From Agarophyton chilense (Eukaryota > Rhodophyta > Florideophyceae > Gracilariales > Gracilariaceae): 64,000 nucleotides of DNA. Shown one piece after another: positions 1 to 64,000 of the stretch. Position 1 is the first letter of the stretch. Each line of letters opens with the position of its first letter. The stretch is from contig JARGXX010000025.1 in NCBI GenBank assembly GCA_030374765.1, positions 310,001-374,000 on the forward strand, written 5' to 3'. Under the pieces are notes generated by a model, which saw nothing but the letters and a program-made list of their open reading frames with translations, ran no database searches and was not told the origin of the DNA. Position numbers and translations under genes: made by a program.

Positions 1-1050
1 ACCCTTCCATAAAGAAGTAATCCAGTTTGCTACAATATTGCAGACTGAAAGAGTGAAAACGAATTCCCCGGTTCCAAGTTTGGGATTGCCATGAATTGCA
101 ATACAGTCGTTTAAATAACAGTCTTTATCGCACTGTAGGAGTGCTGATATCTGAGCGGTCCTTGTTTATCACACTCGTTTGAGTGTGATATCAAATCGGG
201 CCTTTTTTTCGTACGATAAGCGTGTTACATCCAAAACCTCGTGCGATAACGGGTCACTCGTTTTTAGATATAACTCATACATATTACAAAGTTGAAGACT
301 GACGACCAAGGAATCGCGAACGAAGTGATGAACTGTCACAGACCAGCTTAGCGTGCCTTTGTACTCGACCGGGTCGCACAGCTACATATTTCAGACTGTC
401 TTCCTTATTATTGACCAAACGTTGGGATGCAGGGGACAGAATGCGACCAGCGCTTCTGATTCGTCGAGGTATTTTTTTGTTGCACACGCACTCGCCCACC
501 AGGCATTCGTGCTCTTCATGTCCGTTTCGTCCCTCAGACCCTTGCGTATTACTGTGTACCTTTGGTACACCAGATGCCGTTTCTTATTATGCCTGCGTTT
601 TAAAGTCGTTCTAGTTATAGTATGATTAAATGGATAGTGTGATCTGGTAAGCGAAACAGAATTGTTGAACTTGAATGAAGCTTCATCTCGAGCAGTGCTT
701 GGGCTGTTGGTTTTGAATGAGGCTTAATCGGACGTTTACACTCGACGAAAGAGAGCAGCCTGAATGTTGAATGTGCTAGGACCCAAACACAAAGGCACAA
801 TAAAGCTGGTGCACCACAGCGAAAGGAGGGCGCATCGCAGTATGGGTGTTAAAACGTTTTCTTTGCGCTTCATACCAGAAGAACGCTGAGTTCTTGAATC
901 TGGGCAGGGGACCAAGGAGCGAAAACAAACAAGTTGCGACGGTGGTTATCTGCTCCAGCATGTGGTGCGTAACCATTGTTTCGCAAGTCGGAACCTTGCG
1001 TCCCTTTAGTAGCACCAAAACAATGAGCGTTTGTTTATGTATAAAAACTT
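1..1050. other. Intergenic, no gene recognised
   Basis: This stretch lies downstream of the sirtuin gene, which ends at 1051 on the minus strand. Only short overlapping frames are present and none resembles a protein I know. The only structure I see is a short perfect inverted repeat, listed separately. Confidence 0.6.
167..190. repeat. Perfect 10-bp inverted repeat with 4-nt loop
   Basis: TATCACACTC at 167-176 is followed by the loop GTTT and by GAGTGTGATA at 181-190. The stem is perfect. It could be a transcript hairpin or a protein-binding dyad; its position in a gene-free stretch does not decide between these. Confidence 0.5.
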
Positions 1051-2436
1051 TTATCGTTCAAATCGTTTGAACGATGCTGCACAAGCCTTCATGTGTTCAT
1101 ATCTCCGATTTTGGCCACACCATATTTCTTTTCTGCAAAGACAGCAAACACTCCACCCTCTTCGCATGCCCGCGACGAACCATACATTACTGTCTGCAGA
1201 TTGCTGGGGTTTGCGGCTTTTACCATCATTTAGAATACGGTTGTTCAATTCTTTAATAATTTCCGCTCCACGGGCCTCCCAATCCTTTTGCTCCACCACA
1301 ATTTCACCTTCAGCCTTCGTGAGCTTCCGTCTTTCAGCTGTTGCTTCAAGCCGAAGCTTTCCTTTTTTTGTTTCAACTTCCGCTTCAATATGCCGACCAG
1401 TGGTTGGAATGGTGGCGTTGTGTGGGAATTCCGATACATAGTCTGACCACATTTTTTGTTTGCTATCGCCATCGGCACACCTGTGCCGAACCTGCATATC
1501 GTACTTGACGAGCCCATTCGCCGAGGTCACCCGATAATGAACGCCTCTATCTACCCATCGAACGCTTAAGACTAGTTTCACAAGTCTTTCAAACGGGGGA
1601 ATCCGCACGCCAAGCTCAACAGCAATAATGGCGAAAACAGTATCACAATAAGCTCTGATACAGATACCGAAGCGGTCATCAAAATCAGTACGGCTGAGAT
1701 TGACGATTGCTCGACTTTTCTTGCCGCCAGCGCCTCGGAAGTGCAACGATCTGGCAGGCTCCATCTGACACGAGGTGCCTAGTACCAAGTTGAAATCAGC
1801 TGCCGCACTGTGCTTTTTCGCAAGCTCAAAGTCCGGCTCTGGAAGCACATCGTCCCAGTCCAGAGCCTTATCTGTCATTGGGCGACCGCAGTCGCAAATA
1901 CTGGATGTAGGGTTCATGCCCACTGTTTCGGTTTGGGAATCGAGAATAACCTCGCGGCGGCAATGAGCGCACCACTCGATGAAAAGGTTTCCATGCAGCT
2001 CCGACAAGGCCTGTCGGGGAAGACCGGAGCGCAAATGCAAGCAGTCTACATTCTGTGAAATTACATAGTGCACGTGAGAGGCTTTGTGAAGACCAACAAG
2101 TGCCATGTGGGTGAGAGTAGGGACAGCGTTGTCAAACGTAACATGAGAGTGGGCATCCGGTGCAGTCTCAGCGATGACGGAGGTTCGCGGGCGTTTAGCT
2201 CGTTTTCGCTGCGTGGTCCAGACACCGTTTGGGCCGCGAAAGTCATTGATTCCCGCGCTAGTGGATATTCCCGCGCCAGTGTGCACGACGACATGGGATG
2301 CATTGCGAATGCAATCGGCTAGAAATCGGGACTTGTGCAAGACGGCGAGCGGGGGATCTGGCAGTTGTGGGAGATCGAGCTTTCCCTTGTAGCCGTGAGT
2401 GGAGAGACGATCAGCGTAGGCGTGTTCGGAGGTCAT
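1051..2436 (-). CDS. SIRT6-like (class IV) NAD-dependent sirtuin
   Basis: Class IV sirtuins remove acetyl or long-chain acyl groups from lysines using NAD+, typically on chromatin. Numbering from the start used here (461 aa), the Rossmann motif GAGIS is at 54-58, followed by DFRGPNGVW (65-73), the NAD-ribose motif SQNVDCLH (127-134) and catalytic His148 in ELHGN. The zinc ligands are CxxC at 156-159 and CxC at 181-183. The ALDWDD segment and the LGTS motif follow the SIRT6 pattern. The reading frame opens 22 codons earlier (2502), but Met at 2436 gives an N-terminus (MTSEHAYADRLS, then YKGKL) that matches the usual SIRT6 N-terminus. Two things are odd. The near-invariant Gly of NVDGLH is Cys, a one-base change. 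The C-terminus extends about 170 aa past the catalytic core, is rich in charged residues and ends in a possible C-x2-C...H-x3-C zinc knuckle. The gene is divergent from the one at 3211. The family call is firm; the substrate is not known. Confidence 0.9.
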   Translation of the reverse strand: MTSEHAYADRLSTHGYKGKLDLPQLPDPPLAVLHKSRFLADCIRNASHVVVHTGAGISTSAGINDFRGPNGVWTTQRKRAKRPRTSVIAETAPDAHSHVTFDNAVPTLTHMALVGLHKASHVHYVISQNVDCLHLRSGLPRQALSELHGNLFIEWCAHCRREVILDSQTETVGMNPTSSICDCGRPMTDKALDWDDVLPEPDFELAKKHSAAADFNLVLGTSCQMEPARSLHFRGAGGKKSRAIVNLSRTDFDDRFGICIRAYCDTVFAIIAVELGVRIPPFERLVKLVLSVRWVDRGVHYRVTSANGLVKYDMQVRHRCADGDSKQKMWSDYVSEFPHNATIPTTGRHIEAEVETKKGKLRLEATAERRKLTKAEGEIVVEQKDWEARGAEIIKELNNRILNDGKSRKPQQSADSNVWFVAGMRRGWSVCCLCRKEIWCGQNRRYEHMKACAASFKRFER

Positions 2437-3210
2437 GGTGTTGCACGTTAGCGGCAACGAGGAGAGAGGCAGACGTGGCGATGTGAGAGAAGCGCGATGC
2501 ACTTGGGCGCGGTACGTGGGATTAGAATGTGTCTACTGTGTGTACCCTTCGTACTGTAGCTGTAGGTTGGTTTGGCGAGATTTTTGAGTGAAGCTGTTGG
2601 GTAGGGCTCTCTCTAGCCTACAGCGGAACACAGTCTTTGTGTTGAGCTGCAGTGCTTGGCAAGGAGTGTCGGCGGGTTGGGGCGGATGGGGAAGGGTGAA
2701 TGAAGGTGGGACATGGCGGGGGCGCGAAGGGTGAAGGGGAAGCGGTTGCAGTGAAACGGTTGCGAATGTTTGGCGAGGGCGGGAGCGACTCGGAAGGGAG
2801 GCGTCTGCAACGGTGATGGCTGCAGCATATGTGGCTTTGCTGTAAACAGCATCTCTAGCAGTAAAGCAACGCGGCACCGGGCTCATAAAGCTCAGCAATC
2901 TACCAGTTAGCTAGCTCGGTTAGGTAGTGAATCAATCATGCAGGGCTTGTCACTTGGGCGGTGCCCGCGGTGGGGGCGGTGCTGCGAAGCGGCGCGCGTT
3001 TGTTGGCCGCTCGCCCCAAACCCGTTCACCAACGTGAATCAGTCGCGCACCGCCGCACGCCCCGCCCTAAAACCCCCATCCCCAATCCCACCCCAACACC
3101 CCCCCCCCCTGGCCGGGCTTCTCCATACAACGCCCGCCTGAAGGGCCACGGCGGATGCCTTTACCCTCAGAGCCTCCTGCGTCCGCAGACATGCCGCTTC
3201 GAATCGCACC
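2437..3210. promoter_or_regulatory. Shared divergent upstream region with C-rich tract
   Basis: About 770 bp separate the starts of the sirtuin (minus) and the 3211 ORF (plus), so both promoters should lie here. From about 3060 to 3112 the plus strand is almost entirely C runs, including about 11 consecutive C, so the minus strand has five or more runs of three or more G. No TATA box stands out. The short frames here have low-complexity Pro/Arg/Ser translations and are probably not genes. Confidence 0.45.
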
Positions 3211-4836
3211 ATGCGCCAGATCTCCGTCCCCTTCTCCGCCCCGTCGCGCCTCGGTGCCACCAACCCCATCTCCCTGTGCACCCCAACCGCTGATGACAAT
3301 GCCGCCCATCTTTTCCACAAGCATCCTCCCTCCGCTCCCGACCCGCTCGACTGCAACCACCCCACCCCCTCCTGGCAGTACATTCGCCACCAGATACTAT
3401 CGCTCGCAACACTGCAGCTCCTCCACGATGCCTCTTCCAGACACATCGTTGAGAACCACTTCTCCTCCGAGGAACTCATGCTAGACTCCCCGAGCGTGCT
3501 CTCCTCCATTTCCATCCTCAACAGCATGCACACCAACGCCGCCATCGTTACCAAAGTACACGCCCTGCTTACCGACGTGCTCGACGACTTTTTCGTATTG
3601 GAAGGCTGGAGAGTGGAGCAGATTGGCGACCATCTCACGGGCTATCTACGCGGTCAGAACAGTCTCCAAAATGTGGAGCGAATGGTACGTCTTGTACTAC
3701 TGGGCAACCACAATGAGTTGCCCGCCTTGGATAGAGAGCTAGACCGCATCCGCGCCGTTGTTGCTGTCAGATGGCAACCGACGCAACTTTCCAACAGAGC
3801 ACAGGTAGACAAGCTGAAACACATGCTTCTGGCCAGCGGAGCTGCGGATATCGTATTGGATGACCTCATCCAATCCTCGCAATCCACAGCGCTGTCGATA
3901 CCAGCCATTCACGCAATTAGTATAATTGCCGCCATGGAATGCGGCTACCGTCCTACAGCCGAGAAGTACATACTGGACCTCTACAACGCCATCAAACCCA
4001 ATGTCGAGAGGGGAAGACTGCTGATGACCCCACTCATCCCGAGATGGCTTCGAGATGCCATGGTTCCCATCTTCGTACGCCATCTGGATACTGCAGTCGA
4101 TGGTTTGTTGACGGGCGATCGATGGCTTCATCGAGTCGGTGCTGATTGCCGCTCGGCCGATTATTACCCAATTTACGCTTCTCACTCCGAATCTCCGCCC
4201 CCCGGAAGAGTCATTCCATACATGCCTGCAGACCACATAGATTTCAAGCCAGATTCCTATCTCTCAAAGTTTCTTCGCGCTCTCTTCAGCGGTCGGGACG
4301 GTGGTGCGTGTAGAACGTTGCATACTTACATGGCATATTCAGCTCGCACATGTTGCGTACCACAAGGTCGTGTGGTCGCAGGAGTTTGGGAACGTGCATG
4401 TATGAGTTGGGCCAATCGTTATGGCCCAAAACTGGTTGACAACATTGAACGCATAGTGGGAGTTCGAGGCTTGGCAGCGATTTATGCAGGGGGTGGTGGA
4501 TTCGTTGAATTTCGCAACGGATTTTGTGAACGCATTCTTTCCGGCGTGTTCACGAGAGAGTTTGAACTTTCCACTGCAGGGGGTCGTCTAAGTGGTTCGC
4601 CTGGAATTGATGGTTCCTACAGGATTGCTGCGGAAGGAAACCTGGATCGTCGTGATATGGAGGTCTTGGCGACCTTGATTAACGCTGTAGAAAGCAGAGG
4701 AGTTGTTATTGATCTGAAGGGGGTTAAGCGCGTCCCTTTTCTTTATGGGTCAGTGAACTTCGTTCTTGAAGGAAAGCGTACTGGCGTGTACGAAATGTGG
4801 TGTAAACAACGAATCCAGGTTTCCTTCCCAAAGTAG
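3211..4836 (+). CDS. Unrecognised 541-aa protein
   Basis: This is a long uninterrupted frame with balanced composition after a Pro/Ser-rich first 50 residues. The rest (about 50-330) looks mostly helical, with amphipathic Leu-rich stretches, and a Gly-rich patch (IYAGGGGF) lies near residue 425. I see no signal peptide, membrane segment, zinc motif or nucleotide-binding motif. I considered gamma-tubulin-complex, exocyst and Nap1/HEM-like helical scaffold proteins, but none aligns over more than a short stretch, so no function is given. The start is the first Met of the frame. The true start could lie further in, because the first 50 residues are low-complexity and just downstream of the C-rich tract. 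It is divergent from the sirtuin, and the next 1.5 kb downstream has no gene. Confidence 0.6.
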   Translation: MRQISVPFSAPSRLGATNPISLCTPTADDNAAHLFHKHPPSAPDPLDCNHPTPSWQYIRHQILSLATLQLLHDASSRHIVENHFSSEELMLDSPSVLSSISILNSMHTNAAIVTKVHALLTDVLDDFFVLEGWRVEQIGDHLTGYLRGQNSLQNVERMVRLVLLGNHNELPALDRELDRIRAVVAVRWQPTQLSNRAQVDKLKHMLLASGAADIVLDDLIQSSQSTALSIPAIHAISIIAAMECGYRPTAEKYILDLYNAIKPNVERGRLLMTPLIPRWLRDAMVPIFVRHLDTAVDGLLTGDRWLHRVGADCRSADYYPIYASHSESPPPGRVIPYMPADHIDFKPDSYLSKFLRALFSGRDGGACRTLHTYMAYSARTCCVPQGRVVAGVWERACMSWANRYGPKLVDNIERIVGVRGLAAIYAGGGGFVEFRNGFCERILSGVFTREFELSTAGGRLSGSPGIDGSYRIAAEGNLDRRDMEVLATLINAVESRGVVIDLKGVKRVPFLYGSVNFVLEGKRTGVYEMWCKQRIQVSFPK

Positions 4837-6321
4837 GGCAATGGATAAAACACTGCTGTCCAAGGGGGAGGCCGACCATGTCCTGGTGTCATGCCTTTCC
4901 GAATCACTTAATACTTCGATGAAAGGATTCTCGAATGGTTGTAGGACCATGTCGTATCAAACTTTTTGGAGTGCTATGGTACTTCGAGGTTGTAGTCGTC
5001 CACGAAGATAATCTGCCGGTAGAGGTAGTCCTCATATGTAAAATTATAGATGTTAGATGATGAGGAAGATGTAAGTTGCTGAACAACGGCATGCCGATTC
5101 GTTGTGGAAGATAGTGTGGGCGCCATCTTTGGATGTGACGCTGTAGGCCAAACTTTACAGTCAACTTCGGCGGAAATAAGCCTTTTCAGTTACTGAATGG
5201 CCCAGATAGATGAATGAGATATAAGTATTCCGATATGAACTTCTTATTCTTGATCTTCTAATACAAACTCAATCAAAGACGTTTGTCAGTAGTCATTAGA
5301 GGGTCAGACCCCCTGGCTTCTGGTCAAACAATCCGGATGTGTAACGATTTCTTCAGCCTTCCCACTTCTGCATTGACCAAAAAAGCGTTTACAATTCTTA
5401 CAAAGCTTTCTGACGAAAAATTCAGCAAAAAAATACGCTTCCAGCTTATACCAAAACATAGCGTTTTTCAAAAAGGGCATGCAGCACAATTTGATATATC
5501 TACCAAACTTTTAAAACCATCACAGGCTTTTTAGTCACAAGCTTTTAAGTCCGTTGGATCTTTTTAGACAGACCCAAAAAAAAATTGTTAGCACATTATG
5601 TCTCTCCTTTACTAAAACCACGCTTTAACCGGCACATTTGACTAATAGAGAGGGAAACGTCCAGTATCAAACGCCTCAATGGTCTCAAGTACCGTTCCAA
5701 ACGTTTCAAAGATTTTTATAATGTATGAAAGTGCTATACCAGCGTCAGGGGCTACAATAGACCACAGGCGGCAGATGACTAACTTTTTGACTAATTTAGA
5801 GGGCCCGGAGCCAAAACAAGAGATGTTTTTGTGTATCACATTTTCGTTGAGGTCTTCTCGAAGAGAACTTGGAGACAAAAGAGCACTTTTATATAGATTT
5901 GGACCCCCAAGAATGTAGCTGATACGTATTACTACTCGATATTTACTACTTTTTGGTTGTAGGTGACTATGTTTGATGCTAGCATCGTTTATAGTAGTAC
6001 AATACCCAATAGAAATGTAACAACTAGATTAGTGTCGCTATTGCGCCCTTATATGTTTCGACGCCGACGATGATATAGACAATTGATACTCCTTTGGAAC
6101 TCCATACGTGTGTGTTTCAGCAATACTGTAACACTGTACTTATTCGGGGACCCACGGATAGCATCCACAGGGCCATTGGAGCATCTAAAACCGTGCCGTA
6201 CTAATCTAAAATTTGGATATGTTCCAATCCTGCGGAGCCCACCTGTGAATTTCGTCGGTTTCTTTGTCAAGTTTTAACTTCTCATATATTTAAACACAAA
6301 ATATTGGTCCAAACGCGTTCC
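4837..6321. other. Intergenic, no gene recognised
   Basis: AT-richer sequence between the 3211 gene and the first LTR. The open frames are all under about 90 codons, on both strands, with no recognisable motif. It contains A/T homopolymers near 5577-5585 but no clear repeat. Confidence 0.6.
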
Positions 6322-6326
6322 AGTTA
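6322..6326 (+). repeat. Left target-site duplicate AGTTA of element A
   Basis: These five bases sit immediately before the TG of the left LTR. The matching copy is not after the LTR at 25541. It is found as its reverse complement (TAACT) at 25587-25591, beside the oppositely oriented LTR, which indicates an inversion. Confidence 0.6.
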
Positions 6327-6755
6327 TGTCGAATAGTGGCGGAAGGGCTGACCTTTGAGGTTTTCAATATATTACCCTGACCTTGTAAGTGATGGATGCG
6401 AGGGATCATCGGCCATGCAACTTCGGGCGAGCTACCATCTAGGTGTTGTCAGCCACGTGTAGTGTTGACATGTACCTTCTGGTTGAGTAATTGTTAGTAC
6501 TTTTAATTGTAATTATGTTTATTTTAGTACAGTAGTGGAGTGGCCACCTGGCCCTGTAGCCAATGTTGGCCAGGTCTGTGACAATAGGTCTATTCGCTCC
6601 GCCGTTTGCCCCTGCGGGTTTTCACGGGGCCCTATTACCATCGAGGTTTACTACGTCTACCTTCTAAGGTTGAGCGTCAAGACGCTCCCTGCGGTTGAGC
6701 GTCACTATACTCCCGAGATAAGACAGTAGCATACCTCAGAGGTGATTGTACGACA
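6327..6755 (+). repeat. 5' LTR of A-left, internally deleted
   Basis: It begins TGTCGAATAG and ends TACGACA. Compared with the 609-bp LTRs at 24933 and 25592 it is 429 bp, lacking about 190 bp of the centre. It has a small duplication around 6669-6703 (GGTTGAGCGTCA twice). It is clearly more diverged than the two central LTRs. Confidence 0.85.
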
Positions 6756-6758
6756 TTT

Positions 6759-6776
6759 TCGTCTATCGACTTAGAA
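6759..6776 (+). promoter_or_regulatory. Decayed primer-binding site of A-left
   Basis: It lies three bases after the LTR and matches the intact PBS of the other elements (TGGTCTCCCGACTTAGAA) at 15 of 18 positions. The first CC of the CCC and the second base are changed. Confidence 0.6.
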
Positions 6777-6869
6777 AGTGTTTTTAGGTTTCGTCGTACC
6801 TTCACGGTTCACACGAGATTTCGAGAAGGATTGGACGCTCGCAATACAGGATACCACTATTGGTCACAA

Positions 6870-7992
6870 ATGGAAGGACCGAAAAGGAACACGCGTGATG
6901 CGAGCGCCCCGCCAAACCATAAAGGTTTTAAAGGATCCCAATCGGCTAAACCGATTCTGGAAAACCCCGAGGAGCTGCTCCGGCACCCTCGGGACAAAAC
7001 CGTAAAGGTACATGGTCCGCCGCCTATGGCAACGGAACCTCAAAGGGAATTACCAATTGAGGTTGCAGCGGAGGAGCTACGGCCTGAGCTCAAAGAGCGA
7101 GCGAAAGCGCTCGTCATCCTCGCGGTCGAGGATGCAATAACCGTAAAGGAGAAGTCGGATACCCGGATGGTTCCGCCCTCAATGGACGTCGATGCATTTA
7201 CCGATATTGTGGTTGACCGAGCAGCTCAAGAGCTTTCGGACAGGATACCTGAAATGGGGAAAGAGTATATATTTACAGATGCTAGGGAGCATGTTTAACG
7301 CGCTTTGCAGGACCTTTGGGTCTCCGAGGGATTCGCAGAATCCCGACCTACACAGGTGAACATCGCAAAGGGCATACCACAAGCGTTTCAAATGGGTCAT
7401 TACACCCATTCCAAACACTTACCTACTGATAGTGAGTACCTACAAGGTCCAAGGCAGAGTCAAAAGGTCCCGGGGAAGGTAGATCTTCAAGACATTTATC
7501 TGCCACCAATTACTGGTTTCGTTTAAAAGGATACCCATGGAGGTGGTCCCAAGGACGATTCGACTGACTCGTTGGATGAGGGACGAAAAAACCGAAAAGG
7601 GAAGAAGCGGAGGACGAAGAGGGGAAAGAATCGAGAGGATGATTCAGACCCCGACTGGTCAGACTCCAGTTCCGATACGAGTTCATCGTCGGATGATGAC
7701 CGTAAAGGTAAGAAGAAGAAGAAACCGAGCAGGTCGACGAGGAAGTCGTCGAAAAAGAACCGAAAGGGTAACACGCGGTACAATGAGTCGCCCAACTCTG
7801 AGTTGGACACCGAAATGGACCTGGAGGTGCACCAACCGTTGAACGATATGTTCACCAAAGCGGTGGATTACAGGACTTATCGGTTGATCAACAAGTCTTC
7901 TGAATACACAGAAGAGGTTGCTCAGAAGATTACTAGGCACCACAAGAAGCTCAGCTTCCAAATGGGTGACACAACCTTCACAGGTACGGATC
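6870..7992 (+). pseudogene. gag part 1 of A-left (broken, cut by element C)
   Basis: One frame, starting at Met MEGPKRN, runs to the insertion point of element C with in-frame TAA stops at 7296-7298 and 7524-7526. The end portion is basic and Ser/Asp-rich (alternating KKK and SSSDDD stretches, about 7580-7780), as in the gag N-terminal half of elements B and C. The frame resumes after element C at 18620. The second stop is also present in A-right; the first is private. Its product would have been the structural Gag polyprotein. Confidence 0.8.
7988..7992 (+). repeat. Target-site duplicate GGATC, left side of element C
   Basis: GGATC directly precedes the LTR at 7993 and recurs at 18620-18624 directly after the LTR at 18619. 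Removing element C plus one copy restores the gag frame of A-left. Confidence 0.95.
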
Positions 7993-8659
7993 TGTAGTAT
8001 TTTACTATGTCCGGGAATCCGATATGTTGGTTTTTCGAGAAGTCGCGGTTGGAACTCATAAGTGAGTGATGTCATCAAACTTGTGATATGAAATGGCACA
8101 CCGCGTAGGATGCCTAGAGGCAGAATGTCTTAGTGGGACACGTGGTATCACGAGTGGAGTGGCTTGCAACGGCGCATGTAGTGGCAATCCACCTGGCTGG
8201 TTTTACTACCCTTTGTAGCTAGACGTCCATTAGGGACCATACCCATACAGTGGTTTGGCTAAGTGGCTGACCACTGGGTATTATTTATATATTTATTTGG
8301 GCACTCACCCTGGCACACAGTATATAGTGTACCAGAGGTGAGCGCCGACTCCAAGTAAAGAAGACAACATGGGCATCATGACTATTCTGTTCCTCGCTTA
8401 GGATTCCTTAACCGGAGATCCGGACGAGCTATAATAGATAGTCAGCCCCCAGCCACTTCACGAGCCGTCTCGTAACTACGTTCCCTAACCGTTTTACAGT
8501 TGCACTGTTCACCCTCGCTGGCGAGTAGTGGCCTTACAACCCACTTCCAGCTCGCTGGTGTTGTAGCTCTACCACCCCTTTTCCTTCGCCGCCAGCGACC
8601 CATCGGCAGTCCAAACGCTGTCGCAGGTGTCTGCTCTCTCCGTTAGAGCGGATACTACA
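7993..8659 (+). repeat. 5' LTR of element C (667 bp)
   Basis: The ends are TGTAGTAT and ATACTACA, a perfect 8-bp terminal inverted repeat. An AT-rich TATTTATATATTTATT stretch (about 8280-8295) is a candidate core-promoter region. It pairs with 17953-18619. Confidence 0.95.
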
Positions 8660-8661
8660 AG

Positions 8662-8679
8662 TGGTCTCCCGACTTAGAA
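8662..8679 (+). promoter_or_regulatory. Primer-binding site of element C
   Basis: TGGTCTCCCGACTTAGAA lies two bases (AG) after the 5' LTR. Its complement ends in ...GGGAGACCA, as expected for a tRNA 3' end with CCA. The same 18 bases follow the 5' LTRs of element B and A-right. Confidence 0.85.
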
Positions 8680-8874
8680 CCACTGTGGTCAGCTGCACTG
8701 AACAATTCGTTCCAGGAACGTGGAATCGATATCGATACTTGGAAGAAGTGGAATCACTACAGTTATTTTTTATATAACCACCTCCGGAAATTGCGGAATT
8801 CACCGTGGTTGAACACGTGGTCGAGAAGTCGAAGACACCATTTGGTTCGCACCTGGACTCAAGTTTGGTCTAGG

Positions 8875-11056
8875 ATGCCGAAGACCCGAAGCCAGTGGAG
8901 TACTGGTCGCCCCGGTCCTGCGGGACCACCCCCGAAACCGATGCTCGCCTCATCTGTTGAAGCCGGAGAGCGGCTGTATCGTCAAGCGATGTGGCGCTCA
9001 CGCTCGGTGAATGATGAACGAGATCTCTCGGATGTACTGGCCCCTGTGGCAGCGGCAGTCACGCCCACCACAGAAGCCGTAGTTGACCCTGACGTCGTCG
9101 GACCTCAAGAAGAGGATGATTTGCGCAGGGAAGTGCGTCGTCTCCAAGTCTGAGTCAAGCGCTTCGCGTGTGCGCATGGTTGCGTTGGAATAGCAGATCG
9201 CTGCTCTTATGGCTAATGTCGAACAATTACGCAGTGCGCATCAAGCACTCGTTCGTCAAGACAATGGGAAGCAGGTCTCTGCATCAGTTAAAACACTACG
9301 TGAGGATTTGAACCATCTACCGGAGAGGTACGGGAATACGCCCGATGCGCTACCCGGCTTAACCGTGGATGTAGAGGAAGTCCTCACTCTAGTTAACTCT
9401 CGTTTAGAACGCCTGGAGACTGCAGCTCATGCGCAGACTGCTGCTAAACCAGTCGTGCGGGAGGAAGGAGCTCCTTTGAAGGAAGCTCGTTCGAAGAAGT
9501 CGAAGTCACGACGTAAGAAGCGGAAGTCCGCACTTGATTCGAGTGATGAATCGTCAAGTACGGAGGGTTTCAGTTCCAGCACTGATGATTCTGATGATTC
9601 AGATAAGTCAGATGACGACGACAGTGATGATGGTCATCGAAGGTCCCGATCTCGGAAGAAGAACACGTCTTCGTGGTTAATGAGAAAAAAAGGCTCACCT
9701 TACAGAGGATTGAAGGTGCTCCCGTGCACGAATCCGCTTTATCAGAAGTTCCTGAATTACAGGTACTACCGTCTGAAGGCGAAGAGCAAGAAGCGCTCAG
9801 GACGCGAGACCGCGAAGGTGAAGGATCACATCAAACGATTGAAGATCGGCCTTAATGATTAAACATTTGATGGGAAAACCCCCATTCTCGTTATCGAGTT
9901 TCTCACTCGATTCGTTGCCGAAGCAGACACTCTAGAGATGAGTGAACCACAGGCATTTGTGTCTTTACCACACTTCCTGAAGGGTTTTGCTTTAGAGCAA
10001 TATCGTTCCGTATGCAGATCATTGACAGCCGATGAAGGCGGCGTTACCTCATGACCAGAGGCAGTGCAGTATTTGCTGCGCAGTTACGCGACTTCAAACG
10101 CGATACGTCAGGCGATCCTGGACCTAAGGGATGTGACCCAGAAGCCTGAGGAGGGCGAAACTGAGTACAGCTCAAGGCTTAACAAAGCTTCAGTCCGCTG
10201 TGGAAACGTCCACTCGACGGAGGACAAGATTACCTTGTACATCGATGGGCTGGACCCGAGCATCAAGTCGTTGGTAGCTCGATATCGAGAGAAGCATGGA
10301 AGAGTCTCCTTTTTGGATTTAGTTCAGTTTGTGAAAGCTGACGGAGGCGCGGCCAGAGCGCGTGGTAGCCCCCGTCGTTCAGTGGCTTTTGGAACCTCAA
10401 TGGGTAAGGAGAAGGTCTCCGCCAGAGTTAATCAGCGCAGCAAACTGCTACATCTGGAATCTCCAGTTGACTCGCGAGACTCGTCGTTGGCACCCAAAAG
10501 GAGTGACTCGTATGAGAAGGCGGTCCATTTAATAGAATATACGGACTCTTCTGTACCTACAGTGGATCTCCCACACTCGGAGTCTTAGGACGAGGAAGCC
10601 CTAATGGCTATGGAGGGCCCTCGCCCTATGTACCGTCCCTACACGGTGCCACAACAAGGAGGTTTTAAGAACGGGAAACCCGGATGGGTGGATACTCGCA
10701 CGGCATACCGTTCATAACCTATGTTGACCAACCGTCGTGACGGTTTGATCTGTTATTCATGTTATGGAAAACACCATTTGAGTGCAGAATGCAAGCTTCC
10801 TGCAAAGGATCTGAGTCGTATCATGACGAATTATGAAGCACTCTCAGAAGAGGAAAGGAGCCGCGTACCGGCGGGCATGTATTGGAAATCCAAAAATTTG
10901 TTTTCTCAGACACCAATGCGCCGGACGGACAAGCCGGTTGCTCAGAATGCTGAATTGTTACAACCCGGAACCCCGTTAGGAAGAGGCGCCTTTGAGGCGA
11001 ATAAGCCGGTGCAACCGGAAAACGAAGTGAGGGAGCCCCTAGGGGGTTGGCACTAG
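8875..11056 (+). pseudogene. gag of element C (broken)
   Basis: The N-terminus (MPKTRSQ, then Pro/Gly-rich) is in one frame up to about 9153. A frameshift leads to the main frame from about 9190, with in-frame stops at 9860-9862, 10052-10054, 10586-10588 and 10715-10717, and the normal end at 11054-11056. The order is N-terminal coiled region, basic Ser/Asp-rich linker (9490-9660), capsid-like region (about 9880-10370) and a CCHC zinc knuckle (C-x2-C-x4-H-x4-C, 10751-10792). The layout matches the intact gag of element B. Its role would be the Gag structural protein that packages RNA. Confidence 0.85.
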
Positions 11057-11250
11057 TCGATCCCGTAGTGCTGACCAGGGAGAGCTCGCCTCCCTGCTCC
11101 CGCGCTTGGAAGCCCAAGATTCTCTTGAGGCCTCCCAAATTTCTGCCGTGCGGAATCAATCCACCGGACGGAAAGCGAGTACAGTTTGACTGTGATTTAC
11201 ATCCTCCTTGAAAACGTTATACTTGTCCGTCAAAACGGGAAAGTTACCTC
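11057..11250 (+). promoter_or_regulatory. gag-pol spacer of element C with hairpin
   Basis: The spacer between the gag stop and the pol ATG is exactly 194 nt, as in element B. A 7-bp stem (CAGGGAG 11076-11082 with CTCCCTG 11090-11096) with a 7-nt loop starts 20 nt after the gag stop. Element B has a longer hairpin at the equivalent place. Pol appears to be a separate ORF here, not a simple frameshift fusion. Confidence 0.5.
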
Positions 11251-14200
11251 ATGGTAGTGTCTAAAAGAAACTATAAGGTCTATGCCGACATCGGCTCTGA
11301 CAGGAATCTGTTATCTCGTCGATTGAGTATCCTGGACACAGGTGCTGGTCCGAACTTTATACGGGAATCGGAGCTCGCTCCTGCTCACTTACAACGTATT
11401 CGATACGGTCCTTTACCGGACATCCGGGATGCCAACAAAAATGCTGTGAAGACACTGGGAACAGTTCGACTCGTGGTGCGTTTGGGACGCTTTGTAATCC
11501 TAGTCGACTTCATCGTCTGTAAGACGATAGCTGCACCAGTGGTACTGGGATGTGGTTATTGCGACAAGTTTGTCGAAGCCATTCGCCGGCGAAGAAAGCT
11601 AGTGGAACTAGATGATGGATCAATGGTACCAATTGTTCGCAAGCCAATGCGTCGTTGCTCTGAAGCACCTCCACTTCCACCATCTATGGAATAAGTGAAA
11701 TCCCGAGGACATTTCTCGCCGAGGATTCGAGTAGCGAAGAGTGCCATGCTTAAGGCGCAAACCCAAACTTGGGTTCAAGTAAGAACAGAACGACACGGAC
11801 TCGTGGTAATTCAACCGAATACTCGGATGTACGAATCCCGTGGATTGCTAGTCGCTAACGGCATTGTTCAGGTTGATCCTGGTAGCCTCTTTTGGATACT
11901 AGTGATTAACTTCACCGATAACGATTATCAGATACCGAAGAATCAGATTGTTGCAACAGCTTTGCCTCATCCCACAGCGGTGGTCCCTACTCATATTTCT
12001 ACTGCAGAAGTATTGGGATTAACCCATGTCGGTGACACAGACGAAGAACTGCAAACTCCGTCTGCAGATCAATTGCAAACGGCAAAGGATCCAGAGAGCC
12101 TGGTCGATTAGCTAGACTTAGCACATGTGTCGGAACACTACAGAACGAAGATCAGGTCTATGCTGAAGAAGTATACATCCATGTGGAGTGGAAAACTAGG
12201 AGTGATCACCGCTACGGAACACAATATTGATTTGGTCCCAGGGTCACGACCCATCTCCCAACCACCCTGCAGAGCGGGACCGCGAACTCGCCGAATCGAG
12301 GAAGAGAATGTCAGCAAAATGCTGGAAAAAGGAGTAATCGAAGCAGCTCAATCTGCTTGGACCTCACCAGTGGTGTTGGTACCAAAACCTGATGGTTCTT
12401 TACGATTCTGCATCGATTATCGAAAACTGAACGCAGTTACAGTTCGAGACACATACCCGTTGCCTCGAATGGACGAATGTATTGAAAGCTTAGGAGAAGC
12501 GAACGTGTTCACCACGTTGGACGCCAACTCTGGCTATTGGCAGCTGCCTGTAGCGGAAGAAGACCAAGATAAAACCGCATTTGCGTGTCACGCCGGTCTC
12601 TACCGTTTCAAAAGTGTGCCCTTTGGCTTAACGAATGCACCGGCTACTTTCCAGCGTACTCTGGACATCTTGCTCTCAAGAGACAAGCGGAAGACTTGTT
12701 TAGTCTATTTGGACGATGTGATCATCTTTTCCCAGGATGTGGAAAGCCATTTACGGCATGTGGAGGAGATCCTCAAAGCACTACAGAGCGCAGGTATAAC
12801 CTTGACGTTCAAGAAAGGCGAATGGTTCGCTGGCACCGTCCGGTACTTAGGACATGTGAACAAGCCGGGACAGCTTGCCATTCAAGAGACACAAACAGCG
12901 GCTCTCCGCGAAGTACAACCTTCGTCGACACAGAAGCAATTTCGTTCTTTCCTCGGCTTGTGCAACGTCTACCGACGATTCGTGCCGCGATACTCGCATA
13001 TAGCGGCACCGCTTAACGCAAAGCTGCGTAAAGGACAACCAGTACAGCGGGAAAATTTCAGACAAGCTCAAGTGGAAGCGTTCGACACGCTGAAGACAAA
13101 GATTATTACAGCCCCAGTCTTGGCGCTGCCCATCCCCAACCTGCCATACTCAGTGGATACCGACACTAGCGAGTACCAAGTAGGGTGTGCCCTTTTTCAA
13201 ACACACCCTGATGGTGAACGCAAACCCATTGGTTACTGGTCAAGATCGCAGAACGCAGCTGAGAAAAAGTATTCAGTTTCAGAAAAGAAATGCCTTGCAG
13301 TCGTTTGGGCTCTAACCACATTGCGACCGTATCTCCAAGGAGAACGTTTTTCCGTCAACACGGATCATTCGTCTCTACGATGGTTACTGTCCATTACAGA
13401 CCCGTCTGGTCGTCTCACACGATGGCGCTTACGCCTTTCTGAATTCGATTTCGAAGAGAATTATAAGAAGGGATTGGCCAATGTCCAAGCTGACGCGCTA
13501 TCGCGACTCAAAACACTGTGCAAAACCCAAGGCGAAATCGATGAAGAGATACCTTGCTTCTACATGGAAACCCATTCACCATCTTTTGAAGAAGAGGAAC
13601 AAGAGACCCTCGATGATTATTCGGATGCAGACCCTTTCCTTGCATAAGCAGATACTGACCCTTCAGTTCAACTCGAGCGAATCTCGTGCACTGAGCTCCT
13701 CAATGAGCAACACGCCGATACGTTTTGTGTGTCGATACGCTTTCGTCTTAACGGGGGGGAGGAGCTTCCCTTTTCACTCGATTCACGAGGAATGCTGTTA
13801 AGACATGTCGAAAAGCATAATCAAATCGTGATTCCACACGTCTTGAAGAGTCGATTACTCCATCTGGCACACTACAGTAGGCTGTCTGGTCATCCAGGAG
13901 GAACGAAGTTGTTCATGACTCTAAGAAGAGATTTTTACTGGCCTAATTTGGCAATTGACTGCCATGTTACAGTGAGGTTGTGTACAACATGTGCGAAGAA
14001 TCGCGTGAAGCTTTACAGGAAGCGGAAACCGATGACGTTATTCCAGGCGAAAGCGCCTTTACAATACGTCAGTATCGACATCCTAGGGGAATTGATCCGC
14101 TCAAGGCGATGTTATGGCTACCTATTGGTAATCACCGACCGCTTCTCGAAGCTACTGTGGACTGTGCCACTGAAGCGGATAACCGCAACCATAATCGCAC

Positions 14201-15847
14201 ACGCGTTTATCAAACATTGGTTATTTATATACGGACCACCAGAAGTTCTGTTATCAGATAATGGGAAGCAATTCGTTGCAAAGTTCTTTCAGAATGTTTG
14301 CCGCATTATGGGCATTCGAAACGTGTTTAACACGACCTACAATCTGCAATGCAACGGTCAGGTGGAGCGTTTCAACCGCATGCTGATAGCAGCACTACGA
14401 CACTACATCGAGGACCACCCGAAAGAATGGGACAGGTTTACAGATACTCTGTGCTACGCGTACAACACGCAAGTGCATACCTCTACAAAGACGGCACCGT
14501 TCGACTTCGTGGTCTCACGTAACCATCCGGCTTTACCGGTCGCGCTCGACGACGAGACCGAATTGGACGCGCCGACCCCGGCTAAGTACCATCTGAAATG
14601 GAGGAATGACCTGAAGGCCAGAGCGGAAGAAGCCGCCAAAGAGTTATCGAAGACTCAAGCTCGGTATAAGCGAAAACATGACGCCAGAAGGCGAAGAGGA
14701 AATCCGGCAATCCGAGTAGGAGGTCACGTCTTCGTGCGAGTCGAAAGACCTGACAAACAGGAAGAATCGAGTCATAAGTTGTTGCCGATAGTGGCTGGAC
14801 CCTTCAAAGTGGTGGACCATGATGAAGACACAGTGGTCATCAAGACAGGTGAGGACGTTGAACGTGTATCGCGCCATCGCGTTGAAGTCGCGCCTGGCCC
14901 GCAAGTGGAAGTCCAGGTATCTGGTAAAACTAAGAAGGCAAGTGCGACGGAACGTCAAGGCAAAAGCCCAAGTGACTCTGGGGAGAGTGACCCGCCACCA
15001 ATGGCTCGAGCGGAGGAGAAAGCTCCTGATCTCCCACCGCCGGTGGTTGCGTACGCCAATCACGGACAGCTTCCGAAATATCGGGATATGCACCGTGGCA
15101 CGCGCACACCCGTAACTACAGAAATGGAACCTGAAAGCAGGAAAGATGTTTTGGAATTTGGCGCTAAGGACTTGGAAACGAGTGCACGCGAAAACGCGCC
15201 GTTGCTGCTTCAGGCTGAACCGTCAGGTGAAGCGCCACTCGCTGATCCGCCGATATCGGCTCCCATCCCTCGTGGGCAGAAAGAAGAAGAGGTATCGCCT
15301 CCTGACGATGGTGCAAGCACCATCGTCTACCGAACAGCGGTCAGAATCGGATAAACCGAAGGAAGTTCATCCAAGAATGGAATTGAGAAGTAGCAAGAAG
15401 TACGCTTCTATGGAACCTGGAAAACAGGATAGCTCTTTATCTGAGAAAGGTTCTCAAGGAATGAGTACACTGCCCCTGCGGGCAGAACGACAGTTAGTCG
15501 ACGAGCGAACGCTTATCGACGCTGAGATTGCTAACACAGAGACGCTTGGGTCAGCCCTAAGGCATTCCAAACCTGTTAACAGGAGTCTCGTACCAACAGC
15601 GAAAGCATTGGGAAACGCCCAGGAATATGTTACGGATCGCATATGTGAACATGACGAGCATGAAGATACTAGAGAATTACTGTATCGAGTCAGTTGGTAC
15701 GGTTTTCCTCCGGAAGCGGATACGTGGGAACCTATAGCTCATATCCCCCGATCGCAACTCGTGCGATATCATCGACGCATGCGATTTCCACTCCCCAGGG
15801 AGATCGACTCCTCGATAGTCGGGCTCATGGGCACATCCCATTTCTAA
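11251..15847 (+). pseudogene. pol of element C: PR-RT-RNaseH-IN-chromodomain (broken)
   Basis: The frame starts at Met 11251. Aspartic protease motif DTGAG begins at 11335. The reverse transcriptase has PDGSLRFCIDYRKLN and the catalytic YLDD at 12706-12717. RNase H follows to about 13500. Integrase (about 13840-14650) has an HHCC zinc region (GHPGG ... CTTC) and a DDE core (D of SIDILG, D of SDNGKQF, E of QVERFNR). In-frame stops are at 11692-11694, 12109-12111 and 13645-13647. A frameshift near 15310-15340 puts the chromodomain (RVSWYGFPPEADTWEP, about 15629-15800) in the next frame, ending at 15845-15847. Family role: cDNA synthesis and integration, with the chromodomain probably steering integration to marked chromatin. 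This copy cannot make the full protein. Confidence 0.9.
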
Positions 15848-16101
15848 GTATGGGCTACCAACGTAGTAAAAACTCGAAAGGCGAGAAGAAAACAAGAAGT
15901 CATGAAGAAGAAACATGAAAACACGCAAGCACAGGGCATTTACTGATTATCACCTATGAAGAACTCGGAGAAGCGAGAAGAAGCGAGAAGAGATGAAGAC
16001 TAGAAGATAAGAAGGGAACGTGAAGACACGAAGTCACCGGAGTTTTATTGATATCACGATACCACCGCAAGGGTGTTGACTAGGAGTCTTTTCTAGGATC
16101 A
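15848..16101 (+). other. Purine-rich spacer between pol and the antisense ORF of C
   Basis: This 254-nt interval separates the convergent stop codons of pol (plus) and the antisense ORF (minus). From about 15870 to 16030 the plus strand is dominated by GA runs (GAAG, AGAAG). Elements A and B have comparable purine-rich stretches in the same position and orientation. Confidence 0.5.
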
Positions 16102-17784
16102 TCAAAGAGACGTGCGAGCACGCAGGTTCGCAAGAAGCTGTGCGCGATCACCCTCAACTTGGTCCACGGGAAAGCCGGCGTCTAAGAGGAACTGCCTCAG
16201 CCGATCCAAGCCTGGATCTTCGACCGGCACTGCATTTGGTTGTTGGGTAAACCCATGAACGTACTCTTGAGCAACTCCCGCCGCTGCGGATTGATCTACG
16301 GAAGTCGCTACGCCTGCCAGTTCTGGCTCGTCCTCGTAACCGAGTTCAGCCTAAGCTCCCGGCGCTTCCTCATACGGTTCCTCTCCGTTCTCGGATGGAG
16401 TAGCATCGTACACGTATCCAGAAAGCTGGTTTGGTGGAATGTCACGAGGGTTCTTCCGAAGAAAGCGACCCTGCTCGGAGGTGATCAACTGGCGCGTCAA
16501 GGGGTCGTACCAAACGAAATCTCCAGCACTTGCTGTTCGTCCAGGAGAGTGGTCGTAGTGTCTTGCACGGGTTCCGTGAGCGGATTGATCAGCTGGCACT
16601 CCAGACCAATCGACACTGTCGATCAAATCCACAAGATGGAGGAAGTCGGCATGGTTCGCACGGGATCCCAGGACAAGGGAAAGATCGAACTCTCTCGCAT
16701 ACTATCGCGCTGTGAGCGACATGTACCAAACTCTAAAGGTATCATAAGCATCCCACAGGAGGAAGACGGCCATCTTGGCGATAAAACCGGTATAAACCAC
16801 CGTCCAATATCCCGAGAACTGCTCGTAAACCAACGCGGACCCGATGTAGGAGATCGCCGGTGGGAGCTCTACAGGGCAACCACGAGGACTCTCGATCGCC
16901 GCCCAATGCTTCGGAATACCGATGTAGCGCCCGAAGCGCGCGTTCCGCCGGATGCAGTCATTCTCGATCATTTGATACGGCACCAAATAGCCCAAACGTG
17001 ATCGAGTACGACGTTCCCAACGGGGATAATCCCAATAGGGAATGTCACGCTTTCGAAAGAAGCGGAACTCCGCACGGAGAAGAGGTTGCTGAAAGCAGAG
17101 AGCTGCATCACGCACACCACGCACACCGCGCCAACCACTAAAATCGATTTCAACGAGTGTCTCGATATACGAGTAACCTTCACCGTCGGTACGGGCTTTC
17201 CAGGTATCTAGTTCCCAGTCCTGCGAGAGGAGAACCGTACTGATGAATCGGTGAAGACGCTGGTAAATCAGCTTGGTGAACAGCGTACGGGCTTTGGACA
17301 AGGTTTCCGTTGAATATCGCGCAATCGCGTTGTCTGGGAAAGCAATATGGCTCGCCCAGTCGTCGCTATAAATCGCGTGTTCCGGAATACCGTCGGGGAA
17401 GTACCAACCGTGTACATACTGTTGTATCAACGCGTCATCGCGGATAGCAACTGGATCAAACCAGGGCGCTTGCGCGAAAAGTTTAACGTTGTCGAGAGGA
17501 TCTTGTCCATAGAAATCCACAGGGTGCGGGTAGCTCCGCTGAGCACGACGAGAAGGAGCTCGAATCACACCCGCAGAGGCGACGTAAGCAGCGTTCGGCA
17601 TCGGAGCCACGGTTGGCTGAGGTAACGGTACCGACCGGAATCCGGTGTACGGTGCGGGGAACGAACGGTATGGACCGAGTTGAGCAGTAGGCTGCGACGC
17701 AGAACCAACAGTGTTGGACGGAGCCCCAGAAGGCACATCCTCAGAGGAGGGCTGAAACGGGTTGGACCCGGCGTTCGGATCCAT
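16102..17784 (-). pseudogene. Antisense accessory ORF of element C (two stops)
   Basis: Antisense to gag-pol, one frame runs from Met 17784 to TGA at 16102-16104 (561 codons), interrupted by TAG at 16702-16704 and TAG at 16351-16353. Sequence homologous to the intact antisense ORF of element B continues past both stops, so they are point mutations. Aligned blocks include APWFDPVAIRDD (B: SPWFHPTAVRDD), LLRAEFRFF (B: ILRAEFRYL), RRTRSRLGYLVPY (B: RRSRSRFGFFVPY), ESPRGC and LLWDAYDTFRVWY. Within LRAEFR five of six codons differ synonymously from B, a sign of protein-level selection. The N-terminus is Pro/Ser-rich. No known family is recognised, and I propose no function. It starts 168 nt inside the 3' LTR and points inward, so an antisense promoter in that LTR could drive it. 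Confidence 0.8.
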
Positions 17785-17942
17785 CGCGAGAGATCGGGCT
17801 GAAGAGCGGTGAGGAACAGAATGCTGTTGAAAACTGTAAGAGTTGGTTGGGCGGCGAGGAATTCGTGATGACTATGAGTACCCGGAACACCGGTCCGACT
17901 GCGTATAAACGCTTCTCGCGTCCCCCATGGTTCGCGCTTAAC

Positions 17943-17950
17943 GAGGGGGG
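17943..17950 (+). promoter_or_regulatory. Polypurine tract of element C
   Basis: GAGGGGGG lies two bases before the 3' LTR, the normal place for the plus-strand primer of LTR elements. Confidence 0.7.
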
Positions 17951-17952
17951 TA

Positions 17953-18619
17953 TGTAGTATTCTACTATGTCGGGGAATCCGATATGTTGGTTTTTCGCGA
18001 AGTCGTGGTTGGAACTCATAAGTGAATGATGTCATCAAACTTGTGATATGAAATGGCATACCGCGTAGGATGCCTAGAGGCAGAATGTCTTAGTGGGACA
18101 CGTGGTATCACGAGTGGAGTGGCTTGCAACGGCGCATGTAGTGGCAATCCACCTGGCTGGTTTTACTACCCTTTGTAGCTAGACGTCCATTAGGGACCAT
18201 ACCCATACAGTGGTTTGGCTAAGTGGCTGACCACTGGGTATTATTTATATATTTATTTGGGCACTCACCCTGGCACACAGTATATAGTGTACCAGAGGTG
18301 AGCGCCGACTCCAAGTAAAGGAGACAACATGGGCATCATAACTATTCTGTTCCTCGCTTAGGATTCCTTAACCGGAGATCCAGACGAGCTATAATAAATA
18401 GTCAGCCCCCAGCCACTTCACGAGCCGTCTCGTACCTACGTACCTTCAACGTTTTACAGTTGCACTGTTCACCCTTGCTGGCGAGTAGTGGCCTTACACC
18501 CCACTTCCAGCTCGCTGGTGTTGTAGCTCTACCACCCCATTTCCTTCGCCGCCAGCGACCCATCGGCAGTCCGAACGCTGTCGCAGGTGTCTGCATTCTC
18601 TGTTAGAGCGGATACTACA
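17953..18619 (+). repeat. 3' LTR of element C (667 bp)
   Basis: Same length and ends as the 5' LTR at 7993, with 22 substitutions and no indel by my count. It is followed by the second GGATC target duplicate (18620-18624). Confidence 0.95.
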
Positions 18620-19735
18620 GGATCCTATTGCGGTAATTGATTTTCTACAGAAGTTCAAGCTTGCATGTGACCAAAATGGGTTTTCCGAGGGCGCTGCTTT
18701 GTGGCTATGTCAGTTTTACCTGAAAGGACAAGCCTAATACTTGCTGCAGGGTAGGCTCCGCGGCAATACCTTAGCAATAGATGAGGATGACACAGAGATG
18801 TTGGAGTCATACCCAGAAGTGGTTAATTTCCTTTTGGAAACATACCCCACCGAAGAGGTTATCCAAAAGGCTTATTCGGAAGTCCTCGCCTACCATCAAA
18901 GGTCTGGGAAAACCGAATCGGAGTTTTCGCTCGCGCTGTGGAATCTAGCGACCCGCTGTGGTAATGTGTTCACTACCTCTAGGTTAAAGTCGCCATTTGC
19001 CGACAATGTCAACAAAGCGATCCATTCCCAGGTACGCAACTACCTGGCCACTAACCGCAAGGTAGACTACAATGGGCTGGGTCGATAGTCCCAGGGCCTT
19101 GGAGATACCCTCCGGGTGGGAAAGAGACCAGACGTGCCTCCAATCTCGAAGGATAAACCGAAAAGGTCGGTCTTGGATATTGAAGATACCACAACCTCAG
19201 AGGGTAGCTCGCACCTCAAAGTACCTACAGGGACCGCTATCCACTTGGTAGCGACCCAGGGGCGGTTTTCTAAACCTTCGACGGTAGGAAATTGGTCGTC
19301 AACACGTACACCAAACTCGGTACAATCGCCGCCCAGTGCGGTGAGCTCGCAGAGAATGCAGGGAGCAAGCTCCCATAACTCGCCACCCACATTCTACGCC
19401 ACTGCTCCTACCAACCAGGTTTCGAAGCACCCTCAATGGTAACGCGAGACCCCCAAACTGGAGGCCTCGTTTGCTGGTTCTGCCTCGCGACAGACCATTT
19501 GGCATACAATTGCGCTAACTTACTTCGAGGGATGAGAGACCAGTTGATTCAGGCTCGCATGCAGAATCACCAACGCCTCTATCGGTCTTCAACGCAAGCA
19601 CCAAATAGGTTCCAACCCTGTGCACCGATACAGGTCAATACCATCGAGGAAACACCAAACTTGGACTCAACCCCTCCCGTACAGGAGGAAAACACCGAAG
19701 GGTTGGCGGAATGGCCGAACCCAACCTGCAAGTAG
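18620..19735 (+). pseudogene. gag part 2 of A-left (capsid and zinc knuckle, broken)
   Basis: This continues the frame cut at 7992. The capsid-like region has stops at 18735-18737 and 19086-19088, both absent from A-right. The capsid frame ends in TAA at 19440-19442, and an overlapping ATG (within ATGGTAA) opens the next frame. That frame carries a CCHC knuckle (CWFC...H...C) and ends at 19735. The ATGGTAA overlap is present in both arms, so it predates the palindrome or was copied between arms. In elements B and C these two parts are one frame, so a shared frameshift is the simplest reading. Confidence 0.8.
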
Positions 19736-22700
19736 AAGGCCAATCGATACCCAGAACCTTGAAGGTGGAAAAGAACACGTCACAACCAGTTCCGGTTTGT
19801 CATATGAAGTACAACAACTATAAAGTACATGCTTCAATGTGTTTCTCCGATCGCCTTTCGGTTCCGGTCACCTGCGTGTTGGGTACGTGGGCCGGCCCAA
19901 ACGTCCTGAACTCCCGCGTCATACCTGAGGCGGTACTTCGGAACTGGAGCCGACCTCCTGACAACAACCCGCTGGTGGATGCAAATGAGCGCCCATTAAA
20001 CCTTAGAGGTATGTTCACCACTGTGGTGCAGCTCGGACACCTCAAAGTAAGACTGAAATTCTTTGTTGTCGACCGTTTACCAACAGACTGCCTACTAGGT
20101 ACGAACTTCATCGACAGACATGTCAAAGCAATCCTTCCTGGTTCCCGTACCGTCGCCCTACGTCACGGGGGACGAATTGTCATTTTAGGTAGTATAGAAA
20201 CCAAACGGGGATGGTTCGTCAAATTGAAGAAGGCGATATCCTCCGAAATGGTCTCCAACAAAGTGCGCATTACCAAACAGGTTGTTATCCCGCCAATGCA
20301 CCAAATATTGGTACCGGCGTCGTGTGCGACCCCCGGGCTGGTCATATTACAAAACCATCCGACTGTAGCACATCGACACCTCACCTTGATGGCCAACGAG
20401 ATTGTAGACAACATCCCAAATCAACCCTTTAAGGTATGTCTCAGTAACTTCAGCAGTCCTGACGTGAAGTTGCCGAAAATTACCAGTGTTGGCATCGCAC
20501 TACCGGCATCACAAGGGGTCTTCACCGTAGCTCACACTGATCTCGGCGAGATCGCCTTCGATAAGGAAGGGGGGTGCCCAAATACGTCCACAACCACAAA
20601 GGTATCGATAAATACCAACTTGGAAGAAAAGCTAACCGATAAGGAATCGGTAGACAAAGAAAAGGAACCTGACCCGGAGGGGCAATGAAAAGATACAGTC
20701 CATATCGGTGAAGAAAATGGCCAACTGCGGGGCCGTATTATTGACCTTCTGGAGGAGTTTGAAACTATGTGCTCTGGCCATCTGGGCCAAATTAAGGCCA
20801 CACAGCATCGCATCGAGCTTCTCCCTGACTCGAAGCCGATTTATCAGCAACCATACCGTGCAGGTCCGAAGGCGAGAGAAGTAGAACTCAAAGAAGTTGA
20901 GCGAATGCTCCAAGAAGGGGTAATTGAACCAGCCAACTCAGATTGGGCTAGTCCCGTGGTTCTGGTTCGGAAGAAAGGGGATAACCGTATGAGGTTCTGT
21001 GTGGACTACAGGAGGCTCAGTAGCGTGACGGGCAGGGATTCGTACCCGAAACCTAGAATGGATGAGTGCATAGACTCCTTGGGAGATGCGCAGATATTTA
21101 CCACGTTGGATGCTAATTGTGGTTATTGGCAGGTACCTGTAGGTGAGAAAGATTGATAAATTATAATATTCACGTGCCATGCAGGTTTGTTTCGCTTCAA
21201 GCGAATGCCATTCGGGTTGCGCAATGCTCCAGCCACCTTTCAAAGGGCACTGGACATCATCCTTTCGAAGGTTAAATGGACAACCGCCTTGGTATACATC
21301 GATGATGTATTGATCTATTCCAGATAGGTAGAAGAGCATTTTGCTCACGTACGCACCGTGGTAACTCTCCTAGCTGAGGCGGGGTTGACGCTGAAGCTAC
21401 GCAAATGCGTCTTATTTACTAGAACGGTTGAATACGTGGGCCACATCATAGGCCCTGGCACCCTACAGGTTGCGCAAAGGAACATGAGAGCCGTACAGGA
21501 GGTCAAGTTGCCACGATCCCAGACAGATGTATGATCCTTTATAGGTTAATGCAACGTCTATCGTCGCTTCGTGAAGGGATTCGCGAAAATAGGGGCTCCC
21601 CTCAACAAGAAGCTCCAGAAAGGTAAACCTGAACGGTTTGAGAAATTATCGAACGACGAAATGGATACCTTTGAGGAATTGAAACGAGCGCTGTTGTTGC
21701 CGCCAATCTTAGCGTTACCGAAAACAGGTCTGCCATACACGCTGGATACAGATGCATCCCATTCCCAAATTGGTTGTTGTCTCATGCAAGAGCAGCACAA
21801 CGGAGACAAATCACCTATAGGGTACTGGAGCCGCGCTATGAATGAGGCGGAGCAGAACTATACGGTAATTGTGAAGGAATGTCTAGCAGTAGTGTGGAGC
21901 ATGTTGATGCTCCGTCCATACCTTTATGGTGAGCGCTTTACGTTGCGCACGGACCACGACGCCTTAAGGTAGACCCTCGGACTCGCAGAGGCGTCTAGTA
22001 GACTTGCCCTTTGGAGGTTGAGACTGTCGGAGTTTGAATACGACGTACAGTACCGTCCAGGTATCAAGCACAACATAGCTGATGCTATGTGACGCTTAAA
22101 CACCTCAGGGTTAAAGACAGAACCTGTAAACGATGACATCCCTTTTTTGGTGTCATCAAACCAAAATGGTACCGGCGAACACCTAGAAGTATGTTTGGAC
22201 ATACCTGAAGAAGGTGCCTTGCGGAACACCGACATGGAAACGCAGATACTGACCCTAGAGGAAACGAACGTCATGCCCGTAACCCGAGAGGATTTTCTAC
22301 GAGAAAAGGCCCAAGATGCGTGCTGCAGAACCCTGGCTGACCAAATTGGTTTCAAAGGATCACCATTCGATGTGGACCACAATGGGTACATCTTGAGAAT
22401 GTCAACGTTGTATGGTAGCCTTCAAAAGGTGGTTCCGAAGGCGCTGCGCCCGAGAGTCTTGTATCTCGCGCACTACTGGCGACTATCGGAACACCCCGGT
22501 GCCACTAGGATGTATTACACCTTGAGGCAACAGTTCTATTGGCCTCATATGGCCAATGATGTCTATAACTTTCTAGGTCAATTCGAATCCTGTGTCCGTA
22601 CCCGTGGTGGAATTCGAAAGCATTGAAAGAACCTCAAGCTGTTTCCAGCAGCGGGTCCGCTAGAGTTTGTTGCAACAGACCTTCTAGGACCACTTCCCAA

Positions 22701-24003
22701 GACCAAGAATTGGTATCAGCACATTCTATTGATCAACGACAGGTTTTCGAAGGTCACGAGAGCGATACCTTTAAAGAAGACGAAGTCAACAACGCTGGCG
22801 ATCGCGTTCCTCAACAATTGGGTCTACCCGAGTGGTGTATAACTATACCTGCTTCTCGATAATGGTTCAAACCAGGCATCGAAGTTCTTCGAAGCAGTCT
22901 GTATCCTCTTGGGTACCATGCACTATTTCAATACTGCCTACCACCCGCAGACGAACGGACAGGTCGAGCGCTTTAACAACACATTGATATCAAGGCTACG
23001 AAACTATACAGAAGAGCACCAAACTGGGTGGGATGAGCTGGTGCAACCGCTCACCTACTCCTATAACCTTCAGGTACACAGGTCAAGGCAGACCAATCCC
23101 TTTGATTTGGTTCTTTCGCGACACCCCCCAGGTATTGTAGTGTAGGGAGATCATACCAACAGCACTGCAGCTGGCGCACTGACCCCTGCCCAGGTCAAAC
23201 GAAATACCATTGTGAGGTTGAGGAGGGCTCCCAAACATGCAGAGAGCCGCCTCATTGCAGCCCAGAAGCGGTACAAGGCCGACGACGACCGTAGGGAAAC
23301 CAAAGTGGTCTCTGTATCTTCGGGACAATATGTCTACATAGACAGCCAACCTTCAGGTGAAAGACCACGACCGGATGATAAAGCGGACGATGAAGCTATT
23401 GATAGAGATATCAATTCGAAGCTTCTACCCAAATCAGTAGGACCTTATAAGGTATTGAACGCATCATACCACACAGTTACGGTTGAACAAGATGGAATAC
23501 TGAATACGATATCAATTGACCGTATCACGGTAGCACCTGAAACGGTTCAACATCGCACTGAGGCAGGCACCTCAGCTCGACAGCCCAAAGCGGTAGCTCT
23601 GCGCACTCGACCCTCCGAAGACCCCACCCCAATTGAGGTGAATGATGGACTACAACGGGATGATCCGGATTACAACTCTCTAACAAGGACGGAAATGGAA
23701 CCTCACACGGTAACAGCGGGAGCTCCCGACCCGGCTCCCACACAAAAAGCTCCCAACTCGGAACATATGAACCCTCGAGGTAGCGTTCCCCCGAAAGATC
23801 AGGACCAAACCTCAGAGGAATTTTCCGTTGACCGTCTGGTGGGCCACACGCGAACCTACAATGGTCTGAAGTACACCGTAAGGTGGTACGGCTGGGGGCC
23901 AGAAGGGGACACCCTCGAACCTCCAAACGCAAGACACCCACACTTCCGTATCATGTATTGGCGCCGTCGCAAGGAGCCGATGCCTGCAGACGGCTTACCT
24001 TAG
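19711..24003 (+). pseudogene. pol of A-left: PR-RT-RNaseH-IN-chromodomain (about ten stops)
   Basis: The whole 4.3 kb stays in one reading frame. It is broken only by nonsense codons, at 20686, 21154, 21157, 21325, 21532, 21547, 21970, 22090, 22624, 22840 and 23143 (first base of each), with no frameshift. Recognisable parts are the protease region (LGTWAGPN, where the usual catalytic DTGA is changed), RT (CVDYRRLS; the catalytic motif reads YIDD), RNase H (DTDASHSQIG, then ERFTLRTDH), integrase (HHCC region with the last Cys replaced by Arg; LLLDNGSNQ; TNGQVERFN) and chromodomain (TVRWYGWGPEGDTLEP). Several stops fit CGA to TGA or TGG to TAG transitions. All of these stops recur in A-right. 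Confidence 0.85.
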
Positions 24004-24232
24004 ACCTTCCTGGTACTCAGGACGAAGGATGGGGGAGAAAAGACGTCGTTTTCGGCTGAACGTGGACGCATATGCGTGTCAGATTACCTACAAGGGAGGA
24101 CACGAAAGAACAACCGAATGTAACAGTAGAAGAGACAAGAAGAGACAACAGTTTACTTGAAGAAGGAGACACTAAGGAAGTCAAGTGGCAGGCGGCCGCT
24201 ATAAGAACCTTAAAGGTGAAGCGACAGAAAGT

Positions 24233-24612
24233 CTAGCCCCCGAATCTGGGAGTAGGAGGACTTGTCGGTTTAGGAGCGTTGGGAACGGGAGGAACCGCCG
24301 GAGCGGGTTGCAAAACCGCAGGGTTCAAGTAAGCACCTAGAAGGGGATCCGTCAAAGGGTCAGATGGCGCAGCAGTAGAGAAGCTCGCCAGATTGAAACC
24401 GGATGGGTGGCCAGTTTGTACATGTCCAATTGGGACTGATTCCGGAACTCACCAAGTTGGTTAAATGCCTTCATGTATTGCCCATGGCGCGGCAGCAATA
24501 CCTTAAGTGTTGTCGAGCCGTGGGAACGACCATTCGGGATGGCGCACGCAGGGACCTAGGAGGGGAATGAAGTTTGAGCAACCGGGAAAGGTGCGATACC
24601 AACCTCGTTAAA
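24233..24612 (-). pseudogene. Possible antisense-ORF remnant in A-left
   Basis: Read on the minus strand, two joined frames give a plausible coding tail: a Gln-rich stretch (RHGQYMKAFNQLGEFRNQSQ), a frameshift, then a Pro/Ala-rich end stopping with TAG at 24233-24235. One TAG interrupts the upstream part. Its place and Pro-rich end resemble the C-terminal tails of the antisense ORFs of B and C, but I see no residue-level homology, so this is tentative. The same sequence is in A-right (26521-26900). Confidence 0.3.
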
Positions 24613-24920
24613 CAGTGGGCTATACGGAAGCGGAATCGCAAGCAAGCAGGCCCACTACCGAAAAGGTGTCCGCGAGCGCGCTATTGACACTGCATCGCCC
24701 TCATGACAGTCCCTATCTGAATGGTTGTCGCTCAATTCGTGCGCCACCGTCGTCGCTCGCCCTCCCCAACCGACACTGGCGCCGAGTTCTGAAACTCAAG
24801 GGATCGCGCGCCGCGCCCCGTGAGCAACCGCTGACAGACACCACTCCGATGCCCGCGCCGCTGTCGCTCGCTACAACTCTATGGTTTGATGGAGGGAGAC
24901 ACGGGGCGTGTCTCACGGGT

Positions 24921-24930
24921 AGAAAGGGGG
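24921..24930 (+). promoter_or_regulatory. Polypurine tract of A-left
   Basis: AGAAAGGGGG lies two bases before the 3' LTR, at the normal plus-strand priming position. Confidence 0.7.
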
Positions 24931-24932
24931 TC

Positions 24933-25541
24933 TGTCGTATAGTGGCAGAAGGGCTGACCTTTGAGGTTGTCGATATACTACACTGACCTTGTAGGTGATG
25001 GATGCGAGGGATCATCGGCCATGCAGCCCCGGGCGAGCTACCATCTAGGTGTTGTCAGCCACGTGTAGTGCTGAAATGTACCTTCTGGTTGAGTAATTGT
25101 TAGTACTTGTAATTGTAATTATATTTGTTTTAGTACAGTAGTGGAGTGGCCACTTGGTACTGTAGCCAAAGTTGACCAGGTCTCTGAAACTAGGTCAGGG
25201 ACCGTGCCATGCTGGCACCTCCCGAGTGATCTGGAGAGTGCAGTCCACTGCATATAGGGAATTGCACCTCCCCCATCCTAATCTGGTAAAGACAGGCAGC
25301 ACTTGGGTCACGATTATACCTTTTGGATAATTTTTTCTCAACCACCACACAGGCTTTTCCGCGCGTCGACGCCTACAATCGTTCACCTACACGGTATAGG
25401 CAAGTTGCTCCGCCATTTGCTCCTGCGGGTTTTCACGGTGCCTTGTTACCATCGAGGTTTACTAAGTCTACCTTCTAATGTTGAGCGTCACCACGCGCCC
25501 GAGAAAAGACAGTAGCGTACCCCAGAGGTAATTGTACGACA
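24933..25541 (+). repeat. 3' LTR of A-left (609 bp)
   Basis: Begins TGTCGTA and ends TACGACA, a 7-bp terminal inverted repeat. It is the same length as the oppositely oriented LTR at 25592-26200, with about 9 substitutions between them. The following pentamer is CCATA. Confidence 0.95.
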
Positions 25542-25591
25542 CCATAATGCCTTGGATCGTGATTTGGTTAAGAGCTCTCGTCGTTCTAACT
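25542..25591. other. 50-bp palindrome spacer
   Basis: Unique sequence between the two tail-to-tail LTRs. It starts with CCATA, presumably the target duplicate of one insertion, and ends with TAACT, the reverse complement of the AGTTA at 6322-6326. It is the only part of the original genomic target kept between the two A copies. Confidence 0.8.
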
Positions 25592-26200
25592 TGTCGTACA
25601 ATCACCTCTGGGGTATGCTACTGTCTTTTCTCGGGAGCGTGGTGACGCTCAACATTAGAAGGTAGACTTAGTAAACCTCGATGGTAACAAGGCACCGTGA
25701 AAACCCGCAGGAGCAAACGGCGGAGCAACTTGCCTATACCGTGTAGGTGAACGATTGTAGGCGTCGACGCACGGAAAAGCCTGTGTGGTAGTTGAGAAAA
25801 AATTATCCAAAAGGTATAATCGTGACCCAAGTGCTGCCTGTCTTTATCAGATTAGGATGGGGGAGGTGCAGTTCCCTATATGCAGTGGACTGCACTCTCC
25901 AGATCACTCGGGAGGTGCCAGCATGGCACGGTCCCTGACCTAGTGTCAGAGACCTGGTCAACTTTGGCTACAGTGCCAAGTGGCCACTCCACTACTGTAC
26001 TAAAACAAATATAATTACAATTACAAGTACTAACAATTACTCAACCAGAAGGTACATTTCAGCACTACACGTGGCTGACAACACCTAGATGGTAGCTCGC
26101 CCGGGGCTGCATGGCCGATGATCCCTCGCATCCATCACCTACAAGGTCAGTGTAGTATATCGACAACCTCAAAGGTCAGCCCTTCTGCCACTATACGACA
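25592..26200 (-). repeat. 3' LTR of A-right (609 bp)
   Basis: Inverted copy of 24933-25541, of equal length. A polypurine tract on the minus strand (complement of 26203-26212) adjoins it. Confidence 0.95.
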
Positions 26201-26520
26201 GACCCCCTTTCTACCCGTGAGACACGCCCCGTGTCTCCCTCCATCAAACCATAGAGTTGTAGCGAGCGACAGCGGCGCGGGCATCGGAGTGGTGTCTGTC
26301 AGCGGTTGCTCACGGGGCGCGGCGCGCGATCCCTTGAGTTTCAGAACTCGGCGCCAGTGTCGGTTGGGGAGGGCGAGCGACGACGGTGGCGCACGAATTG
26401 AGCGACAATCATTCAGATAGGGACTGTCATGAGGGCGATGCAGTGTCAATAGCGCGCTCGCGGACACCTTTTCGGTAGTGGGCCTGCTTGCTTGCGATTC
26501 CGCTTCCGCATAGCCCACTG

Positions 26521-26900
26521 TTTAACGAGGTTGGTATCGCACCTTTCCCGGTTGCTCAAACTTCATTCCCCTCCTAGGTCCCTGCGTGCGCCATCCCGAA
26601 TGGTCGTTCCCACGGCTCGACAACACTTAAGGTATTGCTGCCGCGCCATGGGCAATACATGAAGGCATTTAACCAACTTGGTGAGTTCCGGAATCAGTCC
26701 CAATTGGACATGTACAAACTGGCCACCCATCCGGTTTCAATCTGGCGAGCTTCTCTACTGCTGCGCCATCTGACCCTTTGACGGATCCCCTTCTAGGTGC
26801 TTACTTGAACCCTGCGGTTTTGCAACCCGCTCCGGCGGTTCCTCCCGTTCCCAACGCTCCTAAACCGACAAGTCCTCCTACTCCCAGATTCGGGGGCTAG
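26521..26900 (+). pseudogene. Possible antisense-ORF remnant in A-right
   Basis: Mirror of 24233-24612, including the same internal TAG and the same frameshift, ending with TAG at 26898-26900. Same caution: position and Pro-rich tail suggest an antisense accessory ORF, but homology to those of B and C is not visible. Confidence 0.3.
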
Positions 26901-27129
26901 ACTTTCTGTCGCTTCACCTTTAAGGTTCTTATAGCGGCCGCCTGCCACTTGACTTCCTTAGTGTCTCCTTCTTCAAGTAAACTGTTGTCTCTTCTTGTCT
27001 CTTCTACTGTTACATTCGGTTGTTCTTTCGTGTCCTCCCTTGTAGGTAATCTGACACGCATATGCGTCCACGTTCAGCCGAAAACGACGTCTTTTCTCCC
27101 CCATCCTTCGTCCTGAGTACCAGGAAGGT

Positions 27130-30100
27130 CTAAGGTAAGCCGTCTGCAGGCATCGGCTCCTTGCGACGGCGCCAATACATGATACGGAAGTGTGGGTGTC
27201 TTGCGTTTGGAGGTTCGAGGGTGTCCCCTTCTGGCCCCCAGCCGTACCACCTTACGGTGTACTTCAGACCATTGTAGGTTCGCGTGTGGCCCACCAGACG
27301 GTCAACGGAAAATTCCTCTGAGGTTTGGTCCTGATCTTTCGGGGGAACGCTACCTCGAGGGTTCATATGTTCCGAGTTGGGAGCTTTTTGTGTGGGAGCC
27401 GGGTCGGGAGCTCCCGCTGTTACCGTGTGAGGTTCCATTTCCGTCCTTGTTAGAGAGTTGTAATCCGGATCATCCCGTTGTAGTCCATCATTCACCTCAA
27501 TTGGGGTGGGGTCTTCGGAGGGTCGAGTGCGCAGAGCTACCGCTCTGGGCTGTCAAGCTGAGGTGCCTGCCTCAGTGCGATGTTGAACCGTTTCAGGTGC
27601 TACCGTGATACGGTCACTTGATATCGTATTCAGTATTCCATCTTGTTCAACCGTAACTGTGTGGTATGATGCGTTCAATACCTTATAAGGTCCTACTGAT
27701 TTGGGTAGAAGCTTCGAATTGATATCTCTATCAATAGCTTCATCGTCCGCTCTATCATCCGGTCGTGGTCTTTCACCTGAAGGTTGGCTGTCTATGTAGA
27801 CATATTGTCCCGAAGATACAGAGACCACTTTGGTTTCCCTACGGTCGTAGTCGGCCTTGTACCGCTTCTGGGCTGCAATGAGGCGGCTCTCTGCATGTTT
27901 GGGAGCCCTCCTCAACCTCACAATGGTATTTCGTTTGACCTGGGCAGGGGTCAGTGCGCCAGCTGCAGTGCTGTTGGTATGATCTCCCTACACTACAATA
28001 CCTGGGGGGTGTCGCGAAATAACCAAATCAAAGGGATTGGTCTGCCTTGACCTGTGTACCTGAAGGTTATAGGAGTAGGTGAGCGGTTGCACCAGCTCAT
28101 CCCACCCAGTTTGGTGCTCTTCTGTATAGTTTCGTAGCCTTGATATCAATGTGTTGTTAAAGCGCTCGACCTGTCCGTTCGTCTGCGGGTGGTAGGCAGT
28201 ACTGAAATAGTGCATGGTACCCAAGAGGATACAGACTGCTTCGAAGAACTTCGATGCCAGGTTTGAACCATTATCGAGAAGCAGGTATAGTTATACACCA
28301 CTCGGGTAGACCCAATTGTTGAGGAACGCGATCGCCAGCGTTGTTGACTTCGTCTTCTTTAAAGGTATCGCTCTCGTGACCTTCGAAAACCTGTCGTTGA
28401 TCAATAGAATGTGCTGATACCAATTCTTGGTCTTGGGAAGTGGTCCTAGAAGGTCTGTTGCAACAAACTCTAGCGGACCCGCTGCTGGAAACAGCTTGAG
28501 GTTCTTTCAATGCTTTCGAATTCCACCACGGGTACGGACACAGGATTCGAATTGACCTAGAAAGTTATAGACATCATTGGCCATATGAGGCCAATAGAAC
28601 TGTTGCCTCAAGGTGTAATACATCCTAGTGGCACCGGGGTGTCCCGATAGTCGCCAGTAGTGCGCGAGATACAAGACTCTCGGGCGCAGCGCCTTCGGAA
28701 CCACCTTTTGAAGGCTACCATACAACGTTGACATTCTCAAGATGTACCCATTGTGGTCCACATCGAATGGTGATCCTTTGAAACCAATTTGGTCAGCCAG
28801 GGTTCTGCAGCACGCATCTTGGGCCTGTTCTCGTAGAAAATCCTCTCGGGTTACGGGCATGACGTTCGTTTCCTCTAGGGTCAATATCTGCGTTTCCATG
28901 TCGGTGTTCCGCAAGGCACCTTCTTCAGGTATGTCCAAACATACTTCTAGGTGTTCGCCGGTACCATTTTGGTTTGATGACACCAAAAAAAGGGATGTCA
29001 TCGTTTACAGGTTCTGTCTTTAACCCTGAGGTGTTTAAGCGTCACATAGCATCAGCTATGTTGTGCTTGATACCTGCACGGTACTGTACGTCGTATTCAA
29101 ACTCCGACAGTCTCAACCTCCAAAGGGCAAGTCTACTAGACGCATCTGCGAGTCCGAGGGTCTACCTTAAGGCGTCGTGGTCCGTGCGCAACGTAAAGCG
29201 CTCACCATAAAGGTATGGACGGAGCATCAACATGCTCCACACTACTGCTAGACATTCCTTCACAATTACCGTATAGTTCTGCTCCGCCTCATTCATAGCG
29301 CGGCTCCAGTACCCTATAGGTGATTTGTCGCCGTTGTGCTGCACTTGCATGAGACAACAACCAATTTGGGAATGGGATGCATCTGTATCCAGCGTGTATG
29401 GCAGACCTGTTTTCGGTAACGCTAAGATTGGCGGCAACAACAGCGCTCGTTTCAATTCCTCAAAGGTATCCATTTCGTCGTTCGATAATTTCTCAAACCG
29501 TTCAGGTTTACCTTTCTGGAGCTTCTTGTTGAGGGGAGCCCCTATTTTCGCGAATCCCTTCACGAAGCGACGATAGACGTTGCATTAACCTATAAAGGAT
29601 CATACATCTGTCTGGGATCGTGGCAACTTGACCTCCTGTACGGCTCTCATGTTCCTTTGCGCAACCTGTAGGGTGCCAGGGCCTATGATGTGGCCCACGT
29701 ATTCAACCGTTCTAGTAAATAAGACGCATTTGCGTAGCTTCAGCGTCAACCCCGCCTCAGCTAGGAGAGTTACCACGGTGCGTACGTGAGCAAAATGCTC
29801 TTCTACCTATCTGGAATAGATCAATACATCATCGATGTATACCAAGGCGGTTGTCCATTTAACCTTCGAAAGGATGATGTCCAGTGCCCTTTGAAAGGTG
29901 GCTGGAGCATTGCGCAACCCGAATGGCATTCGCTTGAAGCGAAACAAACCTGCATGGCACGTGAATATTATAATTTATCAATCTTTCTCACCTACAGGTA
30001 CCTGCCAATAACCACAATTAGCATCCAACGTGGTAAATATCTGCGCATCTCCCAAGGAGTCTATGCACTCATCCATTCTAGGTTTCGGGTACGAATCCCT

Positions 30101-31423
30101 GCCCGTCACGCTACTGAGCCTCCTGTAGTCCACACAGAACCTCATACGGTTATCCCCTTTCTTCCGAACCAGAACCACGGGACTAGCCCAATCTGAGTTG
30201 GCTGGTTCAATTACCCCTTCTTGGAGCATTCGCTCAACTTCTTTGAGTTCTACTTCTCTCGCCTTCGGACCTGCACGGTATGGTTGCTGATAAATCGGCT
30301 TCGAGTCAGGGAGAAGCTCGATGCGATGCTGTGTGGCCTTAATTTGGCCCAGATGGCCAGAGCACATAGTTTCAAACTCCTCCAGAAGGTCAATAATACG
30401 GCCCCGCAGTTGGCCATTTTCTTCACCGATATGGACTGTATCTTTTCATTGCCCCTCCGGGTCAGGTTCCTTTTCTTTGTCTACCGATTCCTTATCGGTT
30501 AGCTTTTCTTCCAAGTTGGTATTTATCGATACCTTTGTGGTTGTGGACGTATTTGGGCACCCCCCTTCCTTATCGAAGGCGATCTCGCCGAGATCAGTGT
30601 GAGCTACGGAGAAGACCCCTTGTGATGCCGGTAGTGCGATGCCAACACTGGTAATTTTCGGCAACTTCACGTCGGGACTGCTGAAGTTACTGAGACATAC
30701 CTTAAAGGGTTGATTTGGGATGTTGTCGACAATCTCATTGGCCATCAAGGTGAGGTGGCGATGTGCTACAGTCGGATGGTTTTGTAATATGACCAGCCCG
30801 GGGGTCGCACACGACGCCGGTACCAATATTTGGTGCATTGGCGGGAGAACAACCTGTTCGGTAATGCGCACTTTGTTTGAGACCATTTCGGAAGATATCG
30901 CCTTCTTCAATTTGACGAACCATCCCCGTTTGGTTTCTATACTACCTAAAATGGCAATTCGTCCCCCGTGACGTAGGGCGACGGTACGGGAACCAGGAAG
31001 GATTGCTTTGACATGTCTGTCGATGAAGTTCGTACCTAGTAGGCAGTCTGTTGGTAAACGGTCGACAACAAAGAATTTCAGTCTTACCTTGAGGTGTCCG
31101 AGCTGCACCACAGTGGTGAAAATACCTCTAAGGTTTAATGGGCGCTCATTTGCATCCACCAGCGGGTTGTTGTCAGGAGGTCGTCTCAAGTTCCGAAGTA
31201 CCGCCTCAGGTATGACGCGGGAGTTCAGGACGTTTGGGCCGGCCCACGTACCCAACACGCAGGTGACCGGAACCGAAAGGCGATCGGAGAAACACATTGA
31301 AGCATGTACTTTATAGTTGTTGTACTTCATATGACAAACCGGAACTGGTTGTGACGTGTTATCTTCCTCCTTCAAGGTTCTGGGTATCGATTGGCCTTCC
31401 ATTTGCAGGTTGGGTTCGGCCAT
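27130..31423 (-). pseudogene. pol of A-right: PR-RT-RNaseH-IN-chromodomain (broken)
   Basis: It has the same domain order as A-left pol and carries every one of its internal stops. The RT segment 29978-30367 encodes exactly the same 129 residues as its partner. Private changes are an extra T in a homopolymer (A7 on the plus strand near 28985-28991), which shifts the frame between RNase H and integrase, and a CGA to TGA change ending a segment at 27553. Inactive. Confidence 0.85.
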
Positions 31424-32531
31424 TACGCCAACCCTTCGGTGTTTTCCTCCTGTACGGGAGGGGTTGAGTCCAAGTTTAGTGTTTCCTCGATGGTATTGAC
31501 CTGTATCGGTGCACAGGGTTGGAACCTATTTGGTGCTTGCGTTGAAGACGGATAGAGGCGTTGGTGATTCTGCATGCTAGACTGAATCAACTGGTCTCTC
31601 ATCCCTCGACGTAAGTTAGCGCAATTGTTTGCCAAATGGTCTGTCGCAAGGCAGAACCAGAAAACGAGGCCTCCAGTTTGGAGGTCTCGCGTTACCATTG
31701 AGGGGGCTTCGAAACCTGGTTGGTAGGAGCAGTGGCGTAGAATGTGGGTGGCGAGTTATGGGAGCTTGCTCCCTGCATTCTCTGCGAGCTCACCGCACTG
31801 GGCGGCGATTGTACCGAGTTTGGTGTACGTGTTGACGACCAATTTCCTACCGTCGAAGGTTTCGAAAACCGCCCCTGGGTCGCTACAAAGTGGATAGTGG
31901 TCCCTCTAGGTACTTCGAGGTGCGAGCTACCCTCTGAGGTTGTGGTATCTTCAATTTCCAAGACTGACCTTTTCGGTTTATCCTTCGAGGTTGGAGGCAC
32001 GTCTGGTCTCTTTCCCAACCGAAGAGTATCTCCAAGGCCCTGGGAGTATCGAGCCAGCCCATTGTAGTCTACCTTGCGGTTAGTGGCCAGGTAGTTGCAT
32101 ACCTGGGAACGGATCGCTGTGTCGACATTGTCGGCAAATAGCGACTTCAACCTAGAGGTAGTGAACACATTACCACAACGGGTTGCCAGATTCCACAGCG
32201 CCAGCGAAAACTCCGATTCGGATTGCCCAGACCTTTGATGGTAAGCGAGGACTTTGGAGTAAGCCTCTAGGATAACCTCTTCGGTGGCGTATGTTTCCAA
32301 AAGGAAATTGACCACTTCTGGGTATGACTCCAACATCTCTGTGCCATCCTCATCCATCGCTAAAGTATTTCCGCGGAGACTACCCTGCAGCAAGTAGTAT
32401 GCTTGCACTTTCAGGTAAAACTGAAATAGCCACATAGCAGCGCCCTCTGAAAAACCATTTTGGTCACATGCAATCTTGAACTTCTGTAGAAACTCAATCA
32501 CCGCAATAGGACCCGTACCTGTGTAGGTTGT
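31423..32531 (-). pseudogene. gag part 2 of A-right (capsid and zinc knuckle)
   Basis: The capsid-like part (31692-32531) is open, without the two stops seen in A-left. The zinc-knuckle frame (31423-31698) has lost its first Cys (FWFC instead of CWFC) and ends in TAATG, where the stop overlaps the ATG of pol. An apparent longer frame reaching 32960 continues into the LTR of element B and is not a real gene start. Confidence 0.8.
32527..32531 (+). repeat. Target-site duplicate GTTGT, left side of element B
   Basis: GTTGT precedes the LTR at 32532 and recurs at 42908-42912 after the other LTR. Removing element B and one copy restores the gag frame of A-right. Confidence 0.95.
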
Positions 32532-33444
32532 TGTGGAGCAAAACCCGGCGACGGGAAGTGCTCTCAAGGTGTTCGAAGCCTTGCTCCCTGGGGGAGGCAG
32601 ACTCAGAGACAGAGCCCTCCGTTCCACCCGTAGTGTGGGGTGTAACTCCCACGGGGGATTCCGGCTGTACCGACGGAGGTGAGGGGTAGAAACCGTTGGA
32701 TCGGGAATGGGTATGGGTATCCCAAAGAATGGGGGAAAATCCGGCGAAGAGGAAAAACGGGGCGAGGGTCGGGCACCAGCAGGCACCGGACCCGAGAACC
32801 AGAAAAGGGGCGAAACAACAAAAGAAACCCAATACAGGGGCGAAAACCTGTCCTCGAAAGGAAACACAAAAAGCACGCAACAAGTAAGCAGAACCCCCAC
32901 GGGGTATCGTGCACCCAGGTCGTCTGAGCGGTCCCAAGGGGGTGGTTGCACGGAACCCAAACGTGGGCACTCTCCAAGTGGAGTCGTGTCCCTACGCAGG
33001 TGTTGCTAACCAGAGCCCGTTCCGGGTTGTAAGGCCGAAACGATGGCGACGAAGAACCTCTAAAGGTATCGAAGACCAACCTTGGTTGTCATTTACTCTG
33101 AGCTCGGACTGTCAGATCTCGCCTCCCTAAGTAGGGCCCACTAACTAAACTCTACAGTATTGCACACCTGCTCAGGGCCATACACGTGGAGATCCCACTG
33201 CCAGGGCCCAAAAGTCCAACGTTCTACAAATATCCGAAAATCGGTGCCAAAATTAAGCCACGTGTATCACGGGGCCAATCCAACCATGGGCCATCCGAAT
33301 TTTCCCTTATAGGCGAAATATAACCGGAAAACAGTGCCACCTCAGCACACCTTAGAGGGGATCATAATCATAACCCTCGGAGGGTTCAATCCTCATTCTA
33401 TGAGTTGCATCTTCAAGTATCCCCTGATTGGGCGTTGCTCTACA
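32532..33444 (-). repeat. 3' LTR of element B (913 bp)
   Basis: On the minus strand it begins TGTAGAGC and ends GCTCCACA. It pairs with 41995-42907. Frames of up to 158 codons inside it occur in both LTRs on both strands and look non-coding. Confidence 0.95.
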
Positions 33445-33457
33445 TCTCCCCCTCCTT
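33445..33457 (-). promoter_or_regulatory. Polypurine tract of element B
   Basis: On the minus strand AAGGAGGGGGAGA directly adjoins the 3' LTR. Confidence 0.7.
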
Positions 33458-33523
33458 AAGACGAGGAAGAACATTCCGAGCCGCGGGTGTCTAACTTTCC
33501 GATCACTATACATACTTCTCCCA

Positions 33524-35380
33524 ATGGGGTCCTTCACCACTTCTGAGGATCGCCACAAAACCGGCACATCGGTACAACTTTCTTCTACTCCTCCGACTTT
33601 CGGCGATACGCAACTTCTCGCAGCAGCGGTTTCGACTAGCCCTCTCAAGGGAATGAACCCATACGTCATCAACCCACTCTCGGGGCCATCGGCCTCCGCG
33701 CCGGCGGACAACGAAGCTCCCCAGCAGGGTGGATATTTCTCCGGTTTGGATGCGGCTCCGTCAGGTACCGAACCTTCCGCCTCGGCGGGCAACCGACATC
33801 CTCAGGAGGATTTGGACATCACCGCGGTGGCGTGGAACTCCGCTCATGCGATGCCCTTGGTAGCAAACTCCAGAGGTTGGATCTCAAACGAATCCTTTCG
33901 AAGGTGGAGTCCCCTTACCGATCCGGTGATATATTCCCGCTCTCCGTGGTTCCATCCGACAGCGGTTCGCGACGATGAGCTCATCGACTCCTACGTGGAG
34001 GACGGCTTATTGCCGGGTGGCCTACCTGTCGTGGTTGTACGTTCTCCCGATTGGAGGGCGCGGGTAGCCATAGAGCCTCAGTATCTATACCGCAGTCGCG
34101 GGGAGTCCCTGGACAAGGCGCGCGCAGCGATGGCGGCTCTGGCCTACCAGCGATTGGAGAGGTCACGCTTTGACCATCTGGTTCCCCCGGAGTACGGGTT
34201 CGATGTCGCCTATTACCGCACGTACGGTGAGGTCTCCTACGGGGATAACCTGGCAGCCTTTCTCGAAGCCGAGTTCCGCGGACCGGGTTTTCCTCTCCGA
34301 GAAGATATGCTCCAATGGAGTCGTCCTATCCTTCGGGCTGAATTCAGGTACCTTCAACGGCAGTTTACCCAGTATGGGTTCGATCGACGCGTGCGCTTCG
34401 AGCGCCGCTCGCGCTCCCGTTTCGGGTTCTTTGTCCCATATCCTCACGTGGAACTGGAGCGTATCCGTAACACGGCGAAGGTTGGGCGATTCGTGCCCCT
34501 TCCAGCTTGGTGGAGTAAGGTCGAGGCCCCCCGAGGGTGCTTTGCTGAACTGCCCCCATGCATCTACTATATCGGGTCTCGTTTGATGCACGACCCGAAC
34601 TTGGGATACTGGGCCCTCGTTGCAGCCGAGTGGGCAGCCCGCGTAGCGGCGCACCTCCTCTGGGATGCTCATGACCATTTCCGTATCTGGTATATTCCTC
34701 CGATGCTACGGACCATCATGAATCAGATCGACTTTGTCCCAGCGTTGGGTTCGGCCAGCAGCGTGCAGGACCTGTATCCAATCTTGGACGTGATCGACAA
34801 CACCCAATGGGATCGAGTACCAGTGGAAAATCAGCCAGCAGGGGAAGGGTCCGCGCGAGACAAGTCTCCTGGCCGGTACGATCCGGGCTCCGGTAACTGG
34901 GTCTATTTCAATCCCTTCAAAGGGGTTCGCATCAGCGCGTCGCAAGCACGGGCGCTGATTGACTCGCCTCGACCAATGGCGGTGGGACACCCGACGGGGT
35001 TCATTTATACCGACGATTACGAGTACGAGCCTCAAGTAGACCTGGACGATCCAACGTTGGATAACGACATGCCAGCTCCTAGTGGAGTACTCTCTGTGGG
35101 GCCATCTGCACCCTTCCAACCAGTGGGAACGACCTCAGCTGCGGCGGCGAATGCATCCGGGGGCGGTCCATCTGCTCCCCCCGGATGGGGTGTGAACACC
35201 CTTGCGCAGGCGCCGGTTGCAACTCCGCAAGCGGAAAGTGTGCGACAAGGCCTCGTGAACGCAGGCATTCCGATTCCCCCGGGTATGACGGATGTGAGCC
35301 AGATGTTGGCTTTCGCCTCGGCGTACCATCAGGGTCAGAATCCCAACGGTGGGGCGGGTCCCTCCTCGGGCTTTCCGTAG
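33524..35380 (+). CDS. Antisense accessory ORF of element B (intact)
   Basis: This uninterrupted frame is antisense to gag-pol, between the 3' LTR and the chromodomain. The frame opens at 33428 inside the LTR, but Met at 33524 (MGSFTTSED) is the first ATG outside it, giving 618 residues. The N-terminal 100 residues are Ser/Pro/Ala-rich and probably disordered. The core (about 120-400) is rich in Arg, Trp and Tyr, with conserved blocks SPWFHPTAVRDDELI, ILRAEFRYL, RRSRSRFGFFVPY, EAPRGC, YYIGS and LLWDAHDHFRIWY. The tail is Gly/Pro-rich and ends GPSSGFP. The homologue in element C (16102-17784) aligns over the core and into the tail (VRQGLVNAGIP with LRQFLLDAGFP). I see no signal peptide, catalytic motif or known domain. 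Antisense extra ORFs are known in some plant LTR elements, but I recognise no relation to them. Possible roles (coat, chromatin or host-silencing partner) are speculation. Confidence 0.8.
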   Translation: MGSFTTSEDRHKTGTSVQLSSTPPTFGDTQLLAAAVSTSPLKGMNPYVINPLSGPSASAPADNEAPQQGGYFSGLDAAPSGTEPSASAGNRHPQEDLDITAVAWNSAHAMPLVANSRGWISNESFRRWSPLTDPVIYSRSPWFHPTAVRDDELIDSYVEDGLLPGGLPVVVVRSPDWRARVAIEPQYLYRSRGESLDKARAAMAALAYQRLERSRFDHLVPPEYGFDVAYYRTYGEVSYGDNLAAFLEAEFRGPGFPLREDMLQWSRPILRAEFRYLQRQFTQYGFDRRVRFERRSRSRFGFFVPYPHVELERIRNTAKVGRFVPLPAWWSKVEAPRGCFAELPPCIYYIGSRLMHDPNLGYWALVAAEWAARVAAHLLWDAHDHFRIWYIPPMLRTIMNQIDFVPALGSASSVQDLYPILDVIDNTQWDRVPVENQPAGEGSARDKSPGRYDPGSGNWVYFNPFKGVRISASQARALIDSPRPMAVGHPTGFIYTDDYEYEPQVDLDDPTLDNDMPAPSGVLSVGPSAPFQPVGTTSAAAANASGGGPSAPPGWGVNTLAQAPVATPQAESVRQGLVNAGIPIPPGMTDVSQMLAFASAYHQGQNPNGGAGPSSGFP

Positions 35381-35737
35381 TTCCGCCTTCGGGCAATTGT
35401 GGAGTCCATAGCTTGGCGACAATAGTGAACTTCTGATATTTGCATAGCTTCCTTTCTTCTTCCTTCCTAGGATCTTAACTTCTACTTCTCTTCTTCCCTT
35501 CCTAGGGTCCCATCTTCTTCTTAATCTTCTTCTCCACTTCGTGGGTCTTCTTTTCCTTTTTCATTATAAACTGTCCCGATAACCGGTGTTGTGTTCCCCG
35601 GTTAACGGCGCTAGGCCGAGGGCCAGTAGACATTCCCTCTCAATACGTGTTCTTCGGGATACTCTCCTCAATTCCTCTTCAGAGGTCCAACATCTTCCTC
35701 ACTTCGAGGTCGCATCCACACCAGTTCCCGTGGTGGT
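35381..35737 (-). other. Purine-rich spacer between pol and the antisense ORF of B
   Basis: On the element's coding (minus) strand about 35450-35570 is GA-rich; the plus strand reads as CTTCTT repeats. It separates convergent stops, as in element C. It could serve as 3' UTR for both transcripts. Confidence 0.5.
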
Positions 35738-36028
35738 TTACCCGACTTGGGCACGATCCAGATTTGGAGGCAAGGTTACCCGAGCGCGTCGGTGATAGGA
35801 TAAAACCTTAGACCTCGGAAGGTGCTCAATGGGTTCCACTGTATCCTCCTCAGGCGAGAATCCGTACCATCGGACTTGGTAGCGAACTTCTCCCTCGGGG
35901 GTGTAGATGTGATGCACGATGCGATCGATAACGAATTCCTGCGGGTACGCTTTTCCCTGTTCGGGCTTCTCTTCCATCTTGGAACGCTCTAGTTCCCTTG
36001 AGGGTGTCAACGTAGGGTCTAGACACAC

Positions 36029-36583
36029 CCCGGTGGGTTCTTTTCCGTGTTGCGAGCGGGTCTCAGCACTTCGTCCAAACGGCGCCGAGTGGCCAGTGGG
36101 CTACGTTGTAACTTCCGTCTACGGAGTCAAAACGGCCCACTTTTGGGTTCTCCTTAAAGCTGAGATCTTCCCGATAACAAAGGTGTTCTTAGATTCCGTA
36201 ACGGTTGAGAAACTGCGACGCGGTAGCGTCTCCAGTCTCAGGGGGGTAAGACTTCAACGTCAACCCGAGCTACGGGGACGAAGGTTGCTCTGGTGCAACG
36301 CGCCGTGGGACGGTTGGTCGTCAGAGCCTTTTGATTGGCTCGGTGAGGCGGGTTGCGCGGCGGTTGGTCGTCAGAGCCTTTTGATTGGCTCGGTGCCATT
36401 CGACGTGGGCCACATAAATGCGCGGGCGCCGGTTGCCACTCCACAAGCGGATATGAGGTGGCGCTTTAGGCACGCGCTAGCACTCTCCTGAGCTGTCCCC
36501 GACGGGTCTCACTCATTTCTTTCCCATTCCTGAGGGTTCCAGTGTCTCCATAGGAGTTCCTATTCCCATTCCATAACGGAGAG
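36029..36583. other. Scrambled region before the chromodomain of element B
   Basis: It contains several stops in the pol frame, a partial tandem repeat (35 identical bases at 36311-36345 and 36361-36395), and a short piece at about 36426-36451 that resembles the antisense ORF at 35209-35235 (about 26 of 28 bases; both read APVATPQA). It looks like a rearrangement or template-switch scar. Confidence 0.5.
36311..36395. repeat. Tandem repeat, 50-bp period, about 1.7 copies
   Basis: A 35-base block starting CGGTTGGTCGTCAGAGCC is repeated exactly 50 bases later. Confidence 0.85.
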
Positions 36584-39542
36584 TCAAATTTGGTCAACCT
36601 TGTTGTCGAGATCTTCCCCGTGCGGGTCCGCTGACACAGCTCGTTCCCGAGAAAGCGGGGTTTGAGTGTGCGACACCTCAGTGTCTCTTCCGCGGCGGCG
36701 GGTGATCGTAGGCTCTGTAGGCGTTCCTGGTGCGGAGTTCTCCACACGACTCTCCCTAGGCGGGGTTTCGTCATCTTTTCTGACGTCGTACTCGGCTGGG
36801 TCGGCGGTGATGTCGCTACCCATACGCTGGGGTTGTGACTTCTCTGTCGCCGGCTCGGTCGGGCTCGCCGTCTCACTGTGAGAACTAGATTCCCTGTTAG
36901 GGCGACTGGCTGACGCCAAAACATCGTCCTGCGAAGGAACTAAGTCCTCCTCCCCCTCCTTAGGCGGAGAGCCAGGAGGCTTGATTACCTCCGGTGGGGG
37001 AGTAACTCTGTAAGAGTTCCTTGACTGGGCCCTTGAGGGAGCAGGCCCAGGTTCGGGAGTATCCGAAGTTAAAGAGCCGGTCGGCGAGTCCAGACTCTCG
37101 TTGACGAGTATATCGTCACAAACATCATCCGTCAGCGGTTGCGCTCCTCCCTCGAGGTCCGATTCCATAAAGCATGGGATGTCATCGTCCTCGTAGGGTT
37201 CCGTTTCTGCTGTGGTTCCCAAGCGGGATAGTGCATCAGCCTGAGTGTTCAGCTTCCCTTTCTTGTACAGGATCTCAAAGTCGAATTCCGACAGTCGGAG
37301 ACGCCAGCGCATAAGGCGGCCCGACGGTTCGGAGATCTCCAGGAGCCAACGCAAGCATGCGTGGTCCGTATGGACTTTGAAACGAGTACCCATCAGATAG
37401 GGGCGAAGTGTGGCTAAGGCCCACACACCGGCTAAACATTCTTTCTCGGAGACCGAGTAGTTCCTTTCATGGACATTCAGGGAACGTGACCAGTACCCAA
37501 TAGGGTGACGTTCACCATCCTCAGAGGATTGGAACAGTGCACACCCTACTTGGTTTGCACTAGCATCGGTGTCCACTTCGTAAGGGAGCCCAGGATTGGG
37601 TAGAGCCAAGATTGGTGGTGATGTTACGGCATTCACCAGTGCCGTGAAGGCAGACGCTTCCGCGTTGCCAAAAGGTTCCAGTTCAACTGGTTGTCCCTTC
37701 GTCAGGAGCCTGTTGAGGGGGGTGGCAATATCCGCAAAGTTCGGGACGAATCGTCGATACACGTTACACAGACCTAAGAAGGATCGCAACTCCGTTTGAG
37801 TTTTCGGGTGTTTTGCTTCCTTCAAGGATTTCACTCGTACTTCATCGATTGAAAGCTGTCCGGGACGGATGATATGACCCAGATACTTAACCGAATCCGT
37901 GAAAAACTCGCACTTCTTGAGTTTCAAGGTGATTCCCGCGTCGCGGAGTATCTTTATTACGTCCCTGACGTGTTCGAGGTGGTCATCCAGGTTGTTGGAG
38001 AAGACAATAATGTCGTCTAAATACACTAGAAACGTCCTCCACTTGAAGGGAGCCAACAGAATGTCTATCGCCCGTTGAAACGTTGCGGGGGCATTTGTCA
38101 ACCCAAAAAGGCATCCTCCGGAATCGGAAAAGTCCTTGATGACACACGAAAGCCGTTTTGTCTCGATCTTCCTCCTTAATAGGGACTTGCCAGTAGCCCG
38201 AATTGGCGTCGAGGGTAGAGAAAACAGTAGCGCTCCCAAGGGAGTCGATGTATTCGTCCATCCGAGGGATCGGGTACACATCCTTAATGGTTACCTCGTT
38301 CAGGCGTCTGTAATCGATGCAGAAACGCCACGATCCATCCGGTTTCGGAACTAACACCACTGGTGAGGCCCAAGCGGACTGGGCAGGTTTAATCACGCCC
38401 GCTTTAAGCATCTTCTCCACATGAGATATCTCCTCTTCCCGAGCTTTCGGTCCAGCCCTGTAAGGGTGTTGGGCAATAGGCCGAGTGTTCGGTAACAAGT
38501 CGATGCGGTGTTCTGTAATCCCAATAGTTCCAAGGGAACCATCCCACATGGGGGTAAATTCACGAAGCATGTGCCTCAGCTTCTCCCGATGAGATGCGGG
38601 TACATGGTTGAGATCCCATTTTTCCAATTCCTGAACAGGATCCGTCTGGTCTGCTCCTGTGATAGGGGCCGTAACCTCCTGAGGTTTAAAGTGTTCAGCG
38701 TGTGGAGCTGCAGTCGTATGCTCACCGTCTTCCGCGATTTCGGCAGTGTCCTCCCCCTCCTTAGGGTCTGCCACACCAAGGACCTCTGCGATAGAGATCT
38801 TTGTAGGTACGACCGCATGCGGGTGTGGAAGAACAGAACCCAGGATCTGGTGTTTGACCAAATGCTGCGTTGTCTTTCCAAAGTTGGCTACCAAAACCTT
38901 GAAAGGTTTATCCGGTTCCACGGAGACAACCCCATTCGCAAGGGCGAGTTGACGCCGCGTATACAGAGACGGGTTCGGTTGTACCACATGCACACCAATT
39001 TGCTTGGTAATAACTGTGACCCAAACCTGGGTTTCTGGCGGGATAGCCACTGACTTCGCAACCTTTACCCGTGTAGACACCGGGTCCTTCTTCACAGATT
39101 TCTGCGCGACGGGGAGAGGGACGCGTGTTCGCGCTGCTCCCTGTAAGGGTTTACGAACGATTGGGATCGTAGACCCGTCTTCGAGTTCCACAGTTCTATT
39201 CTGAGGACGGATGGCTTCCACGAAGCGGTCGCAAAAGTCACAACCCAGTATGACTGGTGCTGCAAGTGACTTGCATACAATAAACTCCAGTTGAACGAGA
39301 TAGGAGCTTAACCTCACCATGAGGGAAATTGTACCTAGTGTCTGTAGCGGGTTGTTGTTCGCATCGGCGATATCCAAACGTGGACCGGTACGAACTTGGA
39401 CCCAGAGCAGCGGGGGTAACAATTCCACATGAATTAAGTTAGGAGCGGCTCCTGTATCCAGGACAGATATTTGACGAACCATAAACTGGTGGGACAGGCC
39501 GAAGTCGGCGAATACTTTATAATTCCGCTTGGCCATTACCAT

Positions 39543-39736
39543 AACTCGATCCGGAATACGGATATTACGGGACCGTATCTACAGGCGACGGAGGACACTA
39601 AAGTATCCCGAGTTAACGTCGGTGTAAGCCGTTTTCCTTGAAAGGATAGTCACAGCTGGGGAGCGAAGCTGGAGCGCCTCGGGCGTCTTCAACTCCGGCT
39701 TAGAAGACGCCCCTCCCGCAGGGGAGACTCCCAAGT
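39543..39736 (-). promoter_or_regulatory. gag-pol spacer of element B with hairpin
   Basis: The gag stop and pol ATG are separated by 194 nt, the same length as in element C. A perfect 10-bp stem (39681-39690 with 39703-39712, GGGCGTCTTC and its complement) with a 12-nt loop begins 24 nt after the gag stop. The pol frame has a TAG before its ATG, so a gag-pol fusion by one frameshift is not possible here. Reinitiation, an internal entry site, bypass or splicing would be needed. Confidence 0.5.
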
Positions 39737-41767
39737 TTAGTTTTTCGAAGCGGACCCCACCGAATTCGGTGCAGCTGCCTCGAAGGGGACCGGTTGTTCC
39801 CCGTTCGCCGGTACAAGTTCTGTATCCCTGTCAGCAAGGTGAGCTCGGAGTATCCTTTGTTCCTCATAGGACCTACTCGGGACTCGAGCTTTCTCCTCAG
39901 GGGTCAGAGCCTCGTACTGAGCGATAATTCGTGAACCCTCCCGCAGGGGAAATGTGCAGTCTGGTGCTTTGTGACCATGGAGGTAACACAAATAGCAAAT
40001 CAGCTCTGCCGGGTTCGGTTGTGGACGTGAACCCACGCGACGTGGTGCTGTATCCCTCCATCCGGGGCGAGAGAACCGAGCAGCGGTATTCGCAAAAGGT
40101 AGCGATGCGGCTGGCACCCTCCGTCCTTGGGTATAGAGCGCAGGGTCTTCATCCGTAGTCGGAGCGGATATCGACGGCAACTCAGGCGTACCCATAGATT
40201 CGGGGTTACTTCCCATGAAGTGAATGTTATCATTGACCCCCACAGGGGCAGAGCCTCCTGCGAGTGACAAGGACGAGTTACCTCCATCGGCGAGGAGTGC
40301 ACGTGTCGGCCGACTCTTTCGGTTCTGCAGGGCACGGAGAGTATCCCCCTCAGCCTGGGCGTACTGAACCAGTTCCAAGTAGGTCAGCTTGCGCTTCTCT
40401 TCCAGATGTCGGGCAACCAATGCCCTTATCGAGGGGTCCAAACCATCCACAAACATGGAGCATCTCTCATAGGCGGGGAATACATTCCCGCATCGGTGAA
40501 ACGCTTTATTCAAGCGAGTTGAATACACCTTTTCGGTTTCCATCGGCTTCTGCCGCGTATCCCTTAATACAAGGATTGCTTCCTGAATCGCATTTCCAGT
40601 AGCGTATGACCTCAAGAGGTACTGCACCGCTTCGGGCCAGCACCTGACTCCCCCTTCCGAGGCTCGGGATGATCCACGGACGGAGTTGAACTGGTCTTCA
40701 GCCATCCCCTTTAAGAAATAAAGTAATGCCAGATACGCTTGCGCTTCACTCATACCGAGGATGTCAGCCTCCTGGACGAACCTCGCAAGGAAATCGAGCA
40801 CCAGAATTGGGTCTGTTCCTGTGAACTCCCTCTTCTGTAGGGTGATGCTCAGCCTTTTGATGTAGTCCTTGACCTTACCCGTTCCGCGGGATGTTCGATC
40901 TCCCGAAGGGTTATCCAACCGGTAATAGCGGTACCATAGCAGCTTCCGATAGAGAGGATTCGTCGGCTTCAGCTCCATTAATCCAAGGTGTTTCCTACCC
41001 TTCTTCCGGGTACGAATTGCCCCTTGAGAGGTGTAAGTAGCCTTCGACCGAGTCGCCCGGGATGACCGGCGTCCATCTTCACTATCCGAAGATTCGGAGG
41101 ACGAACTCGATGACGAGCGATTGGGATCGGAATCCGATAAATCCTCTTGGAGGTGAACCCTCTTCTTGGACTTGCGGCGGTCCCGTTTAGCGGAGCGGTG
41201 TTCTTCGTCTTCCGAAACGTCGGGTTTATCCTTCGAGGCTTCTGCGTCTCCGTCCATACGGATAATGGCCTCGAGGGTGTCCAGCCGAGCTCGGAAGCGT
41301 TCCGCTTGCACGCGGTGTTCCTCCACGAGGCTCCGGTACTCCTGAATAAAGACCCCAGGGGTACTAAAGCTTTCCAAAAGGGAGTTCACATCCCTCCTCA
41401 GCGTACGAAGGTCATCGGCGACTCCCCGCACCGGGGCGTCTTCCACCTTGAGGCGGAGGGTAGTAGCCTCCTGAAGGAGCTCGACGTGAGCCGCGTTGGC
41501 GATATCGATTCGAGTCTCCAGGCGCTGTAATTCAGGGTCGGCCCGACTTCGGGGTGCTGCTGAGGGGGTCTCCACCACTGGAGCTGGGCCCACAGCCACG
41601 ACCTCTCGAGGACCTGAAACCACTGAGGGTGCTCTCCGAGTGTCCGGATCGATACCGGAATCGTTCCGACCTTCAGGAATTGAGCTCCTCGGCCTAGGCG
41701 GGGCCGGGGGCACTGAATCCGCTTGACGGTTCGATCCAGTCCTGGAACCACGGGTAGGCGGCGTCAT
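39737..41767 (-). CDS. gag: Gag polyprotein of element B (intact, 676 aa)
   Basis: Gag forms the particle that packages element RNA and hosts reverse transcription. The ORF is uninterrupted. The first 90 residues are Pro/Arg/Ser-rich, followed by a predicted coiled coil (about 75-170, PELQRLETRIDIANAAHVEL and onward). A charged linker has Ser runs (about 180-245). The capsid-like region (about 250-470) contains NPLYRKLLWYRYYRL and PEAVQYLLRSYATGNA, both matching element C. A CCHC knuckle (CYLCYLHGHKAPDC, C-x2-C-x4-H-x4-C) follows near 600. The N-terminal half is longer than in most Ty3 Gags. The start is the first Met in frame and lies about 230 nt inside the 5' LTR. It is the best-preserved gag in the window. 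Confidence 0.9.
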   Translation of the reverse strand: MTPPTRGSRTGSNRQADSVPPAPPRPRSSIPEGRNDSGIDPDTRRAPSVVSGPREVVAVGPAPVVETPSAAPRSRADPELQRLETRIDIANAAHVELLQEATTLRLKVEDAPVRGVADDLRTLRRDVNSLLESFSTPGVFIQEYRSLVEEHRVQAERFRARLDTLEAIIRMDGDAEASKDKPDVSEDEEHRSAKRDRRKSKKRVHLQEDLSDSDPNRSSSSSSSESSDSEDGRRSSRATRSKATYTSQGAIRTRKKGRKHLGLMELKPTNPLYRKLLWYRYYRLDNPSGDRTSRGTGKVKDYIKRLSITLQKREFTGTDPILVLDFLARFVQEADILGMSEAQAYLALLYFLKGMAEDQFNSVRGSSRASEGGVRCWPEAVQYLLRSYATGNAIQEAILVLRDTRQKPMETEKVYSTRLNKAFHRCGNVFPAYERCSMFVDGLDPSIRALVARHLEEKRKLTYLELVQYAQAEGDTLRALQNRKSRPTRALLADGGNSSLSLAGGSAPVGVNDNIHFMGSNPESMGTPELPSISAPTTDEDPALYTQGRRVPAASLPFANTAARFSRPGWRDTAPRRVGSRPQPNPAELICYLCYLHGHKAPDCTFPLREGSRIIAQYEALTPEEKARVPSRSYEEQRILRAHLADRDTELVPANGEQPVPFEAAAPNSVGSASKN

Positions 41768-41974
41768 GCTGCAGACACGACACCGACGATTCGGGGTAAC
41801 GATGAAATTCGATCACGAGATTCCCGGAGAACGGATGACGTAACACAAAACAAAAATAAAAACCAATTCCACCCTTTCCCAAGGGGACCACTACAACAAA
41901 TCTTCACGACGGTGCTTCCTCTTCCAAGAGATATTCCAACACGTGGATGACCAACCCAAAAGTCGGAGAACGGA

Positions 41975-41992
41975 TTCTAAGTCGGGAGACCA
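41975..41992 (-). promoter_or_regulatory. Primer-binding site of element B
   Basis: On the minus strand the same 18 bases as element C (TGGTCTCCCGACTTAGAA) follow the 5' LTR after the same AG dinucleotide. Confidence 0.85.
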
Positions 41993-41994
41993 CT

Positions 41995-42907
41995 TGTGGA
42001 GCAAAACCCGGCGACGGGAAGTGCTCTCAAGGTGTTCGAAGCCTTGCTCCCTGGGGGAGGCAGACTCAGAGACAGAGCCCTCCGTTCCACCCGTAGTGTG
42101 GGGTGTAACTCCCACGGGGGATTCCGGCTGTACCGACGGAGGTGAGGGGTAGAAACCGTTGGATCGGGAATGGGTATGGGTATCCCAAAGAATGGGGGAA
42201 AATCCGGCGAAGAGGAAAAACGGGGCGAGGGTCGGGCACCAGCAGGCACCGGACCCGAGAACCAGAAAAGGGGCGAAACAACAAAAGAAACCCAATACAG
42301 GGGCGAAAACCTGTCCTCGAAAGGAAACACAAAAAGCACGCAACAAGTAAGCAGAACCCCCACGGGGTATCGTGCACCCAGGTCGTCTGAGCGGTCCCAA
42401 GGGGGTGGTTGCACGGAACCCAAACGTGGGCACTCTCCAAGTGGAGTCGTGTCCCTACGCAGGTGTTGCTAACCAGAGCCCGTTCCGGGTTGTAAGGCCG
42501 AAACGATGGCGACGAAGAACCTCTAAAGGCATCGAAGACCAACATTGGTTGACATTTACTCTGAGCTCGGACTGTCAGATCTCGCCTCCCTAAGTAGGGC
42601 CCACTAACTAAACTCTACAGTAGTGCACACCTGCTCAGGGCCATACACGTGGAGATCCCACTGCCAGGGCCCAAAAGTCCAACGTTCTACAAATATCCGA
42701 AAATCGGTGCCAAAATTAAGCCACGTGTATCACGGGGCCAATCCAACCATGGGCCATCCGAATTTTCCCTTATAGGCGAAATATAACCGGAAAACAGTGC
42801 CACCTCAGCACACCTTAGAGGGGATCATAATCATAACCCTCGGAGGGTTCAATCCTCATTCTATGAGTTGCATCTTCAAGTATCCCCTGACTGGGCGTTG
42901 CTCTACA
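41995..42907 (-). repeat. 5' LTR of element B (913 bp)
   Basis: Same length as 32532-33444, with about 5 substitutions: four between about 42530 and 42625 and one near the end (CCTGACTGG versus CCTGATTGG). Confidence 0.95.
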
Positions 42908-44012
42908 GTTGTGTCACCCATTTGGAAGCTGAGCTTCTTGTGGTGCCTAGTAATCTTCTGAGAAACCTCTTGGGTGTCTTCAGAAGACTTGTTGATCAAC
43001 CGATAAGTCCTGTAATCAACCGCTTTGGTGAACATATCGTTCAACGGTTGGTGCACCTTAAGGTCCATTTCGGTGTCCGACTCAGAGTCGGGCTACTCAT
43101 TGTATCGCGTTTTACCCTTTCGGTTCTTTTTCGACGACTTCTTCGTCGACCTGCTCGGTTTCTTCTTCTTCTTACCTTTACAGTCATCATCCGACGATGA
43201 ACTCGTATCGGAACTGGAGCCTGACCAGTCGGGGTCTGAATCATCCTCTCGATTCTTTCCCCTCTTCGTCCTCCGCTTCTTCCCTTTTTGGTTTCTTCGT
43301 CGCTCATCCAACGAGTCAGTCGAATCGCCCTTGGGACCACCTCCATGGGTATCCTTTTAAACGAAACCAGTAATTGGTGGCGGATAAATGTCTTGAAGAT
43401 CTACCTTCCTCGGGACCTTTCGACTCTGCCTTGGACCTTGTAGGTACTCACTATCAGTAGGTAAGTGTTTGGAATGGGTGTAATGACCCATTTGGAACGC
43501 TTGTGGTATGCGCTTTGCGATGTTCACCTGTGTAGGTCGGGATTCTGCGAATCCCTCGGAGACCCAAAGGTCCTGCACAGCGCGGTAAAAATGCTCCCTA
43601 GCATCTGTAAAGATATACTCTTTCACCATTTCAGGTATCATGTCCGAAAGCTCTTGAGCTGCTCGGTCAACCACAATACGGGTAAATGCATCGACGTCCA
43701 TTGAGGGCGGAACCATCCGGGTATCCGACTTCACCTTTACGGTTATTGCATCCTCGACCGCGAGGATGACGAGTGCTTTCGCTCGCTCTTCGAGCTCAGG
43801 CCGTAGATCCTCCGCTGCAACCTCAATTGGTAATTCCCTTGAGGTTCCGTTGCCATAGGCGGCGGACCATGTACCTTTACGTTTTTGTCCCGAGGGTGCC
43901 GGAGCAGCTCCTCGGGGTTTTCCAGAATCGGTTCAGCCGATTGGGATCCTTTAAAACCTTTATGGTTTGGCGGGGCGCTCGCACCACGCGTATTCCTTTT
44001 CGGTCCTTCCAT
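42908..44012 (-). pseudogene. gag part 1 of A-right (broken, cut by element B)
   Basis: Mirror of 6870-7992. The start region (MEGPKRN) is in one frame and shifts near 43840 to the frame holding SDTRMVPPSMDVDAF. A stop after PPITGFV is shared with A-left; a further stop after TRYNE is private. The two copies differ at roughly 8% of residues in the Ser/Lys-rich part, more than in the inner palindrome. Confidence 0.8.
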
Positions 44013-44105
44013 TTGTGACCAATAGTTGTGTCCTGTATTGCGAGCGTCCAATCCTTCTCGAAATCTCGTGTGAACCATGAAGGTACGACGAAACCTAAAA
44101 ATACT

Positions 44106-44123
44106 TTCTAAGTCGGGAGACCA
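44106..44123 (-). promoter_or_regulatory. Primer-binding site of A-right
   Basis: TGGTCTCCCGACTTAGAA on the minus strand, three bases from the 5' LTR. It is identical to the PBS of elements B and C. Confidence 0.85.
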
Positions 44124-44126
44124 AAA

Positions 44127-44733
44127 TGTCGTACAATCACCTCTGGGTTATGCTACTGTCTTGTCTCGAGAGCGTGGTGACGCTCAACATTAGAAGGTGG
44201 ACGTAGTAAACCTCGATGGTAACAGGACACCGTGAAAACCCGCAGGAGCAAACGGCGGAGCAACTTGCCTATACCGTGTAGGTGAACGATTGTAGGCGTC
44301 GACGCGCGGAAAAGCCTGTGTGGTAGTTGAGAAACAATAATCCAAAAGATATAATCGTGACCTAAGTGATGCCTGTCTTTTTCACATTAAGATGGGGGAG
44401 GTGCAGTTCCCTATATGCAGTGGACTGCACTCCAGATCACCCGGGAGGTGCCAGCATGGCAGGGTCCCTGACCTACTGTCAGAGACCTGGCCAGCACTGG
44501 CTACATTGCCAGCTGGCCCCTCAACTACTGTACTAAAATAAATATAATTACAATTGCAAGTACTAACAATTAGTCAACCAGAAAGTACATTTCAACACTA
44601 CACGTGACTGACAACACCTAGATGATAGCTCGCCCGGAGCTGCATGGCCGATGATCCCTGGCATCCATCACCTACAAGGTCAGTGTAGTATATTGACAAT
44701 CTCAAAGGTTAGGACTTCTGCCACTCTACGATA
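44127..44733 (-). repeat. 5' LTR of A-right (607 bp)
   Basis: Full-length but more diverged than the two central LTRs. Its outer end reads TACGATA on the plus strand instead of TACGACA, so the canonical TG start is lost. Confidence 0.85.
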
Positions 44734-45337
44734 AAACGTTGATTACATCAGTTGAACCGAAGTTAATCGAAGAATGTACATCATTGGAGCTAACTCAGGA
44801 ATCATCCCGGACTACGCCCGTTTGAGTCATTTAATATCCTTTCGCCGTCATATAGTTACTGGAAGATCTGGTTTCTATCCTTAACGGAGAATGAAGTTGG
44901 TTAGGAGCGTTAAGCATGGAATTTGTTTTACATGTGCCTTGGATTTTATGAATTATATGGACCATTCGTTACAACAAAAAAGAATTGCAATTTACTGATT
45001 AGCCTTAGTAACCACGTTCGTATTGGATTTACTGCAAATGTATCGATTGAATTCCTTATCTTTTACTATCACTCTACCGTTGAAATGTATGAAAATCTTC
45101 CACAACATAGTACATACGCGAAAAAAGAGGACATAATCATTGACCGAATGGACACTTGTGGTGAATTAGAAGTGCTTGCCTACACGCCCGACCAAAGTCG
45201 TCTTGTCGTTCCGTTTCACTTTCACTATTTGACCAACCGTAAAGACAATCATGGTAAAGCCCTACGTTCTTTTAGAGCTTAAGTAAAAATTGTTACGTTT
45301 AATCGAGGAAGATTAAGGGTTTTAAAGGGGGAGTAGT
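44734..45337 (+). pseudogene. Possible Copia RNase H remnant
   Basis: The frame 44923-45282 ends in a stretch (ENLPQHS, then KEDIIIDRM, GELEV, YTPDQ, LTNRKDNHGKAL) that resembles the conserved Copia RNase H tail (NP..H..KHIDI, GEI.V.Y.PT..Q, LTK). Many canonical residues are missing. A purine tract (AAAGGGGGAG, about 45323-45332) follows, as before a 3' LTR. The upstream part of the frame has no recognisable content. This is tentative. Confidence 0.35.
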
Positions 45338-45699
45338 TGTAATGGGTTGATATAATTGCATGGAAAGAACTTTTTCTTGGACTTCTATATTGATTTTTTA
45401 TTGATTTGTTTTTTAGAATTTGGACTTGCTGGAATATAGTGATGTAGAATAACGTAGGCTTTTATTGTTGGACTATTCTATGTAACTGCTAAGTACTATA
45501 ACTACCTAATGCAGTACGCCTGCTTTATATTTTAAAAGTCTATATAAGCGGCTTTTGGAGTCGCACTGGCTCTCTCTTCCTCCTCTGCCAAGTGCAGATC
45601 GGAAAGAGTGCCTAGAAGGCCGCCCCGACAGAAGCACCTGTTAATCAAAGAATTGAATCGTTTTAATTTAATTACATTTGCATCATTGCACCCATTATA
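45338..45699 (+). repeat. Probable Copia-type 3' or solo LTR (about 362 bp)
   Basis: Begins TGTAATGG a few bases after the purine tract and ends CCATTATA, one base off the perfect inverted terminus. It contains TATATAAG at about 45541-45548, a good TATA box. I found no second LTR in the window. The boundaries rest on this imperfect terminal repeat. Confidence 0.4.
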
Positions 45700-45707
45700 G
45701 TAATTAG

Positions 45708-45760
45708 TAAGTCAAATACATACAAACCGCCGCCACAAATAAAAAGAGTTATTTGACTTA
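45708..45760. repeat. 11-bp inverted repeat with 31-nt loop
   Basis: TAAGTCAAATA (45708-45718) pairs with TATTTGACTTA (45750-45760). It lies just beyond the proposed LTR and about 250 bp before the DUF1415 gene. Confidence 0.45.
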
Positions 45761-46011
45761 GTCCTGCTTGCAAGGCTTCTTTGTCATCGAAATCTTGCAA
45801 TACAATCTCTGTACTATTCAACCTTCACTTTCAAAATCTGCAGCATAGCGCAAATCGCGGTCTGCGTTTGACCGAGGGTCAAGGTCTAATCAGGTCCTTC
45901 TACACTCAGCATCTTTTTACTCTTATTTAGAAAGGGAAAGAGCTGAAGGAGCCATTCATTCTCGACTTTGTTTCTGGTGTGGTGAGTGACTTTTATATCT
46001 TGTGAAATGAG

Positions 46012-46743
46012 ATGAGCTCCTCAACTGATACACGTTGTACGTCCCGGTACTTGGCTTTCTGCTCTCCAGCAATTTTCATCCGCCGCTCCAATCGTTCTTC
46101 TCTATGCTCACATATGAAACTATTCAGAGAACCGCCAGTCAAACTAGCGATATTGTGCTCCTTTTCTTCGGGGCATGCGTCGAAGCGCGTCGACAGCAAA
46201 AACGAGGAAGCGGTCTCTACTCGCACAAAATCTTGGATTAGAAAAATAGTAATCGGCTTAGGATTATGTCCCTTTGCCGAACCTGCCATGACGTCAGGTA
46301 CGGTTCGACATGTTGTCTCTCGAGCCACCCACGAGAGCTTCGTGCGTAAAGTCTTCTTTGATGAGGTTAAGTTGTTGGTGGATACGACTCCTCTTCAAAT
46401 TAGCACAACTCTGATTATCTTGCCGGATTACGCAGAAGATGACTTTTTGCGTTTCCATGGTCTAACCTGTTCGATTGAGGACGAAATTTCCGAAGACGAT
46501 AGTCTTGTAGATACAGTCATGATAGCCGCATTCCATCCGGCTTTTCGATACGGCGATTCACCTGACTGCGATGCGTTGAATTTCGAAAAACGTGCACCTT
46601 ATCCTATCATCAATATTCTTCGAACACAACTACTTGATGAGCACATATCGCAAGGCAAGACTCAGAATATTCCAAACCACAACAAAAAAGTACTGGAGAG
46701 ATTAGGATCAGAGCAGCTCAGGCGCTTGTATTGTTTGTTGTAG
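46012..46743 (+). CDS. DUF1415 family protein
   Basis: The C-terminal 170 residues match the DUF1415 family (known mainly from bacteria, function unknown): KSWIRKIVIGLGLCPFA near 73-89, HVVSRA, the TTLIILPDY strand, then AAFHPAFRYG and the KRAPYPIINILR signature. The first 70 residues are Ser/Arg-rich with few acidic residues and could be an organelle-targeting leader, but no cleavage site is clear. The start is the first Met in frame; a Met at residue 35 is an alternative. The family's Cys-Pro-Phe and Lys-Arg-x-Pro-Tyr-Pro motifs are intact, so the protein is probably functional. Plastid or mitochondrial location and a bacterial or endosymbiont origin are inferences. Confidence 0.8.
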   Translation: MSSSTDTRCTSRYLAFCSPAIFIRRSNRSSLCSHMKLFREPPVKLAILCSFSSGHASKRVDSKNEEAVSTRTKSWIRKIVIGLGLCPFAEPAMTSGTVRHVVSRATHESFVRKVFFDEVKLLVDTTPLQISTTLIILPDYAEDDFLRFHGLTCSIEDEISEDDSLVDTVMIAAFHPAFRYGDSPDCDALNFEKRAPYPIINILRTQLLDEHISQGKTQNIPNHNKKVLERLGSEQLRRLYCLL

Positions 46744-46951
46744 CTACCAAGTACAACCCCATGGAACGAGAAACGGAAGAGTGTCATAGTTGCAGCTGAT
46801 GAAGGTTGGCACTCTGCCTCTGATCTCTAATATTTTTGAGATTGCGGTTGGACATGTCCTTATAAATGGTCAGTACTGCATATTGCGCGTTTCAATTGCG
46901 CGTTTCACTGATGTCCTTCGAAAAACTATAGTCGAATGTTATGAAGCTGTG

Positions 46952-49900
46952 CTACAATACTTCTGGCGCAATAGGTTGCTTGCAAACTGGGCAGTTCATG
47001 TGCTGAGACATTTGCTCTCCTCCAATCCAGGGAAGAATACATGGGTCATGGTACTCATGCCCGCATGGAAGTTTTCTTATTTGCTCTCCAATTTCCAGAT
47101 CTTCCTGACAGATAGCACATATCGTTTTGTCTGTGGGGATGGATGGTTCTGTTTCAATCTTAGCAGCACCAGACTCCGCTGGCGAGTTCAGCGCATACAC
47201 AGAGAGTGGTGCAAAAGTCGAGAGAGTCACTTTCATCGATTGCAAAAGCAACTGCATAACCTCTGTATGGCCTCCAATTCGAGCGGCTTCGTATGGAGAA
47301 GTCCCGGATTTATCACAGATCTTAGGGTTCGCGGCCCGGACTGTCGGATAATTTCTCAACAAAGCTTCTGTTGCTTCTACGAAGCCGTTTGTAGCCGCTT
47401 GGAACAACGGAGTCTCATGTGCTTTGTTGCACGAATTGATATCAACTCCCCGATGCAGCAGGAAGCGAATGACGGCCGGATGGTCGTTCAACGCTGCTTC
47501 ATGAAGAACTGTATCTCCGTCTTTGTCTCTGTGATTGATATTAGCTCCTGCGTTCAGTAGCAATCGAAGTGCCCTCACTGTTTTTGATTCTGAGCCCGCA
47601 AAATAGTACAATGCCGTGTGTTCGCTTTTGTTCTCCAGGTTTACATTAGCTCCAGCTCTTATGAGCATTCTCACAGCTTCTAAGTGACCACGATCGCATG
47701 CCATCATGAGAGGACTGCGATCGCTCTTCGATAGGGCGTTGATTTTTGCTCCTGCGGTGATCAATGATTGAACCCCATCCGTGCGATGCTCGAAAATGTG
47801 GACATGTAGAGGTTGATCTCCTATGCTGTTGAAAGCATCTAAAGAAGCTCCAGCACCAACCAAGATATTGATTACTTCTCGTACGTTCCCTCTCCTCCTC
47901 TCTGCACAAACATGCAAACAAGTGTTTCCCTCTGGAGTTGAAGTTTTTATATCAGCTCCAGTCTCTGTTAAGACTCGCACCCCATCAACAAACTGGTTTC
48001 TAGCACAAAGAAGCAACGGGGACAGTTTTTCTTCATTCAAAACATTTGGGTGGGCTCCTGCTTCGAGAAGCAGTTTCATGGAGTGAGAATCTTCGGTTTC
48101 TGCGGCGACGTGCAAAGCTGTTTCAGATTTTGAGGTTGCGTCCAGCTCCGCCCCAGATTCAATGAGCTGCTCCACAAGTTGATGGTACTTCTTCTTGCAG
48201 GCGAAATGAAGAGGCCGCGGACCGTCTGGAACTATTTTGTTGGAGTCAGCACCAGCCTTTAAAAGGAGGTTCATGCACGTACACAGATCGACCTTGTTTC
48301 CATTAGAGTGCTCCATAGCCGTCAGGAGGGGAGATAGACCATTTTCGTCTTCATTATTTGGATCAGCGCCAGCCTTAAGAAGGTTTTCGACAGCCTTCGT
48401 AGATAGATTCCTTGCAGCGATATGAAGAGCAGTTTGTCCCTCGTCCCCAATGACAATATTGAGATTGCATGCGTTTTTCACGCTTGGGGTTTCTACCAAG
48501 TATGCAGCGAAGTTAGCCAATTCTTCCGTAGAATTGGCGGCCAAAAACCCAAGAACTACAGTGGTATCAGAATGAGCAATGCTTGGATCACCACCTGCCC
48601 GAAGAATCTTCCAAAATTGTGTCATATTCCATCGAGACACTGCAGTATACACTGGTGTTTCTATGGCGAGAGAAACCGCGTTCACATCAGCTTGCGCTTC
48701 CAAAAGATGGTTTATGCACTCAGTGGATTCCTCGCATGCGGCCGCATAATGCAATGGGACGAACTCATTGTCATCACGGCAATTTGGATCCGCGCCATGA
48801 TCTATAAGAAACTTTAGAGCTTGGGATGCCCCCGTTTCACAGCAAAGATGAATCGGATACACGCCAAGAATGTCATTACATGAATCGATCTGTGCACCGC
48901 CCTTTTCTATCAGAAGTTGCATCATTTTTGTGTCATCGTTCCTGGCGGCGATATGCATGGCTGTCATTCCATCATCACGTCTGTCTTCGATTCCTTGTAT
49001 ATTCTTTACGGCAGTTAACAAGAAATGGCAAATATCATATTGCTTGTTCTTAACTGCCAAATGCAACAAGTTTGATCCATAGTCGCAGTCACCTCTTCCG
49101 GTTTTTATTTGGCTCTCATCCTCCCTGCCTCTGAAACGCGCTGTTATGTTTCCTTGTCTATCTCGTTGAACTTCAAAACCAGCTTCGATCATTTCTCTTT
49201 CTAATTGTAGAATGTCCTCTAACGTGAACATTTCTTCTTCTTCACCTTCTTCGTTTTCGTCAAACTCTGCGTTTTCAATCGAATTACCTTCCCAAAACTC
49301 GCCAAATACGAGATGTGATTCTTCATTGGAAAGAGGCATTCCACTGGGTTCAAGTTCGTCGTCGTCAATTTCGTTTTCCGGACTTGCGCCGACATTTATA
49401 TTTGAAGATGCAGAATCGTCTTCTTCAAATGCATTGGCCTCACTTACATCCATTTCTTCTGCTTGATAGGTTTCAAAATCCTCTCTCACAAGGTAAGTGT
49501 CCCTCAGCTTCGTGGACTGGTGCAAGTCTGGCATGACTTCAAGAAGTTTCTGAAGGGCATCCAATCGGCCGTATTCGGCAGCTACATGCACGGGAAGTTT
49601 TCCTCGTGAGTCACATACAAGGGGGTCGACACCGTGTTCGAGGAGAGCTAGAAAACAATTCATTGAGTCGAGAACGATGGTCAGTCCGATCAAGTTGGTG
49701 ACCACCTCTTTTCTTTCATTGTCCAATTCGAAGCTCACCGAGCATCTTAAATCTGCTTTGCAGCCCATTTCAAGAAGAACCCCAAGAGCATTTGTATCAT
49801 TTTTTCTAATGGCTAGAGAAAGGGGAGTGAATCCGTCGTTGTCGGTTGCTTCCCAATCAAAATCTCCAGTAGATGACACCTTGTACACCGGTGTGAGATA

Positions 49901-50218
49901 TCGATTCTCTTCATCTTTCTTTATTAGTTTCAGCGTTTCTTCTAATACGCCCGGATATTCTTCATTCACACAGACCGCAAGGTGTAAAGGGGTGCTGCCC
50001 AGAATATCTTCGGTATCTGTCCATAATTTTTCTGATTCCTTAGGCGTCTTATCAACTGGTTCTTTTTCGCTCTCGTCTTGTTCGGAGGCCTTACAAAACT
50101 TAGAGAAGAAAATGCGAGCATCAAGTCCTTTGTCGTGAAACCACTGGGACAGTTTCTGAGGCGTCGATTTTATGGCGTGCTCTATTCGTGCAAAATCCAT
50201 TTCTGCGTCATCGCTCAT
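46952..50218 (-). CDS. Large ankyrin-repeat protein with C-terminal RING-H2 finger
   Basis: This is an uninterrupted 1088-aa frame. Ankyrin repeats (GDTVLHEAALNDHPAVIRFL type) occupy most of the protein, roughly 60-240 and 375-990, separated by an acidic low-complexity segment (about 255-345, EENEEGEEEE-like). The last 55 residues form a RING-H2 finger: CAIC, CGHEYHDPC and CPVC in C-x2-C...C-x-H-x2-H-x2-C...C-x2-C order. RING-H2 proteins are usually E3 ubiquitin ligases, with the ankyrin array as the substrate-binding part; that role is inferred. There is no membrane segment. It is convergent with the DUF1415 gene (208 bp between stops). Confidence 0.9.
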   Translation of the reverse strand: MSDDAEMDFARIEHAIKSTPQKLSQWFHDKGLDARIFFSKFCKASEQDESEKEPVDKTPKESEKLWTDTEDILGSTPLHLAVCVNEEYPGVLEETLKLIKKDEENRYLTPVYKVSSTGDFDWEATDNDGFTPLSLAIRKNDTNALGVLLEMGCKADLRCSVSFELDNERKEVVTNLIGLTIVLDSMNCFLALLEHGVDPLVCDSRGKLPVHVAAEYGRLDALQKLLEVMPDLHQSTKLRDTYLVREDFETYQAEEMDVSEANAFEEDDSASSNINVGASPENEIDDDELEPSGMPLSNEESHLVFGEFWEGNSIENAEFDENEEGEEEEMFTLEDILQLEREMIEAGFEVQRDRQGNITARFRGREDESQIKTGRGDCDYGSNLLHLAVKNKQYDICHFLLTAVKNIQGIEDRRDDGMTAMHIAARNDDTKMMQLLIEKGGAQIDSCNDILGVYPIHLCCETGASQALKFLIDHGADPNCRDDNEFVPLHYAAACEESTECINHLLEAQADVNAVSLAIETPVYTAVSRWNMTQFWKILRAGGDPSIAHSDTTVVLGFLAANSTEELANFAAYLVETPSVKNACNLNIVIGDEGQTALHIAARNLSTKAVENLLKAGADPNNEDENGLSPLLTAMEHSNGNKVDLCTCMNLLLKAGADSNKIVPDGPRPLHFACKKKYHQLVEQLIESGAELDATSKSETALHVAAETEDSHSMKLLLEAGAHPNVLNEEKLSPLLLCARNQFVDGVRVLTETGADIKTSTPEGNTCLHVCAERRRGNVREVINILVGAGASLDAFNSIGDQPLHVHIFEHRTDGVQSLITAGAKINALSKSDRSPLMMACDRGHLEAVRMLIRAGANVNLENKSEHTALYYFAGSESKTVRALRLLLNAGANINHRDKDGDTVLHEAALNDHPAVIRFLLHRGVDINSCNKAHETPLFQAATNGFVEATEALLRNYPTVRAANPKICDKSGTSPYEAARIGGHTEVMQLLLQSMKVTLSTFAPLSVYALNSPAESGAAKIETEPSIPTDKTICAICQEDLEIGEQIRKLPCGHEYHDPCILPWIGGEQMSQHMNCPVCKQPIAPEVL

Positions 50219-52163
50219 GATTGAAACTCAGATATCCCTATTCTAAACCCTGCTTCTGCCGCCGTTACACGGAGTTTTCGACTTTAGGAGATTTCGGGAG
50301 ATACTTGGAGTTCGTATGGGAGAATTGGAGCTGGACAACGTTGGATGTTTCGCTGAGCCAACGGAATGGGTGATTCGAGTATTGAGCGCTGTTTTCTTGA
50401 GTTGGGTAGAGTGACAAAGAATAGTTCATAAAAAGGATATAACAGTTCGAAGTGAATTTAAGAGTCTCGGGCGCGAAAGAACGGGTCACGTCATTTCTTT
50501 ATAATAGTAAAGATATTTCACGCAAGTTTGTCATGTGTGCAAAAATTCCTTCTAGTTCAGGTCATAAGCATGCGCCCATTTACTGTGACGTTCGTACATT
50601 ACGCGGCACCGCATAATTCATAGCAAGGCAAGGGCCATATTGACGGCATCCGTTGGGACCCGAGTGGATTGGCGTGCACATCGACAGGAAACAGTGGCCA
50701 ACCTGAATAAGAATTCTTGCTCAAACATACGGCTTCAAATGTACCAACCGCAATGGCGAGAAGGATAATCCACACGGCAGGCACTGAGAAGTTTTCGCAT
50801 GGTCCGAGGAATTGACGATCAAGTCTCCATGTAGCATCTAAAACCGCTTGTTCTCGTCATGCACGAAATGAAGTCATGGGGGACGCGGTTCTATCGTGTG
50901 ACCAGACACGCAACCGGGGTATTTTTCTTTGCGAATGTTAGCTATGTAGAAAGTGAAACAAGCGTAAGACTGTTGTAAACTTCCTCGAACAATTCAAACC
51001 CTAGAGAAATCGTTGATGTCTTTAAACCTTCAAGCCTCTTTCCCCGCCATCGTCCCGTGTTTAATTTCCAGCAGGTCGGAACAATGGATTGAACGCCCAT
51101 TCCCTTTTCAGCGCTTCGGCAATAATGAAGATCTCGTGAAACAATCACCAATTGTTGTCAGTAGTAGATTCTCTTCCACAAAGCCCAGCCCTATGACAGC
51201 AACCTTCAGATCCGTTGATTACTCTTTTCTCGACACCTTCGTCCATGGAAATTTGCGTTGCTCGTCTCGTTGCTATCGTTGATACTTTGTCGTTCCATGC
51301 TACGTGATTGAGGCCCGTTGATAATAACATATAATGAAACTCTGTAGTCCCCGAAATCAATAAAAGTCACTACCCCTCAGTTACCAAGACGATATTCCTC
51401 TTCAGTTCCAGGATCTCCAACTTGCGTTGACCGCTTCTTCAGGCCTTCACTGGGCATTGGTGTCAGTTAGCCTCATCCCCTTCTGCTCATGTCTTCGAGG
51501 CAAAAAGTTATCTGCAATAGTAGACTCAAGAGTCATCGATGGCGTAGCGCTAGAGTCTCAGAGGCACGAACAAATGACCTCCGTGGCAGAGTCAAGAAGG
51601 CCATCTGAGATAATTCAGAAAGCTCTTGGGGGTTTACCATTGCTTGCTTTACGAAGGTACGTGTTTACATGGGAATGTCATAGACTGACCTCATCAGGTA
51701 TGGAGAAAGACCTCGTGAGCGCGAGATTGGAAATCGGTGTCGAAAACAAAATCATGCGAAACGAGCAAGGTGGCACTTCCCTGCGACCTATTGCACCTCA
51801 CGTACAGTATCTACCGTTCGAATCTGTAAAAAATCCCTTTTGCTCTCTCTCTCTCTCTCTAGTCCATATGAGCCGCAAGTTACAAATCATATGCTTCTGT
51901 TTTAAGACACTGAAGTGTGAATGTGTCCCCACAGGATTCTGGGGACATATTGGTTAGAATAGCCTAAAAAGATCGCCCTCAATACCTGCAGGTTGCAAGC
52001 TAACTCATTGTAGATATTACACTATTACAGACGACACGACTTCACAATATCCAACTCACGTTTGTATCTGGTATTGCAAATACCAGAGGAATGCTACTTG
52101 CCACACATGTGTAGTACAAAAGCGAACGAACAGGCTTCTTCGATTTTAGAAAACTACCCTGCT
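50219..52163. other. Intergenic, no supported gene
   Basis: Nearly 2 kb between the divergent ankyrin-RING gene and the transporter. The longest frame (51427-51957) has no recognisable motif and contains a CT repeat. Promoters of both neighbours should lie here. A (CT)9 microsatellite is at 51843-51860. Confidence 0.55.
51843..51860. repeat. (CT)9 microsatellite
   Basis: Nine perfect CT units, upstream of the transporter gene. Confidence 0.9.
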
Positions 52164-53816
52164 ATGGCGCCGAACTTTGGTTGTTATCGTACCCATAATA
52201 ATCTGAGGACGACTTTCGGTTTTGCGTCTTCGTCCACAGTTTTTTCCTTTTCCAAACATTTTAAACGGAATGGCTTGTCCCGGAGCCGACCTGAACTCAT
52301 AGCCGAAGGCAGAAGACGACACGGTGCATTCGGCATCAAGGCTCTTCGCGACCGGGAAACCACGGACATGCCCCATGGCCCTCAAGTTCAGAGTGGAACT
52401 AATATTCAACTTCCTCTCCGACAAGTTTTGGCCGGTTTTGATCCGTCGCCCGAGCTGGCAGCTATTCTGACTGTGTATTTTGTGCAAGGCGCATTGGGTA
52501 TATCTCGCTTGGCGGTGTCATTCTTCATGAAAGATACTCTTGGACTATCACCGGCAGAGTCTGCAGCTTTGAGTGGAGCGGCCTTGTTACCATGGCTAAT
52601 TAAGCCTGTATATGGATTTCTTAGCGATTCCCTCCCTGTCTTTGGATACCGGAGACGATCGTACCTCATAGCATCTGGGGCACTCGGAGCAGCGGGATGG
52701 CTTTCCCTCTCCACCTTTGTTGATTCTGCTTTCTGGACTCTTTTAGCGACCGTTGCTTCTTCTCTGTCTGTTGCCGTTTCTGACGTTGTTGCAGACTCCA
52801 TAGTTGTGGAGAGAGTACGCGGACTCCCAGATGAACGATCTGGTGCGCTCCAGTCGTTATGTTGGGGAACATCTGCTATTGGTGGTTTAATATCGGCATA
52901 CTTCAGCGGAAGTCTTTTGGAAACGATTGGTGTACGGGAGATTTTTGCTGTAACGGCAACGCTTCCTCTATTGACGGCTCTTCTCGCTGGCCTAATCAGT
53001 GAAAACAAAGTGCCGCCTATGTCGATGTCAAGTTTCCTTCCTTCTGCCAAGAATAGGACGCTGTCGTTGTGGAAGGCCCTTAAAAACCCGAAGATTTACT
53101 TGCCCATCGCGTTTGTATTCGCTTGGCAGGCAACCCCTTCTGCTGAGTCTGCCATGTTCTTCTTCCAAACCAATGAACTTCATTTTGGACCCGAATTTCT
53201 TGGCAGGGTCCGCTTGGTGTCGTCTGGTGCAGCTTTGTTAGGACTATGGCTATATCGTACATATCTTCGAAAACTGGACTTGAAGGTGTTTTTCTTATGG
53301 GCCACACTAGTGAGTGTGCCACTGAGCCTTACGCAAGTTTTGCTTGTTACTCGTGCCAATGTGGCGCTGGGTATCTCAGATCAACTATTCGCGCTTTCAG
53401 ACTCAGCAGTATTGACTGCACTGGGGCAGGTGGCTTTTATGCCAACATTGGTTCTAGCAGCTCGCCTTTGCCCACCTGGTGTGGAAGGTACATTGTTTGC
53501 CGCCATTATGAGCATATACAACGGGAGTGGTGCAGTGTCTGGTGAACTCGGGGCTTTGCTGACGACTGCTCTTGGTGTTACAGATTCTAACTTCGATAAT
53601 CTATGGTTGCTTGTAATGATATGCAGTTTCAGTAGTCTGTTGGCACTCCCACTGCTCAACTTCCTTGATATGCCGGCAGATGGGAAATTGGACGACCGTC
53701 AAGCTTTCATCTTAGAATCGGAGGGGGAGCAATCTTCGAGTTCTTCTATCATTACAGAAAGCAATGCGATATCAACCCCCGCCAGAGGACGTGATACCGT
53801 TGACGAGACCCAATAG
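52164..53816 (+). CDS. Folate-biopterin transporter family (MFS), probably plastid
   Basis: BT1/FBT proteins carry folates or pterins; the plant FBT1-type member is in the plastid envelope. The mature part has about 12 hydrophobic segments. Family features are FVQGALGISRLAVSFFMKD, then LPWLIKPVYGFLSDSLPVFGYRRRSYL (a family hallmark) and a later SDVVADSIVVER. The frame opens at 52062, but Met at 52164 (MAPNFG) begins a Ser/Phe/Arg-rich leader of about 70 residues that looks like a plastid transit peptide, so I chose it (550 aa). The C-terminal 50 residues are Ser-rich and polar. It is convergent with the SDR gene (151 bp between stops). Substrate is inferred from the family. Confidence 0.88.
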   Translation: MAPNFGCYRTHNNLRTTFGFASSSTVFSFSKHFKRNGLSRSRPELIAEGRRRHGAFGIKALRDRETTDMPHGPQVQSGTNIQLPLRQVLAGFDPSPELAAILTVYFVQGALGISRLAVSFFMKDTLGLSPAESAALSGAALLPWLIKPVYGFLSDSLPVFGYRRRSYLIASGALGAAGWLSLSTFVDSAFWTLLATVASSLSVAVSDVVADSIVVERVRGLPDERSGALQSLCWGTSAIGGLISAYFSGSLLETIGVREIFAVTATLPLLTALLAGLISENKVPPMSMSSFLPSAKNRTLSLWKALKNPKIYLPIAFVFAWQATPSAESAMFFFQTNELHFGPEFLGRVRLVSSGAALLGLWLYRTYLRKLDLKVFFLWATLVSVPLSLTQVLLVTRANVALGISDQLFALSDSAVLTALGQVAFMPTLVLAARLCPPGVEGTLFAAIMSIYNGSGAVSGELGALLTTALGVTDSNFDNLWLLVMICSFSSLLALPLLNFLDMPADGKLDDRQAFILESEGEQSSSSSIITESNAISTPARGRDTVDETQ

Positions 53817-53967
53817 AATTCGTAGAGGGAGCCCATTCTGTTAAGGAGCAAGAATCACCCTGCACGGAGGAAGTTAAATATGTACAACTGTTTACCAAAA
53901 GCTACTCGATCATGTGTGTCTGTTTTCGAATGTTTTGATGGTGATGTCGATGAAGTAAGCCGTGATA

Positions 53968-55020
53968 TCATGGAACGGATTTTTCCCTGTATGTATCGCT
54001 TATACGGTTAAATTCTCGCTTCCAAAACCGTTTGTCCGGAACTAAAGGAGTTTTTCCATTACAGGCAGTAATGATACAACTGGGAAAGTCAAACTCGGAC
54101 TCAGGATCTGCCTCACTTAATTGGGAAATGGAGCGCTCGTAAGCTAGAGCTTGACACACGATTTGCGCCACGTCAACCCTGCTTATTCCAAGATTTACTG
54201 TGGCACTGGCATTGGGCTCAGACTCACTGCTGAGAAGTATTTCTTTCAAGCCACCTGGAGTGTCTTCAAGCTTCTTCAATCGAAGAATAACGTATGGCAA
54301 GCCACTGTCAAGCACTATTCGCTCCGCTTTTCGTTTTGCTACTGCGCGAGCGCCCATTGAATCGACGGTGCTAATGAGCACAAATCTTGAAACCGAGCCA
54401 GTATCACAAGCTGCCGTAACTAGATTACGAACGCCTGTGACGTCAACAGATTGAAAACCACGCGGTAACCATCTTGGAGCGCCGCTAGCACACACGACAG
54501 CTCTGCTGCCTTCAACGGCGTCCAAAACTTGCTTGTAATCTGTAAGACCACCCTCAAAGATGTCAACGTTAGAGCCCGATGGTCCGAAGAGCTTTTCTGT
54601 ACGGTCATAACTACGACCAAAAGCGCGAACATTAAAATTTTGGTTGAGCAAACCGAGCGTGATCCATTGACCTGTCCTTCCGGTAGCGCCTGTGACTAGA
54701 ATCGGCTCTGGTTTGAGAAACTCGTACTGGTCGACTTGTCTGGATTCTTCTGTAAGGTCTTCAGTGGATCGTGGCCCGTAATATATTGTACCTCGACCCA
54801 TTCGTTTCATGGTGAGGTTGTCAATCGTGCGCTCGAAGGCGGATGACTTGCGGGCGGGACGCTTTCTCAGGCGAGAGGATGAATTGTTCTTGGGTGCTTC
54901 CGCAGAGCATTTGATATGCAAAAAGCCCTCAGGGAGGCATGTATTCGAAGGAAAGCTCAGGGGTCCACCTAGAAATGGAGTTGGTTGGCATGGGAATGCA
55001 AAAGCGAGGTGGGGATACAT
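53968..55020 (-). CDS. Atypical SDR (NmrA/Ycf39-like NAD(P)-binding protein), probably plastid
   Basis: Single Rossmann domain with the atypical-SDR glycine motif ILVTGATGRTGQ (about 107-118), then VRAFGRS, an Asp-rich turn (DIFEGGLTD), FQSVDVTGVRNLVTAA, FVLISTVDS and KRKAERIVLDSGLPYVILR, as in plastid Ycf39-like and At2g37660-like proteins. The usual SDR YxxxK pair is absent, as is normal in this group. Members act as chaperone-like or assembly factors or as reductases; which applies here is unknown. Met at 55020 (MYPHLAFAF) opens a leader of about 60 residues with Phe and Pro, then basic residues, fitting a transit peptide. The frame itself opens 13 codons earlier. It is divergent from the rhodanese gene. 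Confidence 0.82.
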   Translation of the reverse strand: MYPHLAFAFPCQPTPFLGGPLSFPSNTCLPEGFLHIKCSAEAPKNNSSSRLRKRPARKSSAFERTIDNLTMKRMGRGTIYYGPRSTEDLTEESRQVDQYEFLKPEPILVTGATGRTGQWITLGLLNQNFNVRAFGRSYDRTEKLFGPSGSNVDIFEGGLTDYKQVLDAVEGSRAVVCASGAPRWLPRGFQSVDVTGVRNLVTAACDTGSVSRFVLISTVDSMGARAVAKRKAERIVLDSGLPYVILRLKKLEDTPGGLKEILLSSESEPNASATVNLGISRVDVAQIVCQALAYERSISQLSEADPESEFDFPSCIITACNGKTPLVPDKRFWKREFNRISDTYREKSVP

Positions 55021-55661
55021 CTCCGAGACGTTATAAGGACCCAGCGTATGATAAATCAAATTCTTTTCGGATGAGAATAGAAGTCAGAGCACGGTCGAGA
55101 ATGAAATTCGCTCTGCTGCAGCGAGAGCAGGGTCGGCTTGCTGTGGAGAAGCTACCAAAGGTATCTATCTGTCAGTCCTTATCTGTTAACCCTCCTACCC
55201 TTCTTTGCCTTTTCGTAGGCTTGTTCAGAAAGGCGAAGTGGGAGATTGCGCACGCCCCTTGCCCAAACATATGCAATTGGCTGCTTTTTGGCACTGAAGC
55301 AGTGCTCTCTTTACAGCGCGTGCATATGCAGTAAGCATGGCAATTTGACGATGCCTTTTCTGTTCATCGCGCGATGGGTGGGCTTTTGATGCACTCAGCT
55401 ATCGACGAGCGTAGAGCCCCAACTGGAAACATTTCTCGCCGCCCTGCTCCCATGAGCAATTAAGGCGACATGATTTCGCGCAATGCGTGCGCGTTCCTAC
55501 AAGTTCCAGTCTGTTTGCAAGCAGCTCAACCATTTGGTATACAACCGCGCACCCAAGCACCTGCTCGCCGCCAACTAGATAAAAGCCTTTTTGCGTCCCC
55601 AACTCTTGACCTTCACCTTTTCCAGCAGGCACATTGTCCGTCGTTGCCCCCGCTCCTCGCC
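55021..55661. promoter_or_regulatory. Divergent upstream region of the SDR and rhodanese genes
   Basis: About 640 bp between starts. No TATA box stands out. If the rhodanese frame starts at its first Met (55470), the region shrinks to 450 bp. Confidence 0.4.
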
Positions 55662-56234
55662 ATGTCGCCCACCTCCACACAGGAGAGGCGAGCCAAGGCT
55701 ACACAGCTCAAAGCGCGCATCAAATCTCTCACTGCGCCTATTCCATATCTCTCGCACTCCCGCTTCAATGAGTTGCGTCAAAGAGGCGCTCCTCTGGTAA
55801 TCATCGATGCCCGAGAACCGGAGGAAGTTTCTGTTAGTACAATTCCTTCAGCTATTCCCATGTCTTTGGCCAATGAACACCTACGTCATATGGAACAAGC
55901 TCACGGCACCGATTTCCAAGTAGTATGTTACTGTACCGTTGGCTTTCGTTCAGGACTTTACGCAAAAAGTCTTGAAACCGCTGCTACCAATGTCTACAAC
56001 TACAGCCTTATGGAGCATCTTTGGGCTGATGGAACACTCGTGTCCGACATGCAACGCCAAACTCGTGCCCATGTGTATTCAAAGCACTACGAATCCTATT
56101 TTCCTGACAGATACCGGTACGAAGCTTTTGGTGCTTTTACTGCCTTGTATCGGGGACTCGCTCATCTACCTAGCTTGTTTTCCATTACATCGTCCGAAAA
56201 TACTCACCAAGAAGAAGAGCCGATAGGTTCCTGA
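55662..56234 (+). CDS. Rhodanese-domain sulfurtransferase-like protein
   Basis: One rhodanese domain: LVIIDAREPEEVSVSTIPSA (about 45-64) and the active-site loop CTVGFRSG with catalytic Cys91, then ANVYN-like and LWADG turns. Single-domain rhodaneses move sulfane sulfur or act as thiol sensors. The loop has the usual cysteine and Arg but a hydrophobic Val-Gly-Phe centre, so substrate preference cannot be read. Met at 55662 has a good context (CGCCATGT) and gives 190 aa. An upstream in-frame Met at 55470 would add a 64-residue Gln/Pro/Ala-rich leader that could be a targeting peptide. Both starts remain possible. Confidence 0.8.
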   Translation: MSPTSTQERRAKATQLKARIKSLTAPIPYLSHSRFNELRQRGAPLVIIDAREPEEVSVSTIPSAIPMSLANEHLRHMEQAHGTDFQVVCYCTVGFRSGLYAKSLETAATNVYNYSLMEHLWADGTLVSDMQRQTRAHVYSKHYESYFPDRYRYEAFGAFTALYRGLAHLPSLFSITSSENTHQEEEPIGS

Positions 56235-56333
56235 TTTCTTCCAATTCAAAGAAACAATCTGCCCTCATTCCATATTAACCCTCCTCCCGAGAGATTCCAT
56301 AGGGAACACATTTTTGTGCACTAGTCGATTTTC

Positions 56334-57188
56334 TCATCGTGTTTGGGGAAAGTACGATAGAATATTGTACAAACCTTGCTCATCACAAGGAACGCCGCAC
56401 ATTCTGAGATCATGAGATATTTCAACTTCAGTCTTGCAACACAGAGAATCGTTAAAAGCTGCATTGTCCATAGGGTTGCTTCGCGGCACGAGTCCTTTTA
56501 CGTGGAAATGGCGAAGTGCGTATGCCGTCGCTCGTATCATCCATACAGCCCGTTCTCTTGAACAGAAATGTTTCTTCAAACGATTACCCACTTGACCTGG
56601 TTTGGATCTCAGTAGAAGGCTAGTATGCTGCACAAAATCCACTGGCTTTACAACCTGCACAGTCCACATTCTTTTCTTACGGGGAAAAACTCCCCGAATA
56701 GGGAGGGCAAACGGATATATAACCTCACGATCCTTTTCATGTCGCAGCATAAAAGGCTTCCCAAGAGGGTGTAAGGATGTCACCCGGCGATATTTTCGTA
56801 TTTGGCCAGCAAGCTCACTAGCTGTGGTTGCAATTGTCTCACCGGCAAGCACATGTTTGCTCCATGCACCAACTGCATGAGGACACCCGCTTTGAGGCGT
56901 ATCCGAGAGTCCAAGCTGCCACATTTCATCAAAAGGAATGACCCACACTTTGCGATGCAGCAAGCCGAAAGTATGAGCTCGGGTCAAAGACATTTTAGAA
57001 GTATAGATTGCGCTCCAATTTGTTTCAGCAACTGTGTCAACGTAGACCAATGAGGGAAATGATTGTAATGCTGAAAATGTTGGGAATTGCGAAATACATA
57101 TGAAGATGATGATTAATATCACAGGGAATAGAGGCGAGTTAACCAAATGGGGAACGAAGGAAGATTTAAAATGCATTTGTTGATGCAA
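56334..57188 (-). CDS. Unrecognised 284-aa protein with N-terminal membrane anchor
   Basis: Residues about 18-40 are strongly hydrophobic (FPVILIIIFICISQF), a signal anchor or uncleaved signal peptide. The rest is basic and Arg/His/Cys-containing, with RRVTSLHPLGKPFM, then FALPIRGVFPRKKRMWTVQVVKPVDF and a C-terminal cluster of cysteines (LCCKTEVEISHDLRMCGVPC). No family is recognised. It could be a secretory-pathway protein stabilised by disulfides. It is convergent with the rhodanese gene, about 100 bp between stops. Confidence 0.55.
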   Translation of the reverse strand: MHQQMHFKSSFVPHLVNSPLFPVILIIIFICISQFPTFSALQSFPSLVYVDTVAETNWSAIYTSKMSLTRAHTFGLLHRKVWVIPFDEMWQLGLSDTPQSGCPHAVGAWSKHVLAGETIATTASELAGQIRKYRRVTSLHPLGKPFMLRHEKDREVIYPFALPIRGVFPRKKRMWTVQVVKPVDFVQHTSLLLRSKPGQVGNRLKKHFCSRERAVWMIRATAYALRHFHVKGLVPRSNPMDNAAFNDSLCCKTEVEISHDLRMCGVPCDEQGLYNILSYFPQTR

Positions 57189-58108
57189 AAGTTGTAGCAG
57201 CCTTTTCTGGAGAGTACACCTCTCAATCTACACTAACAATCAGACTGCAATTCATGTATTCATCGAAGGAGTTTCTGAATTCAGGAATGGTGACGAGCAT
57301 CAACCAAAGAAAGAATTGACGATGATGGGAATCTTGAATTTTTTTTAGAACAGAACGGCAATGATTATAGTGTTGGGGAAATGAGCCAGTCCTTTCGGCC
57401 CACATTTTGCCCTTAAAAGAAGCATTATTCCGCGGGCCCGCGGAGCAAGAATTAAGAACCAGGGCTCATTGTCGAACAGATGACGAAATGCAGTTTAGAT
57501 TGATGCCATTTGGGTACCTTGTTTGAAGATCTTTTCATTCTGTCATCCTAAAGGTTAGCAATCCTAACTGTGGAACTGGTGCGGGATGTTGTTCCGAAGT
57601 ATCTAACAATCTTCGTCTGGTGCACTCTAAACGCTCGATGTTACACTTCGTGACTGTGCCCATGACTGTAGGGAAGCAATTTTCATCATTAGGCTGGTGC
57701 TGTGAAATCTATGGACGGATCTTGTTTTTACTTACAACGAGACGATCCACGAATCTACTGTTTGTGGCAAGTGTGAAGGTGCTACTAAATATGCTGTGGA
57801 AACAAAGATTGATCCAAAAATCATCATGCTGACAACGCTTGTCAAGCGACGTGTTGATCGAGTTGCCACCGCGAGAATTAACCTCAATTATGGGGTTGAA
57901 AGCACGGAGCAGCAGCATCCGAATGATAGGAGCTATGTTGCTTTGAAAGGCTGACAAAGATGTTCTGTTATAGTTCTCCAGTACCATACATCCACGATGA
58001 TGAAATGAGAAAGTGGAGAGCGTCTTGAAGAACCCAAACACATACCGGGCAGTTCTCCCTCGCACGATATCAGCTTCAATACCCAGGAAGATAAACGCAT
58101 TAGCCAAG
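57189..58108. other. Divergent intergenic region with a 14-bp GC palindrome
   Basis: It lies between the starts of the 56334 gene (minus) and the glycosyltransferase-like gene (plus). No supported gene. A perfect palindrome is listed at 57430. Confidence 0.5.
57430..57443. promoter_or_regulatory. Perfect 14-bp palindrome CCGCGGGCCCGCGG
   Basis: Self-complementary GC-only sequence in an otherwise AT-rich divergent promoter region, 240 bp upstream of the 56334 gene. It is a candidate transcription-factor site; this is inferred from symmetry only. Confidence 0.4.
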
Positions 58109-59155
58109 ATGATGCCATCTTCTAATCGACAGAGAAATGTTCCTTTCGCAAGGCAGTTCATCCTGGCTGTAGCTCTTTTTCTTCCCCCGTGTCTCTTTAT
58201 TCATGAAAATGAGCATTTGTGGATATCAAAGCTTTCTCTAACTTCAGAACGCCCCACGCTGAAAGACGCGTCAATTTTGGTTAAAGGGTTCTCTGCTCCT
58301 TCAACATATCCTCAACAAAGAGTCGCACTTTGTATTACTGGACATTTGCGAAGTTTTTACAAGCCTTCTGTGCATGTTTCTATCAAGCGAAATGTAATTG
58401 ATGCCCTGAGAGATGCTGGGTACTCCGTTGATATCTTCTTCCATGTAGGGAAAAGCGATGCACCAAGGGAAGGGAAAAAGAAGGCCGCGACGTACCTTTT
58501 TGCGCACATTTTGAGTTCCTTCAGTCCAGTGAAAACGTCATTTTACAAGAACAGTGACAGGGACTGTCCCAAGACGCATTGCCGGAATGCCGACCGGAGC
58601 GTTTGTCCATATGCATTAATTCGTCTAAGCCAATGTTTAACGCTCATAGAAGAATATGAGAACCGTACTGGTATCGATTATGACTGGATTTATAAAACAC
58701 GACCGGATATAGCCTTTGGGGCACGGATTTCTACCCCTGATGAATTGGAAGATCGTTATCTTTACACAAACCAGCATACTCCTGGAGCTTCGGTTCACGC
58801 TCATCAATGGTTGCGAAAGAAGTTCAAGGAAAATGCAGCGGCAGTCGGATCGCCTCTAGGTGACCATGTCATCGCTGCTTCCCGTAAAGTTGCCGCCGTT
58901 GCGTTTAAGGCATACTCGGCCTTTGAAGAGTGTGGCTTGTACGACCTGCCCTCAGGAACCATTAACGCAGAAGTGGGCCTAACATACTGGCTGGTTCGCC
59001 GTAATATTCATTATCGAACGCTCCCATGGTTTTGGATGCTCGTTCGAGACAAAGAAGGACCAGAATGTGAACGTCTTGTCTACGTTAGGGTTGACACAGA
59101 TCAGTTTTTGGAAAAATGTAACAAATATCGTGATAGCGGTCGTATCCCGGAGTAA
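58109..59155 (+). CDS. Type II membrane protein, glycosyltransferase-like
   Basis: From Met 58109 (the frame opens 32 codons earlier) there is a short basic tail and one membrane segment (about 14-31, FILAVALFLPPCLFI), typical of Golgi type II enzymes. The luminal part starts with VALCITGHLRSF, a motif common in algal and plant putative glycosyltransferases, and contains DVFFH-like VDIFFHVG, a Cys-rich insert (DCPKTHCRNADRSVCP) and the YDWIYKTRPDIAF block. Its RPD resembles the acidic metal-binding motif. GDHVIAASR and TINAEVGLTYWL follow. The acceptor and donor are unknown; cell-wall or glycoprotein sugar transfer would be usual. A shorter start at the next Met (58112) is equally possible. 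Confidence 0.7.
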   Translation: MMPSSNRQRNVPFARQFILAVALFLPPCLFIHENEHLWISKLSLTSERPTLKDASILVKGFSAPSTYPQQRVALCITGHLRSFYKPSVHVSIKRNVIDALRDAGYSVDIFFHVGKSDAPREGKKKAATYLFAHILSSFSPVKTSFYKNSDRDCPKTHCRNADRSVCPYALIRLSQCLTLIEEYENRTGIDYDWIYKTRPDIAFGARISTPDELEDRYLYTNQHTPGASVHAHQWLRKKFKENAAAVGSPLGDHVIAASRKVAAVAFKAYSAFEECGLYDLPSGTINAEVGLTYWLVRRNIHYRTLPWFWMLVRDKEGPECERLVYVRVDTDQFLEKCNKYRDSGRIPE

Positions 59156-59413
59156 GTGCAGCATTGTGGACTGAGCTGAGTAGGTCTGCAGATGGATGCG
59201 AACATTTTCAAGAAAACGGATCGAAGGAGAGAAGCTTTGAATGAGCAAGTTAGTTTTGAGTCAAGCTATGGTCAGTGCTCTGGTGCAGGGAAACTTCAAA
59301 ATGGAATCTTTTCCGAAAACACAAGCCATGTTGACTACTTTTTTTTGAGGGACCCCAGAAGGTGAGCTTTGGCGAACTTCGTAATGTGCCGATTGTGTTT
59401 GGATGGAAAAAGG

Positions 59414-61690
59414 CTAAGTGGCTCCAGATTTCATTGTTTCGTCGTCCTTTCTAAGTTTCGGGCCTTGTACTGCGTTCGTGCTTCCTTCTTCTTCCACAGC
59501 ATTCAAGTGTTCCACCTTTCCCTTTGATGGGACGTTACTCTCGCTTACACCGTTTCCGTGGCTTAGCGGCAACTCGCTCTCATTCTTCCCATTTCCCTTT
59601 GGTTTAGGCGATTCACCTTTGTCTACGCTTTTCTCGGTGTCCGTACGATTTGCAAATCGGGACGTCTTAGGTTTGCGTGGTTCTTTAAGTACTGTCTCAG
59701 ACTTGGTATCTGCATTGATATCTGCATCTGCTGTGTCATCCTTTTCACTTTCGGATTCTTCAGATTCTTCAGACCCAGATGAGCTTCCACTGCTACGGCC
59801 TTCATCAGAACCTTCGTCAGGTTTCGCTTTCTGACTCTCATCATCGGTGAAAGTTTTGGTCGGTGTGTCACTCTTGCCTGTGTCTCCCGATACGACTTTT
59901 CGACTCGCAAGGACTAAGGGCGACTTTTCGCCCTTAGACGTCTGAGGTCTTTCTTCGGACTTGGGTTCTCCATCCACATCCATTACATCCTCTTGGTCAC
60001 TCTCACTCATTCTGTCTCGGTTCGGCTTGGTGCCGGCCAGTTCCTGTTTTTTTGGAAGAGTCCTGTCTTGATCCACTACGCCGTCGTCATTCTTCGGGGA
60101 GCTTATCTTTCCATCAGGAGATACATTGGCCTTATCGGGCGAAGCTTTATCTAGTAATTTAGGATCTTCGTCATCAGTTACGAGTATAGGAGTAGTATTG
60201 TCTTTGATTTTCTTCGATATCTCTTTTGTAGAAGTATCTGCAGCGTCCGCATGCTCCTTATCCGTGGGATCTGGCTTTGATGCATCCTGCGCGCTAGGTC
60301 CCTCTTCAGCATTGGCTGGACCTCCATCATGCTTCGTGTCTTCGATCTTCTCTTTATTTTCCAAAGGCGGCCTGTCGCTGTTTCTCGTTACTTGGACATC
60401 TTGATCTTCTGTACTTTTTACCCTCTTCTCTTCTCGAGTTTCTCCTTGCATTCGGATATGCTCTTGCGATTGCAGCACGGACTCGAATCTTCTTTCTAGT
60501 TCCTCAAACCTGTCAAAAACCTTAGTTACTGCTGTCTCTACGCTAGTCTGTGTGTCCCCCAGTTGTACCAAGATACGGGTCAGGGCATCAGAACGCAAAA
60601 TGGCGCTATCTACACGGTCAAGATGCTGCTTCAACTGTTCATTAACTGAATCCCTTAAATCCTCAAACTTCGTAAACAAGTCAATTTTGATGGAATCCAA
60701 GGCTTCATGAGTAGGGGCTGACGTAGGCAACGCAGCTGACTCGGCCTGTGTTGTTGGTGTAACAGCACTGCCCTTCCTGCGCTTAGTCGCTGGCTCAGGG
60801 CCGCGTTTCGAACGCGTTGCAGCACGGCTGGTTCGCATTCGCCAACGCTCACGATTCAAGTCAACCACTTGTTCTGAATTATCTTCTTGGTAGCGAACAT
60901 GGACTGATGAGCCTTCTCGCTCTGTGATATATGCGACATACCACTTTCGGTACGGGTGCCAATAAATTTCAATCGACGAGCCCACAGGTGGAATAGTTAC
61001 AACGTCTCCGTTTGTTTTTTCGGTGTTCTGCGTACGCTTTCGCTTTCCAACTGCAGAAAGAGCCCCTTGCGTTGATCGTGAGGGTTTCGAAGGCACTTGC
61101 TGTTGAAGTTGTTGCTCAATCTGATGGAACGCAAGACGGCGTGAGTGCACAGCGTCTTCTGCCGACTCGAGAAGGAATTTCGCGTGTTGGACAACCCAGG
61201 CCAGGTCCGGTCCCTTATTGAACTGCGCTGTGTTGCGGACGAGAAGACGCATATCTTCAACATAATCTTCAGATGATCGGTACTTCCGCGACTTTATCTT
61301 TTCGCGGATTTGGTTGAGAAAGATAGGGTTCTTGATAAGCTCAGTGTACGCTTTGAGAGTAACAGGCACGGTAAAGTCAACTCCGGTATTCCGTGGTCTT
61401 GATAAGTACGTGGCTGAACGCGGGCCCGTCTCTCCATGCTTGAGGCGAACGATTTTGAGTGGCGGTCCCTGGTCAGCAATGTAGCCCTTCGCATCCCTCA
61501 CTTCCTTCTCGCATTCAAGGAGCAATGCAGACAAAGCAGCTTCGGGATCATCACGGATTTGGTCGGCCCTTCGACTGCTCGCCACCTTCTCTGCCTCCGC
61601 CTTTTCATCCATTTCGCGCAGTTCACGCATTATGCGAGCCTCCTCGGCCTCGAGGTCATCTAATTGGAGACGCACATCGCCGTTGTCCAT
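59414..61690 (-). CDS. Bromodomain plus Tudor-like chromatin protein
   Basis: Numbering from Met 61690 (the frame opens 11 codons earlier): an N-terminal coiled coil (about 8-40); a divergent bromodomain (about 105-182, IKNPIFLNQIREKIKSRKY, then DMRLLVRNTAQFN), where Asn158 sits at the acetyl-lysine contact position; a Tudor-like barrel (about 235-285, GSSIEIYWHPYRKWYVAYI, then VRYQEDNSEQVV); a basic stretch (SKRGPEPATKRRKG, probably a nuclear signal); a second coiled segment (about 330-420); and a 330-residue acidic Ser/Asp/Glu/Lys-rich tail. The pairing suggests a reader of acetylated and methylated histones. The bromodomain before a single Tudor is an uncommon order. Partner complex unknown. 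Confidence 0.82.
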   Translation of the reverse strand: MDNGDVRLQLDDLEAEEARIMRELREMDEKAEAEKVASSRRADQIRDDPEAALSALLLECEKEVRDAKGYIADQGPPLKIVRLKHGETGPRSATYLSRPRNTGVDFTVPVTLKAYTELIKNPIFLNQIREKIKSRKYRSSEDYVEDMRLLVRNTAQFNKGPDLAWVVQHAKFLLESAEDAVHSRRLAFHQIEQQLQQQVPSKPSRSTQGALSAVGKRKRTQNTEKTNGDVVTIPPVGSSIEIYWHPYRKWYVAYITEREGSSVHVRYQEDNSEQVVDLNRERWRMRTSRAATRSKRGPEPATKRRKGSAVTPTTQAESAALPTSAPTHEALDSIKIDLFTKFEDLRDSVNEQLKQHLDRVDSAILRSDALTRILVQLGDTQTSVETAVTKVFDRFEELERRFESVLQSQEHIRMQGETREEKRVKSTEDQDVQVTRNSDRPPLENKEKIEDTKHDGGPANAEEGPSAQDASKPDPTDKEHADAADTSTKEISKKIKDNTTPILVTDDEDPKLLDKASPDKANVSPDGKISSPKNDDGVVDQDRTLPKKQELAGTKPNRDRMSESDQEDVMDVDGEPKSEERPQTSKGEKSPLVLASRKVVSGDTGKSDTPTKTFTDDESQKAKPDEGSDEGRSSGSSSGSEESEESESEKDDTADADINADTKSETVLKEPRKPKTSRFANRTDTEKSVDKGESPKPKGNGKNESELPLSHGNGVSESNVPSKGKVEHLNAVEEEGSTNAVQGPKLRKDDETMKSGAT

Positions 61691-62338
61691 GTTGCGTTTG
61701 GAATCGCAAATCGAGCGTCGCACACTCTTGGAAGCCGGGCGCGATTTGGGTTAGGGTAGTGGAAACACAAAGAGCTGCGGAATTGCGCTCTCGGGGTGTT
61801 GGAAATAGAAGGATTGGTCGTGGAGGAGGAAGGGGGTGAAGAGCAACGGATGACAACGTGTTGGGACGAGGGGAAGACGCGGTGGATCAAGTAGGACTAC
61901 CACACTCGCGGAGGGCTGCGCAAGAGTGCAGCGCAAGCCATGAGCGCTTGTCTCACTTTATAAAACGAATATTTGCCTCTTTGCCTTTCTCTCCATACTT
62001 CTGGTATTGTAGATTATCTACAGTACTTGGGATTTTTGCGCTTTCACGGCATCCGTGCACTGCCCCGAGGCTTATTTTTTTGGAGACCTCCAAGATCATG
62101 ATCTTTTCAAACGCAGAGAAATGATTCGCTTCGACTCTTATTGATGAACACTGCGGTATTCAGTTCTGTGGGTTCAGTTTCTCGACCTCGCGTGAAGTAA
62201 CGGAAGAGTTTCCGCCCATGTCTACATTGGAGTTCTATGATAAACGCTGCCCGTAGATAATCGCTAATCATATCTTTCTGTTGTCCATGTTGCACGCTGC
62301 ATCGTACCATCACTGGCAAAACAATACCCCCTGCAATC
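61691..62338. other. Divergent intergenic region
   Basis: Between the bromodomain gene (minus) and the esterase gene (plus). Only short frames without recognisable content. Promoters of both should lie here. Confidence 0.5.
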
Positions 62339-63694
62339 TTGAACCGAGCAGGAACAATGACATACTCAAAGTCAGCGTATATCATCTCACCGTTGATGAC
62401 ATCCAAACCCCGCCCTGATACCAAAAGACGAAAACCACCCGTCTTTTTTACTGCCGCTTTTCAGCGAATGCTTCGTCAGAGGTCATGGTCCCAGCGCATA
62501 AAAACAGCGCTTACCATCTCATCGTTTGTGCTTAAGGATGTAGCATGGTGGCTCAGCGAAGGCATATGGCACATTCCTAGCACTCTTTCAGCTGCAAAAA
62601 ACCGCACCACATTCTATCTCGCCGGTGACGGTGAATCACCGGCTTTGGATATATATGCTCCATCCGGAATGGACGAATACGTCCTAGGGAAGCTACACAA
62701 CTTTCGAGAGCCTGGCTGCCCAGACCAAGACCTTTCCAAACCGATTGTCTTGTACGTTCATGGTGGAGCCTGGGGTTCTGGGCATCCCTCCCATTATTCC
62801 CAATTGGCCGCCAAAATTGTAGACGCAACGCAATCCACTGTGTTTGTTCTATCCTATGGTCTTTACCCAAAAGCAGTAATGTCAGAACAGGCGGAACAAG
62901 TCACGACAGCACTGCTTAGAATTCGATTTTCTTTCCCGTCTCGGAAGGTGATCGTGGTAGCTCACTCGTCAGGAGCCCATATTACATCGCTTGCATTACT
63001 AAAAGAGGCCGAAAAAGAACGGCCTTTGCTCTTGGCGGACGTTGTCATGTTCACAGCAGGGCCTTTCCACTTGATGCACCATTTTCTTTTTGAATCTCAC
63101 AGGGGAATCGCCCTGGTTTCGCCCATGTTACCAGCAGCCCTAGCCGAAACCGATCACAGAAGGTTTGACGAGCTGTCACCAACAATCATTGCTGAAAGAT
63201 TTCCGAGATCGCTGGAAAGCGACTCTACTTTTACCATATCGGCATTGGAAGGAGCGCTTCCAGCGAAAAACATTTACTTGCCAGACCCAAGAGGTGGAAC
63301 GCACAAGGTACCGTTTCCTAAGACGTACATCATGACATCAACATGTGACACAGTGGTGCCCATGTACAGCTCGCTTCGTTTCGCTGCAGCGCTGCGAAAG
63401 ATTGGTCTGGCTTGTGACCTTCTAGTTTACGATTTTGTAGCGCACACAGACTGGGTGCTCGATTGGTCAGCGGTGACAAGACCGCGCGAAAAGAGTGATA
63501 TTCTTGACATAGATAAATCCGATCATCATAGAAGGATGTCATGTATCGCCCACCTAGGTGGAAAAGAAATCGCCTCTCTTATGAAAGAAGATGAACAATC
63601 ATTGGGAACTTTTGCCCAAGTTCGTGACATCTTGCGCGTAATTAAAGCCGTAGCCTCAGGAAGTCAAGCTAATCAGAATGAAGAAAAGGCGTGA
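62339..63694 (+). CDS. Alpha/beta-hydrolase, isoprenylcysteine methylesterase-like
   Basis: 451 aa from the first Met (Met20 at 62396 is also possible). The oxyanion motif is HGGAWGSG (141-148), with the nucleophile in AHSSG (Ser210), the acid probably Asp337 (TCDTVVP) and the histidine His369 (VAHTDW). PSHYSQLAAKI, then LSYGLYPKA and the FHLMHHFLFESHRGI block resemble plant prenylcysteine methylesterase (ICME/PCME), which removes the methyl ester from prenylated protein C-termini. Hydrophobic stretches near 55-75 could give membrane association, as in that family. The variant AHSSG in place of GHSAG is worth noting but keeps the serine. Other carboxylesterases with HGG motifs remain possible. 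Confidence 0.75.
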   Translation: MNRAGTMTYSKSAYIISPLMTSKPRPDTKRRKPPVFFTAAFQRMLRQRSWSQRIKTALTISSFVLKDVAWWLSEGIWHIPSTLSAAKNRTTFYLAGDGESPALDIYAPSGMDEYVLGKLHNFREPGCPDQDLSKPIVLYVHGGAWGSGHPSHYSQLAAKIVDATQSTVFVLSYGLYPKAVMSEQAEQVTTALLRIRFSFPSRKVIVVAHSSGAHITSLALLKEAEKERPLLLADVVMFTAGPFHLMHHFLFESHRGIALVSPMLPAALAETDHRRFDELSPTIIAERFPRSLESDSTFTISALEGALPAKNIYLPDPRGGTHKVPFPKTYIMTSTCDTVVPMYSSLRFAAALRKIGLACDLLVYDFVAHTDWVLDWSAVTRPREKSDILDIDKSDHHRRMSCIAHLGGKEIASLMKEDEQSLGTFAQVRDILRVIKAVASGSQANQNEEKA

Positions 63695-64000
63695 ATGGCA
63701 ATGATAAGGTATACGGCTCCAAAACGGCGAATTCACAAAGAGTCCGCGCTACCCATTAAACGTTCACATTTACACCTCAAACCGGGTATCGTTGATCTCA
63801 AGTATAGATGTGTACAGCTAGGCAGCTTTAAGTTGCTTTTCTTCGTGTAGGAGTAGGAGTCCAAGATCCAGGTTGGAAATCATCTCCGGCGCCCTGCCAC
63901 AACACAAAAAAGAAGAGGGAATCACGTCAGAACTATAATCAGAGACAGGGAACGTGAATCGTTCGCGTTCTTAAGAAACAAAAAGCCTAGGTCTGATATG
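63695..64000. other. Window end, no gene recognised
   Basis: The last 306 bases follow the esterase stop and contain no frame I can support. A neighbouring gene may begin or end beyond the edge. Confidence 0.5.

Follow-up and report, generated by a model that had tools for sequence, protein, structure and literature searches.

A conserved antisense gene in Ty3/Gypsy retrotransposon families of the red alga Agarophyton chilense

The closest described systems are the aORF-3R or eORF-3′R genes of plant LTR retrotransposons (gene23 of Grande, RIRE2, ORF4 of Retand, and PvRetro13), which lie antisense between pol and the 3′ LTR and are retained in most copies of a family (PMC7264820; PMC11963269, accessible part). 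According to the accessible part of the latter, ORF4 of Retand, an element of a non-chromovirus lineage, carries a Transposase_28 domain (PMC11963269). The Grande counterpart has a nuclear product and its own promoter (PMC7264820). According to the accessible text of a survey of green plants, most OTA (non-chromovirus) elements have extra ORFs, which can lie in either orientation. Their proteins are highly divergent, with no domain common to most of a lineage, and this divergence has led to their function being questioned; the same portion of the survey mentions no chromovirus that carries a conserved antisense gene (PMC6317226). Outside plants, the Boty-like Gypsy elements of Botrytis cinerea carry the additional antisense gene brtn (PMC8365987, accessible part; PMC7264820). 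In HTLV-1 the antisense product HBZ is nuclear, and the HTLV antisense promoter lies in the 3′ LTR (PMC11963269, accessible part; PMC7264820).

We analyzed a window of 64,000 nucleotides from Agarophyton chilense (positions 310,001 to 374,000 of contig JARGXX010000025.1); genome-wide counts refer to the whole assembly of 79.8 Mb in 135 contigs. In this assembly the phycobilisome linker family has 13 matches, seven of them on a single contig and six elsewhere, which is consistent with a red alga. The window contains an inverted pair of copies of one element, A, with a second element, B, inserted in one A copy and a third, C, in the other (Table 1). The insertion points of B (7992/7993, duplication GGATC) and C (42907/42908, duplication ACAAC) are at homologous positions in the two A copies, 17 bp apart, making this part of element A a possible integration hotspot. 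The LTRs of B are ~667 bp long and 96.7% alike, those of C ~913 bp and 99.5% alike, and the LTR sequences of the two elements differ, which bears out the view of an earlier note on this DNA that B and C belong to different families. Directly after the 5′ LTR, both elements have the identical 20-nt stretch AGTGGTCTCCCGACTTAGAA (8660-8680 in B, 41973-41993 in C), and this sequence, common to elements whose LTRs differ, is presumed to be the primer-binding site. We also observed a purine-rich sense-strand tract between the chromodomain and the antisense gene in B (15850-16060, plus strand) and in C (35440-35570, minus strand), peaking at 0.83 and 0.80, respectively, in 60-base steps and additional to the tract adjoining the 3′ LTR. 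The chromovirus label of B and C rests on the chromodomain at the end of pol, which was identified in these two elements.

Table 1. Coordinates of elements A, B, and C and their features in the window.
Feature	Position	Strand	Remarks
Element B 5′ LTR	7993..8659	+	
Element B RT and RNase H	12127..13647	+	Pfam
Element B integrase (H2C2 and core)	13729..15354	+	Pfam
Element B chromodomain-holding frame	15146..15847	+	Pfam Chromo 32.6 bits, over cut-off
Element B antisense gene	16102..17784	-	560 codons, two in-frame stops
Element B 3′ LTR	17953..18619	+	Target duplication GGATC
Element A inverted pair	18620..25541 and 25592..32514		Arms 98-99% alike, 50 nt between
Element A pol and chromodomain-like region	20600..24003	+	Chromo 16.9 bits, under cut-off
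Element C 3′ LTR	32532..33444	-	TGTAG...CCACA, target duplication ACAAC
Element C antisense gene	33524..35380	+	618 codons, intact
Element C chromodomain, limits approximate	35795..35945	-	Pfam Chromo 33.8 bits, over cut-off
Element C rest of RT, RNase H, and post-integrase tail	36584..38281	-	Integrase deleted at 37070/37071
Element C protease region (by position) and first part of RT	37983..39542	-	
Element C gag	39737..41767	-	By position, without Pfam match
Element C 5′ LTR	41994..42907	-	Followed by AGTGGTCTCCCGACTTAGAA, presumed primer-binding site

The earlier note had claimed that B and C each carry a long ORF antisense to gag-pol, and this is what we find. In C, the gag, PR-RT, and RT-RNaseH ORFs are all on the minus strand and the antisense gene is on the plus strand, ~80 nt from the inner edge of the 3′ LTR; in B, RT and integrase are on the plus strand and the gene on the minus strand. 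Both genes, read directly, are placed between pol and the 3′ LTR. Two in-frame stops split the B frame into 360 + 116 + 82 codons. Of the 30 B loci read, 6 (L037, L041, and L044-L047) have this 560-codon frame without interruption, a count in which L044-L047 score identically and L043 is not validly scored. The C copy in the window does not look autonomous because it has lost its integrase and, beyond what the earlier note described, its RT is spread over two overlapping ORFs in different frames.

The B and C proteins share the block LRAEFR, at which five of the six codons differ synonymously (CTT CGG GCT GAA TTC AGG in C, CTC CGT GCG GAG TTC CGC in B), just as had been noted. We compared the C gene with the intact B copy L044 in all six frames against all six. 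The gene frame gave 33% identity over 486 amino acids (254 bits, E 3e-80). Similarity was also scored for two sense-sense pairs, one at 95 bits (E 4e-24) between frames with 21 and 26 stops and one at 50 bits (E 1e-9) between frames with 8 and 6 stops, and none of the remaining frame pairs passes E 0.03. We read the two sense-sense similarities as shadows of the gene frame. Among 542 aligned codons, 175 encode the same residue, 123 of these with a different codon, and third bases at fourfold sites are identical in 17 cases and different in 58. The protein similarity together with the randomized fourfold sites therefore indicates that the protein, not the DNA, has been kept.

The antisense gene is present in at least six families of the genome. 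C-type genes were found at 170 or more places (the union of three genome searches), and B-type genes have at least 113 relatives. Further families came from a motif search for PRGCxxExP encoded by codons that differ from those used in B and C. Three variants of this search gave 4, 51, and 3 matches, and the reversed motif, used as a control, gave 0, 1, and 0. Of the set of 4, three reappear in the set of 51 and the remaining one is a C copy; the set of 3 includes one C copy and one B copy. By sequence, the 51 matches can be sorted into four types, namely D (13 matches), E (19 or 20), F (13 or 14), and G (5), with one match equally near to E and F. One copy of each type was read (4 of the 51 matches), and three of these are broken: D and E are each split between two frames, and the longest open stretch in G does not exceed 126 codons. 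In the F copy the frame is open for 584 codons, or 558 if counted from the first ATG. All four loci are homologous to the B and C proteins and to P0001, a database relative described below (tblastn best E per locus ≤1e-75, weakest query 1e-42). An integrase lies beyond the gene on the opposite strand in all four copies, so that the gene is opposite to pol in each of the six families read. Element A serves as an outgroup without the antisense gene: its copies in the window have an integrase, and their only match to the gene is a chance-level one of 17 residues (E 0.81). Two other genome searches were made; with P0001 as the query, at least 75 places of 49-52% identity were found and no new family was recognized, and with a 64-amino-acid block all of the at least 150 scored places were 92-100% identical.

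Over seven sequences, the gene core is 32-68% identical with 28 invariant columns. Pairwise identities of the core are 51% for C-D, 48% for C-G, 64% for B-F, and 41% for B-C, and those of the integrase are 65%, 63%, 59%, and 50%, respectively, within a range of 42-65% over ten pairs; E, with only 115 integrase residues read, is excluded from these pairs and from the integrase tree. The gene core thus appears, from these alignments, nearly as well conserved as the integrase. In the gene core tree B, E, and F are split from C, D, G, and P0001 (100/100). The integrase tree sets B and F (98/98) apart from C, D, and G (99/99); A falls outside these groups, on a long branch of unsure placement. The proposal in the earlier note that the gene is vertically kept is accordingly supported at the division of B and F from C, D, and G, the one that both trees resolve.

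Selection on the antisense protein, which had been proposed from LRAEFR, is also seen in substitution rates. Across 15 between-family gene pairs dN is 0.16-0.74, below 0.75 in every pair, and dS is not estimable in 10 pairs and 1.4-3.6 in the other 5. The B-E pair has a dN of 0.16 and a dS of 2.1, and the weakest contrast is that of E-G (dN 0.74 against dS 1.44). For comparison, ten integrase pairs have a dN of 0.26-0.53, with dS not estimable in 9. From these comparisons, we consider it very probable that the antisense ORF is a selected gene for an accessory protein.

Variation within families has a different character. In the C family, 30 loci have a mean pairwise identity of 97.5%, and diversity is concentrated in third positions of the antisense frame. 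Singletons in these loci comprise 141 synonymous changes, 265 non-synonymous changes, and 16 stops (omega about 0.78), doubletons 20 synonymous to 24 non-synonymous (omega 0.50), and variants present in three or more copies 22 to 16 with no stops (omega about 0.3; Fisher p 0.0075). In the B family, omega is about 0.96 for singletons and 0.54-0.75 for shared variants, a borderline difference (p 0.051) with only mild constraint on the shared variants. The 30 loci per family are the best protein matches and so are biased towards kept copies. Of 150 C blocks chosen by the 64-amino-acid piece, 52 belong to frames that stay open for 618 codons or more; the neutral expectation, from the changes in the 30 loci and ignoring indels, is that ~0.41 of copies would be without a stop. 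Singletons are near neutral and the shared changes of C constrained, and therefore copies appear to decay freely after insertion while selection acts along the transposing lineages. The dN/dS comparison called for in the earlier note is thus divided, with dN under dS between families and singleton ratios near 1 (0.8-1.0) within them. We attribute the near-1 ratio to the decay of inserted copies, and a test of this kind would mislead if applied to young copies.

Deletion of the integrase seems to be recurrent in the C family. Compared with L061, a copy with integrase domains, the C copy in the window lacks 1359 bp at its junction. We sorted 77 C RT places by query coverage: 35 are apparently full length (a class within which L061 alone was read), 25 have the junction of the window copy, and two classes of 13 and 4 places are joined differently. 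Since 25 of the 77 places share junction 37070/37071 and 17 show others, forms without integrase seem to have originated repeatedly. A gene copy lies opposite to RT at the characteristic distance in at least 45 of the 77 places and on the same strand in 0. By class, these lower bounds are 26 of 35 full-length places, 11 of 25 with the window junction, and 8 of 13 and 0 of 4 with the others. The deleted forms, which presumably move in trans, keep the antisense gene at least in part.

Searches with the protein returned few relatives. Pfam gave no family over its cut-off and none at E ≤ 0.1; at E ≤ 10, seven proteins or pieces gave only two under-threshold matches, in a search whose HMMER filters drop most weak matches. 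When matches up to E ≤ 10 were listed for C, P0001, and two B copies, Transposase_28 (PF04195) was not one of them, and neither a genome-wide search for it nor the controls of that search gave a match. PHROGs gave a single match (E 0.88), NCBIfam none at E ≤ 1, and a profile search of solved structures none at E ≤ 1. In a protein database, both searches (best 7993 candidates scored) found one relative, P0001, a 581-amino-acid unnamed protein on an ENA contig of 21,947 bases. Among IMG/VR viral contigs, 74 stretches fitted a pattern and none was confirmed. AlphaFold2 models from three-row alignments had a mean pLDDT of 29.6 (full length) and 30.4 (core) and were unusable. By 19-residue hydropathy, a crude measure, the full-length proteins have no transmembrane-like stretch (maximum 1.05 in C, 1.22 in B, and 1.33 in P0001), and an F piece reaches 1.63. 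The pI is 5.0-6.4, and aromatic residues make up 11-12%. By eye, we observe low-complexity ends, which are probably disordered, an Arg-rich RxERRxRSRxG core motif in B and C, and PRGC; a conserved stretch around GYW...LW may form a helix.

We favor an explanation in which a chromodomain Ty3/Gypsy lineage gained the gene, antisense between the chromodomain and the 3′ LTR, before the families diverged, and would have passed it down together with pol ever since. An antisense mRNA, starting within or close to the inner edge of the 3′ LTR, would be translated into a soluble accessory protein of 560-618 amino acids. Most likely, though unproven, this would be a nuclear nucleic-acid-binding regulator that aids expression of the element, its nuclear steps, or its escape from silencing. 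As a whole, we give this explanation somewhat less than an even chance, and its nuclear regulator is more tentative still, being favored because of the analogy with the nuclear product and own promoter of Grande. The Arg-rich motif is no more than suggestive of nucleic-acid binding, and the pI, unlike that of a strongly basic binder, argues against it. Alternatively, the protein could have an unknown fold and act as an enzyme or against silencing, for instance in counter-defence against small-RNA or chromatin silencing by the host. A core kept nearly like the integrase, in which certain Arg, Glu, Asp, and Cys residues are invariant, would suit such an activity, but no catalytic signature or domain was recognized in Pfam, PHROGs, or NCBIfam, the AlphaFold2 models gave no usable fold, and we regard this as rather unlikely. 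Slightly more doubtful is a structural or particle-associated partner made from the antisense mRNA and acting in assembly or in a cell-to-cell or extracellular step, like ENV. Env-like genes likewise lie between pol and the 3′ LTR (PMC7264820), the content of aromatic residues would fit, and the integrase-deleted forms, presumably in need of trans complementation, partly retain the gene. However, the gene is antisense to pol in all six families read, unlike env, and the full-length proteins have no convincing membrane span (1.05-1.33, against 1.63 in the F piece).

Two further explanations dispense with a selected protein. An antisense RNA, regulatory or an siRNA precursor, could be the conserved product, with the frame incidental; dsRNA from antisense transcripts may silence elements (PMC7264820). 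A function in RNA only is rejected by the codon data and is very improbable, because it would not preserve the frame, and protein similarity persists despite randomized synonymous sites. The frame could also be a shadow of sense-strand coding or of a structural constraint. This would account for the 95-bit and 50-bit sense-sense similarities between B and C, and one sense frame, because its wobble position coincides with that of the gene, seems to be similarly constrained in C. The frames of the two sense-sense pairs contain stops and score far lower than the gene frame, the C diversity falls in third positions of the antisense frame, and every sense frame is interrupted (the longest open run on that strand is 180 codons in C and 271 in L044). 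A full explanation by the sense strand, which the earlier note had named as a refutation, is therefore rejected, and we give this the lowest probability of all. Returning to the inherited accessory gene, a bolder and distinctly unlikely extension is that the new conserved protein family is a defining, required part of the algal chromodomain lineage that would act in trans against silencing or in licensing nuclear steps, and that integrase-deleted subfamilies would keep it since local expression benefits the carrier.

An antisense gene that is kept in at least six families, its core nearly as conserved as the integrase, makes a clean case for an antisense accessory protein that matters to its element. 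The many open copies in one compact genome make the question of function (nuclear regulator, particle partner, or anti-silencing factor) testable. Among the titles and abstract starts listed for the open-licence literature, we found no red-algal or chromovirus antisense ORF of this kind. The nearest known protein is P0001, which is 48% identical over 91% of the C protein and which the core tree places together with C, D, and G. The plant aORF-3R and eORF-3′R genes have the same antisense placement between pol and the 3′ LTR, but no domain similarity to them was found, and the algal protein has no Transposase_28 match. The suggestion that the algal protein is unrelated to those of plants is thus supported in a negative sense, by the lack of a Pfam family over cut-off and of Transposase_28 at E ≤ 10. 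In green plants most OTA elements have extra ORFs, and the proteins of these are highly divergent, whereas the algal carriers have chromodomains and one protein family extends across at least six families. Like brtn of Boty, to which it is likened by description, the algal gene is antisense in a Gypsy element; with HBZ of HTLV-1, an antisense gene as well, the analogy is one of arrangement only. Altogether, the arrangement is already known in plants and fungi; what appears to be new is the protein family, together with its being conserved in elements that have a chromodomain.
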